Source of the DNA: a virus
Length of the DNA stretch: 43,381 nucleotides
Reading direction: 5' to 3' (one strand)
Virus record (IMG/VR): IMGVR_UViG_3300044986_000091
Location: 1-43,381 of that record
Shown here: piece by piece, positions 1 through 43,381 of the stretch
How positions within the stretch are numbered: position 1 is the first letter of the stretch
How the letters are laid out: each line of letters starts with the position of its first letter
Notes under the pieces: generated by a model
Seen by the model: only the letters and a program-made list of their open reading frames with translations
Told to the model about the DNA's origin: nothing
Database searches by the model: none
Made by a program: the position numbers and the translations under genes

Positions 1-934
1 CCGCCACCACAAGGTACTCAACCTCGCTGACGCCGCTCGGGGCAGTCCATGTGCCGGTAGAGGTGAACGTGGCTACGACAGACTGTACGGGTACGGTGTA
101 CTTGAGGATGACGATGCCGGAGCCGCCTGCGCCGCCGCTTGCATTTTGGCTTGCGCCATAGTCATTGCCTGCACCGCCGCCACCGCCTCCGGTATTTGCA
201 GAACCTGCCGTTCCTGCTTGTGGCCCCGGCTGGTAACCACCAGCACCGCCGCCACCAGCGCCACCGCTTCCTGCTGGGCCGGGTGCGCGAGAAGCGCCGC
301 CGCCACCGCCTGCATAGGTTACGGACGAACCAGAAATAGACGAGGCTGTGCCAGCGCCGCCGTTTCCTGCCGTTCCGCCCGGAGTGGTTACGTTTCCTCC
401 CGCAGCACTAGCCCCGCCGCCACCACCACCGCCATATCGCGGATCAACCGCAGCGGTGCCGGGGTTTGACCCTCCTGCGCTGCCCTGCGATGGACTAACA
501 GAAGGGGTATTTCCAGACCCGCCCGATGCCGCGCCTACTCCGCCTCCGCCACCACCGGAACCGCCATTGCCGCCAGCAGTTGAATCTTTGCCGCCGTAGC
601 CGCCGCCGGTGCTAGTAATAGTGCTGAATATGGAATCGTTGCCTGCTGATCCGTTGGTGTTGTTTACGCCGCCAGCCCCACCGGCACCAACGGTGATGGA
701 ATAGTTTGTTCCAGCAGTAACGCTAAATGCTGTGCCAGTTCTGAATCCGCCTGCACCACCACCGCCTGCATCATCTGCACCACCCCCGCCACCACCAGCG
801 ACGACAAGGTATTCCACCTGCGTCACGCCCGTGGGCGCAGTCCAGTTACCGGATGCGGTGAAGATTTTGTATTCGGTAAATGCTCCGCCGCCTGCAACCT
901 TCGCGGCGAGCAGCAAACTCATAATGCCGCTCAT
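1..934 (-). CDS. Glycine-rich tail fibre / receptor-binding protein, C-terminus cut by window edge
   Basis: The minus-strand frame stays open from ATG at 934 to the window edge (311 codons, no stop). After a short start (MSGIMSLLLAAKVAGGG) the protein is almost entirely Gly-rich loops broken by beta-type segments. A module beginning with a Trp-Thr-Ala-Pro motif and running through VEYLVVAGGGG occurs near the N-terminus (about 790-850) and again at the edge (about 2-65), so one repeat is about 790 bases. Glycine-rich domains of this kind form the receptor-binding tips of many phage fibres, which is the inferred role. The start lies 3 bases after the stop of the preceding gene, suggesting coupled translation. 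The true length is unknown. Confidence 0.85.
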   Translation of the reverse strand, partial: MSGIMSLLLAAKVAGGGAFTEYKIFTASGNWTAPTGVTQVEYLVVAGGGGGGADDAGGGGAGGFRTGTAFSVTAGTNYSITVGAGGAGGVNNTNGSAGNDSIFSTITSTGGGYGGKDSTAGGNGGSGGGGGGVGAASGGSGNTPSVSPSQGSAGGSNPGTAAVDPRYGGGGGGGASAAGGNVTTPGGTAGNGGAGTASSISGSSVTYAGGGGGASRAPGPAGSGGAGGGGAGGYQPGPQAGTAGSANTGGGGGGAGNDYGASQNASGGAGGSGIVILKYTVPVQSVVATFTSTGTWTAPSGVSEVEYLVVA

Positions 935-937
935 GGC

Positions 938-1927
938 TTAACTCACGTTGCCGGTCACAACACACAATGAAGGATTCACGAACAATATCGTAGCGACTCC
1001 TCGGGTAGAAAGCGTGACAAAAGCCTTATCCGAATCAGTCCCGCCAATGTAAGCGGTCGTGATGGTCAAGCTCATAATCGCATTGCTGGCCGTGTTATTG
1101 AAGATCGACACCGCGTTACCGGCGGCAAACACATCATTCGGCACCGTGATGGCACCGCTCGCCCCAATCGTCACAAACTCGCCAATGTCCGTAATCGCCA
1201 GCGTGTAGTTGGAGGTCTTGGCCGAACCCGCAGAGGGGATATCGCGGACGTTGCCCACGCCGTCAAAAAGATTCGTGATCGTCGCGCTCGTGCCAGTCAG
1301 AGTTGTCACGTTAGCCGAGGTCGAACCCAGCGTCGTGACCGTGCCGGAAGTCGTCGTCAGTGTTGTGATCTGAGCACTTGCGCCACGCAACTGAGTCGTC
1401 GCAGTCGTACCGAACGTCGTACCCGTCAGAGTCGTAATATTGGCCGAGGTGCTATTGAGATTAGTGATCGTGCCAGAGGTCGCGGTAATGGTTGTAACAG
1501 TAATGCTACCGCCCACCGAAGTCAGGTAACTCGTGGCTTCAACAATGTCTGTACCATTGCTGACTAAAATCTTTTTCTCGCCTACTGCAACTGAGACGCC
1601 CGTCTGACCGGAAACTTTGACCGTCACGGCTCCGGTGCTGTTGTTGTAGATGAAGTAAAGCTTTTTGTTGGCGGGGACAATTAGGTTGGTATTCGTACCA
1701 CCCGTACCCGTCAATTCAATGAACATGTTACGGGCAACACCCGATGAACCGTTCGGAATCGTAATTGTGGTATCGGTGCCCGTAGCTACCGCTTGCGCGA
1801 CGTAACCTGAAATGGCCTGTTCAATCAGGGTTCCAAGGTTAGTATTCGTGGTATTACCCCACGTACCGGCCTGATCGCCTGTGCCGATAAGCTCAAGGGC
1901 CAGATTGGTTGAATATGTGCTAGACAT
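938..1927 (-). CDS. Tail fibre / virion structural protein with beta-repeat C-terminal half
   Basis: A 329-residue protein. The N-terminal third (SSTYSTNLALELIGTGDQAG, TWGNTTNTNLGTLIEQAI) resembles the virion-attachment domain seen at the start of fibre proteins in many environmental phages. Residues about 130-230 are Thr/Ser-rich repeats of the form ITTLTGTSATITNL, about ten residues each, typical of a trimeric beta-helix shaft. The C-terminus is a beta-rich cap. It sits between the Trp/Gly repeat protein and the Gly-rich fibre, so it probably belongs to the adsorption apparatus. No catalytic motif was seen. The fibre role is inferred from composition and position. Confidence 0.75.
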   Translation of the reverse strand: MSSTYSTNLALELIGTGDQAGTWGNTTNTNLGTLIEQAISGYVAQAVATGTDTTITIPNGSSGVARNMFIELTGTGGTNTNLIVPANKKLYFIYNNSTGAVTVKVSGQTGVSVAVGEKKILVSNGTDIVEATSYLTSVGGSITVTTITATSGTITNLNSTSANITTLTGTTFGTTATTQLRGASAQITTLTTTSGTVTTLGSTSANVTTLTGTSATITNLFDGVGNVRDIPSAGSAKTSNYTLAITDIGEFVTIGASGAITVPNDVFAAGNAVSIFNNTASNAIMSLTITTAYIGGTDSDKAFVTLSTRGVATILFVNPSLCVVTGNVS

Positions 1928-1938
1928 CTTGAATTACC

Positions 1939-2766
1939 TCACGCCGCGATTTGCGTCCAGTTCGCGCTCTGGGTAGTAGTAATTTCAGACCAATTAGCCG
2001 ACTGCGAATCATTAATCCCAGTCCAGTTGGCGTTTTGATTGGTGTTAATAACGCTCCATATATTGACCGTTCCTACTTCCCCGGTCGCGGATACCCCGCT
2101 GACTATAACATTTGCGCCAGAAGATGTAGTGACGGTTCCTACTGCACCAGAAGCCTCGACTCCGGTGACGAAAACAACAATCTCAAGTAGAACATTAACC
2201 GTGCCAACCGCCCCGGTAGCCTCAACTCCGGTTACAGAAAGAATCTGATCGGTGGCGACAAAAACCGTACCAGTCTGCCCTGTGGCTTCAAGCCCAGTAA
2301 CAGCCAGAACTTGATCGGTAACAACAAATACAGTGCCTAGTTCGCCCGTGGCTGCGAGGCCACTGACAACAATAACTTGGTCTGTAATCGCCTTGGCGGT
2401 GCCAACTTCACCGGTAGCCTCAACCCCGGTAACAGCCAGAACCTGATCCGTGACAACGAATACCGTGCCTACTTCGCCAGTAGCTACAACACCGTTGGCA
2501 AGAATAATGACAGACTGGATGACGGAAACATCGCCAACTTGCCCGGTGGCTTCAAGACCGGTAATAGCAATTACGGCGTTCTGTTCTGCTTTGACAACAA
2601 CATCCCCTACCGCACCTGTTGCAGTAAGGTTTGAGTAGCCCTCTCCCCAGCCTTGATCGCCCCAGCCTACGCCAGAAGCATTCCAGCCTTCAAAGGCTAC
2701 AACAACGTCGTTGACCGAACCCCAACCGGATTCGCCCCAACCGCCTAGCCCCCAGCCTACAGACAC
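1939..2766 (-). CDS. Repeat-rich virion protein (about 24-residue VTGxEATGxVGTV repeats)
   Basis: A 275-residue protein starting at GTG, the only usable start because the protein has no internal Met; AGGA lies 7 bases upstream. The N-terminus has several W-G motifs (GWGLGGWGESGWG). The middle is a tandem array of about eight units following VTGxEATGxVGTVxVxTDQ. The last 45 residues hold three Q(S/N)ANW repeats. This pattern (Trp-Gly head, short beta repeats, Asn-Trp tail) suggests an elongated fibre or decoration protein. Function is inferred from composition and position among fibre genes. Confidence 0.72.
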   Translation of the reverse strand: MSVGWGLGGWGESGWGSVNDVVVAFEGWNASGVGWGDQGWGEGYSNLTATGAVGDVVVKAEQNAVIAITGLEATGQVGDVSVIQSVIILANGVVATGEVGTVFVVTDQVLAVTGVEATGEVGTAKAITDQVIVVSGLAATGELGTVFVVTDQVLAVTGLEATGQTGTVFVATDQILSVTGVEATGAVGTVNVLLEIVVFVTGVEASGAVGTVTTSSGANVIVSGVSATGEVGTVNIWSVINTNQNANWTGINDSQSANWSEITTTQSANWTQIAA

Positions 2767-2778
2767 GTAAGTGTCCTA

Positions 2779-3234
2779 TCAGGCAATACGAAGAATAGCG
2801 GTCGTGGAAGCCGCAGCCGGGAACTGGATGGTGAAGTTACCAGCCGTCGAGGTCTTATCCCCGCCAAATGCCAGAACCGCAACAGCCTTGTTGCCCTGAG
2901 TCTCGTTATAGATCAGAGCGCCGTTCGCCGTAATCGTGGCTGAGTCCCACGTGACATCTGCAAAGTCCAACCAAGCAGTCGTGCTGGTCGAGGTCGGAAC
3001 CTGCGAGATCGTGAGAGTCTTCCCCCCTGCCGCGTAGTTCGTGCCCGAATTAGACACTTCATCCGTAGTGGTATACGCAGTGGTAGCCGCACTTAACGTA
3101 GCCGAAGAAGTGTAAAGGGCAACTTTGAATACATCCGCAGCCGTGGAAGCACGGATGACGCCGGTACCGAAGTTATGGATTCCGTCAAGGATCTCAACCT
3201 TGAACGAAGTCGCCATTGCCTGAGTAATAGCCAT
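2779..3234 (-). CDS. Virion structural protein, function unknown
   Basis: A 151-residue protein with a good ribosome site (AGGAGATTGAA before ATG). It is rich in Thr, Ala and Ser, with alternating hydrophobic strands (FKVALYTSSATL, TAWLDFADVTW, GNFTIQFPAA), consistent with a compact beta-sandwich virion protein. It lies 12 bases upstream of the repeat-rich fibre gene and just after the connector genes. Similar proteins are common next to fibre genes in environmental phages, but I know no defined function. It could be a tail-tip or decoration protein. Confidence 0.7.
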   Translation of the reverse strand: MAITQAMATSFKVEILDGIHNFGTGVIRASTAADVFKVALYTSSATLSAATTAYTTTDEVSNSGTNYAAGGKTLTISQVPTSTSTTAWLDFADVTWDSATITANGALIYNETQGNKAVAVLAFGGDKTSTAGNFTIQFPAAASTTAILRIA

Positions 3235-3235
3235 T

Positions 3236-3478
3236 TCAATCTCCTAAACGCTTTGCAGCGTCGTCAAAACCATTTTCAATCAACGTACGCCGCGCATTCA
3301 TCAAAGCCGAATCTTGCGCTTCTTGCAGGTATTCTATTAACACCTGTTTTAGCCCTTCTTGCGTGTTTACGCGAAGGACGCGGTTGACTGCACGCTCTGC
3401 AATCTCTTCAGGCGTGTAGCCTCTGTGATTTGTGGTTTGGACAAATACCTGTCCAATTTCTGTATTTGCGCCAAACAT
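3236..3478 (-). CDS. Small conserved phage protein, unknown function
   Basis: An 80-residue, mostly helical protein (TPEEIAERAVNRVLRV, KQVLIEYLQEAQDSAL). The ATG overlaps the stop of the preceding adaptor-like gene (TAATG), so translation is probably coupled. No recognised domain. The position between connector and virion genes suggests a small structural or assembly role, which is inference. Confidence 0.65.
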   Translation of the reverse strand: MFGANTEIGQVFVQTTNHRGYTPEEIAERAVNRVLRVNTQEGLKQVLIEYLQEAQDSALMNARRTLIENGFDDAAKRLGD

Positions 3479-4116
3479 TACGACACCGGAATCCTAACCT
3501 GACCGGAACGGTAAGCATCTTGACGATCCAGACCGTCACCAAGGCGTTTGAGTTGAGCCAACGCTTCCTGATATTTAGCTTCGTAGTTCTGCATCATGTC
3601 GGCTTCGCCCTTCAAATACGTGTACGCCTCACGTAGGGAGCCGTAGAGTAGTACCGACTCAAAATTATCGCCAAGCCATGATGTACCCGCACCGACGATA
3701 GATGCTGGGTAATAGTAGTAATGCAACTCCATCGTATATACAGCATTTGGAGTCGGCCCCAAGATCATGCTGCTATCGTCCCAGATTGCATAGTACGCAG
3801 GCTTGCCCGTGCTGTTCGGTGGCGGATATGCCTGACGGATGTAGTTCACATCCTTATTAAGCAGATACTCGTACTCACCCGTCGTGGGGTCAATCACCGC
3901 CAGCGAAAACGTCGAAAGCCAATCAGACGGTAGTGCAAGGTACTGGAAATTAATCGTTGTTGTACCCGTCACGTTCTTGCGAATCGCCGGAATCTGAACC
4001 GAATTGTAGATCCGCTCTTCAGCTACCTGCACAAAAGTCGGGATATTAGCTACGAAGGACTGCTCCGTAGACTCACAGTAATCCTGAATCAGTGTAGAAA
4101 GCTGACTGTAATTCAC
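3478..4116 (-). CDS. Head-tail adaptor-like protein (SU10-type adaptor family)
   Basis: A 212-residue protein with GTG start overlapping the previous stop (GTGA). The N-terminus (SQLSTLIQDYCEST, FVQVAEERIYNSV) and the middle (LPSDWLSTFSLAV, ELHYYYYP) match the pattern I associate with the SU10-like phage adaptor family, which forms a ring beneath the portal. The C-terminal helix (REAYTYLKGE through YQEALAQLKRL) is typical of connector proteins. The assignment rests on pattern memory, not a search. A second connector-like gene lies at 4879-5604. Confidence 0.7.
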   Translation of the reverse strand: MNYSQLSTLIQDYCESTEQSFVANIPTFVQVAEERIYNSVQIPAIRKNVTGTTTINFQYLALPSDWLSTFSLAVIDPTTGEYEYLLNKDVNYIRQAYPPPNSTGKPAYYAIWDDSSMILGPTPNAVYTMELHYYYYPASIVGAGTSWLGDNFESVLLYGSLREAYTYLKGEADMMQNYEAKYQEALAQLKRLGDGLDRQDAYRSGQVRIPVS

Positions 4117-4304
4117 GGCGACCAGCCACTCCGGTACTTCATATTTGTATCAAGGTTAATCTGCGACACAAACTTTGTACCCTTGGTCGCAGCACCAGCA
4201 CCCTTCATCTTCATGTGGGTGACGCCCTTGTTCACATCCTTCTCAGGGTAGCCGTTGCGACCCGTCGATTCGGTGTTCTTTTGGATCTTGCCCATGTCTT
4301 TCAT
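4113..4304 (-). CDS. Small basic protein, unknown function
   Basis: 63 residues, rich in Lys, Gly and Thr (HMKMKGAGAATKGTKF). ATG is preceded by GAGGTAAGTGCC. It overlaps the next gene by four bases. Strong basicity fits nucleic-acid or capsid-surface binding, but nothing defines a function. It belongs to the series of small basic genes in this part of the late operon. Confidence 0.55.
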   Translation of the reverse strand: MKDMGKIQKNTESTGRNGYPEKDVNKGVTHMKMKGAGAATKGTKFVSQINLDTNMKYRSGWSP

Positions 4305-4309
4305 GGCAC

Positions 4310-4492
4310 TTACCTCGGGCCAGAAGACTTACGAACGGGGCTGCGCTGGTTCATCACCTTCGCCATGCCACGACCGTACTTCTTCATGTCGCTGTTGGTC
4401 TTACCACCAGCACGCATACCTTTAACAGCCGGATCAGGGTGAGCGCCCTTCCCTTTCTTCATATGCGCTTTCAGCATGTCTTTAACACTCAT
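4310..4492 (-). CDS. Small Lys/Arg/Gly-rich protein, unknown function
   Basis: 60 residues, highly basic (KDMLKAHMKKGKGAHPD, MKKYGRGMAKVMNQR). The ribosome site AGGAGATTGAA precedes ATG, the same spacing and sequence as at 3234. No domain recognised. Short basic proteins of this kind are frequent among structural genes of environmental phages and may be minor virion components. Confidence 0.6.
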   Translation of the reverse strand: MSVKDMLKAHMKKGKGAHPDPAVKGMRAGGKTNSDMKKYGRGMAKVMNQRSPVRKSSGPR

Positions 4493-4501
4493 TTCAATCT
4501 C

Positions 4502-4879
4502 CTAAGTCGTCACGACCGTTACGGTTCCAACCAACCCTGCCGGGGCAAGGTCATTTGGAGTTAATCCTACATCGTCGGCTCTGGCCCCGCCTACCGGGTT
4601 CCAGCCCCACTGAATCACTCTACTACCGCCTGCCCCGTCGTTACCAATCTCATAATAACTCAGGTCAGGTCGTGGGTTACGAAGCGCCTGCGGGTCATCA
4701 ACCGGGTACAGACCCAGCGACAACTGCGGCTGATCGGGTTCCCAACACTCTGGACAAACCAAAATATTTACGTTCTTGGTCTTGATCACCAAAGACTTTA
4801 ACTGACGAAGTTTGAACCGGAAACCACACCGGTCGCACTCCGCAATCGCGTGTTTGCCGCTTGCAAACCTGTTTGGCAT
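4502..4879 (-). CDS. Zinc-ribbon protein, probable minor structural protein
   Basis: 125 residues. Two Cys pairs form a clear zinc-ribbon knuckle near the N-terminus: CDRC at about residues 15-18 and CPEC at about 42-45. The rest is Pro/Gly-rich and ends in a hydrophobic beta strand (AGLVGTVTVVTT). That ending resembles the GxVGTV repeats of the virion protein at 1939-2766, though this may be simple composition. The ATG overlaps the preceding stop (TAATG), suggesting coupling to the connector gene at 4879-5604. Confidence 0.65.
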   Translation of the reverse strand: MPNRFASGKHAIAECDRCGFRFKLRQLKSLVIKTKNVNILVCPECWEPDQPQLSLGLYPVDDPQALRNPRPDLSYYEIGNDGAGGSRVIQWGWNPVGGARADDVGLTPNDLAPAGLVGTVTVVTT

Positions 4880-5604
4880 TAGTAGCCACCCAAGAAGCTC
4901 TCACGGGGTACAAACCGCACCGCTGCCTTCTCCCGGTCCTCGCCAGCGGCCAAATCCCAAGCCTCCATATACTCGGCTTTGAGCATTTGCATTCGCATGT
5001 CAGCGCCCGGAATCTTTAGCGACAAGTAGTAGGCCAGCCCCGCCACCATGCAGGGTAAAAAGCGAAACGGGATGTCCTGACCGTTCACGCCGGTACCGGG
5101 GTCAAACATCCGTACAAGTCTGGTGTAGACCAACGTCCAAGTCGTCGTGTTATCCGGCTTCGGCCATACCGTGTACTGCGGGTAGACAATTACGTTGTCC
5201 GCGCCCGTTGCGCCCGTACGACGATTAATCCAGATCTGAATCGGACGCCCTGTCGCGTTCTTGTTCGGGATGGAGAGGTAGGTACTGGACGAAATGCGCG
5301 TGATGTTGATGTCCTGCTGGTTCGTGCCAGAGCCAGTCCGAATCACGTGATCCAGAAGATCCACCGTATCTACCGGCAGGTCATATGTACCTTGGTTGTA
5401 AGTCAAAGTTTGGGTACCGGTCTCCAGCGTCCACAGGTTAATACCTCGGTTCGCCCAGTCCATGAGCAATAGACCAAGACTGCGCTTGGCGGTACGAAAG
5501 TCGTAACCCGTCCGCAACTCCGCACCACAACGCTCAAAAGCCTCTTCGATGATCGTGTTGAGATCAAGGTTGAAGTCCGTCGTTGCTGTGGTTTTGTAGG
5601 TCAT
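4879..5604 (-). CDS. Head-tail connector / tail accessory protein (P22 gp4- or T7 gp11-like), tentative
   Basis: 241 residues. The N-terminal helical part (IIEEAFERCGAELRTG) followed by SLGLLLMDWANRGINLW is a hallmark of a widespread family of phage connector or tail-tube accessory proteins. The middle is beta-rich (TQTLTYNQGTYDLPVD, IWINRR) and the C-terminus is helical with a Leu/Met-rich segment. The start codon overlaps the previous stop (TCATTA on the plus strand). With the adaptor-like gene at 3478-4116 it would build the neck below the portal. The sub-family is uncertain. Confidence 0.65.
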   Translation of the reverse strand: MTYKTTATTDFNLDLNTIIEEAFERCGAELRTGYDFRTAKRSLGLLLMDWANRGINLWTLETGTQTLTYNQGTYDLPVDTVDLLDHVIRTGSGTNQQDINITRISSSTYLSIPNKNATGRPIQIWINRRTGATGADNVIVYPQYTVWPKPDNTTTWTLVYTRLVRMFDPGTGVNGQDIPFRFLPCMVAGLAYYLSLKIPGADMRMQMLKAEYMEAWDLAAGEDREKAAVRFVPRESFLGGY

Positions 5605-6017
5605 TACTTCCTCGCCGTGACGACATCATCGCCCTTAGTGACGGTTACGTGGTCGCCCTCGACATCAACCCGCATCGGCTGCTCTTTACGATCCAGCTTG
5701 TCGAGTTTGGTAATGAGTTCCTTGATAACCTCAAACTCAGGCTTCTCTTCTTTCTCCACCGTGCCTGCGATTCCGTTAAGCATAGAGATCAAAGCGGTCA
5801 GAGATGCGCCAAGCAGCCCCATAACGGCAGCAATTTTATCGTTATCAAGAAACAGGCTAGATACGACACCGATGACGACAATTGCCGTTATGTACTTTAG
5901 ACCATCCTTACCGATGGCTTTACCAGCGACATCTTTAGCAGACGACTGCGCCTCAAGCCGATTCAACTCAGCCTGAACCTGCGCCTTGAACATCTCAATG
6001 TCGGTCGGTTCGGTCAT
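5604..6017 (-). CDS. Membrane protein with two hydrophobic segments, holin candidate
   Basis: 137 residues from the ATG at 6017, chosen over GTG at 6020 because it forms a TGATG overlap with the preceding gene. An amphipathic N-terminal helix (MFKAQVQAELNRLEAQ) is followed by two hydrophobic stretches, YITAIVVIGVVSSLFL at about residues 43-58 and IAAVMGLLGASLTALISM at about 62-80, then a charged C-terminal tail rich in Glu/Lys. Size and two membrane segments fit a class II holin. No endolysin neighbour is visible, so a structural membrane-associated role is also possible. Confidence 0.5.
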   Translation of the reverse strand: MTEPTDIEMFKAQVQAELNRLEAQSSAKDVAGKAIGKDGLKYITAIVVIGVVSSLFLDNDKIAAVMGLLGASLTALISMLNGIAGTVEKEEKPEFEVIKELITKLDKLDRKEQPMRVDVEGDHVTVTKGDDVVTARK

Positions 6018-6262
6018 CACATCCCTCTCTTACGATGCGGCCTTACTTTTTCTTTGATGCCTTTGGGCTGGGGGACGAACTGCTTGCCTTGGGCTTTGCC
6101 ACGACGTTTTGCAGCCGTTGTACGAGCGTATTCTTGAGGGCTGAGACTTTTGATCGCAGCTTCTGGTAGATACCTTTCACCCGTGTCAGAAGATCGTTTA
6201 CCACTCTTCGTCCTCCATTTCTGCTGAGTCCAAGCCTTGAGCGACTGCTGGGGGGCTTTCAT
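6017..6262 (-). CDS. Small basic phage protein, DUF5872-like
   Basis: 81 residues. The pattern SLKAWTQQKWRTKSGKRSS, then TGERYLPEAAIKSL and AKRRGKAQGKQF, is one I recognise from a conserved family of small proteins in large DNA viruses and phages (I believe DUF5872). Function unknown. The ATG overlaps the preceding stop by one base. The highly basic composition suggests binding to DNA or to the acidic capsid interior. Confidence 0.6.
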   Translation of the reverse strand: MKAPQQSLKAWTQQKWRTKSGKRSSDTGERYLPEAAIKSLSPQEYARTTAAKRRGKAQGKQFVPQPKGIKEKVRPHRKRGM

Positions 6263-6558
6263 CCGCGATAGCCTCCGCCCTTGGCTTTGTACTGTTTAGC
6301 CAGCAACTGAGCTTTTCTTGCGCTCCACTGCCCTGCGGCGGTGCCCTGCACAGCCCGAGACTTGATGGACTCAAACAGGCTCTTCCGCATACCGGGCTTG
6401 GTGTAGTTACCGGCCTCGTTGACCTTGCTCTTCACCTTGCCGCCTTCGGCATGACGGATCGGTTTCCCAGTGCCCTCAACGGGTTTGTTATCCCCACGGC
6501 GTTTAGCACGGGGGATTTTGCTAGGGGCCACGATACCCATGCCGCGTGAAGGCATCAT
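6259..6558 (-). CDS. Basic phage protein with GQWSARKAQLLAKQYK motif
   Basis: 99 residues from ATG at 6558, which forms an ATGA overlap with the upstream gene; the longer GTG start at 6570 has poorer ribosome-site spacing. The C-terminal half reads NEAGNYTKPGMRKSLFE, then GQWSARKAQLLAKQYKAKGG, a motif I have often seen in small proteins encoded among structural genes of marine and freshwater phages. No biochemical role is known to me. Very Lys/Arg/Gly-rich. Confidence 0.6.
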   Translation of the reverse strand: MMPSRGMGIVAPSKIPRAKRRGDNKPVEGTGKPIRHAEGGKVKSKVNEAGNYTKPGMRKSLFESIKSRAVQGTAAGQWSARKAQLLAKQYKAKGGGYRG

Positions 6559-7352
6559 ATGATCCGGCACCTCGTCCGACCTTTCTTGGCAATGCCATCC
6601 GCACGAGAGGAGACCGAGCCACCGCCTGCATACTTTTTCACGCGACCGCCCTTGCGGAACCCGCCTGCCATATCAGCAGCGAGCTTCTCGTCCAACATCT
6701 GCTCAGCCCGTTCACGAAGCCGACGAGGTGAAGTTTCCCGCGCTTTCTCCGCAGCTTCACGAGCCCGATAACGCTCAGAGAACGAGGGAACGTCTTTACG
6801 TGCCAAAATCTTTCCACGCATTTCCGCTGCCTTATCCCCCGTCCTGCGGAACCCCTCTACGGTACGCGCATAGGGTGCGCCTGCTACAGCACCGACTCTG
6901 CCGACACCTGCGGTCATAGCAATGTTCTTGGCATAGTCCCGAGCCTTCGCTGCACGTTCATCCGCAGTCATGCCCGTCTCTTCAGCTTGGCTACGGAAAC
7001 CCGTCGAACGGTCGCCCGGGAGCATCGAACGATTACGCTCCATCGCAGCAGAAGCTCGTTCAGCTTGACCTGCCTGACGCTGTCCCGCATAACGGCGTGG
7101 GCCTTGCGGACCCTTAGTAAACGGCTTAGCAGCTTCAGAAAAACGCACTCCGCGTGATCCCGGCGCTTCCATAAACTCGTCAGCCGTCAATTGTCGTGCC
7201 GGAGTCGCCTTACTTTTTTCACGAAGCTCTTTCAGCAACTTCAGGTTGCCTTCCATCGACTTCGGGCGCTTTTTGTACGCTTCCGGGTCAAGGCGACGGA
7301 TTTCCGCGCCGACTTTGCCGTAGCGTTCTTCATCCGTCATTTGCTTAGCCAT
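6555..7352 (-). CDS. Large basic protein with C-terminal SSRADGIAKKGRT tag
   Basis: 265 residues, very rich in Arg, Lys, Ala and Glu and probably helical or disordered. The middle holds a weakly hydrophobic Ala/Gly stretch (AGVGRVGAVAGAPYARTV). It ends with GGSVSSRADGIAKKGRTR and a short tail. The two genes downstream in coordinate (7352-7777 and 7770-8003) end with the same tag, so the three form a family by C-terminus though their bodies differ. ATG overlaps the preceding stop (TAATG). Role unknown; a virion-associated DNA-binding protein is a guess. Confidence 0.6.
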   Translation of the reverse strand: MAKQMTDEERYGKVGAEIRRLDPEAYKKRPKSMEGNLKLLKELREKSKATPARQLTADEFMEAPGSRGVRFSEAAKPFTKGPQGPRRYAGQRQAGQAERASAAMERNRSMLPGDRSTGFRSQAEETGMTADERAAKARDYAKNIAMTAGVGRVGAVAGAPYARTVEGFRRTGDKAAEMRGKILARKDVPSFSERYRAREAAEKARETSPRRLRERAEQMLDEKLAADMAGGFRKGGRVKKYAGGGSVSSRADGIAKKGRTRCRII

Positions 7353-7777
7353 TACACGAACCTTCCTTTAGTCTTACCTTTCTTGGCAATGCCATCAGCA
7401 CGACGCGAAGCAGAGGTAGCCATACCGCCCTTTGCCATTTTTCGGGTTTTCCCCAAGTTTTTAAGAACGCTTTCAGGAATACCAAAATCCTCACGTTCAT
7501 CTGGGTAACGCTTTACCTTACCGGCAGGATACCGCCGCCTTGGACCGCTACTGGGGGTGTAGTTAGGCTGCCTAAGAGTTTCAAGAGCTTTAAGGTCAGC
7601 TTCAACGTCGGGACTCAGCGGAGGAGACTTAAAATTTCTCTTGGCAGTCCCCGTATCTGATCTACCGCCCATAGCCATCTTCTTGACCCTACCGCCATGA
7701 CGAAACACGCCACGGGCTTTCAGTACATCAGCTTGGGTAATTTCACCATCACCGGTCAGGTCAGGAAATTTAGCCAC
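7352..7777 (-). CDS. Protein with N-terminal EF-hand/dockerin-like loop and C-terminal RADGIAKKGKTKG tag
   Basis: About 141 residues. The N-terminus reads KFPDLTGDGEITQADVL: the D-x-T-x-D-G-x-I-x-x-x-D spacing is that of a calcium-binding EF-hand or dockerin loop. It then becomes basic and Pro-rich, and ends in SASRRADGIAKKGKTKG. GTG at 7777 is preferred over GTG at 7786 because GGTGG lies 5 bases upstream. It overlaps the preceding gene by 8 bases. A calcium-dependent contact with another virion protein is possible. Function unknown. Confidence 0.55.
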   Translation of the reverse strand: MAKFPDLTGDGEITQADVLKARGVFRHGGRVKKMAMGGRSDTGTAKRNFKSPPLSPDVEADLKALETLRQPNYTPSSGPRRRYPAGKVKRYPDEREDFGIPESVLKNLGKTRKMAKGGMATSASRRADGIAKKGKTKGRFV

Positions 7778-8003
7778 AGTACCCACCGCCCATCATCTTG
7801 ACCATTTTGCCTTTGGTTTTGCCCTTTGTAGCAACACCGTCAGCGCGACTGGAAGCCGAGCCGCCCTTGGAATAGGCCATGCCGCCCATCCGCATCTTCT
7901 TCACACCGGCTTCTTTCATTTCATGTTTGATCATGGACTTCGGAGCACCTTTCTTTTTCATAAAGGCGACTTCCTTCTTCATCATTGCCTTGGACTCTTT
8001 CAC
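7770..8003 (-). CDS. Lys/Met-rich small protein with SSRADGVATKGKTKG tag
   Basis: 77 residues. The N-terminal half is Lys- and Met-rich (KAMMKKEVAFMKKKGAP, KSMIKHEMKEAG) and probably helical. The C-terminal part carries the shared tag ASSRADGVATKGKTKGK and ends in MMGGGYCG. The ATG overlaps the previous stop (ATGA). No known domain. Confidence 0.6.
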   Translation of the reverse strand: MKESKAMMKKEVAFMKKKGAPKSMIKHEMKEAGVKKMRMGGMAYSKGGSASSRADGVATKGKTKGKMVKMMGGGYCG

Positions 8004-8149
8004 TTGGATTTACTCCTAAATTTGCGGCCTTTGTCGGCCTTGACGTATTCACGCCCCACGGATTGCGGGACGCCGACTTTCTTAGCGAACGCTTTGTTAT
8101 GAGCGACCGCTGCCATCAATCTATGCTGTTTGCCGGATTTACTAGGCAC
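8000..8149 (-). CDS. 49-residue basic phage protein, GTG start
   Basis: GTG at 8149-8147 is preceded by GGAG at 8160-8157 with 7 bases of spacing and lies inside the end of the upstream gene (stop at 8144-8142). The stop TGA (8002-8000) overlaps the next start (ATGA). The product begins VPSKSGKQHRLMAAVAHNK and continues AFAKKVGVPQSVGREYV, a pattern I recognise as a widespread small phage protein (often MPSKSKKQ...) of unknown function. Overlaps on both sides plus the ribosome site make it a real gene. Confidence 0.7.
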   Translation of the reverse strand: MPSKSGKQHRLMAAVAHNKAFAKKVGVPQSVGREYVKADKGRKFRSKSK

Positions 8150-8381
8150 GGTGCTGCTCCACAAGCCTGTCAATCTTCTGCTCTAGGCGATCCAGCCTAT
8201 CCAGAAGCACTTGTGCGTCAGCGCGGACTTCCATGCGCGTGACATGATCTCGTGCCACTTCTTCACGGGTTTTGTTGAGAAGAATATTCAGCCGTTTCAA
8301 CTCGTCTGACTTTTCTTTCATAACGTACCCGATCACGGCTACGACCCCGCTAAGCGCGAGATTCCAAACAAGCATGTCCAT
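8142..8381 (-). CDS. Single-pass membrane protein with coiled coil
   Basis: 79 residues. An N-terminal hydrophobic segment (MLVWNLALSGVVAVIGYVM) is followed by a charged coiled coil (DELKRLNILLNKTREEVA, LLDRLDRLEQKIDRLVEQ) with heptad Leu/Ile spacing. Such small proteins with one membrane span and a coiled coil occur near phage lysis or structural genes. It could be a spanin-like or holin-accessory protein, but no partner is visible. Confidence 0.6.
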   Translation of the reverse strand: MDMLVWNLALSGVVAVIGYVMKEKSDELKRLNILLNKTREEVARDHVTRMEVRADAQVLLDRLDRLEQKIDRLVEQHRA

Positions 8382-8384
8382 GTG

Positions 8385-8639
8385 TTAGCACTTCCATGCA
8401 CGTAAGGATTTATTGATACGGGAGTTGGGGTCATTGGCGGTCTTAGCGCTCGTAAGCTTTCGCTTCATCCCCGACATTCGGGCACAGAATGATTTCTTAC
8501 GGGGACCGCCTTCAGGCTGCGGAGCCTTCAACCCCGGCTTACCGGGATTAGCCCGGTTATAAGAAGCACGGCCTTTGGCATTCAAACCCCCTTTAGGATT
8601 CTTGCCTTCGGCACGTTGCCAAGCCGGAGTTTTAGCCAT
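8385..8639 (-). CDS. DUF6321-like small basic protein
   Basis: 84 residues. The pattern TPAWQRAEGKNPKGGLNAKG, then KSFCARMSGMKRKLTSAKTA and NDPNSRINKSLRAW, is highly characteristic of a small phage family I believe is DUF6321. Function unknown; very basic with two conserved Cys. The ATG overlaps the preceding stop by eight bases. Family recognition is from memory. Confidence 0.68.
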   Translation of the reverse strand: MAKTPAWQRAEGKNPKGGLNAKGRASYNRANPGKPGLKAPQPEGGPRKKSFCARMSGMKRKLTSAKTANDPNSRINKSLRAWKC

Positions 8640-8937
8640 AAATCACCATTGTGGAGATAACGGCTGACGGAACGATGTAGATGTTGGACTGGAAAAGCAG
8701 TCCTTCACCCGGCATCAGGATGTAATCCGCAGAAGTTGAACTTGCCTTGGTATTCACCACAATCTTGGTGGCACCACTTGCACCGCCGTCAATAAACGTC
8801 ACGGTGCCAGCACCCGAGTCAGGGACGATATAAATCGCCTTCACACGGGCACGACCAATAACGAGGCTATTTTGGTCCAGCATCTGGCCCGCATCGGTGC
8901 GGACCTTACTGGCTAAGACATCTGTTTGCATTGCCAT
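8632..8937 (-). CDS. Small virion protein, beta-rich
   Basis: 101 residues starting MAMQTDVLASKVRTDAGQM. The rest alternates beta strands (ARVKAIYIVPDSGAGTVTF, TKIVVNTKA, GEGLLFQSNIYIVP) and looks like a compact beta barrel, as in small decoration or plug proteins. A GC-rich hairpin (8962-8977) lies just upstream on the same strand. Role unknown. Confidence 0.6.
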   Translation of the reverse strand: MAMQTDVLASKVRTDAGQMLDQNSLVIGRARVKAIYIVPDSGAGTVTFIDGGASGATKIVVNTKASSTSADYILMPGEGLLFQSNIYIVPSAVISTMVIYG

Positions 8938-8961
8938 TCTGAGTCTCCTGTAATGGATGAA

Positions 8962-8977
8962 GGGGGCTTACGCCCCC
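8962..8977 (-). other. GC-rich hairpin with GTAA loop between two virion genes
   Basis: On the minus strand the sequence GGGGGC-GTAA-GCCCCC forms a six-pair stem closed by a GNRA-type tetraloop. The following bases (TTCATCC) are not a good U-tract. It may be a weak terminator or an RNA-stability or attenuation element separating the genes at 8987-9220 and 8632-8937. Confidence 0.45.
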
Positions 8978-8986
8978 CACGAAATC

Positions 8987-9220
8987 TTACGGGACCAGAC
9001 TGGCGTACAAACCGATGTAGAGCGTGGTGCTGCCGATGAGAACCGGAATACGTCCGGTCTGAACCGATACCGTGCCTGAAACCGAACCCGTGGTCAGCTT
9101 AGTGCTGCCGATGGTCAGGGTCGTGCAGGTCAGATTAGTAATCGTGGCAGAAGCAGAATCAACTGCGCCCACAAAACCATTCTGAGAAACGACCGGGCCG
9201 GAAAAAGTAGTAGTACCCAT
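8987..9220 (-). CDS. Small Thr/Ser-rich virion protein
   Basis: 77 residues, Thr/Ser/Gly-rich with repeats of the kind SATITNLTCTTLTIG, like the shaft repeats in the fibre protein at 938-1927. It ends in IGSTTLYIGLYASLVP. It is the first gene after the capsid terminator and has its own leader with a 10-bp inverted repeat. Probably a minor virion or decoration protein; no domain recognised. Confidence 0.6.
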   Translation of the reverse strand: MGTTTFSGPVVSQNGFVGAVDSASATITNLTCTTLTIGSTKLTTGSVSGTVSVQTGRIPVLIGSTTLYIGLYASLVP

Positions 9221-9245
9221 TGCAAATTACCTCACATGCGAGTTG

Positions 9246-9290
9246 TGCTTATCAGCCTGCATGTCGTCAGTCGGGGCTGTCTGATAAGCA
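9246..9290 (-). promoter_or_regulatory. Leader stem-loop upstream of the 8987-9220 gene
   Basis: A perfect 10-bp inverted repeat, TGCTTATCAG (9246-9255) and CTGATAAGCA (9281-9290), encloses 25 bases that include a further CAGCC/GGCTG pairing option. In the minus-strand transcript it lies about 26 bases before the start codon and downstream of the capsid terminator. It could be an RNA-processing, attenuation or stability element. Confidence 0.5.
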
Positions 9291-9309
9291 ATTTTTCCCG
9301 ATGAACGAC

Positions 9310-9338
9310 TGTATAACACCAAAAAAGAGGGGCCACAA
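9310..9338 (-). promoter_or_regulatory. Candidate re-start promoter after the capsid terminator
   Basis: On the minus strand TTGTGG (9338-9333) and TATACA (9315-9310) are separated by exactly 17 bases, with TG one base before the -10 box (extended -10). The -35 match is weak (3/6). It overlaps the capsid terminator and would restart transcription of the minor virion genes. Sequence resemblance only. Confidence 0.35.
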
Positions 9339-9360
9339 GCCTCTAGGAACCTGTGACCCC
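9321..9360 (-). terminator. Rho-independent terminator after the major capsid gene
   Basis: The minus-strand RNA forms an 11-pair stem, GGGGUCACAGG with CUUGUGGCCCC (two G-U pairs), with a 10-base loop, followed by UCUUUUUU. It sits about 30 bases after the capsid gene stop and probably ends the highly expressed capsid transcript. Confidence 0.85.
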
Positions 9361-9389
9361 CCAATTCCAGCTAGCTCACCAAAGAACTA

Positions 9390-10298
9390 TCAGGACGAAC
9401 CCGGCGAACCGAACATGCCGAGCGGATCCGACCAGCCGAAGCTATAACGCTCGCGGCTCTTGTACCGGACGTTGCCGGTGTCGAAATCTCCGTCCATGCT
9501 GTTCTGGAGCGGGGTACGAACGAAGTGCTTCATGCCGTTCGGAACGTCCGTGGTCAGGAACCACGCATTCGTGTCGGTCAAGAAGTGGTTCACCGTGTAG
9601 CCACCGGGAATCGACCCCATCGCCTTGAGAGCGTTGATGTCGTTATCAGCGGTTGAAACACGGAGTTCCGTATCGAGGAGACGCTTGGCAGTGAACATCA
9701 ATGCCGGGGGCACGATGAGCTTACCGGGCTTCGCCGCGATCAGGAGTCCACGTTCGTCGGTCCAACCAGCGATCTGAATCACCGCCGCCTCAAGCGAAGT
9801 CTCGTTGAGGTCAGAGGCCGTCAGACGGTTGCTGTTGGTGCCGCCCGAAACAAGCGGGTGATCCGCCGCGAACAGAGCCTTGCCGTCGCCACCAACGTAG
9901 CTGGCCGAAAAGCCGTTGTTCAGGACAGACGCCGCCTTGACCTGCTTCGTGTACGCCATCGCTCGGGCGAGCGCCTTGGTGTATCGCTTGGACAGCGAAT
10001 CGTACAGGTTGTCTTCAACCGCCTCTTCCGTGATGGAGAAGCCGAGAGCGATGGTCTCGTGGCTGTAGCGAGCAGTCCACGCTTCCTGTGCGTTGTCATA
10101 CGCAATCGCAGCACCTTCGGCTTTCACCGGAGCGGCGCTGAAACCAGAAAGCTTGGTCTCCTCTTCGAAGGAACGCTCGGAGGTCTCAGTCTCGTAGATC
10201 TCCTTGTGCTCCTCACCATAGGTCTTGTACTCAAGGCCGAACAGGGCGTTCAAACCCGGCAGGAGTTCCTTAAGTAATTGTGCACGTGAAATAGCCAT
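9390..10298 (-). CDS. Major capsid protein (Mu gpT-like fold)
   Basis: 302 residues. The central part (ARYSHETIALGFSITEEAV, EDNLYDSLSKRYTKALARAM, KQVKAASVLNN) is typical of the Mu gpT-type major head subunit family. The middle and end have expected capsid features (LFAADHPLVSGG, PGKLIVPPALMFTAKRLLD, DGDFDTGNVRYKSRERY). The order portal-scaffold-decoration-capsid supports the call. The N-terminal residues 3-22 (ending PGLNALFGL) recur almost unchanged inside the DUF3310 protein at 24309-24875. A strong terminator follows directly. No separate protease gene is apparent. Confidence 0.85.
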   Translation of the reverse strand: MAISRAQLLKELLPGLNALFGLEYKTYGEEHKEIYETETSERSFEEETKLSGFSAAPVKAEGAAIAYDNAQEAWTARYSHETIALGFSITEEAVEDNLYDSLSKRYTKALARAMAYTKQVKAASVLNNGFSASYVGGDGKALFAADHPLVSGGTNSNRLTASDLNETSLEAAVIQIAGWTDERGLLIAAKPGKLIVPPALMFTAKRLLDTELRVSTADNDINALKAMGSIPGGYTVNHFLTDTNAWFLTTDVPNGMKHFVRTPLQNSMDGDFDTGNVRYKSRERYSFGWSDPLGMFGSPGSS

Positions 10299-10315
10299 TT
10301 CTTAGAACTCCCCTA

Positions 10316-10981
10316 TTAAATGCCGAGCGGGTTGTTGTAAGCGTGACCACCTTCAATCACACCCGAAACACCCGTGGTATACGGGGCATTGAACTTAACA
10401 ATGACTTCGGGGTAGTAGGTAGTGTTGCTCGAAACAAACGCCGTGTCTTCGACCACATCAACGATACGCATCGGCAGCGAACGAGTCGTCGCCACAGAGC
10501 CGGTTCTCACGCCCTGCTGCGAGTCATTGGTCGTCGTATTCAGCGTATTGGGGACCAACTCAACATTGGTACCAATATCTTCATACACAAACCCGCCAGT
10601 GGTCGAAACCACGAGCGAGGCCGTCACGCCCACAACCTTGAACAGGGTGTTCGGATCATCAGCCACGTACGCATTAATGTACGTGCCCGACTTCACCGCC
10701 GTGCCCGAAATCCAAGCTTGCGAGTAGGTCGGCTGACCCGTCACAGAGGACACGTAGTTACAGCCCAAAAACACACCGGCAAAGCCAGCGGTCGGAGCCG
10801 TCGTGTCAGAGGTAGAAACAGCAATGGTGCCGCTTGAGGTCAACTGAACCGGATCGCCGTAACCGATGCTGGAAGCACCGGAAGCAATACGACGCTGGCG
10901 AGTCGCCCCGGCAAACACCTGCCCACCGATCAAATTGATCGGCTTCAAGCCATACGGCTTGTCAACAGTAGGATATGCCAT
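10316..10981 (-). CDS. Capsid decoration / head stabilisation-type protein
   Basis: 221 residues, Thr/Ser/Gly/Val-rich and beta-structured. It starts MAYPTVDKPYGLKPINLIGG and ends PYTTGVSGVIEGGHAYNN. Proteins with this start and length are regularly found beside the capsid gene in related environmental phages and are thought to be decoration or minor capsid proteins. It lies 17 bases upstream of the capsid gene. The role is inferred from position and composition. Confidence 0.65.
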   Translation of the reverse strand: MAYPTVDKPYGLKPINLIGGQVFAGATRQRRIASGASSIGYGDPVQLTSSGTIAVSTSDTTAPTAGFAGVFLGCNYVSSVTGQPTYSQAWISGTAVKSGTYINAYVADDPNTLFKVVGVTASLVVSTTGGFVYEDIGTNVELVPNTLNTTTNDSQQGVRTGSVATTRSLPMRIVDVVEDTAFVSSNTTYYPEVIVKFNAPYTTGVSGVIEGGHAYNNPLGI

Positions 10982-10999
10982 TGATTACTCCAAAATAAG

Positions 11000-11449
11000 T
11001 TATTTGCCTTTGCCAAACGAGACCGATGTCTTTCTCTCGCTAAAGAGCGGCATACGTTCGTCGTTCAGCCTCATAAAGTTGTTGTCTACCGACTGCAACT
11101 GAGCATGTGCTTGCTTGGCGTAATAATCATCACGCTGCTTCATTAGCTCGGCTGGAGCCTTGCAGAGCAACAACCCACCGATTTCGATATTGCCTTTAAA
11201 TCGGCTATTCGGATCGGCTTGCATCATCAACTTGGGCTGGTCTTCGGCCTTTACAGGCTCCCAACCTTCCCTAAACTTTGCAGACGTATTAGAGGGGTCT
11301 GCTTGACCCATAATACTGGTCCGAATCCAGCGGAATACCCAGCCATCCTGCGGCTCCGGTTCAGGGAGCGTTTGGGGCGGGGTCCACGCCATTTTTCGTT
11401 GCGTGGAGTCTCTGTTCTCGATTTCACGAGCGAGTCTATTCTCAGCCAT
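11000..11449 (-). CDS. Conserved phage protein between scaffold and decoration genes
   Basis: 149 residues. The N-terminus is charged; the middle has GWVFRWIRTSIMGQ and SAKFREGWEPV, and then IEIGGLLLCKAPAEL, followed by a helical RDDYYAKQAHAQLQSV segment. I have seen this arrangement next to capsid genes but know no assigned role. It may be a capsid assembly cofactor or internal head protein. It follows the scaffold gene by one base. Confidence 0.65.
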   Translation of the reverse strand: MAENRLAREIENRDSTQRKMAWTPPQTLPEPEPQDGWVFRWIRTSIMGQADPSNTSAKFREGWEPVKAEDQPKLMMQADPNSRFKGNIEIGGLLLCKAPAELMKQRDDYYAKQAHAQLQSVDNNFMRLNDERMPLFSERKTSVSFGKGK

Positions 11450-11450
11450 T

Positions 11451-12434
11451 TTAGTTAGTCTCCGATAGTTTCATAAGTTCACGTGCGTACTGTTCGTTGC
11501 TCAGACCCAGTCTTTTGGCGATAGCAACTTGAGTCGGTGTCAGGCGGACCTGACGCGGCGCGGTTCCCCGCGTTACCGGAGCCACTACATTGGCTGGTTT
11601 TGTGCGAGCGGGTTTTTGGGCCTGCTTCGTTTGAGGTCTCTCTTCCTCTTCGGCATCGTCAAATGCTTCAGGAAAGCGTTTCCTCATAGTCTCATCGACT
11701 CGGCGGTAATACTCGTCAGAACGAGGATCTACACCAGACCGGACCAGTTTTTCATGCAGGCCGAGTGCGAGGGCGGTCATCTCCTCGTCTGCGCCAAACC
11801 AAGTATTCTTTTCCCGCCACGTAACGGCTTTTGGGTCCGGCTGTGGTTCAGGAGCAACTTGGGGCGTCGGTACCTGTGGAACTTGTTCTACTCTTCCGGC
11901 GGGCGGTTGTAAAGTGGCCCTAGCAAAGTCCATGCGGGTCAATTTCAGCTTTGCGTCAGTCAAAGCCTCTTGAGCATTGGTAATTTGCTCCGAATCTCCT
12001 GATTCGTACGCCTGCTTGAGTTTGTCTTTAATTGAATTGATTTCAGCGTTGATTGTCAGGGTCGCCTGCTCTCTCAACGCATTCTGTTCAACGTGGACTC
12101 GCTCACGGAGCTTGTTGGCCTCTTCAGCCCGCATCTGGGCAAATTTCAGGGCCTCTTCACGCTCTCTGATCGCTCGCTCTTTCTCGCGGCGCTCATCGTG
12201 ATACACCTTTTTCATCTGAGAAAGGCGCTTTTTAACCTTATCAGAGTACTCCTCAAGGTCGTCGTTATCTAACTCCTCGACGATATCCTTGGGCATCGGA
12301 ACCCGACCCCGGTCTTCTGGCGGGGTGTCGTCTTCTATCTGTACCTCGATAACATCGCTATCTTCTTGATTTTCTTCGGTTTTTTTAGCCTTAATCTCAT
12401 CTGGGAACTTATATTCTTCGCGGTCAACTGCCAT
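11451..12434 (-). CDS. Capsid scaffolding protein
   Basis: 327 residues. The acidic N-terminus (EDSDVIEVQIEDDTPPEDRG) is followed by a long charged coiled coil (about residues 60-160, rich in Glu/Lys/Arg), a Pro/Gln-rich linker (VEQVPQVPTPQVAPEPQP) and a basic C-terminus with VRLTPTQVAIAKRLGLS. This acidic head, coiled coil and basic capsid-binding tail is the classic scaffold design. It lies between portal and capsid genes, where scaffolds are normally found. Confidence 0.8.
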   Translation of the reverse strand: MAVDREEYKFPDEIKAKKTEENQEDSDVIEVQIEDDTPPEDRGRVPMPKDIVEELDNDDLEEYSDKVKKRLSQMKKVYHDERREKERAIREREEALKFAQMRAEEANKLRERVHVEQNALREQATLTINAEINSIKDKLKQAYESGDSEQITNAQEALTDAKLKLTRMDFARATLQPPAGRVEQVPQVPTPQVAPEPQPDPKAVTWREKNTWFGADEEMTALALGLHEKLVRSGVDPRSDEYYRRVDETMRKRFPEAFDDAEEEERPQTKQAQKPARTKPANVVAPVTRGTAPRQVRLTPTQVAIAKRLGLSNEQYARELMKLSETN

Positions 12435-12445
12435 GATGTTTTACC

Positions 12446-12823
12446 TCACGCTCTGCGGATTCCACGGGGGTCTTCGACCACCGCTTCCACCGTATCGTCA
12501 TTAATAATGCGGAACTCCCGACCGTGGATAACCACGCGGGTGCCTGAATAAGGACGGGTCAGAACAAAATCGCCTTCCTTACACCACGGACCGGTGGGGA
12601 ATCGGTTCTCGTCCTTGTAGCAAAGGTTGCCCAATTTGATGACGAACAAGACCACGGTGGTCTGCTCTTCAACTCGCTTGGTGTCCTCGGCTTTGATCAG
12701 TCCCCCCTCAAACTCCTCCTCCACGTGCGGCACGGCGCACAGGATTCGATAGCCTTTGGGTTCTGGCAGGAGTCGAGCCTTTTTGGCTTCCTCCTGCGTC
12801 TTCTCTACGTCGATGCTACTCAT
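12446..12823 (-). CDS. GroES-like co-chaperonin (Cpn10 fold)
   Basis: 125 residues. After a charged N-terminus, GYRILCAVPHVEEEFEGG has the pattern of the GroES first strand and start of the mobile loop, then GGLIKAEDTKRVEEQ, VLFVIKLGNLCY, GPWCKEGDFVLTRPYSG and FRIINDDTVEAVVEDP match the rest of the Cpn10 beta barrel (GD-V--Y-G--V and the INDDxI-like end). Known precedent: T4 gp31 replaces GroES to fold the capsid protein. It sits between the portal and scaffold genes, fitting a role in folding capsid or portal subunits with the host GroEL. Confidence 0.75.
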   Translation of the reverse strand: MSSIDVEKTQEEAKKARLLPEPKGYRILCAVPHVEEEFEGGLIKAEDTKRVEEQTTVVLFVIKLGNLCYKDENRFPTGPWCKEGDFVLTRPYSGTRVVIHGREFRIINDDTVEAVVEDPRGIRRA

Positions 12824-13008
12824 TCTTCCTCGATCCTCTTTGCAAGGTCTTTAATATGGTTCTTGGCGAGGTCGAGACCCTGTAACGCCCCGCAAAGTCG
12901 TTTGTATTCACCCTCGTCCAATTTGCCTTGGATCAAGGTTTCAACGATCAACATGCGCTCTTCTTGAAGCCTCGTGTCGAGGTACTCCAGAGCGTTGGAA
13001 TAGCCCAT
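12820..13008 (-). CDS. Small helical protein, unknown function
   Basis: 62 residues, strongly helical (NALEYLDTRLQEERMLIVE, KLDEGEYKRLCGALQGL) with a very acidic end (KRIEEE). The ribosome site AGGAGAAGTAA precedes ATG. It overlaps the co-chaperonin gene by four bases (ATGA), suggesting coupled translation. Found between portal and co-chaperonin genes; function unknown. Confidence 0.65.
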   Translation of the reverse strand: MGYSNALEYLDTRLQEERMLIVETLIQGKLDEGEYKRLCGALQGLDLAKNHIKDLAKRIEEE

Positions 13009-15546
13009 TTACTTCTCCTTCGGTCTCGGCGGTGCTTGTCGCTGTGCCGCCTGATCCTTGGCTTTGGCGATCTCAACTCCAAGTCGAGTGCCTTCAAGCT
13101 CTTGTCTGTTGGACTCTTGCGCCTTGTGCTTCTCAATGTCCGCACCCAAGCGAGCCGCCTCAAGCTGCTGACGCCCAGAGATCTCGGCCTCTCGCAGTCG
13201 AAGCTCGTCGTTTTTCGCCGCCGCATCGATGATGTTTTTCTGCTCTTTGAGCCGCATCTCTTCTGCTTTGGCTTGCGCCTCCATCTGCACCTGCATCTGC
13301 TTGGTCTCGGCCTGCATCTGTTTGATCTGCAGGTCCATCTGCTGCATCTGCACAAGCGGGTCCTGCATCTGCTGCATCGCCTGCTGCATCTGCATCTCGG
13401 CCTGATCCTTCTGCAAGAGTCTTGCGGCTGCCGCTGCACTGATCTGGGCCAACTGGACCTCGATCTCCGGCGGCAAGTCGTACTCGTCGTTGTCGTCCTG
13501 CGGAAGCGGCGGGAGGCTGGCCCCCAACTGCTTCTCGATCTCGCGGCGGTACTGGAACGCCACGTGCTCCATGATGTGCGCCTGCAGCGTTGATGTGATC
13601 TGCTGCGCCATCGGGTTCTGCCCAATCATCTGAGCAATCTTCGGGTCTTGCCCAAGTGCCATATGGACTTGGATATGCGCTTCGTGATCCTGATAGATAA
13701 ACGCCTTGAGCGGCTTGCCCGTCATGGCATCCATGTTCTCCGTCACTGGATCGCGAGGCGTCTGATCATCCGGCATCGGGACAATCTTGTCGGCGTTCTT
13801 AACCCCAAGCACCTCAATCATCTGCCGATGCAGATATGGAAGGTTATAAAGCTGCGGAGCCGACTGCGCCAACTGCATCACAGCTTGGTACTGCACCACC
13901 TTCTGCGACATCGTCGCCGCGTTGGGATCTGAAACCGGAATAACATCGACGTTGTCGTAGTCCGATTTCTTTGCACTCGCCTTGCCAACCTCTGGCTCGT
14001 ACGAATACTCATCTGGCGTGTTGTCGCGAATGATTCCAGCAAGAAGCTTGAACTCCTGCTTCATCGCGTAGTAGATGCGGGCCTGTACCGCCGACATCAC
14101 CTTCAGAACGCGCTCCAGAATCGCTAGTGTGGTGCCGACCGGCGCTTGGTTCGACATGTCGCTGATTTTGAGATCAGATACCGCAGCAAATTTGCGGCCT
14201 TCTTCGACGATCTTGTCGAGCAACATGGCAAGCGTCTGGCTCGGCTCCTTGTATGGGAGCGGTAGGATGTTGTCCCGCACCGCACCGCTTGGTACGTCTA
14301 CGTCTCGCCATTCTCCCGGTGCAATCGGAGTATCGTCTCCTTTAATTCGTAGTCCTCTAGACTTGAGTCCTCCGGGGAGATTGCTGAGAGTTCCTGCATC
14401 AACAAGCTGTCTAAGCAGTGAGGTTGCAGCCTTACTATGTCCCCCGATAAGGTGAATAAGGCCGAAGTAGTAAAATCCAAAGCCCGGTATGTATCCGTAG
14501 TGGACGAAGTGCTGGCGCTTTGCTTTGAGTTCATCCTCCTCTCTCCAGTTCCGCCTAATCGAGAGGATCGTACTCGTTCCTTTTTCGATTGTGACAACGT
14601 ACGGAAGGGCAATTCCTGTTTCATTGTTTTCTTCATCGACATCTGGATACCCCGGAAGATCAATATTTACGTGCATTTCCAGAAGCTGGAATCGATTGTC
14701 CATCGTGGCAGAGAACCCCTGATCCTCCGCCTTCTGTTTCTCGACCTCATCCATCGTGCGAATCGGGTCACCCAGATCCACATCACGGTAGAACCCTGCG
14801 TACTGCAGCTTGACGAGTTCATTCTTCGTCTTCCGCATCCGGTGCGTCACACGCTCCGCCGTCTCCAAATTCGCCGCACCATAGGGCACCACGATATCTT
14901 CAGCGGGGATATAGACCGCCGTTTGGCGGTTGAGCGACGGATCAAAGTACACCTTCTTGAAGGCGTTACCCGCGAGGGCCATGCTGAGCAGCATCCGCTC
15001 GTGTTCGGGGCGGTACTCCTTCATCACCTCGGTCAGTTGATAATTCATGTCATCGGAGACACGAATCGCTGCGTCTTTCTTCTCCGGGGTTTCCTTGCCG
15101 ATAATTTTGGTCTTCACCGGACCCATCGCGGGGAAGGTCTCCATGATGGTCTCAGACTGGAACTTGACCGCTGACTCCATCAGGAGCGGATGGAACACAC
15201 CGCACGCACCCGGCCACGGCTCGGTACGCTCTTCGTACCGGATGCCAAGAATCTTCAACCCCTTGACGTAAGTGTCTAGCCAATCTTTCCGGCTTGACAA
15301 ATCCTGTTCGTAGTTCCCCAGTAATTCACTTGCCAGACTCTGCAGTTCGTTCTCGCCCATAAACTCGGCGAGGTTGGCGTCAAACTCTTCAGCGCGGGGT
15401 TCTTCTTTCTCCAACTCAATCAGCATCCCATCCACGCCGATGCGAACCGCTTCGGGGTCTACGATCTCAATCTCAATGGGCTCCATCTCCGCAGCCATCG
15501 CCGCGATGCCTTGGGGAGCCTCCATCAAACTTTTATCAACAGCCAT
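13009..15546 (-). CDS. Portal protein with Gln-rich coiled-coil C-terminus
   Basis: 845 residues, larger than typical portals. The N-terminal two thirds carry portal features: DWLDTYVKGLKILG, RTEPWPGACGVFHPLL, ERMLLSMALAGNAFKKVYFD, then the crown/stem region SNLPGGLKSRGLRIKG and VGTTLAILERVLKV. Residues about 690-845 form a long coiled coil with many QMQQ units and two copies of a RLGxxIxKxK unit. The long tail resembles portals of SU10-like and related short-tailed phages. It lies 10 bases downstream of the terminase; AGGAG precedes ATG. It would form the 12-mer DNA gate of the head. Confidence 0.88.
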   Translation of the reverse strand: MAVDKSLMEAPQGIAAMAAEMEPIEIEIVDPEAVRIGVDGMLIELEKEEPRAEEFDANLAEFMGENELQSLASELLGNYEQDLSSRKDWLDTYVKGLKILGIRYEERTEPWPGACGVFHPLLMESAVKFQSETIMETFPAMGPVKTKIIGKETPEKKDAAIRVSDDMNYQLTEVMKEYRPEHERMLLSMALAGNAFKKVYFDPSLNRQTAVYIPAEDIVVPYGAANLETAERVTHRMRKTKNELVKLQYAGFYRDVDLGDPIRTMDEVEKQKAEDQGFSATMDNRFQLLEMHVNIDLPGYPDVDEENNETGIALPYVVTIEKGTSTILSIRRNWREEDELKAKRQHFVHYGYIPGFGFYYFGLIHLIGGHSKAATSLLRQLVDAGTLSNLPGGLKSRGLRIKGDDTPIAPGEWRDVDVPSGAVRDNILPLPYKEPSQTLAMLLDKIVEEGRKFAAVSDLKISDMSNQAPVGTTLAILERVLKVMSAVQARIYYAMKQEFKLLAGIIRDNTPDEYSYEPEVGKASAKKSDYDNVDVIPVSDPNAATMSQKVVQYQAVMQLAQSAPQLYNLPYLHRQMIEVLGVKNADKIVPMPDDQTPRDPVTENMDAMTGKPLKAFIYQDHEAHIQVHMALGQDPKIAQMIGQNPMAQQITSTLQAHIMEHVAFQYRREIEKQLGASLPPLPQDDNDEYDLPPEIEVQLAQISAAAAARLLQKDQAEMQMQQAMQQMQDPLVQMQQMDLQIKQMQAETKQMQVQMEAQAKAEEMRLKEQKNIIDAAAKNDELRLREAEISGRQQLEAARLGADIEKHKAQESNRQELEGTRLGVEIAKAKDQAAQRQAPPRPKEK

Positions 15547-15556
15547 TTAAATTCTC

Positions 15557-17065
15557 CTAATAGAACCCCTGCCCGCGATGGCTCTTGAACCACCTTACGG
15601 GTTCTGGCTCATCCGATGGCAGTTTGATAAAGCCCCCCTGCCGAAAGCGCAGCAAGGCAAGTGTGGTCGCGTCTACCAAGTCGTCATTCGACCCGGACGG
15701 GAAGTCATTGCACTCCTCCACGACCTCCCATGCCCAACGCCGGTCGGGCACCCATACGATACCCGCCGAAAAGAGGTCCGTCACGGCATTTACACGCGAG
15801 ATCTTGTCTTGCCCTTTACCCGGCGTGAACTCCATGAGCGGGACGCCCATGCGCCTCATCTCCTGATACAGCGCCGCACCGTTTGACTTCTTTTCCACGA
15901 TAAAGCTGTCGGGGTTCCAGCTTTTGTACTCTTCCAGCACCAACTGTTTAAGTTCGGGGAACTCCAATCGTTGCTTGATACTATTTAACAAAATGATGTT
16001 TTTGGACTTGGTTTCTTCATTAAAGAACACGCCCCATGTTAATAAGGCGTTGTAGTCGGCACGGTTGTTTTTCTCCTGCGCCGCGTCCAAAGACATAATG
16101 ATGAACTCGCAGGCGGGGGGGTCTTCTTTCTCCCAAACCTGCCACCACTCTCGCTTGATGAGCGCACCCTCTTCGGATGTCGGCTCCTGCATGTACTGGG
16201 CCTGCCAGTACCGCACATCCATGCTGGCCTTTTTAGCAAGGAGTTCGTCGATACCCCAGAACTCAGGCCAGAGGGGTTTCTCATTGAGGATGGCGGGGAA
16301 CTCGACAATTTCCCACTCATCTGCATCCTCGTTCTTGGTCATGTGGTCGATGATTTTTCCCGTCAGATCCATCTTGGACCAACGGGTCATTACGACAATA
16401 ATCGCGCCACCCGGCATCAACCTTTGGACCGGACCCGACTGGAACCACTCCCACGCGGGCTCAAAAACATCTGAGCGCCCTTGCTTAGCTTCTTGTTCAG
16501 AATGAGGATCATCAATAATAAAAAGATCTGCACCGCGTCCAGCCAAAGCGCCGCCGACGCCGATTGCGAAATATTCTCCATTGAAGTTCGTACCCCATCG
16601 GGATGCTGACTTACTGTCTGCCTGCAACTCGACGTTTGGGAAGATGTCTCGGTAAAGATCAGATCCGACAAGGTTGCGAACCCTCCGTCCGAAATTAACT
16701 GCGAGATCCGCAGTATGGGAGGCCATAATGACCTTTTTGTGCGGATATTTGCCTAAAAACCACGCCGGAGCGAGGTAAGAAATCATTTCAGACTTACCAT
16801 GTCGCGGCGCAATGTTAACAATCACGCGTTTTTTTACCCCATTGGCTATGTCTTCGAAGATCTTCGCCAATTTCCGGTGATGTGGGCCGACTTTGTAACC
16901 GGTATAAACGTGATCAATAAAATCAAGGAACGAATCTTTGCCTAATTTCTGCGTTATTTGGGTTTGATACTGCTTTAGAAGGGTCGCCACCCGCCGTTTC
17001 TCTTTGTCCGGCAGGTTTGGCAACGCCAACTTCAACTTTTGCAGATTTTCAGCCGTAATTTGCAC
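15557..17065 (-). CDS. terL: Terminase large subunit (ATPase and nuclease)
   Basis: 502 residues. The ATPase domain has an atypical Walker A, APRHGKSE (86-93), a Walker B LFIIDDP (181-187) and a coupling motif MTRWS (226-230). The RNase H-like nuclease domain has its acidic residues in SLDAAQ (D327), VEKKSNG (E391) and SNDDLVDA (D461/D462, D465). It packages concatemeric DNA through the portal encoded next. The start is GTG with no clear ribosome site; no alternative Met is near. Overall architecture and length match phage terminases, so confidence is high. Confidence 0.93.
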   Translation of the reverse strand: MQITAENLQKLKLALPNLPDKEKRRVATLLKQYQTQITQKLGKDSFLDFIDHVYTGYKVGPHHRKLAKIFEDIANGVKKRVIVNIAPRHGKSEMISYLAPAWFLGKYPHKKVIMASHTADLAVNFGRRVRNLVGSDLYRDIFPNVELQADSKSASRWGTNFNGEYFAIGVGGALAGRGADLFIIDDPHSEQEAKQGRSDVFEPAWEWFQSGPVQRLMPGGAIIVVMTRWSKMDLTGKIIDHMTKNEDADEWEIVEFPAILNEKPLWPEFWGIDELLAKKASMDVRYWQAQYMQEPTSEEGALIKREWWQVWEKEDPPACEFIIMSLDAAQEKNNRADYNALLTWGVFFNEETKSKNIILLNSIKQRLEFPELKQLVLEEYKSWNPDSFIVEKKSNGAALYQEMRRMGVPLMEFTPGKGQDKISRVNAVTDLFSAGIVWVPDRRWAWEVVEECNDFPSGSNDDLVDATTLALLRFRQGGFIKLPSDEPEPVRWFKSHRGQGFY

Positions 17066-17068
17066 GTT

Positions 17069-17266
17069 TTAATCGTCAACCAACGCTTTGATGCCCATTT
17101 TCTCGGGCCCCCATAGCCCTACCGGGCACCGCTGGTTTGCAAAACGGGTTTTTCCCTGCACAAAACACCCGCATTTCTTGCAGATACCCAATTTATTGTT
17201 CTCGCAGGGGTCGCAATAGGCCAGCCGGTGCTGCACGACCTCTTCGGAGGCTAAAAACTCACCCAT
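17069..17266 (-). CDS. Cys-rich zinc-binding small protein (DUF6171-like)
   Basis: 65 residues with CDPCENNKLGICKKCGCF and a later Cys in NQRCPVGLWG: six Cys in a compact arrangement, consistent with a zinc ribbon. The pattern CKKCGCF followed by CPxGxW resembles a small phage family I believe is DUF6171. It overlaps the small terminase gene end by eight bases and lies 3 bases before the large terminase. A role in packaging is possible but unproven. Confidence 0.65.
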   Translation of the reverse strand: MGEFLASEEVVQHRLAYCDPCENNKLGICKKCGCFVQGKTRFANQRCPVGLWGPEKMGIKALVDD

Positions 17267-17813
17267 TTATCACCTCTTTTTCCTCAATAACCCGGTATTC
17301 GATGCCTTCCAACACCGACATCAACTCCTTCTCCACCTCTTCGATGGGTTTAATGATGTGAGTGGTCTCGGTGCGCTTCTTAAAGGCGTCTACACCGTCT
17401 ACTTCCCCGAGTTTGGAGAGGGCTTGGATGCGGGTTTTGCTCTCGGTGGCGTTGTTGTACTCATCAAGGAGTGCGTTCACCACGAAATTCTTCAGTTGGA
17501 CGAGGTCTTCGACCACCTCAAAGTCGTATTTGGCGACCATCCCTGCGAGCACGGCCTTGGTGCTATCGCGTAAAGCGTTGAAATTTGGCTTTACCTTGGG
17601 GTTTTGAATGATCTCTTTGGCAACTTTCTTGCCTTCTTCGACATCCTTTTCGTCAATCTGCATGGGTGCCCCAGTCAACTCGGCCAATTCCACGTAGGTT
17701 TTGGCAATCCCGTCGAGTTCTTCGCGGGCAGATAGCTCCGGCAACGCCTCGGAGGCGTTCTTAGGGAGGGGGATACCTTCTTCTATCTCTGGTACGAGTG
17801 GTTCCATGTGCAT
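17259..17813 (-). CDS. Terminase small subunit, probable
   Basis: 184 residues from ATG at 17813; a GTG at 17846 or ATG at 17807 are alternatives and no start has a strong ribosome site. The protein is helical, with an acidic N-terminus, a middle (NFNALRDSTKAVLAGMVAKY) and a C-terminus (LSKLGEVDGVDAFKKRTET, then EEVEKELMSVLEGIEYRV). Position immediately upstream of the large terminase and a DNA-recognition-sized helical domain suggest the small subunit, which recognises the packaging site. It is the first gene of the late operon. Confidence 0.6.
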   Translation of the reverse strand: MHMEPLVPEIEEGIPLPKNASEALPELSAREELDGIAKTYVELAELTGAPMQIDEKDVEEGKKVAKEIIQNPKVKPNFNALRDSTKAVLAGMVAKYDFEVVEDLVQLKNFVVNALLDEYNNATESKTRIQALSKLGEVDGVDAFKKRTETTHIIKPIEEVEKELMSVLEGIEYRVIEEKEVING

Positions 17814-17940
17814 GGGGTTTGGCCCAAGTTGTTGGATATATAGCACGGAAATGGGGATGGAACCAAATTTAAAGGGGGGTGGGTTTTTATACAGAGGGGG
17901 TGGGGGTCAAGTTGCAACAAAATACTAAAATGAGGGAGGA

Positions 17941-18001
17941 CCCGGGAAAAATAAAAAGTAAAGAGGCGTGGCCCGGGAAATAAGGTTTGGAACCCGGGAA
18001 A
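17941..18001. repeat. Three CCCGGGAAA direct repeats, 31 and 21 bp apart
   Basis: CCCGGGAAA occurs at 17941-17949, 17972-17980 and 17993-18001. The offsets of 31 and 21 bp are about three and two helical turns, so all three lie on the same DNA face. Location between divergent operons suggests an operator for a phage regulator. No protein is assigned. Confidence 0.6.
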
Positions 18002-18103
18002 AATGCGGATCGTTTGTGCGTATTCAGGGGTACGGGGTGCGGGTGGGGGGCCCCATAAAATTCCGGGGGGTGCCGGGGGAGTGGGGTCGAGGCTGCCAAG
18101 ATT

Positions 18104-18131
18104 TTGCAACATAAGTTACGAATCGTATACT
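18104..18131 (+). promoter_or_regulatory. Early promoter PA (TTGCAA-16-TATACT)
   Basis: A -35 box TTGCAA (18104-18109) and a -10 box TATACT (18126-18131) are 16 bases apart. The spacer (CATAAGTTACGAATCG) is nearly identical in two further promoters at 18951 and 19550. Predicted start near 18138. Strong sigma70-like promoter for the first early cassette. Confidence 0.82.
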
Positions 18132-18137
18132 GGGAAC

Positions 18138-18160
18138 CGTCGAGGCAATACCGCCCGACG
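18138..18160 (+). other. 5' mRNA hairpin of early cassette A
   Basis: CGTCG-A-GGC / AATACC / GCC-CGACG forms an 8-pair stem with one bulged A, beginning at the predicted transcription start. It is followed by the ribosome site GGAG. Likely protects the mRNA 5' end. Confidence 0.6.
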
Positions 18161-18176
18161 TAACCGGAGAAAGCAA

Positions 18177-18422
18177 ATGACGATCTACATCAACAAAGAA
18201 GTGACCATCGAAGACTACGAAGTCGAGATTGAATTGGATGAGAGTGAGGTGCTGAATGAAATCGATACCGATGTGCTGATTGAGCATGTGGTTGATCAGT
18301 GCAGTGCTTCACGCATCCTCAACAAACTAGACGCAAGCGATATCGTCGCGCATGTTGCAGGAGACAAGCAGGCACTCGCATCACTGCTTCGCGCTGTTGC
18401 GGATCAGTTGAACTATCAGTAA
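18177..18422 (+). CDS. Small acidic early protein
   Basis: 81 residues; ATG at 18177 is chosen because GGAGAAAGCAA lies directly upstream and promoter PA is 46 bases before. The longer open frame to 18003 would start ahead of the promoter. The protein is strongly acidic (about 18 Asp/Glu against 5 Lys/Arg), with IEDYEVEIELDESEVLNE then helical ASDIVAHVAGDKQALASL. First gene of the early region. Small acidic early proteins can bind or mimic nucleic-acid partners, but no such function is shown here. Confidence 0.72.
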   Translation: MTIYINKEVTIEDYEVEIELDESEVLNEIDTDVLIEHVVDQCSASRILNKLDASDIVAHVAGDKQALASLLRAVADQLNYQ

Positions 18423-18429
18423 CCACAAC

Positions 18430-18455
18430 GGGCGGGACTGCAAACCGCCCCACCT
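18430..18455 (+). terminator. Hairpin after first early gene, weak terminator or attenuator
   Basis: GGGCGG / GACTGCAAA / CCGCCC is followed by CACCTTTT. The loop nearly equals that of the terminator at 18851 (GACTTCAAA) while the stems differ. Partial read-through would feed the next two genes, which have no promoter of their own. Confidence 0.5.
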
Positions 18456-18470
18456 TTTAGGGGAAAGCAA

Positions 18471-18662
18471 ATGCATATCAATGACGTTGTATTGAGTCTG
18501 AAGTTTGACGGTTTCTGGTACACGTATCACACGATGACATCGATGCCGTACGACGACAGTCGCATGGATGCACTCTGGAAGATATGGGTTGCACGGCAGC
18601 ACATGCTGCACAAGGATGGACGCTCGATGCGTGAACGGTTTGTTGACTGGGCTCTTAACTAG
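18471..18662 (+). CDS. Small early protein, unknown function
   Basis: 63 residues with the ribosome site GGGGAAAGCAA before ATG. Aromatic-rich N-terminus (DGFWYTYHTMTSMPYDD) and helical C-terminus (MDALWKIWVARQHMLHK). Second gene of cassette A. No domain recognised. Confidence 0.7.
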   Translation: MHINDVVLSLKFDGFWYTYHTMTSMPYDDSRMDALWKIWVARQHMLHKDGRSMRERFVDWALN

Positions 18663-18672
18663 GAGAAAGCAC

Positions 18673-18843
18673 ATGAACATGTTTGACGCAGTGATGATTG
18701 CTGAGGGCGAGATCGAAGCAGACGAAGATAAGCAGTTGGAAGCATGGCAGTTCCTGCATGACTCGGGACTTGCCTACCAACTGCAAGGTTGGTTCGGACG
18801 CAGAGCACAAGAGTTGATCGCAGCAGGATTTATTCGAGAGTAA
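18673..18843 (+). CDS. Small helical early protein
   Basis: 56 residues from ATG at 18673, preceded by AGGAGAAAGC. The sequence DAVMIAEGEIEADEDKQ then WQFLHDSGLAYQLQGWFGR resembles a common small phage early family of unknown function. It starts 10 bases after the previous stop and is the last gene of cassette A. The longer frame from 18568 lacks a ribosome site. Confidence 0.75.
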   Translation: MNMFDAVMIAEGEIEADEDKQLEAWQFLHDSGLAYQLQGWFGRRAQELIAAGFIRE

Positions 18844-18850
18844 CTCCGGT

Positions 18851-18882
18851 GGAGGCAGGGACTTCAAACCTGCCTCCTTTTT
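18851..18882 (+). terminator. Rho-independent terminator of early cassette A
   Basis: GGAGGCAGG / GACTTCAAA / CCTGCCTCC, a perfect 9-pair stem, followed by TTTTT. Confidence 0.9.
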
Positions 18883-18895
18883 CTTTGGCCTTAAT

Positions 18896-18926
18896 TTTGA
18901 TACCAGTTATGCGTGTGCGCGAGAGG
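18896..18926 (+). repeat. TTTGATACCAGTTATGCG repeat, copy 1
   Basis: TTTGATACCAGTTATGCG followed by TGTGCGCGAGAGG. Copies lie at 19483 and 20292, each just after a terminator. Function unknown: operator, promoter part or recombination site. Confidence 0.75.
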
Positions 18927-18950
18927 CCCGCGTGTGAGTGCGTGGGGGAT

Positions 18951-18978
18951 TTGCAATCAAAGTTACGAATCGTATAAT
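18951..18978 (+). promoter_or_regulatory. Early promoter PB (TTGCAA-16-TATAAT)
   Basis: TTGCAA (18951-18956) and a perfect TATAAT (18973-18978), 16 bases apart, with the conserved AGTTACGAATCG just before the -10 box. Predicted start near 18985. Confidence 0.88.
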
Positions 18979-18983
18979 GTGAA

Positions 18984-19004
18984 TTGTCGGGACAAGACCG
19001 GCAA
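18984..19004 (+). other. 5' mRNA hairpin of early cassette B
   Basis: TTGTCGG / GACAAGA / CCGGCAA, 7 pairs including one G-U, starting at the predicted transcription start and followed by the ribosome site CGGAG. Confidence 0.6.
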
Positions 19005-19023
19005 CAACCAACGGAGAAAGCAT

Positions 19024-19419
19024 ATGAAGGTTATTCAAAACGCCAACAAAGTCGCACGTGAAAACGCAAAGGCAATCAATCGCGTGATCAAGCGCGATGC
19101 CAAACGTGTCGGCGATGTGGTGAAGATACTGACGGGAGCCAAGCTTAACGTCACGTACGTGTACGTGGACTCGGGCTCTTACAATATCTCGGTCGTAGGA
19201 TCGCGAGCAGATCTGGATATCATGTTCGGTGTGCTGCGCCGCGCAGGATTGACGCCACGTTCGCGACCGCAGGAAAAGGAGTCGATGTACACCACGTGGT
19301 GGAATTGGGAAGACGGTAACAACGTCTGGATCTCGTTCTCTTCCACTTCGTGCAGGCGCGTGAAGGTCGGCACAGAGATGAAGGAAGTGGACGTCTACGA
19401 GACGGTCTGCGAGGACTAA
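19024..19419 (+). CDS. Early cassette B protein, unknown function
   Basis: 131 residues from ATG at 19024, preceded by CGGAGAAAGCAT; the longer frame from 18913 starts ahead of the promoter. A basic helical N-terminus (NKVARENAKAINRVIKRDAK) is followed by a mixed alpha/beta part (NVTYVYVDSGSYNISVVG, DLDIMFGVLRRAGLTP) and Trp-rich MYTTWWNWEDGNNVW. It is the only gene between promoter PB and its own terminator. No family recognised. Confidence 0.72.
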   Translation: MKVIQNANKVARENAKAINRVIKRDAKRVGDVVKILTGAKLNVTYVYVDSGSYNISVVGSRADLDIMFGVLRRAGLTPRSRPQEKESMYTTWWNWEDGNNVWISFSSTSCRRVKVGTEMKEVDVYETVCED

Positions 19420-19435
19420 CACCGGATTCTCCGGG

Positions 19436-19469
19436 GGGTCGGGAGGCGAAAGCCTCTCGGCCCTTTTTT
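19436..19469 (+). terminator. Rho-independent terminator of early cassette B (GAAA loop)
   Basis: GGGTCGGGAGGC / GAAA / GCCTCTCGGCCC, a 12-pair stem with two G-U pairs, followed by TTTTTT. Confidence 0.9.
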
Positions 19470-19482
19470 ATTGCCCCCAGCT

Positions 19483-19500
19483 TTTGATACCAGTTATGCG
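19483..19500 (+). repeat. TTTGATACCAGTTATGCG repeat, copy 2
   Basis: An exact copy of the 18-base core, followed here by AGAGCGCGGGCG instead of the TGTGCGCGAGAGG extension of copies 1 and 3. Confidence 0.75.
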
Positions 19501-19549
19501 AGAGCGCGGGCGGGGGGCGCGTAAAAAACGGGGTGCGTGCGCGTAAGTT

Positions 19550-19577
19550 TTGCAACATAAGTTGCGATTCGTATAAT
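19550..19577 (+). promoter_or_regulatory. Early promoter PC (TTGCAA-16-TATAAT)
   Basis: TTGCAA (19550-19555) and TATAAT (19572-19577), 16 bases apart, followed by GGGAACCGT as in promoter PA. Predicted start near 19584. Confidence 0.88.
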
Positions 19578-19583
19578 GGGAAC

Positions 19584-19601
19584 CGTGGCGATGTTGCCAC
19601 G
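19584..19601 (+). other. 5' mRNA hairpin of early cassette C
   Basis: CGTGGC / GATGTT / GCCACG, a perfect 6-pair stem starting at the predicted transcription start, followed by the ribosome site GGAGGAAAGC. Confidence 0.6.
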
Positions 19602-19614
19602 TGGAGGAAAGCAT

Positions 19615-20232
19615 ATGTGGAAAGTATCAACGGCTAACGCGCTAGTCGGCGGATTGTCCGCGCCGGGTAAGATGCCTTGCCCGTCTTTTTCGATTAGTGC
19701 GCTCGCCTGTAAGACCGGCGGCCTCTTGCGGAAAATTGCCAATTCCGTGTGCGCGAAGTGCTACGCACTCAAGGGCCGCTACATGTTCGCCAATGTTCAA
19801 GCCGCGCTCGCTCGTCGCATGACGGTGCTTGCTCGGGCATTGGCAAACCCAGAGTTCCGGGCCGAGTTCGTATCGGCGATGTCGTTCTTGATATCACGGC
19901 ACAAGTGGTTTCGGTGGCACGACTCTGGTGATCTGCAATCGGCGGCGCACTTCGCTCTGATCTGCGACATTGCGCGGGCTACGCCTAACACGATGCACTG
20001 GCTACCAACCAAGGAGCCGCGCTTCGCGAAGGGTGACATCCCAAGCAATCTGATCGTGCGAGTCTCGGCACCGATGATCGATCAGGCTGCACCAAAGTAC
20101 CGGCACACTTCGACGGTGGTATCTGACAAGAGCGCCGCAACGTGTCGGGCTTTCGAGCGGCAAGGCAAGTGCGGGCCATGCCGAGCCTGCTGGGATGTCA
20201 ACGTAGCCAACGTGGCCTACTACAAACACTGA
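19615..20232 (+). CDS. GP88-family protein (mycobacteriophage gene 88-like)
   Basis: 205 residues from ATG at 19615, preceded by GGAGGAAAGCAT; an earlier ATG at 19576 falls on the -10 box. Conserved features of the GP88 family: ACKTGGLLRK, CAKCYALKGRY (46-56), FRWHDSGDLQ (99-108), HWLPTKEP (128-135) and a C-terminal Cys cluster (KCGPCRACWD, Cys 186/189/192, with C177). The conserved Cys suggest metal or Fe-S binding. The biochemical activity is not known to me. It has its own promoter and terminator, so strong early expression is likely. Confidence 0.82.
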   Translation: MWKVSTANALVGGLSAPGKMPCPSFSISALACKTGGLLRKIANSVCAKCYALKGRYMFANVQAALARRMTVLARALANPEFRAEFVSAMSFLISRHKWFRWHDSGDLQSAAHFALICDIARATPNTMHWLPTKEPRFAKGDIPSNLIVRVSAPMIDQAAPKYRHTSTVVSDKSAATCRAFERQGKCGPCRACWDVNVANVAYYKH

Positions 20233-20246
20233 CCGGTTCCTCCGGG

Positions 20247-20280
20247 GGCGGGCGGGCTTCGGCCCCCCGCCTTTTCTTTT
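20247..20280 (+). terminator. Rho-independent terminator of early cassette C (TTCG loop)
   Basis: GGCGGG-C-GGGC / TTCG / GCCCCCCGCC, 10 pairs with one bulged C, followed by TTTTCTTTT. Confidence 0.88.
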
Positions 20281-20291
20281 TGCCGACGCCC

Positions 20292-20322
20292 TTTGATACC
20301 AGTTCTGCGTGTGCGCGAGAGG
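20292..20322 (+). repeat. TTTGATACCAGTTCTGCG repeat, copy 3
   Basis: Matches copy 1 over about 30 bases, including the TGTGCGCGAGAGG extension, with one core change (A to C). It follows the cassette C terminator, but no intact promoter PA/PB/PC match comes after it; only AGTTACGATTTTGCAG at about 20363 is reminiscent. Confidence 0.7.
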
Positions 20323-20428
20323 GGGGCGCTTTTGCGCGAAGCAAGGCCGCGCTTGACCGCGCAGTTACGATTTTGCAGAGCATTTAAACGCCGCGCAGAA
20401 CGTCGCAGGCTGCGTCAGACCGCGCCTT

Positions 20429-20834
20429 GTGTCAGTTTTTGCCCCGTCTGTGTCAAAAGTGTCAGCGAAAATTTTCATTTTGACACAGGGTTTTCGCAGC
20501 ATAAGTGTTTGATTTGCTTGGTAAAAATGACGTTTGGTCAAAGATTTGTGTCAATTGTGTCAACTTTTTTCAGATAGGGGGGCCGAAAACAGGGTCAACA
20601 GGTTCGAGGGAGAGGGGACGGCAAGTGCATGACCCAACCCGTTTTGGAGCCGTCCTATCCCAAAAAACCCGACACAATTGACACAATCCCTCTTCTTCTT
20701 CTTTTTCTTAAAAATAAATAATAATAAAATCATAGACTTACACCCACTTCTTCCCACTCCACCTATCAATTTCGTGTGCTATTCCATAACTTTGATTTTT
20801 GACACAGTTGACACAACTGACACAGCCCCGACAC
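20429..20834. repeat. Iteron-like GTGTCA / TGACAC cluster with 9-bp periodicity
   Basis: GTGTCA starts at 20429, 20450, 20459, 20548 and 20557. TGACAC starts at 20481, 20679, 20800, 20809 and 20818. CGACAC variants start at 20670 and 20829. Neighbouring copies are exactly 9 bp apart in five places. Those on the left mostly read GTGTCA and those on the right TGACAC, flanking the AT-rich block. Confidence 0.8.
20691..20740. other. AT-rich block, possible DNA-unwinding element
   Basis: A pyrimidine run (TCTTCTTCTTCTTTTTC) followed by an A/T-only stretch (AAAAATAAATAATAATAAAA), much richer in A+T than the surroundings, lying between the two groups of hexamer repeats. Confidence 0.5.
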
Positions 20835-20952
20835 AGCCCCCCCAGAAATGCATAGCGTTTTGTGTACCTATCTGGGCTAGACAACCCTTTAAACGTTCTA
20901 TAACATTCCTTTCACAACGCAGCACCGTGCTGCGGCAGACAGGAGAGCAGAC

Positions 20953-21177
20953 ATGAGCAACAGCGAAGATGAAATCGTGACCCTAAAACTGGGTAGAAAG
21001 GCAGCGGGCACGCTGTCCCTTGCCCTGTGGATTCTGTACAGACACGGGATCAATCACTACGAGCAGCGCAAGATTGGGATGTACCGCGACGATAAACGCA
21101 TCCGTGAAGCCTATCGCGCCCTCGACAAGTTGAAAGACCGCCGCCGCAAGTCAACGTCACTAAGTTTCGAGCAATAG
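20953..21177 (+). CDS. Small basic early protein
   Basis: 74 residues with ribosome site AGGAGAGCAGAC before ATG. A hydrophobic helix (AAGTLSLALWILYRHG) is followed by a basic helical C-terminus (KRIREAYRALDKLKDRRRK). First gene after the iteron region. Function unknown. Confidence 0.7.
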   Translation: MSNSEDEIVTLKLGRKAAGTLSLALWILYRHGINHYEQRKIGMYRDDKRIREAYRALDKLKDRRRKSTSLSFEQ

Positions 21178-21188
21178 GAGAAGCAACC

Positions 21189-21497
21189 ATGAACTACGCC
21201 AATTACTGCGGATACACCGACGTCAAACCTTTCGAGATCATCCACCGTGTCAGCGACAAGACCCTCGACATTCGCGCCATGAGCGCGGAGCGCGACCCGT
21301 CATGGAAGCCGGACTTTGTCCCCGGCGGGTTCTGCGGGACGGTGATCAATCAGCACGATCAGCGTTGGACCATCAAGAGCGACCCGGATGGTCGCGTTGT
21401 CCGAATCCGCTTGGGCAAGCGCGGATGGAAGGATGCTCACGGCAACCGCTACAACCTGTCCGACAAGCCCATCAAGTTCCACGATTACAACTTCTAA
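21189..21497 (+). CDS. Conserved phage protein, unknown function
   Basis: 102 residues. NYCGYTDVKPFEIIHRVS, AERDPSWKPDFVPGGFCG and LSDKPIKFHDYNF form a pattern I recognise from a widespread phage/prophage family without known function. It is beta-rich with several Trp. ATG follows GGAGAAGCAACC. It starts 11 bases after the previous gene. Confidence 0.75.
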   Translation: MNYANYCGYTDVKPFEIIHRVSDKTLDIRAMSAERDPSWKPDFVPGGFCGTVINQHDQRWTIKSDPDGRVVRIRLGKRGWKDAHGNRYNLSDKPIKFHDYNF

Positions 21498-21511
21498 ACG
21501 GAGAAGCAGAC

Positions 21512-21802
21512 ATGGCTACCCACACCCCCTATCTGACCATCATCTACACCCGATTCGCCGGAGCCACCAATACGCAGGGCAGCAGGATCATTGCCACCGC
21601 CAACCACTTCGGGAAGAAGGACAAGGTCACCCATAACTACCTCCACGAATACACCGGGGAGGAAAACCACAAGACGGCAGCGTTTAAATTCCTGCTGAAG
21701 TACCTCGACAAGGATGACCGGGGGAACTTCGAACTGGTCGGCATGAGCGACAACCCGACAGGCAGCGGCACGGCTTGGGTCTTCAAGCGAGTAGGAGCCT
21801 AA
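21512..21802 (+). CDS. Small phage protein, unknown function
   Basis: 96 residues from ATG at 21512, preceded by GGAGAAGCAGAC, the local standard ribosome site; the longer frame starting at 21302 overlaps the previous gene and has no such site. The product (TPYLTIIYTRFAGATNTQG, TAAFKFLLKYLDKDD, GSGTAWVFKRVGA) looks like a small alpha/beta fold. No family recognised. Confidence 0.72.
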   Translation: MATHTPYLTIIYTRFAGATNTQGSRIIATANHFGKKDKVTHNYLHEYTGEENHKTAAFKFLLKYLDKDDRGNFELVGMSDNPTGSGTAWVFKRVGA

Positions 21803-21804
21803 AC

Positions 21805-22365
21805 ATGACACGCGAAGAATGGCTGAACGCCGCCCTCACCGCCCTGCGTCCTTGGTTCAAGGATCGAGCCGACGCCACTATCCCAAGCGATGCCCGGGTC
21901 TCTGTCGGGTTCCCGGGAGGCGGCAGCGCACGGAAGAGAATCGGAGAGTGTTGGGCGCGGAGAATGTCCAAGGACAACGTGAACGAGATCTTCATCTCCC
22001 CTACCCTGCAAGACCCCGTGCGGATGCTCGATGTACTGGTGCATGAGACGGTCCACGCCGTCGATGACTGTGCGAGCGGACACAAGGGTGAATTTAAACG
22101 TATCGCCAAGGACGTTGGCCTCGAAGGGAAGATGACGGCGACCCATGCCGGGGAGGAGTTGAAGGCAGAGTTGGCGCGGATCATCGCCCTGCTGCCCCCG
22201 CTCACTCACGGTGCGCTCGACCTCTCCACCCGCAAGAAGCAGCCGACGAGGCTTGTGAAGTTGGAGTGCGATGGCTGCGGGATGATCCTGCGGACGACGG
22301 CGAAGTGGTTGGAGCAGACGGGGGAGCCGGACTGCGCTTGCGGCGGCCACTTCCATACCGCTTGA
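21805..22365 (+). CDS. SprT-like zinc metalloprotease with C-terminal zinc ribbon
   Basis: 186 residues from ATG at 21805, preceded by AGGAGCCTAAAC. The active-site motif HETVH (80-84) plus H93 in SGHKGEF matches the HExxH...H pattern of SprT/Spartan-like proteases. A zinc ribbon (CDGC at 155-158, CACGG at 177-181) follows, as in many SprT proteins. Cellular Spartan cuts protein crosslinked to DNA; phage SprT-like proteins are common in early regions but their targets are unknown to me. It may clear host proteins from DNA or process a phage protein. Confidence 0.8.
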   Translation: MTREEWLNAALTALRPWFKDRADATIPSDARVSVGFPGGGSARKRIGECWARRMSKDNVNEIFISPTLQDPVRMLDVLVHETVHAVDDCASGHKGEFKRIAKDVGLEGKMTATHAGEELKAELARIIALLPPLTHGALDLSTRKKQPTRLVKLECDGCGMILRTTAKWLEQTGEPDCACGGHFHTA

Positions 22366-22390
22366 CAGGGCTTTAAATCGAGTTCATACT
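22362..22390 (+). promoter_or_regulatory. Candidate promoter PD (TTGACA-17-CATACT)
   Basis: A perfect -35 box TTGACA (22362-22367) and CATACT (22385-22390) are 17 bases apart. The -35 box overlaps the stop of the SprT gene. It would drive the gene cluster starting at 22431. Confidence 0.65.
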
Positions 22391-22430
22391 GTAAGAAATG
22401 TTACGTTACTAACCAGACAGGAGAGCAGAC

Positions 22431-22649
22431 ATGAAGACCAAGACCGCCAAGAATCCCGGCCTCATCTACGCCAAGGCACTCGACCGCCACAACCAGATCG
22501 AGCAGCGACTGTCCCGACTGATGAACGCATGGCAGAAGTCCCGTGCTGCGCTGCGCCGACTGGAGAAGAAACTGGACGAGGCAGCGATGGACGAGGCACA
22601 GGCCAGAGTGTTCGACGAGAGCCAAGCCTTCATCGATGACCCGCTTTAA
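22431..22649 (+). CDS. Small coiled-coil protein
   Basis: 72 residues; ribosome site AGGAGAGCAGAC before ATG. Mostly one long charged helix (RHNQIEQRLSRLMNAWQ, SRAALRRLEKKLDEAAMDE) with heptad-like Leu. First gene behind promoter PD. Function unknown. Confidence 0.7.
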   Translation: MKTKTAKNPGLIYAKALDRHNQIEQRLSRLMNAWQKSRAALRRLEKKLDEAAMDEAQARVFDESQAFIDDPL

Positions 22650-22667
22650 ATCAACAGGAAAGCAGAC

Positions 22668-22946
22668 ATGACCACACAACACACTCCCGCCCCTTGGTCA
22701 GTTGAGATTGACCATCACACCGCTGCCCCCGAATTTATCCGCGCTTATGTGGACGGGGAGATGTACGACCTTGCAAGCGTACTGTGCGACGAGACCGGCA
22801 ACGCGACGGCCAACGCCCGATTGATCGCAGCAGCACCCGATCTTTTGATCGCCCTGCGTGAGGCTGTGGAGATCATCGAAGGCACAGGACTAGACGCAAC
22901 TACTCAACGCGAAGCCATCATCAAAGCAACAGGAGAAAGCAAATGA
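22668..22946 (+). CDS. Conserved small phage protein (HTPAPW...ANARLIAAAPDLL)
   Basis: 92 residues. Starts MTTQHTPAPWSVE, has YVDGEMYDLASVLCD and NARLIAAAPDLLIALREAVE, a pattern I recognise from a very common small phage family of unknown function. Ribosome site AGGAAAGCAGAC. The stop overlaps the next start (ATGA). Confidence 0.78.
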   Translation: MTTQHTPAPWSVEIDHHTAAPEFIRAYVDGEMYDLASVLCDETGNATANARLIAAAPDLLIALREAVEIIEGTGLDATTQREAIIKATGESK

Positions 22947-23068
22947 CCGAGATCAACATCCCGTCGATCACCATCGACGAGGCGTTGCGGGGAGCACAGA
23001 GGGACTTCATCCGCTCCGATAACGAATACAGGACGTTGACTAACATCAGCATTTTGGAGGCAGCATGA
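22943..23068 (+). CDS. 41-residue early microprotein
   Basis: ATG at 22943 is preceded by AGGAGAAAGCAA and overlaps the previous stop; the stop TGA overlaps the next ATG (23065). The product (MTEINIPSITIDEALRGAQ, then RDFIRSDNEYRTLTNISILE) is mildly acidic. Tight four-base overlaps at both ends and a strong ribosome site support a real gene. Confidence 0.65.
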   Translation: MTEINIPSITIDEALRGAQRDFIRSDNEYRTLTNISILEAA

Positions 23069-23259
23069 GCAGATCAATGAGAGTGACGGTGGTGTTGGAG
23101 TTCGACAACGTGCAGAGCATCGAGAGCGAGATAGCCGACATCATCATCCAGAACATCACGGCAAGCACGGACGAGATGGCCGAGGTATTCAACGCAGATG
23201 CGGTGTGGGTAGACAACGCAGAGATTCATATTGAGTACGGCAAGGGGGAGGCAGCATGA
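23065..23259 (+). CDS. Small phage protein, unknown function
   Basis: 64 residues, alpha/beta (MRVTVVLEFDNVQSIESEI, ADIIIQNITASTDEMAEVF) and acidic. TTTTGGAGGCAGC precedes ATG (GGAGG). Overlaps both neighbours by four bases (ATGA), so translation is probably coupled. Confidence 0.68.
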   Translation: MSRSMRVTVVLEFDNVQSIESEIADIIIQNITASTDEMAEVFNADAVWVDNAEIHIEYGKGEAA

Positions 23260-23444
23260 ACTACCAGTACGAGATCGGGCAGCGTGTCATCTGGCGTGGA
23301 GGATGGGGGACGCAAGTCCCCAAGGAGGCGAAGATCGTAGGCACAGGCGAGAAGAATCAGAAGCCTGTCTATGATCTCGACAACGGACATTGGGCATACG
23401 AGTACCAACTGGAGAATTTAAATGTATCGTTGCAGCACTTGTGA
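23256..23444 (+). CDS. Small phage protein, unknown function
   Basis: 62 residues. The first part (YEIGQRVIWRGGWGTQVPKE, AKIVGTGEKNQKPVYDL) looks like a small beta barrel of SH3/KOW type; this is a guess from the strand and Gly pattern. ATG overlaps the previous stop, and GGGAGGCAGC precedes it. The end overlaps the next gene by 23 bases in another frame. Confidence 0.62.
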   Translation: MNYQYEIGQRVIWRGGWGTQVPKEAKIVGTGEKNQKPVYDLDNGHWAYEYQLENLNVSLQHL

Positions 23445-23592
23445 GCATGAGTTCGCGGAGCCGAAGTACATCAAAGATGAAGAGATCATCGACTATGGTA
23501 TCGGCTCGCAATGGGTGACGATCTTCGAGGGTGACGTATGCCCCGAGTGTGAGAACCCGCACATCGAGATCATGGAGAGCGAGGAGGTCTAG
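23422..23592 (+). CDS. 56-residue zinc-ribbon protein
   Basis: ATG at 23422 follows GGAGAATTTAA. The product starts MYRCSTCEHEFAEPKYI and later has GDVCPECENPHIEIME, two CxxC pairs making a zinc ribbon of a type common in small phage proteins. It overlaps the end of the previous gene by 23 bases. The Cys pairs and ribosome site support it as real. Confidence 0.7.
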   Translation: MYRCSTCEHEFAEPKYIKDEEIIDYGIGSQWVTIFEGDVCPECENPHIEIMESEEV

Positions 23593-23654
23593 ACACGCAA
23601 GAGAGATTAGGTTAGGTTCCGTAATAGAGATCTATTAACTAAAGGAAAGCAGAC

Positions 23655-24026
23655 ATGAACGAATCAAATATGCCGGAGTGGTGGAACGAGCAGGATCAAG
23701 ACGAAGCGTGGATCGCGCAGCAGGAAAAGGAACTGGAGCGATACGACGCCGAGTGTGATGACCCCATCATTTTCCCCGAGTTCGCTAAAGCCCTTGTCGG
23801 TTACGGTGTGCGCTTCAGCCACCGCATAGCGATCTACGACTATGCGCGATGCCTCGACATATTGGAGGGCAACGGCCTGTCGTACGAGGATGCCATCGAG
23901 TGGATGGAGTACAACGTGGTGGGGGCGTATCTGGGTGAGAGGACGCCTGTGTTCCTCACGATGCCGAGGAAGAAAGGCAAGAAGACCAAGGTCACGGGAC
24001 AACTCTCGTTCGACTTTGACGCATGA
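23655..24026 (+). CDS. Conserved early protein, unknown function
   Basis: 123 residues; AAAGGAAAGCAGAC precedes ATG. An acidic N-terminus (PEWWNEQDQDEAWIAQQEK) leads to FAKALVGYGVRFSHRIAIYD and SYEDAIEWMEYNVVGAYLG, a pattern I have seen in phage early genes, and a basic end with LSFDFDA. The stop overlaps the nuclease start (ATGA). Function unknown. Confidence 0.72.
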   Translation: MNESNMPEWWNEQDQDEAWIAQQEKELERYDAECDDPIIFPEFAKALVGYGVRFSHRIAIYDYARCLDILEGNGLSYEDAIEWMEYNVVGAYLGERTPVFLTMPRKKGKKTKVTGQLSFDFDA

Positions 24027-24322
24027 CACCCGAGGGGAGAGTCAAGGCCAAGGTTAAGAAAACCTTGACCGAGATGGGGGCGTATTACGCGATGCCTGTG
24101 GCGTCTGGCTATGGACACGCGGGTACGCCCGACTTCCTCGTGTGTTATCGATGCCAGTTCCTTGCCATAGAGACAAAGGCAAAAGGGAATCAGCCCACCG
24201 CCTTGCAAGAGGCAACCATGCAGAGAATACGGGACGCAGGTGGGCGCGTCTTCGTCATTGATGAAACCAACGTAGAGAACCTACGCAAACTGATAGAAGG
24301 AGATTTAAATGAAAGCAAGTGA
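24023..24322 (+). CDS. VRR-NUC domain nuclease
   Basis: 99 residues, the size of a stand-alone VRR-NUC domain. Key features are MPVASGYGHAGTPDFLVCY (active-site Asp37 in PDFL), AIETKAKGNQPTALQ (Glu50, Lys52, Gln62) and GRVFVIDE. VRR-NUC proteins are PD-(D/E)XK nucleases, often structure-specific and Holliday-junction-cutting in phages. ATG overlaps the previous stop; the end overlaps the next gene by 14 bases. It probably acts in recombination or replication intermediate processing. Confidence 0.85.
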   Translation: MTPEGRVKAKVKKTLTEMGAYYAMPVASGYGHAGTPDFLVCYRCQFLAIETKAKGNQPTALQEATMQRIRDAGGRVFVIDETNVENLRKLIEGDLNESK

Positions 24323-24875
24323 CAAGATTCGCCGACTGTTGGCGAAAGGGTTGAACGCCATCGAGATCGCTAAGCGTCTCAAGGTCAAGGCGTCATACGT
24401 CCATACCATCAAGTGGCTCGACAAGAAGGCCAAGGCCAAGCAGAAAGTACAAGTCGAGCGCAGCCATGACCCGAAGGTGGTGAAGGCAGAGAAGAAGTAT
24501 CTGAAGGCTGTCAAGACAAAGAAGCCATCGGAGATCGTCAAGGCCGTGACCGAGATGAAACAGGCGTTGGATGTGATTGAGAAGCCGAAGATTACGCGCA
24601 AAGAATTGCTGGACGAACTCAAGCCGGGATTGAACGCGCTGTTTGGTTTGGACAAGAAAGCGCCCCCTTCCGATCTCGTCAATCACCCACCGCACTACAA
24701 GTCTGGCGGCATCGAGACCATCGATTTCATCGAGGCGAAGGATCTGAACTATCGTCTGGGTAACGTGGTGAAGTACGTGGCACGTGCCGGTAAGAAGGCC
24801 ACCGATCCTGTGCAGGATCTTGAGAAGGCTGCGTGGTACTTGCAGCGTGAGATCGATGCGAGGAAGAACGCGTGA
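24309..24875 (+). CDS. HTH - DUF3310 fusion protein with capsid-like PGLNALFGL segment
   Basis: 188 residues. Residues about 3-40 look like a helix-turn-helix (KIRRLLAKGLNAIEIAKRLK). Residues 95-114 (ITRKELLDEL then KPGLNALFGL) are 15/20 identical to the N-terminus of the major capsid protein of this phage. Residues 122-188 are DUF3310: VNHPPHYKSGGIETIDFIEA, YRLGNVVKYVARAGKK, AAWYLQREIDA. DUF3310 proteins are sometimes annotated as nucleotide kinases, without firm proof I know of. Ribosome site GGAGATTTAA. It ends in a GTGA overlap with the next gene. Confidence 0.8.
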   Translation: MKASDKIRRLLAKGLNAIEIAKRLKVKASYVHTIKWLDKKAKAKQKVQVERSHDPKVVKAEKKYLKAVKTKKPSEIVKAVTEMKQALDVIEKPKITRKELLDELKPGLNALFGLDKKAPPSDLVNHPPHYKSGGIETIDFIEAKDLNYRLGNVVKYVARAGKKATDPVQDLEKAAWYLQREIDARKNA

Positions 24876-25159
24876 ATACCAAGGAAAGTATAAATTCACA
24901 AGAGGCTGCATTCAGCCTTGCGTTATCACTTTCGTTAACAATTACTTTTCTGCGAGCCATTAGGCAGATGAACATTGATAACGGAGTTGTGGTTTCAGAT
25001 AAGTGGGAAAAACTCATAGAGCAGTTGCATACACTATTTTTGGATTCTTGTCAGATAGCCGGAAAAGACTTTGTCGAAACTGGGGACGAGAAAAGCGAAG
25101 CCCTCATGGGTTACGTCTTGAAGATGAGCCGCCCCAACGGTGCGAGAGATAACGCATGA
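24872..25159 (+). CDS. Early protein, unknown function
   Basis: 95 residues, GTG start overlapping the previous stop (GTGA). A hydrophobic helix (AAFSLALSLSLTITFLRAIR) may be membrane-associated or a buried helix. The rest is helical and acidic (KWEKLIEQLHTLFLDS). Noticeably lower G+C than its neighbours in places, hinting at a separate origin. The stop overlaps the next start. Confidence 0.65.
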   Translation: MNTKESINSQEAAFSLALSLSLTITFLRAIRQMNIDNGVVVSDKWEKLIEQLHTLFLDSCQIAGKDFVETGDEKSEALMGYVLKMSRPNGARDNA

Positions 25160-26163
25160 TAGAGAAAGACTACCTCCCGCAATACGCTGCCGAGGCGGTG
25201 AGAGATCTGGAGGAGGCGGCAAGACGCGCACCGGCCATCGCGCAGTCCAACCCGCAGGCTGATGCTAAAGAAATGCATATAGTCACAAGTACATTCACTA
25301 TGGTTGCTAACTTGTTGCGAACGGCGACTCACATAGTCTTACCGCCCAACGGGGAGATTTACCGTGATTCAAAGCACACAGGCCCGACAGATCAAGAGTG
25401 CGTATCGATAACCGGGTTGCCCGCACCGATCACCTCGTTTGAATACCCGTGGACGCACGATATGAACGGGCATTTAAATCCTACGTATGAGTACAGGGGG
25501 GAACAGTCCCAGTTGCAAAACCCTCCGAAGCGCATCACGTTAGTAGTGGATGAGAAGCAGTTCGTCGATCACAAACCCATAGAAGACGGGCGGACGCGCA
25601 TCATTTTCTTGGGCATTTACTACTACCCAACAGTTAGAAGATGGTGTACGGCTCCGTTCAGCGTGTCGATCTTTGATCCTTTGCGCGTTAAACGAGGGAC
25701 TAGAGTTGACACTGGTAATAAATTTTGGTCAACAGAAGTTCAAATCATGAACATGCTGACGCAGGAATACCTTGATCAGAATGACGCCCGCACAGGCGTA
25801 GCAAACTTTAGCGAATACCAAGCAGACATCAGCCTCGTAGCCCAAGCCTGTCATGCGCTGCGTGTGGGAGCGACGTTGGAGACCCGCAAGGAGAAGTCAT
25901 ACACGCGCACGCGTACGTTTGAGAAGGCGGGCGTGGGTGGCTTTGAGTACCACGTGCTGAAGTTGCCACACGGTACGGTAAAAGAAACGCTGGGCACACG
26001 GGAGGGCAGCGAGCGTGATGGCCCGAGGTATCACTTCCGACGCGCTCACTTGCGTAACTTATCGACCGGGGCGCAGACTTTTGTGCGATCCTGTTTTGTG
26101 GGCAACCGCGAGAAGGGCGTGGTCGAGAAGACATACAGGATGGAAAAGGAGGTCGCAGCATGA
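25156..26163 (+). CDS. Conserved phage protein of unknown function
   Basis: 335 residues. The N-terminus is helical, the middle holds ITGLPAPITSFEYPW and RIIFLGIYYYPTVRRW, and the C-terminus has LKLPHGTVKETLGTREGS, YHFRRAHLRNLSTGAQ and FVRSCFVGNREKGVVEKTY. The C-terminal pattern is one I have seen in many phage genomes (GxxRxHxRRGHxR-like) without known role. It overlaps the next gene by four bases (ATGA), so it may be co-translated with the methyltransferase cluster. Confidence 0.7.
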   Translation: MIEKDYLPQYAAEAVRDLEEAARRAPAIAQSNPQADAKEMHIVTSTFTMVANLLRTATHIVLPPNGEIYRDSKHTGPTDQECVSITGLPAPITSFEYPWTHDMNGHLNPTYEYRGEQSQLQNPPKRITLVVDEKQFVDHKPIEDGRTRIIFLGIYYYPTVRRWCTAPFSVSIFDPLRVKRGTRVDTGNKFWSTEVQIMNMLTQEYLDQNDARTGVANFSEYQADISLVAQACHALRVGATLETRKEKSYTRTRTFEKAGVGGFEYHVLKLPHGTVKETLGTREGSERDGPRYHFRRAHLRNLSTGAQTFVRSCFVGNREKGVVEKTYRMEKEVAA

Positions 26164-26798
26164 ATCCGATTTTAATAGGTCGTAAGCGGCTAAGTGATAT
26201 TGTGTGGGGCATCATCGATGAGAAGGTCGGTGACTTTCCTTTCGAGATCATCGAGAAGATCGTGGAGGAACAACAATCGCTGCGATCCGAAGCCGAGTAC
26301 AAAACAGGCTCTGTCCCATACGACGATGCGATTGAGTTGTACAAGATCACCAAATTCTTTCAGCCCAATACAATCGCCGAGGTGGGTACGTTCATTGGCG
26401 TATCTACGTTGACGATGAACTTGGCGCTTGAACGTCTGGTGGATATCTACACCTGCGATATGTCTAACGCCATCGATCTGGATACCTTGAATATTCATCA
26501 ATATCCCAAGACCGCATCACCTGATATGTTCAAGGATTTGGCGCAGAAAGAAACCAAAATTGATCTCGTTTATCTTGATGGTCGTCTGAGTCAGAACGAT
26601 ATTGAGCCGTTGTCTAAGATCATTCACGCTGACACGGTGTTTGTATTCGATGACTTCGAGGGTGTCGAGAAAGGGGTGGTCAATGCCATGATGGTGGAGT
26701 CTTTTGCCAGAGCGTTGATCTACCCACGTGAAGGCAGAAAGACAGCGATCTCCGTTCCTTTCTCACTCCTTCAGATTGTTCCGCAGGAGGCAACATGA
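26160..26798 (+). CDS. Class I SAM-dependent methyltransferase
   Basis: 212 residues. Motif I is IAEVGTFIGVST (72-83) with Glu74 and Gly76; later strands give IYTCDMSNA (96-104), IDLVYLDGR (134-142) and VFVFDDFEG (160-168). The layout resembles the Methyltransf_24 / O-methyltransferase type. The substrate is unknown; adjacent glycosyltransferases make a sugar or glycan substrate plausible (inference). ATG overlaps the previous stop and GGAGGTCGCAGC precedes it. Its own stop overlaps the Trp-rich microprotein. Confidence 0.8.
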   Translation: MNPILIGRKRLSDIVWGIIDEKVGDFPFEIIEKIVEEQQSLRSEAEYKTGSVPYDDAIELYKITKFFQPNTIAEVGTFIGVSTLTMNLALERLVDIYTCDMSNAIDLDTLNIHQYPKTASPDMFKDLAQKETKIDLVYLDGRLSQNDIEPLSKIIHADTVFVFDDFEGVEKGVVNAMMVESFARALIYPREGRKTAISVPFSLLQIVPQEAT

Positions 26799-26914
26799 TT
26801 ACTTGGCTTAAAAGAGTCTTACGTGACTGGCGATGGCGCAGACTGAACGAGTGGGCGCACGTGCCGCCGCCAGAGTGGGCAGCGAAGCGCGGCTCTGGGA
26901 GGGTTTACTGGTGA
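26795..26914 (+). CDS. 39-residue Trp/Arg-rich microprotein
   Basis: ATG at 26795 follows GCAGGAGGCAAC (GGAGG) and overlaps the methyltransferase stop (ATGA). The stop TGA (26912-26914) overlaps the GTG start of the TPR-glycosyltransferase. The product starts MITWLKRVLRDWRWRRLNEW and ends RGSGRVYW, with seven Trp, amphipathic and basic. It could anchor the following enzyme to the membrane or serve only for translational coupling. Confidence 0.6.
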   Translation: MITWLKRVLRDWRWRRLNEWAHVPPPEWAAKRGSGRVYW

Positions 26915-28809
26915 AAGCCCCAAGAATAGGCAAGATCGCCACTCCCAAGAGAGAGGAAAAACAGTCAAAGACTTTGATGGACATGGCGCAGCATGTCTAC
27001 AAGGTTGGAGTAGATACTGCCAACGAGGGAAAATATAACGACGCGATTGGGTATCTGGAGAATCTCAACATGGCATTGCCGTTATTCACGGCATCCATGC
27101 TTCAGACCGGGCGGTGTCATTGGGAGATGCACCGTTGGGAACTTGCACGAAAGTATTTTGAGACCGCCGTACGACTTGAGCCAGAGAACGACGACGCAGG
27201 GTGGACTGTTGGGCTTTTATCCCTTCAGATGGGCGACTTCAAAGCGGGATGGCAAGGTTACGAACGTAGATGGGGGAGTAAGACTTTTAATTCCCCACGA
27301 TTACATACCAAGCGCCCCATGTGGGAGCGTGGCAAACACAAACGTCCTATCGTCTGGTGTGAGCAGGGTATCGGTGATCAGATTCTTTACGGATCACTGA
27401 TTGAAGCGTTGGCGCGAGAGTGCGAACACGTAACTGTACTAATAGATCTGCGACTGGTCGGACTGTTTGAGCGTGGGTGCAAGGCTCCGAATGTAACTTT
27501 TTTATCTCACAGTTCGCGGATAAAGATGAAAGAGCATGACTCGCATCTTCCGATTGCGAGTTTGGGTAGATTGTTTATTAAACGAGTGTGGGATATCCCG
27601 TTCCATGTTTCAGAAGGTTATTTGGCTTCTGATCCATACAGAGTCAAAGAGTTACGCAAAGACTTGGGATTCAGCGACGAACAGTTTGTAGTAGGCATAT
27701 CTTGGCACAGTAACGCTCCTAGCATTGGACAGCACAAGTCTGTGCCGTTGGAGCAATTTAAACCTATCCTTGACACACCGTATTTAAAGTTCATCAACCT
27801 TCAGTACGGCGAAGCGCAGAAGGAAGGTATCGACTTTCACCCGAACCTTATTACGACGCATATTGATACGTTCTTGGACATGGAGAACGTAGCGGCGTTG
27901 ATTGACCTGTGCGATGTGATTATTTCGCCATCGTGTGCGACCGTACATCTGGCAGGGGCGATGGGTAAAGATGTTCTACTTCTTGATGCCAACAAACTTT
28001 GGTACTGGAATAGCCGCCTTGGAAACGAAAGCATGTGGTACAGCGGCGTAAAGATTTATCAGCGCGAGAACATGAACGCGCCGTGGGACTTGCAGTTGAA
28101 GCATGTCAAAGAAGAGTTAGATCTGCGATTGGATTTTAACGGCAGACGAGTGCGCGACAACTTTGTATTCATGTATGTGGGTGACGATATTTCTGGACCA
28201 CAGAAGATGGTCAAATCAATTCTGCGGCATAACCCAGACGCCAATATCATTATGTGTACTGATCAAACCACACCGGATGTGCTAGGTGTGACTGACCGCA
28301 GAGAGTTTGATCTTGATCGTGCTGAGTTAATGACATCACGGCTCAAGTGTTTTGCTGAATTGAAGTTTGCAGAACCCGCGCTTTATATCGATACCGATAT
28401 GATCTTTATTGAGCGCGTCGAGGTAGACAAATTGTTAGGCGAGAACGAGATCGCTATGTGTCGTCGAGACTTTCAGAAAGACGTTCAGTTCAACCCGTAT
28501 CAGCGCGGGATAGACTTTGCTGAATACGCTGAGATGACTATAGACGACGTATACCCGTTTGTTGCTTGTGCCACCGCGACCCGTAATGGTGATCCGTGGA
28601 TTGAAATGTACGCCATGTTGAACGACATGGATAAGAAGTTTCGTAAATGGTACGGCGATCAAGAAGCGTTGAGAGAGTACGCCAAGAAGCACAAGTGCGG
28701 CGAGATGCCTGAGTCCATAGTCGGGTGTCTGCCAGAGTTTAATCACGACGGTGCGAAGATCCTGCATTACAAGGGCGAAGCACGTAAACAACAATTTGAG
28801 GCTGTGTGA
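26911..28809 (+). CDS. TPR - glycosyltransferase (GT-B) - glycosyltransferase (GT-A) fusion protein
   Basis: 632 residues from GTG at 26911, preceded by GGAGGG and overlapping the microprotein stop; an ATG at 26833 lacks a ribosome site. Residues about 20-110 are TPR-like (DTANEGKYNDAIGYLENL, ARKYFETAVRLEPEND, GDFKAGWQGYERRW). Residues about 120-400 resemble GT9/GT41-type GT-B enzymes (WCEQGIGDQILYGSLIEAL, VGISWHSN, VIISPSCATVHLAGAMGK). Residues about 415-632 are a second GT domain with a DxD motif in LYIDTDMIF (about 491-499). Such TPR-GT9 architecture is known in phages and bacteria. Target (virion protein, host surface or DNA) unknown. Confidence 0.8.
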   Translation: MKAPRIGKIATPKREEKQSKTLMDMAQHVYKVGVDTANEGKYNDAIGYLENLNMALPLFTASMLQTGRCHWEMHRWELARKYFETAVRLEPENDDAGWTVGLLSLQMGDFKAGWQGYERRWGSKTFNSPRLHTKRPMWERGKHKRPIVWCEQGIGDQILYGSLIEALARECEHVTVLIDLRLVGLFERGCKAPNVTFLSHSSRIKMKEHDSHLPIASLGRLFIKRVWDIPFHVSEGYLASDPYRVKELRKDLGFSDEQFVVGISWHSNAPSIGQHKSVPLEQFKPILDTPYLKFINLQYGEAQKEGIDFHPNLITTHIDTFLDMENVAALIDLCDVIISPSCATVHLAGAMGKDVLLLDANKLWYWNSRLGNESMWYSGVKIYQRENMNAPWDLQLKHVKEELDLRLDFNGRRVRDNFVFMYVGDDISGPQKMVKSILRHNPDANIIMCTDQTTPDVLGVTDRREFDLDRAELMTSRLKCFAELKFAEPALYIDTDMIFIERVEVDKLLGENEIAMCRRDFQKDVQFNPYQRGIDFAEYAEMTIDDVYPFVACATATRNGDPWIEMYAMLNDMDKKFRKWYGDQEALREYAKKHKCGEMPESIVGCLPEFNHDGAKILHYKGEARKQQFEAV

Positions 28810-29477
28810 TGAAAGTCTTTATTGGTTGGGACAGCCGCGAGGACATCGCGTATCAGGTGTGCCGAGAGTCGTTACTCAGGCATACATCCATTCCGCTCGA
28901 CATTCAGCCGATCAAGCAACAGGAAATGCGTGAGCGCAACCTGTACTGGCGGGAGCATGACCCGCTGTCATCGACGGAGTTTTCCTTCACCCGTTTCCTT
29001 GTGCCGCACCTTTGCAAGCACGAAGGGTGGGCGGTGTTCATGGACTGTGACTTTCTCTGGCGAGGCGACATTGCTGCGCTTGAGGACTACATGAACCCGT
29101 ACTACGGGGCGCTTGTGGTTAAGCATGACTACAAACCGAAAGAATCTACGAAGATGGACGGCGCTGCACAGCACCAGTATCCGCGAAAGAATTGGTCGAG
29201 CATGATCCTGTGGAACTGTGGGCATCCGTTACTCAAGACGCTAACTCCTGAGATTGTGAACCGCGAGACAGGGATGTACCTACATCAGTTACGGTTCTTG
29301 TGGGATGCCACCATCGGTGACTTGCCTATCGCGTATAACTATTTAGAGGGTTGGCATACGAAGAATGACTGCCCGAACCCACAAGCCGTTCACTTCACTC
29401 GCGGTGGCCCTTGGTTCAAGGACTGGGGTAACGTCGAGTACGCAGAAGAGTGGATGGCGGTAGCGAAGGAGATTTGA
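28809..29477 (+). CDS. Glycosyltransferase, GT8-like, with DxD motif
   Basis: 222 residues from ATG at 28809, in a TGATG overlap with the previous gene. MKVFIGWDSREDIAYQVC is a typical GT-A start in phage and bacterial small glycosyltransferases. The metal-binding DxD is FMDCDFLW (Asp79, Asp81). Later AVHFTRGGPWFKDW gives the conserved HxxGxxKPW-like end of GT8 enzymes. Two GT genes in a row, one a double domain, suggest multi-step glycan building. Confidence 0.82.
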   Translation: MKVFIGWDSREDIAYQVCRESLLRHTSIPLDIQPIKQQEMRERNLYWREHDPLSSTEFSFTRFLVPHLCKHEGWAVFMDCDFLWRGDIAALEDYMNPYYGALVVKHDYKPKESTKMDGAAQHQYPRKNWSSMILWNCGHPLLKTLTPEIVNRETGMYLHQLRFLWDATIGDLPIAYNYLEGWHTKNDCPNPQAVHFTRGGPWFKDWGNVEYAEEWMAVAKEI

Positions 29478-29478
29478 C

Positions 29479-29739
29479 ATGGTTGAAGATATTGATGGCG
29501 AGGAAGAAGCCTACTTGGTGATGGCACCAAACCATACAAAAACTATCGTAATGCCTGACACTATTTGGGCGAAGATTGGCGACGATAAAAAGTTAGAAAT
29601 TCTGCGATGGGACATCATTGAGATGTACGCCCGTGATTACGACAGTAGTCTTCATAATCGTACACAGACTCATGTTATGTGTAAGTTACTGACGTTGGTA
29701 CGTGAGCAGGTTAGAGAAGAACTAGAGAAAAATAGGTGA
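29479..29739 (+). CDS. Small acidic protein, unknown function
   Basis: 86 residues; AAGGAGATTTGAC precedes ATG. Acidic N-terminus (VEDIDGEEEAYLVMAP), then helical (KKLEILRWDIIEMYARDYD, LTLVREQVREELEKNR). One base after the glycosyltransferase stop. No family recognised. Confidence 0.62.
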   Translation: MVEDIDGEEEAYLVMAPNHTKTIVMPDTIWAKIGDDKKLEILRWDIIEMYARDYDSSLHNRTQTHVMCKLLTLVREQVREELEKNR

Positions 29740-29742
29740 AAC

Positions 29743-30066
29743 ATGAAAGGTCCGTTGTTGAGTTATGAGCAATACAAGATTCTGCTCGAACAGCAGGAAC
29801 TTGCCGGTCGATTGATGAAGACCAAACAGTACAAGGATCTTGCTGCCGAGTGGGGCATTGCAGGATCTACTGTACGCTCCGCGTTGTATCGTGGAATAAA
29901 ACAATACGACATACGAATACTAGAGGAGATGGAACATGAGCGTAGACGATCAGTCCCCGCCGGGGGCGTGGCGCGACGAGATGGCACGAATGCCGTGGCG
30001 GTATTCTCAACAAACCAAAGTCAGCGAAGCCTTAGCCAGTATCCGTCAAGCGGGTCTCGCACTTGA
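29743..30066 (+). CDS. HTH-like small protein with anomalous C-terminal overlap
   Basis: 107 residues; AGGTGAAAC before ATG. Residues 1-65 look genuine, with a helix-turn-helix-like segment (YKDLAAEWGIAGSTVRSAL). From about residue 66 the product (RRRSVPAGGVARRDGTNAV and on) is out-of-character and lies in a different frame over the first 131 bases of the next gene. The real gene may once have ended near 29940 and lost its stop, or the overlap is genuine. Likely a DNA-binding regulator. Confidence 0.55.
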   Translation: MKGPLLSYEQYKILLEQQELAGRLMKTKQYKDLAAEWGIAGSTVRSALYRGIKQYDIRILEEMEHERRRSVPAGGVARRDGTNAVAVFSTNQSQRSLSQYPSSGSRT

Positions 30067-30139
30067 GGCCAACGTGCTGGCGCTTGAGATCACAACATTA
30101 AAAAATGAAATAGAGGCGCTGCGTGGAAATCGAAGATGA
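29936..30139 (+). CDS. Small helical protein, unknown function
   Basis: 67 residues; GGAGATGGAAC before ATG. A Trp-rich N-terminus (SPPGAWRDEMARMPWRYSQQ) leads to a coiled coil (LALEANVLALEITTLKNEIE). It overlaps the HTH-like gene by 131 bases and the next gene by 17. Composition and ribosome site favour it as real. Confidence 0.62.
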   Translation: MSVDDQSPPGAWRDEMARMPWRYSQQTKVSEALASIRQAGLALEANVLALEITTLKNEIEALRGNRR

Positions 30140-30305
30140 TATTTTGGATTTGATCCGTGATCTTCCACGCGAGATCAACGATGCATCGACTACGACAGAG
30201 ATGAAGTTCTTAACTGTGGGTGGCGTGTTGTGGGCCTGCCACTACGAGATTAAACGACTACGGGAAGAGATAGCGGAACTAAAGAAAGGTAAAAAACGTG
30301 AGTAA
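30123..30305 (+). CDS. Small phage protein (ASTTTEMKFLTVGGVLWA family)
   Basis: 60 residues, GTG start (GAGG 8 bases upstream). The segment NDASTTTEMKFLTVGGVLWA followed by a Glu/Lys coiled coil (IKRLREEIAELKKGK) is a pattern I recognise from small phage proteins of unknown function. It overlaps the following fusion gene by eight bases. Confidence 0.65.
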   Translation: MEIEDDILDLIRDLPREINDASTTTEMKFLTVGGVLWACHYEIKRLREEIAELKKGKKRE

Positions 30306-31908
30306 CTTGGAAAGCACTTTCACTTATATCTACGAGAACAACCATTGGCACGGGACTGATAGCGTTAGTGGCCCGGGGTCGAGCATGGCTTACACGGAAA
30401 CCATCCGTAAGCAGTTACCCGAAATCTTTAAGTACTTTTCGATTAAAAAAGTATTTGACGCTCCCTGCGGTGACTTTAACTGGATGCGGCACGTGTTGCC
30501 GAATACTGATGTGGAATACGTGGGTGCAGATATCGTGCGCCCGTTGATAGAGCGTTTAAATGCAGAGCACAGAAGTGACAAGGTTTCTTTTGTGCATATG
30601 GATCTGACCAAAGATCCGTACCCCAAGGCAGACTTGATGATCTGCCGCGACTGTATCCATCATTTGTCACACAAAGACGCCAAGGCACTACTTAATAACT
30701 TCTTGAAGTCCAAGATTCCTTACCTTCTGACGACGACGTTTACAGGTACGGTCAACACCGACATCAAAACAGGGGGTTTTAGAGCCCTCGACATGTGCAA
30801 GCCGCCTTACAACTTTCCTTCCGAAGTACTTGCAAATGTAGTTGAAGAAAGGTTTAGTAACGGCGTAGTCCGAGAGGTCTCGCTTTGGAGTCGAGATCAA
30901 ATACTTAAAGCAATGAGATTTAAACAAGTGGCCCCCAAAATTTTTATAAGCATTATTTCGTACCGAGATCCTTTGCTCATGAGCACGGTCATGTCGGCAT
31001 ACAACAACGCGAGACACAAACAGGGACTAGCGTTTGGAATCGTTGATCAGGCGTATCCCGGTGAGTTCTTCAACGCCAAAGAATTAGGATACGAGTCGCA
31101 GATTCGGTATCTCAGAGTCGATCCTGAGTACGCACGGGGAGCGTGCTGGGCTCGCAACTCTGCACAGGCCATGTGGAACGGTGAGGACTACTTCATGCAG
31201 GTGGATTCCCACACGCTGTTCGACGCGGACTGGGATGAGACTTTGATCAACGCATACTTGAATCTGAAGGACTATCACGAGAAGCCTGTCATTACGGCTT
31301 ACCCTCACTCGTTTGTAGCGGTTGATGACAATATCAACAACCTGAAGAAGTCCAAGTACAACGGGCTTCTGACACTTGTTGCGGATGGCCCGGGTTCTTT
31401 CAACAAAGACATGTACGTCAGCACTCATGCTCGCGTCTTAGGCAGGAATGAACCGACCCATGCGTTCTTGCTGAGCGCCAACTGTCTTTTTACGGAAGGC
31501 ACGGTATGTGAAGAGGTGCCGTACGATCCATATCTATACTTCTCTGGCGAAGAACATTCCCTTGCACTACGGCTTTGGACAAATGGATACAACCTGTTTC
31601 ATATCCCTTCGATCCCGGTGTATCACCATTACGGTAGGAGCTATCGCACGACGGTGTGGAGTGATGAGTTCATCGAGAAGAACCGCCCGCAGAAATGGTA
31701 CAACTACGACAAACATTCCAAGTCACGTTTGTCGAAGATCGTTACAGGCGAATTAACTGGGGTGTACGGGATCGGTAACAAGCGTACGTTAGAGCAGTAC
31801 ATTGAGTGGTCAGGGATCGACTACCACAACAAGACTTTGGCGACCAAGGCGCTGACTGGCGATGGCATCTTTGATCATAACTACAAGGAGCCGTTGGTGC
31901 TGGTATGA
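30298..31908 (+). CDS. Methyltransferase - GlcNAc-type glycosyltransferase fusion protein
   Basis: 536 residues, GTG start overlapping the previous gene. Residues about 1-205 are a class I methyltransferase: KVFDAPCGDFNWM (51-63), VEYVGADIV with acidic Asp78, and LMICRDCIHHLS. Residues about 213-480 match the GlcNAc glycosyltransferase family (GT60, as in Skp1 hydroxyproline GlcNAc-transferase): IFISIISYRDPLLMSTVMSA, RGACWARNSAQAMW (about 280-293) and the metal site MQVDSHTLF (Asp302). Fusing methylation and glycosylation in one chain suggests one modified sugar product. The substrate is unknown. Confidence 0.82.
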   Translation: MSNLESTFTYIYENNHWHGTDSVSGPGSSMAYTETIRKQLPEIFKYFSIKKVFDAPCGDFNWMRHVLPNTDVEYVGADIVRPLIERLNAEHRSDKVSFVHMDLTKDPYPKADLMICRDCIHHLSHKDAKALLNNFLKSKIPYLLTTTFTGTVNTDIKTGGFRALDMCKPPYNFPSEVLANVVEERFSNGVVREVSLWSRDQILKAMRFKQVAPKIFISIISYRDPLLMSTVMSAYNNARHKQGLAFGIVDQAYPGEFFNAKELGYESQIRYLRVDPEYARGACWARNSAQAMWNGEDYFMQVDSHTLFDADWDETLINAYLNLKDYHEKPVITAYPHSFVAVDDNINNLKKSKYNGLLTLVADGPGSFNKDMYVSTHARVLGRNEPTHAFLLSANCLFTEGTVCEEVPYDPYLYFSGEEHSLALRLWTNGYNLFHIPSIPVYHHYGRSYRTTVWSDEFIEKNRPQKWYNYDKHSKSRLSKIVTGELTGVYGIGNKRTLEQYIEWSGIDYHNKTLATKALTGDGIFDHNYKEPLVLV

Positions 31909-33755
31909 GCCTGATCACGCTCGACTTTGAAACTTTTTATTCCAAGGATTTCAGCCTGTCGAAGCTGACGACCGAGGAGTACATTCGCAACAAACAGTTT
32001 GAGGTCATTGGCGCAGCATTTAAAGTTAACGACAGCCCCACGCAATGGGTGACAGGGACTCATCACGATATCCAACAACAACTCAAGAAGCTGGATTGGG
32101 CTAACTCTGCGCTGCTCTGCCATAACACATTGTTTGATGGCGCTATCTTGTCGTGGATCTTTGGTATCGAAGCAGGGATATACATGGATACGCTCTGCAT
32201 GGCGCGAGCGGTGCATGGGGTGGATGCGGGTGGGAGTTTGGCGGCGCTCGCCAAACGGTATGAACTAGGCGAAAAAGGAACCGAGGTGGTCGATGCGTTG
32301 GGTAAAAAGCGTTTGGACTTTTCTACTGAAGATCTTGATCGGTATGCTCTTTATTGCCGCAATGATGTTGATCTTACCTATGCTCTTTTTTATCGGCTTA
32401 GTGCAGGATTCCCAACATCAGAATTAGAACTGATTGACATGACGTTGCGGATGTTCATCCATCCGACGCTGAAGATAGATGACGGTCTCCTGATGGATCG
32501 GCAGGAGGAGATCAAGGCTGAGAAGTCTGAACTGCTGCGCGGTTTGATGACGGCACTCAAGGCAGAGACAGAAGAGGAAGTCCGCAAGAAGCTTTGCAGC
32601 AACAAGCAATTCGCCGAAGTGCTGAAAAGTTTTGGGATCACACCGCCGACAAAGACGAGCCCCACGACAGGTAAAGAAACATTTGCCTTCGCCAAGAATG
32701 ACGAGGGCTTTATTGAATTGATGCGCCATGAAGACCCTGTGATTCAGCAACTATGCGCGGTGCGTCTGGGTACTAAATCAACATTGGAGGAGAGCAGAAT
32801 TGAACGCTTTATTCGTATTCGTGGTAGGAATCGTGGTCGGTTACCTATCCCGCTCAAGTATTACGGCGCTCACACGGGTCGTTGGTCTGGCACGGACTCC
32901 GTCAACCTACAAAACCTTCCATCAAGAGATAAGAAAAAGAAGGCACTCAAGAATTCGGTGGTGGCTCCGGAGGGTTCTGTCATTATCAACTGCGACTCCT
33001 CGCAAATCGAAGCACGCGTCCTTGCGTGGTTGGCTGGGCAAACATCTGTAGTCGAGCAGTTCCGCAAGGGTGAGGATGTGTACAGCATCTTCGCCAGCAA
33101 GATTTACGACAGACCCATCAGCAAGAAAGATCCTGTCGAGCGGTTTGTCGGCAAGACCTGCATCCTTGGGCTGGGATATGGCACCGGGGCAATCAAACTT
33201 CGGCATACCCTGAAGACCCAGCCGCCCGGGGCGGACATCAGCGAGGATGATGCCAAGCGATACGTGCAGGTGTACCGCACCGAGAACAGCAAGATCCCAG
33301 AACTCTGGGCGGAGTGTGATCGTGCTTTAAATGCCATGATGAAAGGGGTCGAGCAGTCGTTCTCCTTGGGTCAGGGTGGAGCACTGTGGATCACCCCGGA
33401 CGGTATTGAACTACCGAACACTTTGAAAATTCGCTACGCAAACCTCCGACTCGAAGATGACAAGGTGACCTACGACTCCCGCAAAGGACCGGTTGGTATT
33501 TGGGGTGGAGCAATGGTTGAAAACGTAGTGCAGGCGTTGGCACGGATCATCGTGGGCGAGCAGATGCTCAAGATGAGGGAACGCTACCGGCCTGTGCTGA
33601 CCGTGCATGACGCTGCCGTGGTTGTGGTTCCCAAGGACGAAGTACAGGAAGCAGTTGAATTCATAACAAAAATTATGTCTACTCCACTTGATTGGTGCCC
33701 GGACTTACCTGTGGCTTGCGAAGCCAAGTGGGGGGAGTCCTATGGAGAGTGTTAA
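31905..33755 (+). CDS. polA: DNA polymerase I, family A, with 3'-5' exonuclease
   Basis: 616 residues. Exonuclease site residues: Asp7/Glu9 (LDFETFY), Asp78 (HNTLFDGA) and the YxxxD motif Tyr150/Asp154 (YCRNDVD), a DEDDy-type site. Polymerase motifs: TGRWSG (324-329), motif A CDSSQIEAR (363-371, Asp364), motif B R413-K417-L421-Y425 and motif C VHDA (567-570, Asp569). The position equivalent to E. coli Phe762 is Leu421. ATG overlaps the previous stop (ATGAG). It is the replicative polymerase of this phage, with helicase and primase genes downstream. Confidence 0.95.
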   Translation: MSLITLDFETFYSKDFSLSKLTTEEYIRNKQFEVIGAAFKVNDSPTQWVTGTHHDIQQQLKKLDWANSALLCHNTLFDGAILSWIFGIEAGIYMDTLCMARAVHGVDAGGSLAALAKRYELGEKGTEVVDALGKKRLDFSTEDLDRYALYCRNDVDLTYALFYRLSAGFPTSELELIDMTLRMFIHPTLKIDDGLLMDRQEEIKAEKSELLRGLMTALKAETEEEVRKKLCSNKQFAEVLKSFGITPPTKTSPTTGKETFAFAKNDEGFIELMRHEDPVIQQLCAVRLGTKSTLEESRIERFIRIRGRNRGRLPIPLKYYGAHTGRWSGTDSVNLQNLPSRDKKKKALKNSVVAPEGSVIINCDSSQIEARVLAWLAGQTSVVEQFRKGEDVYSIFASKIYDRPISKKDPVERFVGKTCILGLGYGTGAIKLRHTLKTQPPGADISEDDAKRYVQVYRTENSKIPELWAECDRALNAMMKGVEQSFSLGQGGALWITPDGIELPNTLKIRYANLRLEDDKVTYDSRKGPVGIWGGAMVENVVQALARIIVGEQMLKMRERYRPVLTVHDAAVVVVPKDEVQEAVEFITKIMSTPLDWCPDLPVACEAKWGESYGEC

Positions 33756-34408
33756 TGATCAAGTGGAGTTACAGCAGCCTGAAGGATTACGTGACCTGCC
33801 CCCGGCAGTATTACGAGGTCAAGGTCGCAAAGAATTATGTCAAGCGTCCCACACAGCAGATGCTGTACGGCACGGCGGTACACGGGGCGCTAGAGGACTA
33901 CGTTGGGAAAGGTACGCCGCTGGAGAAAAATTACGAGCAGTTTCAACCGATGCTGGATGCACTGCTGCAGATCGACGGCGAACGCTTGCCAGAATATCGG
34001 ATGGCGATCAACACAGAACTAGAACCATGCACTTGGGCGGCGGCGGATTACTGGGTGCGGGGCATCGTTGACCTGTTGATCTTGGGCGGCGACACCGCTT
34101 ACATCGTGGACTACAAGACTGGCAGTGCGAAATATCCCGACGTAAAGCAGTTGAAGCTAATGTCGTTAATGACCTACGCACATTTTCCTGCTATTCACCA
34201 TATCAAAGCGGGTTTGTTGTTTGTAGCTCACAACGCATTCGTCAACGAGGTGTATCACCGCGATCAGTCCGAGGACATGTGGAAGGATTTCCTGCCGGAT
34301 TTGGAGCGATTGAAGTTATCCTACGACAACGACAAGTGGCCCGAGAACCCAAACCCACTGTGCGGCTGGTGTCCGGTGACTGCCTGTCAATTTAACAAGG
34401 TGCGCTAA
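33755..34408 (+). CDS. PD-(D/E)XK exonuclease, Cas4/RecB-like, with Fe-S Cys
   Basis: 217 residues from ATG at 33755 in a TAATG overlap; the longer frame from 33692 lies inside the polymerase gene. Landmarks: YVTCPRQYY (Cys15), YGTAVHGALEDYV (His43), IVDLLIL (Asp106), YIVDYKTGS (Asp119, Lys121), KQLKLMSLM (Gln132) and the C-terminal CGWCPVTAC (Cys203, 206, 211). With Cys15 these form the four-Cys cluster of Cas4/AddB-type nucleases. Probably a 5'-3' exonuclease for recombination or host DNA degradation. Directly behind the polymerase. Confidence 0.85.
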   Translation: MIKWSYSSLKDYVTCPRQYYEVKVAKNYVKRPTQQMLYGTAVHGALEDYVGKGTPLEKNYEQFQPMLDALLQIDGERLPEYRMAINTELEPCTWAAADYWVRGIVDLLILGGDTAYIVDYKTGSAKYPDVKQLKLMSLMTYAHFPAIHHIKAGLLFVAHNAFVNEVYHRDQSEDMWKDFLPDLERLKLSYDNDKWPENPNPLCGWCPVTACQFNKVR

Positions 34409-34692
34409 TGCCATACGTCAACAAGCCAAGACCTTACGACAAAGAATATCGCCAGCAGAAGGCTCGCGGAGAACATGCGGATCGCATGGAGCGGCAACGT
34501 GCTCGCCGTGCTGTCGATAAGAATGGAAAAGATTTAAATCGCAACGGGAAAGCAGATCGCCGAGAGAACAAAGATATTGCTCACAAGAAGCCGCTATCTC
34601 GTGGTGGTACTAACAAAGATGGGTACACTATTCAGTCTGCTCGCCGGAACCGCTCATTCAAACGCACTTCTAGCGGAGCGGTGAAGGTCTGA
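34408..34692 (+). CDS. HNH-like small basic protein
   Basis: 94 residues. The C-terminal half, DIAHKKPLSRGGTNKDGYTI followed by QSARRNRSF, resembles the core of HNH endonucleases (xHxxPxSxGGxNxxxNxxxxxxxxNRxK), but the second conserved His is not evident, so catalytic ability is doubtful. The N-terminal part is basic, with an EF-hand-like DKNGKDLNRNGK. It overlaps the nuclease stop by one base (TAATG). Confidence 0.6.
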   Translation: MPYVNKPRPYDKEYRQQKARGEHADRMERQRARRAVDKNGKDLNRNGKADRRENKDIAHKKPLSRGGTNKDGYTIQSARRNRSFKRTSSGAVKV

Positions 34693-34863
34693 TCCCCACA
34701 AGGCATGAGTGTGGAGGACGGGGGGTTTCCCACCCACTTTCCCCCCAGCGAGACTTCATGCTCGCTTAACCATGCCTGTCAACGACGGCCCTGCTTTTTA
34801 TGCTTTCCTGACCGTGCGTTGACCGACTAACCCCCGTAAGGGGTCTTAGTAATTGGAGTAGTT
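34693..34863 (+). promoter_or_regulatory. Leader region of the helicase gene
   Basis: 171 bases without a gene. Besides the three-way junction it has CTAACCCC/GGGGTCTTAG dyad symmetry (about 34828-34850) and ribosome site GGAGTAGTT before ATG. A TTGACC at about 34819 has no -10 box at normal spacing. Confidence 0.4.
34701..34777 (+). ncRNA. Predicted three-way-junction RNA element
   Basis: AGGCATG (34701-34707) pairs with CATGCCT (34771-34777). Inside lie two adjacent arms: GGGGGG (34720-34725) with CCCCCC (34741-34746), and AGCGAG (34747-34752) with CTCGCT (34761-34766). Within the 171-base gap before the helicase gene. Could be a regulatory leader or part of a terminator; it is a candidate only. 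Confidence 0.35.
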
Positions 34864-36447
34864 ATGCAGATTATTGACGACACAGTGTTGCAGTTCCGAC
34901 TGCCGTATCAACTCGCCGACGACGTACATTCCTGTATCGACAAGTGCGAGATTCATAAATCCCACGGGAACGACAAAGAGTTACTACTGTACTGGGGACA
35001 CGAAGAAACCCAGCGGCTGACGCATCTATGTGATGCAGCACTACCGAGCATCCTCAAGATCCCATCGCCCATGTTGCGAGATTACAAGTGGCCCGGGATT
35101 TACAAACCGTTTGAGCATCAGAAGGATACCGCTGCGTTCCTATCGATCAGACAACGCGCTTTCTGTTTCAACGAAGCGGGCACTGGCAAGACAAGCGCAG
35201 CAATTTGGGCGGCAGACTACCTGATGAACATTGGGGCAATACGCAAGGTGCTAGTCATCTGCCCAATTTCAATCATGTACTCCGCATGGCAAGCCGACGT
35301 ACTGAAGACCGCTATGCACCGCACTTGTGGCGTAGCGTACGGACCGGCAGAGCGCCGCAAGAAGATCATTCGTAGCGGTTACGACTTCACCATCATCAAC
35401 TACGACGGCACACACGTGATGCTGGAGGAACTGCAGACTGCAAACTTTGATTTGATCATCGTAGACGAAGCCAACGCTTACAAGACTGCAAGCACGCGGC
35501 GCTGGAAGACGCTGGCGAAGTTAATTCAGCCACACACATGGCTCTGGATGATGACCGGCACTCCGGCATCGCAGTCACCGGTCGATGCGTTTGGGCTAGC
35601 CCGTCTGGTCTCACCGTACCGAGTGCCAAAGTTCATGACCGCATGGCGTGACAAGGTCATGATGCAGGTCACCCGGTTTAAGTGGGTGCCGAAGCGGTCT
35701 GCACAGGGTGAGGTGTTTAATGCGCTGCAACCTGCAATACGCTTTACGAAGGCAGAGTGCCTTGATCTTCCGGATGTCACATACCAGACCCGAGAGATCC
35801 CGCTCACACCGCAGGTCATCGCGTACTACAAACGATTGAAGAATCAAATGCTGGTCGAAGCAGCGGGCGAACAAATTACCGCAGTCAATGCAGCAGCTTC
35901 ATTGACTAAGCTTCTGCAGTTGTCAGGCGGCGCGGTCTACACCGATACCCGCGAAGTCGTCGAGTTCGACATCTCTCCACGTTTAAATGCACTGGAAGAA
36001 GTGCTTGATGAAACTGTAAATAAAGTTGTAGTATTCGTTTCGTACACGCATACTATCGACGTAGTCTCCAATCACTTAACGGAAAAGGGTTACACCAACG
36101 AAATCATCCAAGGCAGCGTACCAGCGGCAAGGCGCTCAGAGATCATTCAAAGATTTCAGACGCAACAACACCCACGAGTGTTGATCATTCAACCGCAAGC
36201 TGCATCGCATGGTGTTACGTTGACTGCCGCAGATACCGTAGTGTTTTGGTCACCCGTGATGAGCGTTGAGACGTATCTGCAGTGCATCGCTCGCATTGAC
36301 CGAGTGGGGCAGAAGAACCGAATGACTGTGGTTCATCTGCAAGGATCGGAAGTCGAGAAGAAGATGTATCAGATGCTGCAAGGCAAAGTAGATAACCACC
36401 AATTGTTGGTGGACATGTACAAACAGGAGTTGGAAAGCAATGACTAA
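34864..36447 (+). CDS. SNF2-type superfamily 2 helicase
   Basis: 527 residues. Walker A NEAGTGKTS (103-111), Walker B variant VDEAN (200-204), motif III TGTPAS (231-236), and C-terminal motifs VVVFVSYTHT, IIQGSVP, IIQPQAASHGVTLTAA and CIARIDRVGQ (about 474-483). The IxRIDRxGQ ending is typical of SNF2-like helicases. Such proteins in phages are replication or recombination helicases/translocases. It overlaps the next gene by eight bases. The Asp-Glu-Ala-Asn box differs from the usual DEAH/DEAD. Confidence 0.88.
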   Translation: MQIIDDTVLQFRLPYQLADDVHSCIDKCEIHKSHGNDKELLLYWGHEETQRLTHLCDAALPSILKIPSPMLRDYKWPGIYKPFEHQKDTAAFLSIRQRAFCFNEAGTGKTSAAIWAADYLMNIGAIRKVLVICPISIMYSAWQADVLKTAMHRTCGVAYGPAERRKKIIRSGYDFTIINYDGTHVMLEELQTANFDLIIVDEANAYKTASTRRWKTLAKLIQPHTWLWMMTGTPASQSPVDAFGLARLVSPYRVPKFMTAWRDKVMMQVTRFKWVPKRSAQGEVFNALQPAIRFTKAECLDLPDVTYQTREIPLTPQVIAYYKRLKNQMLVEAAGEQITAVNAAASLTKLLQLSGGAVYTDTREVVEFDISPRLNALEEVLDETVNKVVVFVSYTHTIDVVSNHLTEKGYTNEIIQGSVPAARRSEIIQRFQTQQHPRVLIIQPQAASHGVTLTAADTVVFWSPVMSVETYLQCIARIDRVGQKNRMTVVHLQGSEVEKKMYQMLQGKVDNHQLLVDMYKQELESND

Positions 36448-36838
36448 AGTAAATACCGAAGAGTTAGTCGCAGCCTACATCGCGCTTCGCAATGAGCGGG
36501 CCAAGTTGAAGGACGACTACGAAGAGGCTGACAAAAAGCTGGTTACCGACATGGAGAAACTTGAGAAAAGCATGTTGGATATCTGCAATGAGATCGGTGC
36601 TGACAGTATCAAGACGACGCACGGCACTTTGATGCGCCGCGTCAACGAGCGGTTCTACTGCACCGATTGGGACAACTTCAAGAATTACGTGCTTGAGAAC
36701 GAGGCTGTGGAGCTTCTTGAGCGCCGTATACATCAGGGGAACTTCAAGGAGCACATGGCACAGATTGAAGGTCAGGGGCTCCCTCCGGGTGTCAACGTGA
36801 TGCGCGAGTATGGCATCACAGTTCGTAAAGCAAGCTAA
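36440..36838 (+). CDS. Conserved phage protein, coiled coil plus alpha/beta
   Basis: 132 residues. The N-terminal half is a coiled coil (RNERAKLKDDYEEADKKLV, DMEKLEKSMLDICNEIG), then HGTLMRRVNERFYCTDWDNF and PGVNVMREYGITVRK. I recognise this pattern as a common companion of phage helicase and ssDNA-binding genes; the role is unknown. GGAAAGC precedes ATG at 36440. Confidence 0.7.
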   Translation: MTKVNTEELVAAYIALRNERAKLKDDYEEADKKLVTDMEKLEKSMLDICNEIGADSIKTTHGTLMRRVNERFYCTDWDNFKNYVLENEAVELLERRIHQGNFKEHMAQIEGQGLPPGVNVMREYGITVRKAS

Positions 36839-36853
36839 GTTAGGAGCATAGTT

Positions 36854-37687
36854 ATGAGCAACGATTTGATTCTGAGTATCAAGAGCACTCTCGCTAAGAT
36901 TGGAGTGGACGACGAAACCCGCGCTGTCGCTGGCAGAGGTGGTGGCGGTGGCGGTGGTAGTAAGCGTATCTCCATCAAGGGCGGCGTGTTCCGCAAGTAC
37001 GTAGGCGGCAAGGAAGTCGCGGCTGTCGAGGATCGCCACATGAGCGTGATCTTCGTCAAGATGGCCCCGGACCCGAGCCGTACGTACTACACGGGCGCGT
37101 ACAAGGAAGGCGAAAAGGTTTCTCCGGTCTGCTGGTCAAGTAATTCCAAGACGCCTGACCCGGAGGTCAAGAACCCACAGTCTGCTTCCTGCGAAACGTG
37201 TCAGTGGTCCGTCAAGGGCTCTGGTCAAGGTGGTAGCGGTGCCGCATGTCGCATGTCGTGGCGTACGGCTGTCGTGCTTCCGAACGACCCGAGCGGTGAT
37301 GTGATGCAGCTTGTGCTTCCGGCAACGTCCGCGTTCGCCAAAGAAGATGCAGGCAAGTGGGGCTTTCGTCCGTACTGTCAGTACTTGGCAAACAACAACA
37401 TTAGCGCCAAGCATGTTGTAACCAAAATGCAGTTCGACACAAAGTCTCCCGTCCCGAAGGTGTTGTTCTCGCCCGTGTCAGCTATCGACGACTCAGTCCT
37501 GCAGGTTATTGAAGCGCAGTCAAAATCGCAGGCTGCTGAGAGCGCCGTTAAGTTGAACGTGTATCAGACCGACGAGGGTGAAGCCCCGGCAGTTCCGGAG
37601 CCGACTCTTCGTAAGTCTGAGAGGGCAGAGATCCCGCCGTCTGAGGATGTGTCGGAAGTTATCAAGAAGTGGTCAAAGAAAAAGTAA
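36854..37687 (+). CDS. Possible ssDNA-binding protein, tentative
   Basis: 277 residues; TTAGGAGCATAGTT before ATG. A Gly-rich linker (RGGGGGGGSKRISIKGG) is followed by a beta-rich domain with four Cys in CWSSNSKTP, SCETCQWSVKG and AACRMSWRT (possible zinc site), then FRPYCQYLANNNISAKHV. The tail is acidic/Pro-rich, ending KKWSKKK. Its place between helicase and primase genes, and Gly-rich start, suggest an ssDNA-binding protein, but I cannot confirm the fold. Confidence 0.55.
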   Translation: MSNDLILSIKSTLAKIGVDDETRAVAGRGGGGGGGSKRISIKGGVFRKYVGGKEVAAVEDRHMSVIFVKMAPDPSRTYYTGAYKEGEKVSPVCWSSNSKTPDPEVKNPQSASCETCQWSVKGSGQGGSGAACRMSWRTAVVLPNDPSGDVMQLVLPATSAFAKEDAGKWGFRPYCQYLANNNISAKHVVTKMQFDTKSPVPKVLFSPVSAIDDSVLQVIEAQSKSQAAESAVKLNVYQTDEGEAPAVPEPTLRKSERAEIPPSEDVSEVIKKWSKKK

Positions 37688-37696
37688 CGGTGAAAT

Positions 37697-38011
37697 ATGG
37701 CACGACCTTACGGAGATAAATTTCTCATTGCTCTGGAGCGGTCCACGGGTAATACCCTTGGACTTCAGTTAGCGAAATTGTGTGTGAAGGCAAACCTGCC
37801 TGCCACGATGGTAGCGATTGCGTTGGAAGTATCTTCAACGACGGTCTACAAATGGTTTCGCGGACAAGGAGTTAGAGAACACAAGCGTAAGGCAGTGGAG
37901 GTCTTTATGGACCTCTTGAAGGAAGATCTTGCCAACGGAGTGTTGCCAGTCAAAGATGTGAACGCTGCCGCAGCGTACATGGAATCGATGCTTGGCAAGC
38001 CAATCCGCTGA
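37697..38011 (+). CDS. HTH DNA-binding protein
   Basis: 104 residues. A helix-turn-helix lies in LPATMVAIALEVSSTTVYKW then FRGQGVREH. The rest is helical with a basic end. Its size and lone HTH fit a transcriptional regulator or replication accessory. A terminator follows 20 bases later, so it ends the helicase-SSB-type operon. Confidence 0.72.
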   Translation: MARPYGDKFLIALERSTGNTLGLQLAKLCVKANLPATMVAIALEVSSTTVYKWFRGQGVREHKRKAVEVFMDLLKEDLANGVLPVKDVNAAAAYMESMLGKPIR

Positions 38012-38030
38012 CATGACTTCTCCCCTTCAC

Positions 38031-38060
38031 GGCGGGGGACCGACACCCCGCCTTATTTCT
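38031..38060 (+). terminator. Rho-independent terminator before the primase gene
   Basis: GGCGGGG / GACCGACA / CCCCGCC, a perfect 7-pair stem, followed by TTATTTCT. The U-tract is modest. Confidence 0.7.
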
Positions 38061-38070
38061 CGCTGCGCTT

Positions 38071-40920
38071 ATGAGAAAACAATTTTACGAAAAAGCATTA
38101 CCAACGCAGGGCATTTACTGCGTTGCGATGATTCACGCAGAGACCAAACGAACGCGACATGAGTACGTCTATAACGTAGATGAGTTGGAAGAGGTACTGG
38201 GTAAGTACTCAAGTCAGACTGATTACAACGTCTACGTTGCACCGTGTTCGTTTCAGGACGAGAGCCGCAATTCCAACAATGCCGCTTTTGGTCGCTCGTT
38301 TTTCATAGACCTTGATGTCAATCACGGTAGCGTCTGCTACACGAGTAAAGAAGAAGCTTTAAACGCACTTGAGGAATTCGTTGCCGAGCATGACCTGCCT
38401 CCCCCTGTCCGCATCGATTCGGGCGGCGGTATACAGGCGTACTGGCTTTTCGAGGACGACGTAGAAGCCGAGGAGTGGAAGCTTGTCGCAGCACTGTTCA
38501 AACAGTTCTGCATGGACAAGGGACTGCTGATCGACCCGGCTGTGACCGCTGATGCTGCGCGGATCATGCGCTGTCCGGAGACTATGAACCTTCGGGTGCA
38601 GACGCCATCCAAGTTTATTGACAACGACTTCAATCAGTACGACTTCAGTGCATTTAAATCTTTCTTAGGCGGCGAGGAAGTGCCGCAGACCATCGAGCAG
38701 ATCAAGGTCAAGACTCGTGGTATGGATGAAGAGACGAAGGCCATCGCCCGTCTCGACAACTTTGAAGACTCGTTCGCTGTGCTGGCTGAGAAGAGCCTCT
38801 CTGGCGACGGGTGCAACCAGATCAAATACGCCATCGAGAACCGCGAGACCCTGCCATACGGTCTTTGGTTCGGGGCTTTGTCTGTCGCGCAGCGGTGCGT
38901 GGATCGAGATGCTGCCATCAAGGCCGTCTCTGAAGATCACCCGGACTATACGTTTGAAAAGGCAAGCCTCAAAGCACAAGAGACGACTAAGGCGAGTGGC
39001 CCGTGGACTTGCACTAAGTTCGGGGAAGAGAACCCGGACGGCTGCGAGGGTTGCCCATTCAAAGGCAAGATCACTTCACCGATTGCCTTGGCGCGGAAGA
39101 TCCGGATGCCGACAGAGGCGACGGCTCCGCTGCCTGAACTTGACGACACGGTGTGGGGAGACGCTGACAATCAGGATTTGCTGATCTTTCCTGAGTACCT
39201 TGAGCCGTTTAGCCGCAGCGCCCGGGGCAGCATCATGTACACCCCACCGGCTACCGTCGATAAGACGGGCAAGGTGACGCAACCGCTTCCGATAGAGTTG
39301 TTAACTCGCCCTGTGTACCCATACAAGCGGATGTTCAGTCCGCACGACGGCGAGTGCCTGATGATTCGCACGGTGATGCCGTTTGATGGGCATCGAGAAT
39401 TTATGTTGCCGGTGGATCACGTGTACTCATCGGAGCACTTAACGAAGGCGGTGGTGCAGAGCGGGGCGACGTTCGACCCTGACAAGACCAAGTTCGTCAT
39501 GAAGTATTTCATTCGCTGGGCAGAGTACCTGTCGAGCATCGGGAGAGCAGAACAGATGCGTATGCAGATGGGATGGACGGAAGACCGTGACGGATTCGTC
39601 ATTGGTAACACCGAGATCAAGTCTAATGGTGAAATCATACGTTCAGCCGCATCGCCGCTGGTGCGTAATGTGGCACAGCATTTAAAGCCTGTTGGTGACT
39701 ACGCAACGTGGAAGTGGGCAACAACGATCTTTGACCGCCCGGGCTTTGAGATGCAAGCGTTCGGAATGCTGACCGGGTTCGGCTCTCCGCTTATGAGCCT
39801 GACGACCGTAGCAGGTGCCTCCCTTTGTTTCTTGAGCGCCCACTCTGGCACCGGTAAAACGGGTTCGCTCTACGCCTCTATCAGCATCTGGGGACAGCCC
39901 AAAGAGCTAAGTCTTGTGGATCAGGGCGCGACCCAGAATGGTTTTATCGGGCGATATCTGAACTTGAAAAACCTGCCGCTGGGTATCGATGAAGCCTCAA
40001 ACGCCAAGCCAGAGGATCTTGCCAAGTTGATCCATGCCGTGTCACACGGCAAAGCCAAGATCCGTATGCAGTCTTCGGTTAACGCTGAACGTGAGCACGA
40101 GTCTTCGGCGTCGATGATTACGTTCTTCACCAGCAACCAGTCGATCTACAACAAGCTGGAGACTTTGAAGGGGAGTCCTGACGGTGAGATGGCTCGCTTG
40201 GTTGAGTTTAGACTGAAGCCACCAGATTGGTTCAATGACGATATTGGTATCGAGTACTTCGATAAGTTCCGGTTCAACTATGGACATGCCGGGATTGAGT
40301 TCATTCAGCACTACTTCAAGCGGGGCGAGCCTTACGTCAAGGCGCTCGTAGACAAGTGGTACAAACGATTCAACGAAGTGGTCGGCAACGAAACCGGCTA
40401 TCGGTTCTATCGCAACCTCGTGGCAGCGACGTTTGCTGGCGGTGAGTTAGCTATCGAGGCTGGGATCATTCAACTCGATATTGAGCGCGTATTCAGAGCC
40501 ATCATTTTAGAGATCATTCAATTGAAAGAAGACACGGTCAAACTCAACAACACGGATTACCCGGCGCTTATCACCGAGTTCTTCTTGGATCACTGGGCTG
40601 GTGTGCTGGTCTTGGAAGAGCCCGGTAAAGTTATTCAAGCACCCAGCTTAGGTAAGCCTGTTGTGGCTCGTAGCGAGATCTACAACAGCACGCACTACAT
40701 ATCCAAGTCAGCATTCAAGAAACTTTGCTTGGCCCCCAAGCAGATCAGCAGCAAAGAGTTTGAAGAAGCCATGAAGCCCCACGGGCTGGTGGTGGACCGC
40801 GAACGCATCACGAACAATTCAGGTTGGGGCAAGGGCCTGTACAACAACGCGATTGGCGTTTATGTGATCCGCGCCAAACTGCCGGAAGAGCTACTGAAGA
40901 AAGATGAATCGAATCCCTGA
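38071..40920 (+). CDS. Primase-helicase: PrimPol-like domain fused to SF3/DUF927-type ATPase
   Basis: 949 residues. The N-terminal primase part has FFIDLDV (77-83), RIDSGGGIQAYW (114-125) and LIDPAVTADAARIMRCPE (153-170), the pattern of archaeo-eukaryotic-type primases. A Cys pair with spacing CTKF...DGCEGCPF (about 325-340) may bind zinc. The C-terminal ATPase has Walker A HSGTGKT (591-597) and Walker B LGIDEAS (637-643), then TFFTSNQS, in the style of DUF927 helicases. No obvious ribosome site precedes ATG at 38071. Probably primes and unwinds for the family A polymerase. Confidence 0.88.
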   Translation: MRKQFYEKALPTQGIYCVAMIHAETKRTRHEYVYNVDELEEVLGKYSSQTDYNVYVAPCSFQDESRNSNNAAFGRSFFIDLDVNHGSVCYTSKEEALNALEEFVAEHDLPPPVRIDSGGGIQAYWLFEDDVEAEEWKLVAALFKQFCMDKGLLIDPAVTADAARIMRCPETMNLRVQTPSKFIDNDFNQYDFSAFKSFLGGEEVPQTIEQIKVKTRGMDEETKAIARLDNFEDSFAVLAEKSLSGDGCNQIKYAIENRETLPYGLWFGALSVAQRCVDRDAAIKAVSEDHPDYTFEKASLKAQETTKASGPWTCTKFGEENPDGCEGCPFKGKITSPIALARKIRMPTEATAPLPELDDTVWGDADNQDLLIFPEYLEPFSRSARGSIMYTPPATVDKTGKVTQPLPIELLTRPVYPYKRMFSPHDGECLMIRTVMPFDGHREFMLPVDHVYSSEHLTKAVVQSGATFDPDKTKFVMKYFIRWAEYLSSIGRAEQMRMQMGWTEDRDGFVIGNTEIKSNGEIIRSAASPLVRNVAQHLKPVGDYATWKWATTIFDRPGFEMQAFGMLTGFGSPLMSLTTVAGASLCFLSAHSGTGKTGSLYASISIWGQPKELSLVDQGATQNGFIGRYLNLKNLPLGIDEASNAKPEDLAKLIHAVSHGKAKIRMQSSVNAEREHESSASMITFFTSNQSIYNKLETLKGSPDGEMARLVEFRLKPPDWFNDDIGIEYFDKFRFNYGHAGIEFIQHYFKRGEPYVKALVDKWYKRFNEVVGNETGYRFYRNLVAATFAGGELAIEAGIIQLDIERVFRAIILEIIQLKEDTVKLNNTDYPALITEFFLDHWAGVLVLEEPGKVIQAPSLGKPVVARSEIYNSTHYISKSAFKKLCLAPKQISSKEFEEAMKPHGLVVDRERITNNSGWGKGLYNNAIGVYVIRAKLPEELLKKDESNP

Positions 40921-41104
40921 ACCGGAATGGATCTTTCCGTTCGACGGCATGAGCGTGGGAGACAGCTTCTTTATACCTACGCTGCGTCCTGCCGAGTTAC
41001 TTTTCGTTGTCGATAATCGTGCCAAGGTGGCAAAGGTCAAGGTGAAAGCCTTCCCTTCGTCCAAGGATGGACGCCTCGGCATCCGCGTCTGGCGGATAGG
41101 CTAA
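40904..41104 (+). CDS. Small protein at the end of the early block
   Basis: 66 residues. It overlaps the end of the primase gene by 17 bases in another frame. Compact alpha/beta with EPEWIFPFDGMSVGDSFFIP and LLFVVDNRAKVAKVKVKAF. Its stop overlaps the end of the opposite-strand polyvalent gene by four bases. No family recognised. Confidence 0.65.
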   Translation: MNRIPEPEWIFPFDGMSVGDSFFIPTLRPAELLFVVDNRAKVAKVKVKAFPSSKDGRLGIRVWRIG

Positions 41105-43381
41105 TCAGTAAACGGGTTGTAGTCCCCGTAATATTCGTCAACGTCTTCTTGGTAAGTCTCGTACCACTTGACGATCTGGTTCATGTGAACATTTTTTATT
41201 TGCGTAAAGGTTTTGTTTAACTTTTTACGTTCTTGAATTGATTCCGCAAACACCTGCGGAGCCGCAGCAACCTGTGACGCTCTGTTAAGCGTAGCTACTT
41301 GCTTGTTGTACACAGCAATGATGGCAGGCGCGTTGGGATACTCGCGTAAGAAACGCGTACGTAATTCAGGATTCGGACTGTTCATCGCCGTGTCGTAGCC
41401 ACGCTTCAACACTTCTAATCTGGTGTTTGCCTTGTTGAACTTGATCAAGACAGGTTCAATCTTGGTGCCAATGAAGCTGTCCAAGAAAACCGTATCCGTC
41501 TTGGGGTCAAAGTCTTTAGCCGAGTTCAGCACTAGCCCGATGTTAACAGCATCTGCCAGAATCGATGCTGGACCATCAAGGTAGCCTGTGGCGAAAAAGC
41601 GCACTTCTTTGGGTTCAGGTTGATAACGCCCTAACGATATTAAGCTAGCAGCCTGCGCTGCATAACGATAGGCTTCTTCAATATTCTCGGACCCACCGTA
41701 CGCAGGCCCATACCGATTGTAGTAATCGCGGTAAATTGACTGCCCCAACGAACTTGTATTGAAAGCGTACTCAAAGAGGGGTCTGACGGGTGCGGGAGCT
41801 AAGCTATTTACTGTCCAAATAAATGGGTTATCAAACGGGTTGAATCGGGCAAAAGGTAGCGGTATGTAGCTATCCAAGCCAATAGAAATCATGTTGCCCA
41901 CGTATTCTTTGGTGGACATGTTAGTCACGCCGTTGTTTACCAAGAACGTAGTTTGTGCCCCCGCCGCTGCAAAGGCTCCCATACCGAAGCCCCACGGAAT
42001 TTGAGCAAACTTATCTTTCAAGCTTGGGATGTCTAACCAATCCAACGGGAATCGCATGTTGCGAGTCCAAAGTTCTTTGCTATCTGCACCCACGAGATTG
42101 GTAGGATTATCCTCGTCGTCCCCAGACCCACCAAGCGAAAGCGCCATGTAAGCCGTCATCGCGCCGAATGAAGCGAAGAAGGCCATAGTCATTTGGGCAT
42201 TACGCGCCTGCTGCAGATAGCTAGCTTCGTAATTAGCCACGGCTTCGGGATCTTGTCGGATCTCTTCTGGCAGTTCTTGTATGATTTTCTTGACGTTGCT
42301 TCCATGAATTCCGATACGGAACGCTGGAGCAATTGCTTCTAAGGCACGCACAGCACCCGTTGCTGACGGAGAGAAGAATGCATACAACGCACTCGGGGTT
42401 TTGTTAAGTCCTTTCTTTTCAAAGTTAGCCAAGTTTTTAGCAAAGTACACGCCGTACTGTTCTGCTTCAGCTTCAGGCATTTTGCGTACATTCATTGCTT
42501 GAGACTTAGCAGTCTTATACGCCTGCACGCGGGCTACGAGCTCAAACCCGTCCAACCACAAATCAAAGTAACGATCTAAGAAATCTTTTGACTTGGACAG
42601 TGCTTCTTCAGTGTTCCTACGCCAATCCGCTTTGTTGATATCCGTGACCATCTTTTCTAACTGACCACGGGTTTGCCAGCTTTTGACAATGGAGACGCGA
42701 CCGCCACGCTGCAGATAATCGTAAGTATCCCGCACGAACGAATCTTTCCACTCTCCGGTTTTTTCGTTGTAGCCGCCAATTTGCTTAATCTTGTTCCAGT
42801 CACCGTCATAGTGAGCAGCGGCGATGCGCCACACTTGTGGGATACGAATCTTCTGGAAGACTTCTCTGCCGACGCCAGCAAAATACTTAGCGCCCTCCAC
42901 AGGACCAAGCTCGCTCATGATGACGCCTGAGTTGGCGATCACGTTGCGCGGGAAGTCGTAGATGGCAAACTTGATTTGATACCGAGTATGGCCCTGCCCG
43001 ATAAGATTTGTTAACCAGCGCGAACCAGATATAAATCGACCGGGAAGTTTCTTGCTGGCTTCCCACTCTGGACGGAGTGCCTCAACAATCTTCGAGTCAT
43101 CAACCTTCCAGACTTCGATGTCGCCGTTCGGCAGATAGTTATAGAACTTATCTTTGCCGACCCACTTGTCGCTACCGTCTTTGTTCTTCTCTTGGAAGTT
43201 AATTTCGCCCTTGTAGCGGTCCGTAAACTTGATGACGCCAATCGGCTCAGTACCGCCCTTGACGTAGGACTGACCTGTTCTCGGGTGCGGCTTCAGAAGA
43301 TTGACCAGTGTCGGCACGATGTCAGACCGCGCAGCGCGAGTTGCAGACTTACCGGCGTTGATCTGCAACTCGCGCTGCGCG
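41101..43381 (-). CDS. Large polyvalent / internal virion protein, N-terminus cut by window edge
   Basis: At least 755 residues on the minus strand; the frame is still open at the window end, and the first possible start there is a TTG at 43368, so the true start is outside or disturbed. KFAIYDFPRNVIANSGVIMS and FEKKGLNKTPSALYAFFS, plus a hydrophobic MTMAFFASFGAMTAYMALSL (about residues 413-432), resemble the LPD38-like C-terminal parts of large polyvalent proteins carried in phage heads and injected with DNA. Late gene on the opposite strand to its neighbours. The first about 18 codons lie in a 20-bp inverted repeat and may be artefactual. Confidence 0.7.
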   Translation of the reverse strand, partial: AQRELQINAGKSATRAARSDIVPTLVNLLKPHPRTGQSYVKGGTEPIGVIKFTDRYKGEINFQEKNKDGSDKWVGKDKFYNYLPNGDIEVWKVDDSKIVEALRPEWEASKKLPGRFISGSRWLTNLIGQGHTRYQIKFAIYDFPRNVIANSGVIMSELGPVEGAKYFAGVGREVFQKIRIPQVWRIAAAHYDGDWNKIKQIGGYNEKTGEWKDSFVRDTYDYLQRGGRVSIVKSWQTRGQLEKMVTDINKADWRRNTEEALSKSKDFLDRYFDLWLDGFELVARVQAYKTAKSQAMNVRKMPEAEAEQYGVYFAKNLANFEKKGLNKTPSALYAFFSPSATGAVRALEAIAPAFRIGIHGSNVKKIIQELPEEIRQDPEAVANYEASYLQQARNAQMTMAFFASFGAMTAYMALSLGGSGDDEDNPTNLVGADSKELWTRNMRFPLDWLDIPSLKDKFAQIPWGFGMGAFAAAGAQTTFLVNNGVTNMSTKEYVGNMISIGLDSYIPLPFARFNPFDNPFIWTVNSLAPAPVRPLFEYAFNTSSLGQSIYRDYYNRYGPAYGGSENIEEAYRYAAQAASLISLGRYQPEPKEVRFFATGYLDGPASILADAVNIGLVLNSAKDFDPKTDTVFLDSFIGTKIEPVLIKFNKANTRLEVLKRGYDTAMNSPNPELRTRFLREYPNAPAIIAVYNKQVATLNRASQVAAAPQVFAESIQERKKLNKTFTQIKNVHMNQIVKWYETYQEDVDEYYGDYNPFTD
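43328..43381. repeat. Perfect 20-bp inverted repeat at the window end
   Basis: Bases 43328-43347 are the exact reverse complement of 43362-43381, with a 14-base loop. The repeat reaches the final base, so it could extend further. It may be a fold-back assembly or amplification artefact, or a real terminal hairpin. Confidence 0.85.

Follow-up and report, generated by a model that had tools for sequence, protein, structure and literature searches.

Genome Context of the Cassette Region

The sequence analysed here, referred to as the window, is an IMG/VR virus record of 43,381 bases, and its source is an uncultured tailed phage. The left half of the window is encoded on the minus strand and includes genes for the major head protein (9390-10298), the portal (13009-15546), and the large terminase (15557-17065), and the right half is encoded on the plus strand with genes for a PolA-type polymerase (31905-33755), a helicase (34864-36447), and a primase-like protein (38071-40920). 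The cassette region adjoins the divergence point on its right, at the start of rightward transcription, and all features of it described below lie on the plus strand. BLASTN searches with the cassette region and with the right half of the genome gave no match to named phages. The closest terminases, about 48-52% identical, belong to Phage DSL-LC04 and to Pelagibacter phage HTVC027P with its relatives; the portal showed a weak SU10-like match. A search of bacterial genomes for the host retrieved two terminase-bearing contigs, both in metagenome bins. Relatives of the window terminase are encoded in at least 600 IMG/VR stretches. For comparison, relatives (L numbers) were collected from IMG/VR by the promoter pattern, the GP88-family gene, and the terminase, and many of them span the cassette region.

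Standard Parts of the Cassettes

Scanning of both strands with the 29-base pattern TTGCAANNNAAGTTNCGNWTCGTATANTG, allowing up to 3 mismatches, detected exactly three sites in the window (18104, 18951, and 19550, all on the plus strand), with none expected from shuffled sequences. They correspond to the class I promoters P1 (TTGCAA-16-TATACT, 18104-18131), P2 (TTGCAA-16-TATAAT, 18951-18978), and P3 (TTGCAA-16-TATAAT, 19550-19577). The promoter spacer contains a near-palindrome, TACGAwTCGTA, which overlaps the -10 box, is conserved at P1, P2, and P3 (TACGAATCGTA at 18117-18127 within P1), and has no copy elsewhere in the window.

Each cassette comprises one to three small genes. Cassette 1 has the ribosome site GGAGAAAGCA (18166-18175) and encodes proteins of 81 aa (family F1, weak match to phrog_11519, 18177-18422), 63 aa (F3, 18471-18662), and 56 aa (F7, DUF7417, PF24192, 18673-18843). 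The same ribosome site at 19013 precedes the single gene of cassette 2 (131 aa, F5, 19024-19419), and GGAGGAAAGCA (19603-19613) precedes that of cassette 3 (205 aa, F2, GP88 family PF17338, 19615-20232). Terminator 1 (18851-18877) is formed by a 9-pair stem with the loop GACTTCAAA followed by TTTTTCTTT, terminator 2 (19433-19466) carries a GAAA loop, and terminator 3 (about 20248-20270, located by eye) a TTCG loop. These data confirm most of what a previous sequence-only reading had proposed for the locus, namely, the shared TTGCAA, 16-base spacer, and TATAAT/TATACT of the three promoters, a GGAG(G/A)AAGCA ribosome site in every cassette, and the separate termination of each cassette. The stabilised terminator loops that it described were found in cassettes 2 and 3, but not in cassette 1, where a 9-base loop takes the place of a tetraloop.

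An 18-base box, TTTGATACCAGTTATGCG, lies behind every cassette terminator in the window (18896-18913, 19483-19500, and 20292-20309), with 0.02 copies expected. It was also found behind terminators in the relatives. Both in the window and in relatives the last terminator is followed by the box with no class I promoter downstream, so the box marks the end of a cassette and not the next promoter. Inside cassettes, a stop codon is followed by a stem-loop, a short T-run, and GGAGAAAGCA-ATG. In cassette 1 this stem-loop is GGGCGG(GACTGCAAA)CCGCCC (18430-18450), with the ribosome site at 18460. The intercistronic loop is near-constant, being 9 bases long and of the form GACYKCMMA in most copies, and the stems covary. 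Terminator 1 belongs to the same family, from which the intercistronic stem-loops differ by their shorter T-runs. In 17 copies, all six inner pairs were kept, the pairing percentage being circular because the copies were picked for having a stem; four of these pairs were changed on both sides, which indicates that the stems diverged yet stayed paired. The box and the intercistronic stem-loops are standard parts that had previously been overlooked, as had the near-palindrome in the promoter spacer.

Stem-Loops at Predicted Transcript Starts

Folding predicted a stem-loop behind each class I promoter. The type A hairpin, CGTCG(A)GGC-AATACC-GCCCGACG (18138-18160), has 8 pairs and one bulged A (-12.7 kcal/mol); type B, TTGTCGG-GACAAGA-CCGGCAA (18984-19004), has 7 pairs, one being G-U (-9.2 kcal/mol); and type C, CGTGGCG-ATGT-TGCCACG (19584-19601), has 7 pairs, also including one G-U (-10.7 kcal/mol). 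The three stems begin 6-7 bases past the -10 hexamer, where +1 would normally be predicted, and end 1-8 bases before GGAG, which lies outside the stem. Compared with dinucleotide shuffles, the z values of the single hairpins were modest (-3.0, -2.2, and -1.6 for 18138, 18984, and 19584, respectively); it is their fixed position, together with the relatives, that gives the evidence its strength. No Rfam family was matched in a search with covariance models, except for one chance-level match on the other strand.

Among 20 distinct class I promoters from the window and the IMG/VR relatives, 18 are followed by a stem of at least six pairs, which lies at +6 to +9 counted from the -10 box and has an energy between -9 and -15 kcal/mol. 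Matches to the core of the class I pattern elsewhere have no comparable stem. The two exceptions are orthologues, the middle (F1) promoters of L042 and L082, in which the promoter is kept and a 5-pair stem is displaced. The stems fall into three types that are mutually unrelated in sequence, A (CGTCGAGGC...), B (TTGTCGG...), and C (CGTGGCG...), and include G-U pairs and a bulge. The type A leaders are nearly identical. Within type A, covariation was no better than in shuffles, and the stem hardly varies there; the case thus rests on unrelated stems occupying one position.

The same gene may stand behind different hairpins. The GP88-family gene is preceded by type C in the window, L003, L073, and L082 and by type A in L006, L118, and L209; in L009 and L010 it follows CGGCCACGGTGGCCG with the stem CGGCCA-CGG-TGGCCG, located after a diverged promoter (TTGAC...TTCTAAT). 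Likewise, F5 is preceded by type B in the window and L003 and by type A in L118, L002, L005, and L209. Hairpin types are thus swapped relative to the cargo. The expected stem-loop of 6-8 pairs at the predicted +1 was present at all three promoters (7-8 pairs). The accompanying idea that structure rather than sequence is kept agrees with the unrelated stems at one position, but the hairpin is not specific to a cassette, type A being reused before several different genes.

In more distant relatives, the terminase is still 82-90% identical and the promoters are of another sequence. A strict promoter with a stem of at least six pairs at +4 to +14 was found at 7 of 38 loci, whereas shuffles gave a mean of 0.48 (maximum 2) and the reverse strand gave none; the shuffle test was adopted because the generic scan of these relatives yielded too few promoter-like control sites (n = 7). 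Several leaders have no such stem. The 5' stem is therefore common in this lineage, not universal.

Two further promoters were predicted downstream. Promoter P4 of the replication genes (TAGACA-17-TAACAT, class II, with TTTAAA in the spacer, 20878-20906) is followed by the stem-loop CGCAGCA-CCG-TGCTGCG (20918-20934); this promoter with its hairpin was absent from the previous description of the locus. Several relatives keep the P4 stem although its bases differ, the changes compensating one another: it reads GCAGCACCGTGCTGC in the window, GCAGTCACGGTGACTGC in L004 and L118, and GCAGCGAGGTGCTGC in L010. Promoter P5 (TTGACA-17-CATACT, 22362-22390) lacks a strong 5' hairpin and serves as an internal negative control; P5-like promoters of four relatives (L010, L073, L082, and L160) likewise have no strong stem. 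The retention of the P4 stem and the lack of a strong stem at P5-type promoters indicate that stems belong to particular promoters and do not simply follow from base composition.

Cargo Genes and Their Shuffling

Searches of Pfam, PHROGs, and NCBIfam assigned the cargo proteins to families of unknown function (PF17338 GP88 and PF24192 DUF7417) or gave no match. The structural model of the 131-aa protein (pLDDT 78) matched nucleotidyltransferase-type folds with Z values of 8-9 and complex I subunits equally well, and because of this ambiguity no function is claimed. As no cargo gene matches a family of known function, the proposal that these are host-takeover genes is not supported.

The search of IMG/VR relatives for the same unit with other cargo, which had been suggested, showed that equivalent cassettes carry other genes. 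The order is [F1.F3.F7][F5][GP88] in the window, [F1.F9.F6.F4][F5][GP88] in L003, [F14.F15.F3.F6.F4][F1.F8][GP88] in L073, [F8.F1.F6.F3.F4][GP88 plus others] in L010, and [F5.F13.F4][GP88] in L209. Family F1 is the first gene of cassette 1 in the window, L003, and L118, the first of cassette 2 in L073 and L082, and the second of cassette 1 in L002 and L010; F5 is the sole gene of cassette 2 in the window and L003 and the first of cassette 1 in L209 and L002. The cassette architecture and the shuffling of cargo between cassettes are thus shown by sequence comparison. Nucleotide identity between the window and L118 changes stepwise, from 69% in F1 to 93-96% from F3 through the box up to P2, 72-73% in P2 and F5, and 81% in GP88. 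Such steps at the joints are what exchange at repeated joints would be predicted to leave.

Discussion

The closest known counterpart of this arrangement is the PeSL (promoter early stem-loop) of T4-type phages, for which mobile regulatory cassettes have been described (Arbiol et al. 2010; Comeau et al. 2014, both as summarised in PMC4503421). In that summary, an early promoter and a terminator stem-loop are placed between small non-core genes and act as joints for modular shuffling. The window similarly has three terminator-box-promoter joints or array ends, the relatives have the same, and the cargo differs between related genomes as the gene orders and the stepwise identity show. The source virus is not a T4-type phage, given its terminase 48-52% identical to those of DSL-LC04 and HTVC027P, its PolA-type polymerase, its weakly SU10-like portal, and the 43-kb record. 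Moreover, three elements go beyond the PeSL: the 5' mRNA stem-loop after the promoter, the box behind the terminator, and the stem-loops between genes, whose loop is near-constant.

Taken together, the locus is probably a modular early region that is PeSL-like in function and has regulatory joints prone to recombination; its 5' stems most likely shield the beginning of the mRNA from decay. According to this model, the start of the rightward transcription unit would consist of standard joints with variable small genes in between. Each cassette would be transcribed from a strong host-type promoter, and its transcript would open with a short stem-loop followed by a ribosome site within about ten bases. 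Genes within a cassette would mostly be parted by an intercistronic stem-loop and the same ribosome site, and an intrinsic terminator would close the cassette, with the fixed box behind it. The near-identity of the joints would let homologous recombination swap the genes that lie between them and so give relatives with different genes in the same frame; we infer recombination at the joints as the mechanism of exchange. Early timing is plausible from the position and the host-type promoters.

By pairing the 5' end of the mRNA, the stem-loop would hinder conversion by RppH and entry of RNase E, a route of E. coli that may not be that of the host. Stabilising 5'-terminal stem-loops occur in ompA and in the T7 gene 10 leader. 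Hairpins at the 5' end make bla mRNA more stable in E. coli and impede RppH (PMC3997798), and T4 gene 32 mRNA is stabilised by a 5' hairpin (PMC8948821). The bla/papA constructs and T4 gene 32 resemble the cassettes in having a stem at or near the 5' end and a free ribosome site downstream, and in the window the stems were found near the predicted start with the ribosome site unpaired. Unlike in these systems, the stem here is a repeated, exchangeable part of a cassette with unrelated sequences across a phage lineage, and its stabilising effect is proposed by analogy. The same analogy favours the view of the sequence-only reading that the design serves mRNA stability; the decay of the stem at one orthologous promoter in two relatives (L042 and L082) speaks against it.

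The main rival to mRNA protection is an effect on translation, the stem chiefly keeping a short leader open beside the ribosome site and not acting on decay. The short distance of 1-8 bases between the stem and GGAG in the window cassettes and the similar placement of intercistronic stems before internal ribosome sites are consistent with this, whereas P5-type promoters have the GGAG...ATG layout without a strong stem; we consider this explanation unlikely. Operators and antitermination fit less well, because the stems differ in one genome and single-gene cassettes carry a stem. The inverted repeats at +1 might be DNA operators through which a phage repressor or activator shuts early promoters, the RNA fold being incidental. 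Positions +1 to +25 are a classical operator location, and the near-palindrome over the -10 box, confined in the window to the three promoters, makes some DNA-binding control plausible there. The repeat downstream, however, differs between promoters that are alike within one genome, so that a single protein would not bind all of them, and the G-U pairs and the bulge preserve RNA pairing but spoil DNA symmetry. It is thus the spacer element, and not the downstream repeats, that is the same at each promoter, and an operator role of the latter seems quite improbable.

Slightly less credible still is a put- or qut-like antitermination signal for passing the intercistronic stem-loops. Their resemblance to terminator 1, with shorter T-runs, would call for read-through within a cassette; yet cassettes 2 and 3, with a single gene each, carry the hairpin and have nothing to read through, the stems and loops vary freely among types, and no Rfam match was obtained. 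A similarly remote extension of the modular model would treat the box, the near-constant-loop intercistronic stems, and the promoter-hairpin joints as a dedicated exchange and expression platform, in which the loop or box would be recognised by a protein, of the phage or of its host, that drives single-gene exchange or controls the extent of transcription within a cassette. That the hairpins are functionless leftovers of a duplicated leader is very improbable. The near-identical type A leaders do look like recent copies, but stems of unrelated sequence hold one and the same place both in a single genome and among distant relatives, and changes in the P4 stem compensate each other.

Two other phage systems are partly similar to the cassettes described here. 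In the available excerpt of the report on cluster K mycobacteriophages (PMC3203893), the SAS/ESAS are described as a start-associated sequence that recurs at non-structural genes and has an inverted repeat immediately upstream in about half of the cases, a layout similar to that of the cassettes. The same excerpt describes repeats that share their sequence and no attached promoter-terminator unit, whereas the stems here differ and are tied to promoter starts. As characterised there, the 13-bp GGGATAGGAGCCC and the 17-bp inverted repeats of common sequence are not the elements found in the cassettes, whose ribosome sites are GGAGAAAGCA-like and whose stems differ in sequence. The CUUCGG hairpins that lie between genes in T4, phiEco32-like, and other phages (PMC8948821) are likewise stable RNA structures in which the loop is conserved; the intercistronic loop here has 9 bases and is not UUCG, and GAAA or UUCG occurs only in terminators.

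The cassettes show promoter-terminator shuffling outside the T4-type phages, in an unrelated group of uncultured phages that is very common, and the shuffled unit additionally includes an exchangeable RNA stem at the 5' end. They also offer a compact natural set for testing the gain, loss, and expression of short early phage genes.

Other Sequence Features of the Window and Its Relatives

An 18-base box, TTTGATACCAGTTATGCG, was found 3' of the terminator of each cassette (class I promoter, 5' stem-loop, ribosome site, small gene or genes, and terminator), at window positions 18896, 19483, and 20292, and was also present in relatives. The promoters at 20878 and 22362 form a second class, found in relatives as well, with TTTAAA within the spacer; a 5' hairpin was observed at 20878 and no strong one at 22362. 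In four distant IMG/VR relatives (L208, L210, L267, and L269), the 5' stem of the first leader is followed by another hairpin, which has the form TCCTGACNNNGTCAGGA or differs little from it.

Upstream of the small-terminase candidate, CCAAATTTAAAG (17850-17880) is kept in relatives and is possibly a late-promoter element on the minus strand. The region 30298-31908 encodes a 536-aa protein in which methyltransferase-like and glycosyltransferase-like parts are fused, according to PHROG matches.

Region 20440-20850 carries an array of TGTCA/TGACA words (GACACAATTGACACAA) in both direct and inverted orientation. At the equivalent place, the words are CCGCACAA/TTGTGCGG in the relatives L118/L006 and TTGTGCCGG in L073. 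Since the position is constant while the word differs, the array resembles an origin of replication, or a region bound by an initiator, whose specificity has changed.

Follow-up and report, generated by a model that had tools for sequence, protein, structure and literature searches.

Replication origins are unknown for most environmental phages. The 43,381-bp window analysed here (one IMG/VR virus record at its full length) raises the question of whether a dense field of short repeats in a tailed phage is such an origin and, if so, which phage protein reads it. We propose that both can be read from the sequence in this case, the origin directly and its reader as a probable assignment. No exact terminal repeat was found in the record, and the completeness of the genome is thus unproven.

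The repeat field

Exact copies of TGACAC or its complement GTGTCA begin at positions 20429, 20450, 20459, 20481, 20548, 20557, 20679, 20800, 20809 and 20818, which is 10 of the 27 copies in the whole window. Two CGACAC variants lie at 20670 and 20829, and five neighbouring pairs are exactly 9 bp apart (20450/20459, 20548/20557, 20670/20679, 20800/20809 and 20809/20818). A first-pass annotation had reported ten exact hexamers, two variants and five such pairs in 406 bp, and recounting and shuffling both confirm it. In 2000 dinucleotide shuffles of the 721-bp gap the hexamer occurred 0.32 times on average and four times at most, with no hexamer whatever reaching ten copies, and 60 whole-window shuffles gave a top hexamer count of 4-7 per 406 bp, against the 10 observed.

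The field thus shows what characterizes an iteron origin, a short site repeated several times in the same direction at a fixed interval, and it also has the adjacent A/T-rich region expected for unwinding, the A+T-richest 80 bp of the entire window (20661-20740) lying inside it. The strand layout described earlier, with left and right groups facing opposite ways, is correct overall, except that the left-side copy at 20481 points right. The A/T block had been placed between the two groups, whereas its actual position is within the right one, in the interval 20685-20800. The statement that this is the only large gene-free gap is doubtful because the region from 17.9 to 19.5 kb is likewise without a convincing gene. 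Two features had been overlooked, namely a 50-nt imperfect inverted repeat, which forms the core of the field and is kept in near relatives, and two IHF-like sites that flank this core in inverted orientation (Table 1). An Rfam search gave no match.

The field is bordered on one side by a GP88-family gene and its terminator-like sequence, and on the other by a promoter-like site serving the rightward genes. Leftward genes include those for portal, terminase and head protein, while the rightward ones encode a family A polymerase, a PD-(D/E)XK nuclease, a SNF2-type helicase, a VRR-type nuclease (named from its resemblance to annotated relatives) and, at 38071-40920, a DUF927 helicase joined to an archaeo-eukaryotic primase (AEP). 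GC skew, put forward earlier as a check on the origin, does reverse its sign in this region, but it proves nothing because gene direction changes there too.

Table 1. Features of the predicted origin and of its candidate reader proteins (positions in the window).
Feature	Position	Strand	Details
Left outer iteron array	20428..20486	-	TGTGTCA at 20428 and 20449; GTGTCA at 20459 (minus); one TGACACA at 20481 (plus)
Left IHF-like site	20502..20514	-	AATCAAACACTTA, exact match to WATCAANNNNTTR; the window has one other exact match
Core, imperfect inverted repeat carrying both inner pairs	20546..20686	.	50-nt arms 20546-20595 / 20637-20686, 76% complementary
Inner left tandem iteron pair	20547..20563	-	TGTGTCAATTGTGTCAA, 9-bp step; pair found in all aligned relatives
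Inner right tandem iteron pair	20670..20686	+	CGACACAATTGACACAA, 9-bp step
A/T-only run	20708..20730	.	Probable unwinding element and/or A-tract beside IHF-like site; within the A+T-richest 80 bp
Right IHF-like site	20728..20740	+	AATCATAGACTTA, one mismatch to consensus; inverted relative to left site
Right outer iteron array	20800..20835	+	TGACACA at 20800, 20809 and 20818 (9-bp steps); CGACACA at 20829
Sigma-70-like promoter for rightward early genes	20878..20906	+	TAGACA-N17-TAACAT; just downstream of predicted origin; kept in relatives
HTH protein	37697..38011	+	Directly upstream of primase-helicase gene; candidate binder of the first-pass annotation, not supported
Candidate initiator, AEP primase + DUF927 (MCM-like AAA+) helicase fusion	38071..40920	+	949 aa; Pfam DUF927 5.9e-18; Foldseek
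C-terminal winged helix, proposed iteron-reading domain	40561..40884	+	Residues 831-938; divergence and fold match

Conservation of the field and switching of the iterons

An exact-motif scan for GACACANNNGACACA across 30 relatives of the primase-helicase returned only scattered one-mismatch matches. This apparent non-conservation arose because the iteron word had switched, as was seen on reading the homologous region. In G002, G003 and G005 the field keeps both its position and its layout, though its words are CCGCACA, CGGCACA and a mixture, respectively; the primases of the CCGCACA and CGGCACA phages are ~80% identical to that of the window. A k-mer search added TAGAACA fields in nine more distant relatives and a CGGAACA field in one other. 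In every core that could be resolved, two tandem pairs face opposite ways with their starts 121-135 bp apart, and the common plan of the fields adds outer arrays, an A/T block and IHF-like sites to these inverted pairs. The refuting condition named earlier, that the repeats would lack conservation in relatives, is answered because position and layout are kept, and this conservation of its pattern supports the reading of the field as almost certainly the replication origin of a tailed phage. The tandem step is 9 bp for TGACACA (apart from a single 8-bp pair in G081) and 8 bp for both TAGAACA and CGGAACA; the 9-bp step, once given a special meaning, is therefore simply site length plus spacer and no signature.

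The left IHF-like site is kept in L237, G002 and G005 and, with one mismatch, in G003, and flanking pairs of such sites are also present in G002, G003, G005, G012 and G028. The motif ATCANNNACTTA, which we take to match the IHF consensus WATCAANNNNTTR, occurs in 13 of the 22 fields (shuffles gave 0.38), a significance that is overstated because the motif was discovered in the same fields, several of them related. Exact consensus sites number 17 in the fields where 0.74 would be expected from the whole-record rate, a ~23-fold excess. The AATAATAATAA block of the A/T run is kept in G002 and G003 and, less exactly, in G005.

Among 50,697 phage records, a nucleotide-level search with the field gave one marginal match. 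Three TGACACA copies at 9-bp steps occur in 29 IMG/VR contigs, compared with ~0.1 or fewer expected by a rough estimate; many of these have an inverted core, and their surroundings include either a divergent terminase gene at a distance of a few kb or an adjacent VapE or D5 helicase gene. Given that such fields also adjoin these unrelated helicases, the word is not tied to the primase-DUF927 protein, and its recurrence could reflect either convergence or the exchange of origins together with a reader domain.

Some k-mer clusters, GCTCGCC (G011, G029), GGGGTTA (G013) and AGCCCAA (G047), were rejected as origins, being simple tandem repeats. A pure 9/18-bp tandem array beginning GGCGAGCATGGCGGACAC lies beside terminase genes in G011 and G029 (L113:2231-2462 and L138:1975-2215), near the position of the iteron field in relatives. 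Threefold TGACACANN was observed in 97 bacterial-genome contig stretches (L255-L334) from many phyla, far above chance; some are clearly longer simple arrays, and others could be prophage or plasmid origins.

The candidate initiator and its C-terminal domain

With the full-length model of the primase-helicase, the confidence of which is moderate (mean pLDDT 70), the first Foldseek matches were SCCmec Cch (5dgk) and SaPIbov1 Rep (8tch), both on the helicase, followed by primases including S-2L PrimPol and RSF1010 RepB' (6zp9 and 3h20 on the primase domain). The protein has the DUF927 AAA+ helicase core of the SaPIbov1 Rep/Cch fold, and it also ends in the C-terminal winged-helix domain of that type. 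A model of the C-terminal fragment alone (pLDDT 84-93 over fragment residues 31-110) aligns with residues 439-556 of Cch (5dgk_B) at Z 9.4 and with residues 449-567 of SaPIbov1 Rep (8tch_B) at Z 8.7, both above the next rows; a direct Foldseek search with this fragment gave no match under 0.001.

Divergence in the protein follows the iterons. Among the window, G002 and G003, identity is 52-66% over residues 840-938 and 81-85% over the remainder of the protein, and the ratio of C-terminal to remaining divergence is 3.2, 2.3 and 2.0 across the only three fully informative iteron switches, which are not mutually independent. Among the nine TAGAACA phages the C-terminal region varies less than the remainder (ratio 0-0.9), and G005 with its mixed iterons gives ratios of 0.8-1.3. 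In L001 and L009, whose origins are missing from the available sequence, the C-terminal domain is similar to that of the window (ratios 1.15 and 1.45), and iterons like TGACACA are predicted for them. When a 99-residue block was slid along the protein, residues 831-929 ranked highest of 86 blocks, with a quotient of 4.0 against a median of 0.8. Because the repeat word and this domain were swapped together, the evidence points to the C-terminal winged helix of the primase-helicase as the putative reader of the iterons.

Weighing other explanations

The candidate binders originally named were the HTH protein at 37697 and the HTH-DUF3310 protein, either of which could read the iterons of an origin (the latter by its N-terminal HTH) and recruit the primase-helicase. 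The position of the HTH gene directly upstream of the primase-helicase gene holds in nearly all relatives, and the HTH of the DUF3310 protein differs among the window, G002 and G003. Against this, the recognition helix of the 37697 protein (SSTTVYKWFRGQG) is the same in the window and G002 despite their different iterons, its overall divergence (86% identity) shows no excess, and tblastn found no match to it in the 57-kb phage G062, which carries a TGACACA field. We consider recruitment by an HTH protein unlikely; the 37697 protein is not supported as the reader, and the DUF3310 protein is a less likely binder.

It is a good deal harder to accept that the field is mainly regulatory, with a repressor on an operator array governing the early rightward promoter at 20878. 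That promoter is conserved and begins 43 bp downstream of the last iteron, and several repeats contain TTGACA, but 11-12 sites spread over the two flanks of an A/T block, together with IHF-like sites, go far beyond the needs of one promoter. The field moreover lies between two same-strand genes rather than at divergent promoters, and the inner pairs and their geometry are kept while the site sequence switches in step with the helicase domain. Scarcely more than a nominal chance is left to an origin in which, much as in RSF1010, the primase domain recognises the central inverted repeat as a single-strand initiation hairpin and the iterons are secondary. The 50-nt inverted repeat is real and the primase domain does resemble RepB' of RSF1010 (3h20, 3h25), yet neither in the window (z -1.0) nor in most relatives does the interior of the core fold better than its shuffled versions. 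The iterons themselves also account for some of the symmetry, and the interiors of other fields are A/T-rich.

Proposed mechanism

We therefore retain an origin read by the winged helix of the AEP primase-DUF927 helicase, and regard this assignment, together with the firing mechanism outlined here, as likely. The winged helix would bind the iterons as sites of 7-8 bp, and the two divergent inner pairs would position two helicase rings in opposite directions. Host IHF may bend the flanks such that the outer arrays fold back on the core, while the A/T-rich block beside the right inner pair would melt and allow the two opposed helicases to load. Replication would then be bidirectional, the fused primase domain making the first primers for the two outgoing forks and the phage family A polymerase presumably extending them.

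Comparison with known replication systems

SaPI Reps recognise iterons by their C-terminal domain, and Cch is a DUF927 protein related to SaPIbov1 Rep (PMC7581432). The rep-ori systems of SaPIs and other phage-inducible chromosomal islands (SaPIbov1 Rep; EcCI elements) share with the window the initiator helicase fold (8tch, E 6.6e-11 with the whole model) and short iterons in two sets, accompanied by an A/T-rich region (PMC7581432, PMC6092414). In the window, two iteron sets likewise flank such a region, the run at 20708-20730 having the inner right pair on one side and the right array on the other; the block stands beside the core, however, and not between the two inner pairs, and IHF-like sites are present. 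The islands are satellites without full virion genes, whereas the window has its own portal, terminase and head protein genes, as a tailed phage does, and its helicase is fused to an AEP primase. The SaPI origin lies directly downstream of rep, in contrast to the predicted origin here (20.4-20.8 kb), which is 17 kb from the initiator gene (38.1-40.9 kb). We conclude that the window probably carries a SaPI-Rep-like rep/ori system within a tailed phage, with the initiator gene at this distance from the origin. The similar layout and the same helicase fold in tailed phages would bear on the ancestry of these satellites.

At the origins of SV40 T antigen and papillomavirus E1, two helicase rings facing opposite ways are loaded by short sites arranged in inverted groups next to an A/T tract. 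The window resembles these in its inverted short-site groups and A/T tract, and differs in that the origin-binding domain is N-terminal in those proteins (PMC7581432) and IHF is not involved there. SCCmec Cch (5dgk) is the closest match in both sequence (hmmsearch 1.4e-12) and fold, over the helicase and the C-terminal domain, although it has no AEP fusion, and we found no described iteron origin for it in the literature consulted. For AEP primase-helicase fusions of mobile elements, a C-terminal winged helix has been suggested to recognise the origin (Kazlauskas 2018, PMC5862659). The order of primase, helicase and winged helix is the same here; the role was inferred there from the fold alone, while in the present family origins are located and covary with the domain. 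A literature search for TGTGTCA gave nothing on phage origins, and in an incompletely covered literature we found no paper on the origins of these phages.

The family spans many metagenomic phages and one isolated Pseudomonas phage, Rollin, whose protein is 25% identical, the C-terminal domain included. Its record has TTGCATA repeats, three of them in a row at 9-bp steps, together with a AATAATAATAA block and an IHF consensus site (AATCAACCACTTA), and judged by these elements the Rollin field is analogous to that of the window. The corresponding gap of Rhizobium phage RHph_TM3_14A has two exact IHF consensus sites and no clear iteron word. About five palindromes of the kind AAAAGGTAGNAAGTTACTACCTTTT occur in and around the Rollin field (L352:1-500).

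The natural iteron switches provide a ready-made code table for a winged-helix initiator. It is conceivable, and we offer it as a tentative idea with a little less than an even chance of being right, that tailed phages keep one origin chassis of inverted iteron pairs, IHF-like bends and an A/T block while repeatedly swapping the recognition word along with the initiator winged helix. The origins of close relatives would then be mutually incompatible and define phage incompatibility groups, with the initiator acting from 17 kb away.

Other observations in the window

Between the small early genes and the polymerase lie genes at 26833-28809, 28806-29477 and 30298-31908 for glycosyltransferase-like proteins and a methyltransferase-like protein, one with tetratricopeptide-like repeats (translations judged by eye). 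An intergenic element beginning TTTGATACCAGTTNTGCG occurs three times on the plus strand (18898-18911, 19485-19498 and 20294-20307), the latter two copies coming shortly after terminator-like sequences. It is present in near and distant relatives (L104, L237, L147 with three copies, L131, L132, L137, L210 and L121), and is perhaps a phage promoter or an antitermination site.

Follow-up and report, generated by a model that had tools for sequence, protein, structure and literature searches.

The N-terminal arm of a phage major capsid protein (MCP) recurs inside one of the same phage's early proteins, and copies of this short peptide occur on many other small ORFs of related phages. The phage in question is represented by a 43,381-nt viral sequence (IMG/VR record IMGVR_UViG_3300044986_000091), which we refer to at its full length as the window. 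We tentatively interpret the shared stretch as the MCP arm helix reused as a portable head-docking tag that would bring early proteins to the prohead, a reading whose chances we place slightly short of even.

A capsid arm inside an early protein

In the early protein (188 aa; 24309–24875, plus strand), a lysine-rich linker joins an HTH-like N-terminal domain to a C-terminal DUF3310 domain, and all three parts are predicted to be helical (AF2). The C-terminal domain is assigned to the DUF3310 family by its profile match to PF11753 (residues 124–179, E 5e-19), which scored 68.5 bits against a curated Pfam cut-off of 24. The 302-aa product of a minus-strand gene (9390–10298) is identified as the MCP from its matches to capsid families (PF25209, E 1e-15; phrog_371) and from a predicted HK97-like fold: its AF2 model, of medium confidence, retrieved HK97-fold capsids in Foldseek (E in the 1e-6 range, TM ~0.4), and the capsid profile gave no match among PDB sequences. 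The source of the shared peptide is the N-terminal arm of this protein (residues 3–25; 10224–10292, minus strand), which is predicted to be helical at residues 5–20 (AF2) and in which R5, L8, L12, P14, G15, L16, A18, F20, G21 and Y24 are invariant across 24 diverse capsids.

As the sequence-only reading of this DNA had proposed, residues 95–114 of the early protein (24591–24650; ITRKELLDELKPGLNALFGL) and residues 3–22 of the MCP (10233–10292, minus strand; ISRAQLLKELLPGLNALFGL) are identical at 15 of 20 positions, and the best local alignment runs even further, to MCP residue 25 and early-protein residue 117 (16/23 identities, 36 bits, pairwise E 2e-7). The copy (residues 95–117; 24591–24659, plus strand) sits in the variable linker between the HTH-like and DUF3310 domains and includes a predicted helix at residues 97–111 (AF2). 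The same reading had held that the DNA is similar across the stretch and that the two proteins do not otherwise resemble each other, and both statements stand: 45 of 66 nucleotides are identical, and a pairwise comparison of both proteins returned no second local alignment beyond the arm segment. When the whole window was searched with the arm 25-mer (tblastn), the DUF3310 site was recovered at E 3.8e-7 and nothing else fell below E 0.17, i.e., the window holds no third copy.

A chance match is ruled out by the pairwise E value, by a search of the phage collection with the 25-mer, which returned related capsids only and no other carriers, and by a scan of 257 Gb of bacterial and archaeal genomes, in which the degenerate motif in its non-capsid form had two matches, both spurious. 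That scan also rules out a motif common in unrelated cellular proteins. The literature searched made no mention of the motif.

Arm and tag could be compared within a genome for the window and for two further contigs, G069 and G074, each of which holds an arm carrier together with a capsid bearing its own arm; the majority of carrier contigs are fragmentary and lack the head region, so that the phage's own capsid is visible only in these three. Synonymous divergence was near saturation (pS 0.56 in the window, 0.64 in G069 and 0.74 in G074) while the peptide was conserved (pN 0.24, 0.19 and 0.08, respectively); in the window, codons differ at 8 of the 15 identical residues. This combination of almost saturated synonymous change and a conserved peptide marks the copies as old and selected at the protein level. 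A recombination remnant, one of the origins suggested earlier, is disfavored by the same pattern and by the three different positions (N-terminal, internal and C-terminal) at which carriers hold the peptide.

The DUF3310 linker as a variable slot

Among relatives of the early protein the linker is a variable slot. Across 60 distinct HTH-DUF3310 proteins, it contained the arm only in 7, a WFG segment of the probable scaffold only in 5, both in 3 (L019, L021 and, judged by its full frame, L023) and neither in 45, leaving 15/60 with a head-derived segment of one or both kinds. The scaffold segment covers ~50 residues of these linkers (KAEAWKERNPWFGVNEQKTAAALAYHDELLNDGIDPTSDEYWDKVD). Absence of the motif from one of the two proteins in related phages, which had been expected to count against a shared function, was seen in part, in the 45 proteins with neither segment and in the 26 contigs described below. 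All 80 nearest capsid relatives (L081–L160) keep the arm at the N-terminus. DUF3310 (PF11753) proteins annotated "nucleotide kinase" have the C-terminal domain in common with the window protein, those of other cultured phages match it mainly over the PF11753 domain, and no arm copy was seen in the DUF3310 proteins of the phage collection.

Among 27 large contigs ascertained by their capsid, a second arm copy outside a capsid ORF was present in the window alone (0/26 for the others), which rules out a tag universal in the clade. Since three quarters of the HTH-DUF3310 relatives (45/60) do without either segment and these 26 contigs lack a second copy, the tag is accessory or optional, lies outside the core DUF3310 function and is absent from most relatives.

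Other modules recur in HTH-DUF3310 linkers (L007, L009, L020, L049 and others), namely KLFVQPQH.., MSVKDRLIKELEAAE, LTDDEIIALFD and TIEEWAGE. For the LTDDEIIALFD, TKLFVQPQH and TIEEWAGE types no clear source was found among the matches listed; such modules may be further docking peptides.

Arm copies on diverse small ORFs

A DNA-pattern search of IMG/VR and a subsequent profile scan revealed the arm in many other small ORFs of a podovirus-like clade, located beside replication genes, which rules out a single freak gene. The arm was N-terminal in L163/L168, L172, L192 and L371, internal in L294/L373, and at or near the C-terminus in the L195 group, L299, the L300 group, the L306 group and L362. 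With the tag masked, the carriers fell into ~10 groups without mutual similarity, except that L172 joins the DUF3310 proteins through its HTH and two L300 families have a common short tail. As the arm copies were found by arm search, the number of these protein contexts is biased towards the arm; the scaffold and control comparisons are affected less. The register of the tag was [IV][TS]R..LL.EL.PGLNALFG.EY or close to it; the search pattern fixed R5, P14, G15, A18, F20 and G21, whose constancy is partly built in, while positions left free by the pattern were also largely retained (E11 in 10/14, E23 in 10/14 and Y24 in 11/14). Carrier charge followed no common trend, L192, L294 and L371 being acidic, and "DNA-binding cargo" is not a common theme.

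On the larger carrier contigs, carriers are surrounded by homologues of window genes from the replication region, among them DUF3310, DNA polymerase and helicase. Satellite hosts, or hosts with a different capsid, are not supported, since replication or head genes typical of the clade itself are present on these contigs, and the window and G069 each encode their own terminase, portal, scaffold and capsid.

In L192, two overlapping small ORFs in different frames (2571–2735 and 2665–2916, plus strand) include, besides the capsid arm, part of the capsid spine helix; they are possibly a shrunken capsid derivative. The 75.6-kb contig G080 has two 303-aa frames with the capsid arm (C1:177–257 and 58168–58248), reflecting either a pair of capsid genes or an assembly that is redundant or chimeric; the second arm match is probably a second capsid-like ORF.

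A probable scaffold and its copied segments

In the window, the head module runs TerL, portal, a GroES-like co-chaperonin (12446–12823, minus strand; PF00166, phrog_3188), a probable scaffold, two small genes and MCP, and the same order of head genes is found in Pelagibacter phage HTVC023P and Planktothrix phage Pag-Yong1. Family profile searches recognized no head protease among the head genes scanned. The probable scaffolding protein (327 aa; 11451–12434, minus strand; phrog_28737, E 1.3e-42) owes its tentative assignment to its position between GroES and MCP in all three phages and to its architecture, i.e., an acidic N-terminus, a charged coiled-coil-like middle, a Pro/Gln-rich linker and a conserved C-terminus. 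Two of its segments have copies in relatives of the window: relatives of KAVTWREKNTWFGADEEMTALALGLHEKLVRSGVDPRSDEYYRRVD (11694–11831, minus strand) fill the DUF3310 linker in other phages, and the C-terminal segment VRLTPTQVAIAKRLGLSNEQYARELMKL (11469–11555, minus strand) recurs on small early proteins.

Every large capsid contig contained one scaffold copy, and in the window a profile scan found the C-terminal segment only in the scaffold itself. Extra copies of this segment were detected by profile search on small ORFs of L343, L172 and L506 and, weakly, L306; at the contig level, small proteins with the segment were present in G069, G047, G052 and, weakly, G055. L343 (G069) has a 60-aa scaffold-tail ORF adjoining a 60-aa arm-carrier gene, L172 (G047) combines arm and scaffold C-terminus in one protein, and L506 (G052) carries the scaffold C-terminus on a 112-aa ORF. 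Extra scaffold C-terminal copies occurred in 4/13 records with an extra arm versus 0/26 large capsid contigs without one (Fisher p 0.009), three of these extra copies having themselves been rows of the search profile.

The adjoining ORFs of L343 (259–441 and 438–620, minus strand; one with the capsid arm, the other with the scaffold C-terminus) and the neighboring ORFs of L306 (541–705 and 977–1198, minus strand; arm and weak scaffold C-terminal match) all encode 54–73 aa with basic leaders. In L506 (3397–4968, minus strand), four small paralogues lie in tandem; they share a C-terminal domain, for which there was no convincing Pfam match, and differ in their N-termini: a scaffold C-terminal segment, an MCP spine segment (E 7e-7, local set), a stretch weakly matching the end of the MCP (MSRYTFGWSDPRTM, E 0.007) and one without a known source. 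In the late region, small window proteins (7352–7786 and 7770–8003, minus strand) and their relatives have short modules in common, an EF-hand-like FPDLTGDGKVTRADVLKGRGV stretch and, at the C-terminus, the motif RADG[IV]A.KGKTKG; across the clade, several of the small late genes contain them.

Copied segments come from capsid and probable scaffold

As a control, 40-residue stretches of nine proteins were compared as profiles with all 69,823 ORFs of 513 sequences. Convincing full ORFs of foreign type were obtained for MCP residues 1–40, the MCP spine, scaffold residues ~180–250 and the scaffold C-terminus, while stretches of portal, TerL, GroES, DNA polymerase and helicase yielded no convincing foreign copies among these ORFs, bar one DNA polymerase fragment; the control loci were partly chosen by the arm, which biases the arm counts and weighs less on the negative result for portal, terminase and polymerase. 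The remaining matches were frameshifted or cut genes and isolated weak ones (L351, L437, L092, L473 and L510). Applied to another 33 genes of the window, this test brought up late-region repeat families, and no further early carriers of head segments were recognized; matches of tail and decoration genes were rejected as carriers because they stem from syntenic genes with conserved N-termini or from late small-gene repeats.

Docking, assembly control and other readings

According to the passages cited, the C-terminal scaffold helices of P22 are anchored at residues D14, E15 and E18 in the N-arm of the coat protein (PMC9965877), the last 16 scaffold residues of 80alpha adjoin the N-arm helix alpha1 (PMC5644958), and the SPP1 MCP N-terminus interacts with the scaffold (PMC6813328). 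In these passages the arm helix is a procapsid docking site of the scaffold, as we propose here; unlike here, they describe the arm in the capsid protein only, with no copies on other proteins. Since the scaffold docks on the MCP arm helix in these three phages, the carriers suggest, by analogy, that both halves of the capsid–scaffold interface have been copied.

The capsid-targeting sequence (CTS) of T4 is N-terminal and is removed by the head protease. It is all that the diverse T4 internal proteins have in common, and it brings them into the prohead core (PMC3012670). Here, too, one short conserved peptide is the sole common feature of diverse small proteins; the clade's tag differs in that it may be N-terminal, internal (as in the window protein) or C-terminal, and in that it is the capsid protein's own arm. 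We favor a docking tag on the strength of scaffold–arm docking in P22, 80alpha and SPP1, the predicted helices of arm and tag, and this T4 precedent. In the prohead, the arm would probably touch the C-terminal part of the scaffold, and early proteins carrying a copy of the arm (or of a scaffold segment) would be drawn to scaffold or shell and enclosed with it, much as the CTS admits T4 internal proteins to the core. The window HTH-DUF3310 protein would then be cargo: synthesized early, it would in part be kept in the head and might be delivered along with the DNA. Of the roles guessed for the peptide from the letters alone, a scaffold-docking peptide or capsid-loading signal fits best, given the many unrelated carriers and the scaffold segments in the same slot, and we infer the scaffold's identity, binding, packaging and delivery; docking to the co-chaperonin found no specific support. 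For the clade as a whole, it is plausible, though somewhat less than an even bet, that both interface sides are reused as interchangeable tags on changing early proteins, either for loading heads with early and host-takeover proteins or for coupling early functions to assembly.

The main rival is assembly control. An arm or scaffold tail on its own might just as well act as an inhibitor or modulator of assembly. Tagged early proteins would compete for the scaffold (arm copies) or for the MCP (scaffold-tail copies), and prohead assembly would be delayed, limited or reshaped, in the phage itself or in co-infecting relatives or satellites. Both interface halves do occur on tiny proteins, sometimes from adjacent genes as in L343, and a precedent exists in SaPI1 CpmB, a small protein that, in the cited account, copies the scaffold C-terminal motif and docks on the capsid protein, N-arm included, in the scaffold's place (PMC5644958); redirection of capsids is common among satellites (PMC10945586). 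L343, L506 and L172 resemble CpmB in carrying the scaffold C-terminus on small proteins. However, CpmB as described there is satellite-encoded, redirects capsid size and copies a scaffold motif, whereas the copies here are located among the early genes of a phage itself, as shown for G069, and the window copies the capsid arm instead. The window arm is moreover embedded in the linker of a larger two-domain protein, which is not a minimal competitor, an early dominant competitor in the phage's own genome seems costly, and no contig was identified as a satellite. We consider assembly control unlikely, if by no means negligible.

A timing switch, in which HTH carriers act early on DNA or RNA and are pulled off as scaffold or capsid accumulates, would make early gene expression or replication responsive to the amount of late protein. 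It agrees with the location of carriers in the early/replication region and with the HTH-like parts of the DUF3310 proteins, L172 (a weak Pfam HTH) and the L300 families (by eye), but these HTH assignments are weak and many carriers have no recognizable DNA-binding part, so that we regard it as improbable. Structural-gene fragments might also have been copied into new small ORFs by illegitimate recombination, with no common function. The tandem paralogues of L506, with their different head-protein N-termini, do resemble repeated fusion; against this, the peptide is conserved despite near-saturated synonymous sites, its register is constant, and the sources are head-assembly segments and not the portal, terminase or replication genes of the same loci, which makes such gene birth quite doubtful. 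Recognition of the peptide by the chaperonin GroEL, acting with the phage GroES, is very improbable despite the GroES-like gene in the head module, as GroEL recognition is loose and directed at exposed hydrophobic segments, the motif is far more specific, and the scaffold segments in the same slot would be left unexplained.

The carriers belong to abundant uncultured phages, and most have no assigned function. If the docking tag loads heads, they would form a readable list of proteins possibly injected or stored in the virion. The clade would then offer a natural case of both sides of the capsid–scaffold interface being reused as portable tags, and capsid engineering would gain a cargo tag that is ready for use; if the tags control assembly instead, these phages would encode CpmB-like regulators of their own heads.
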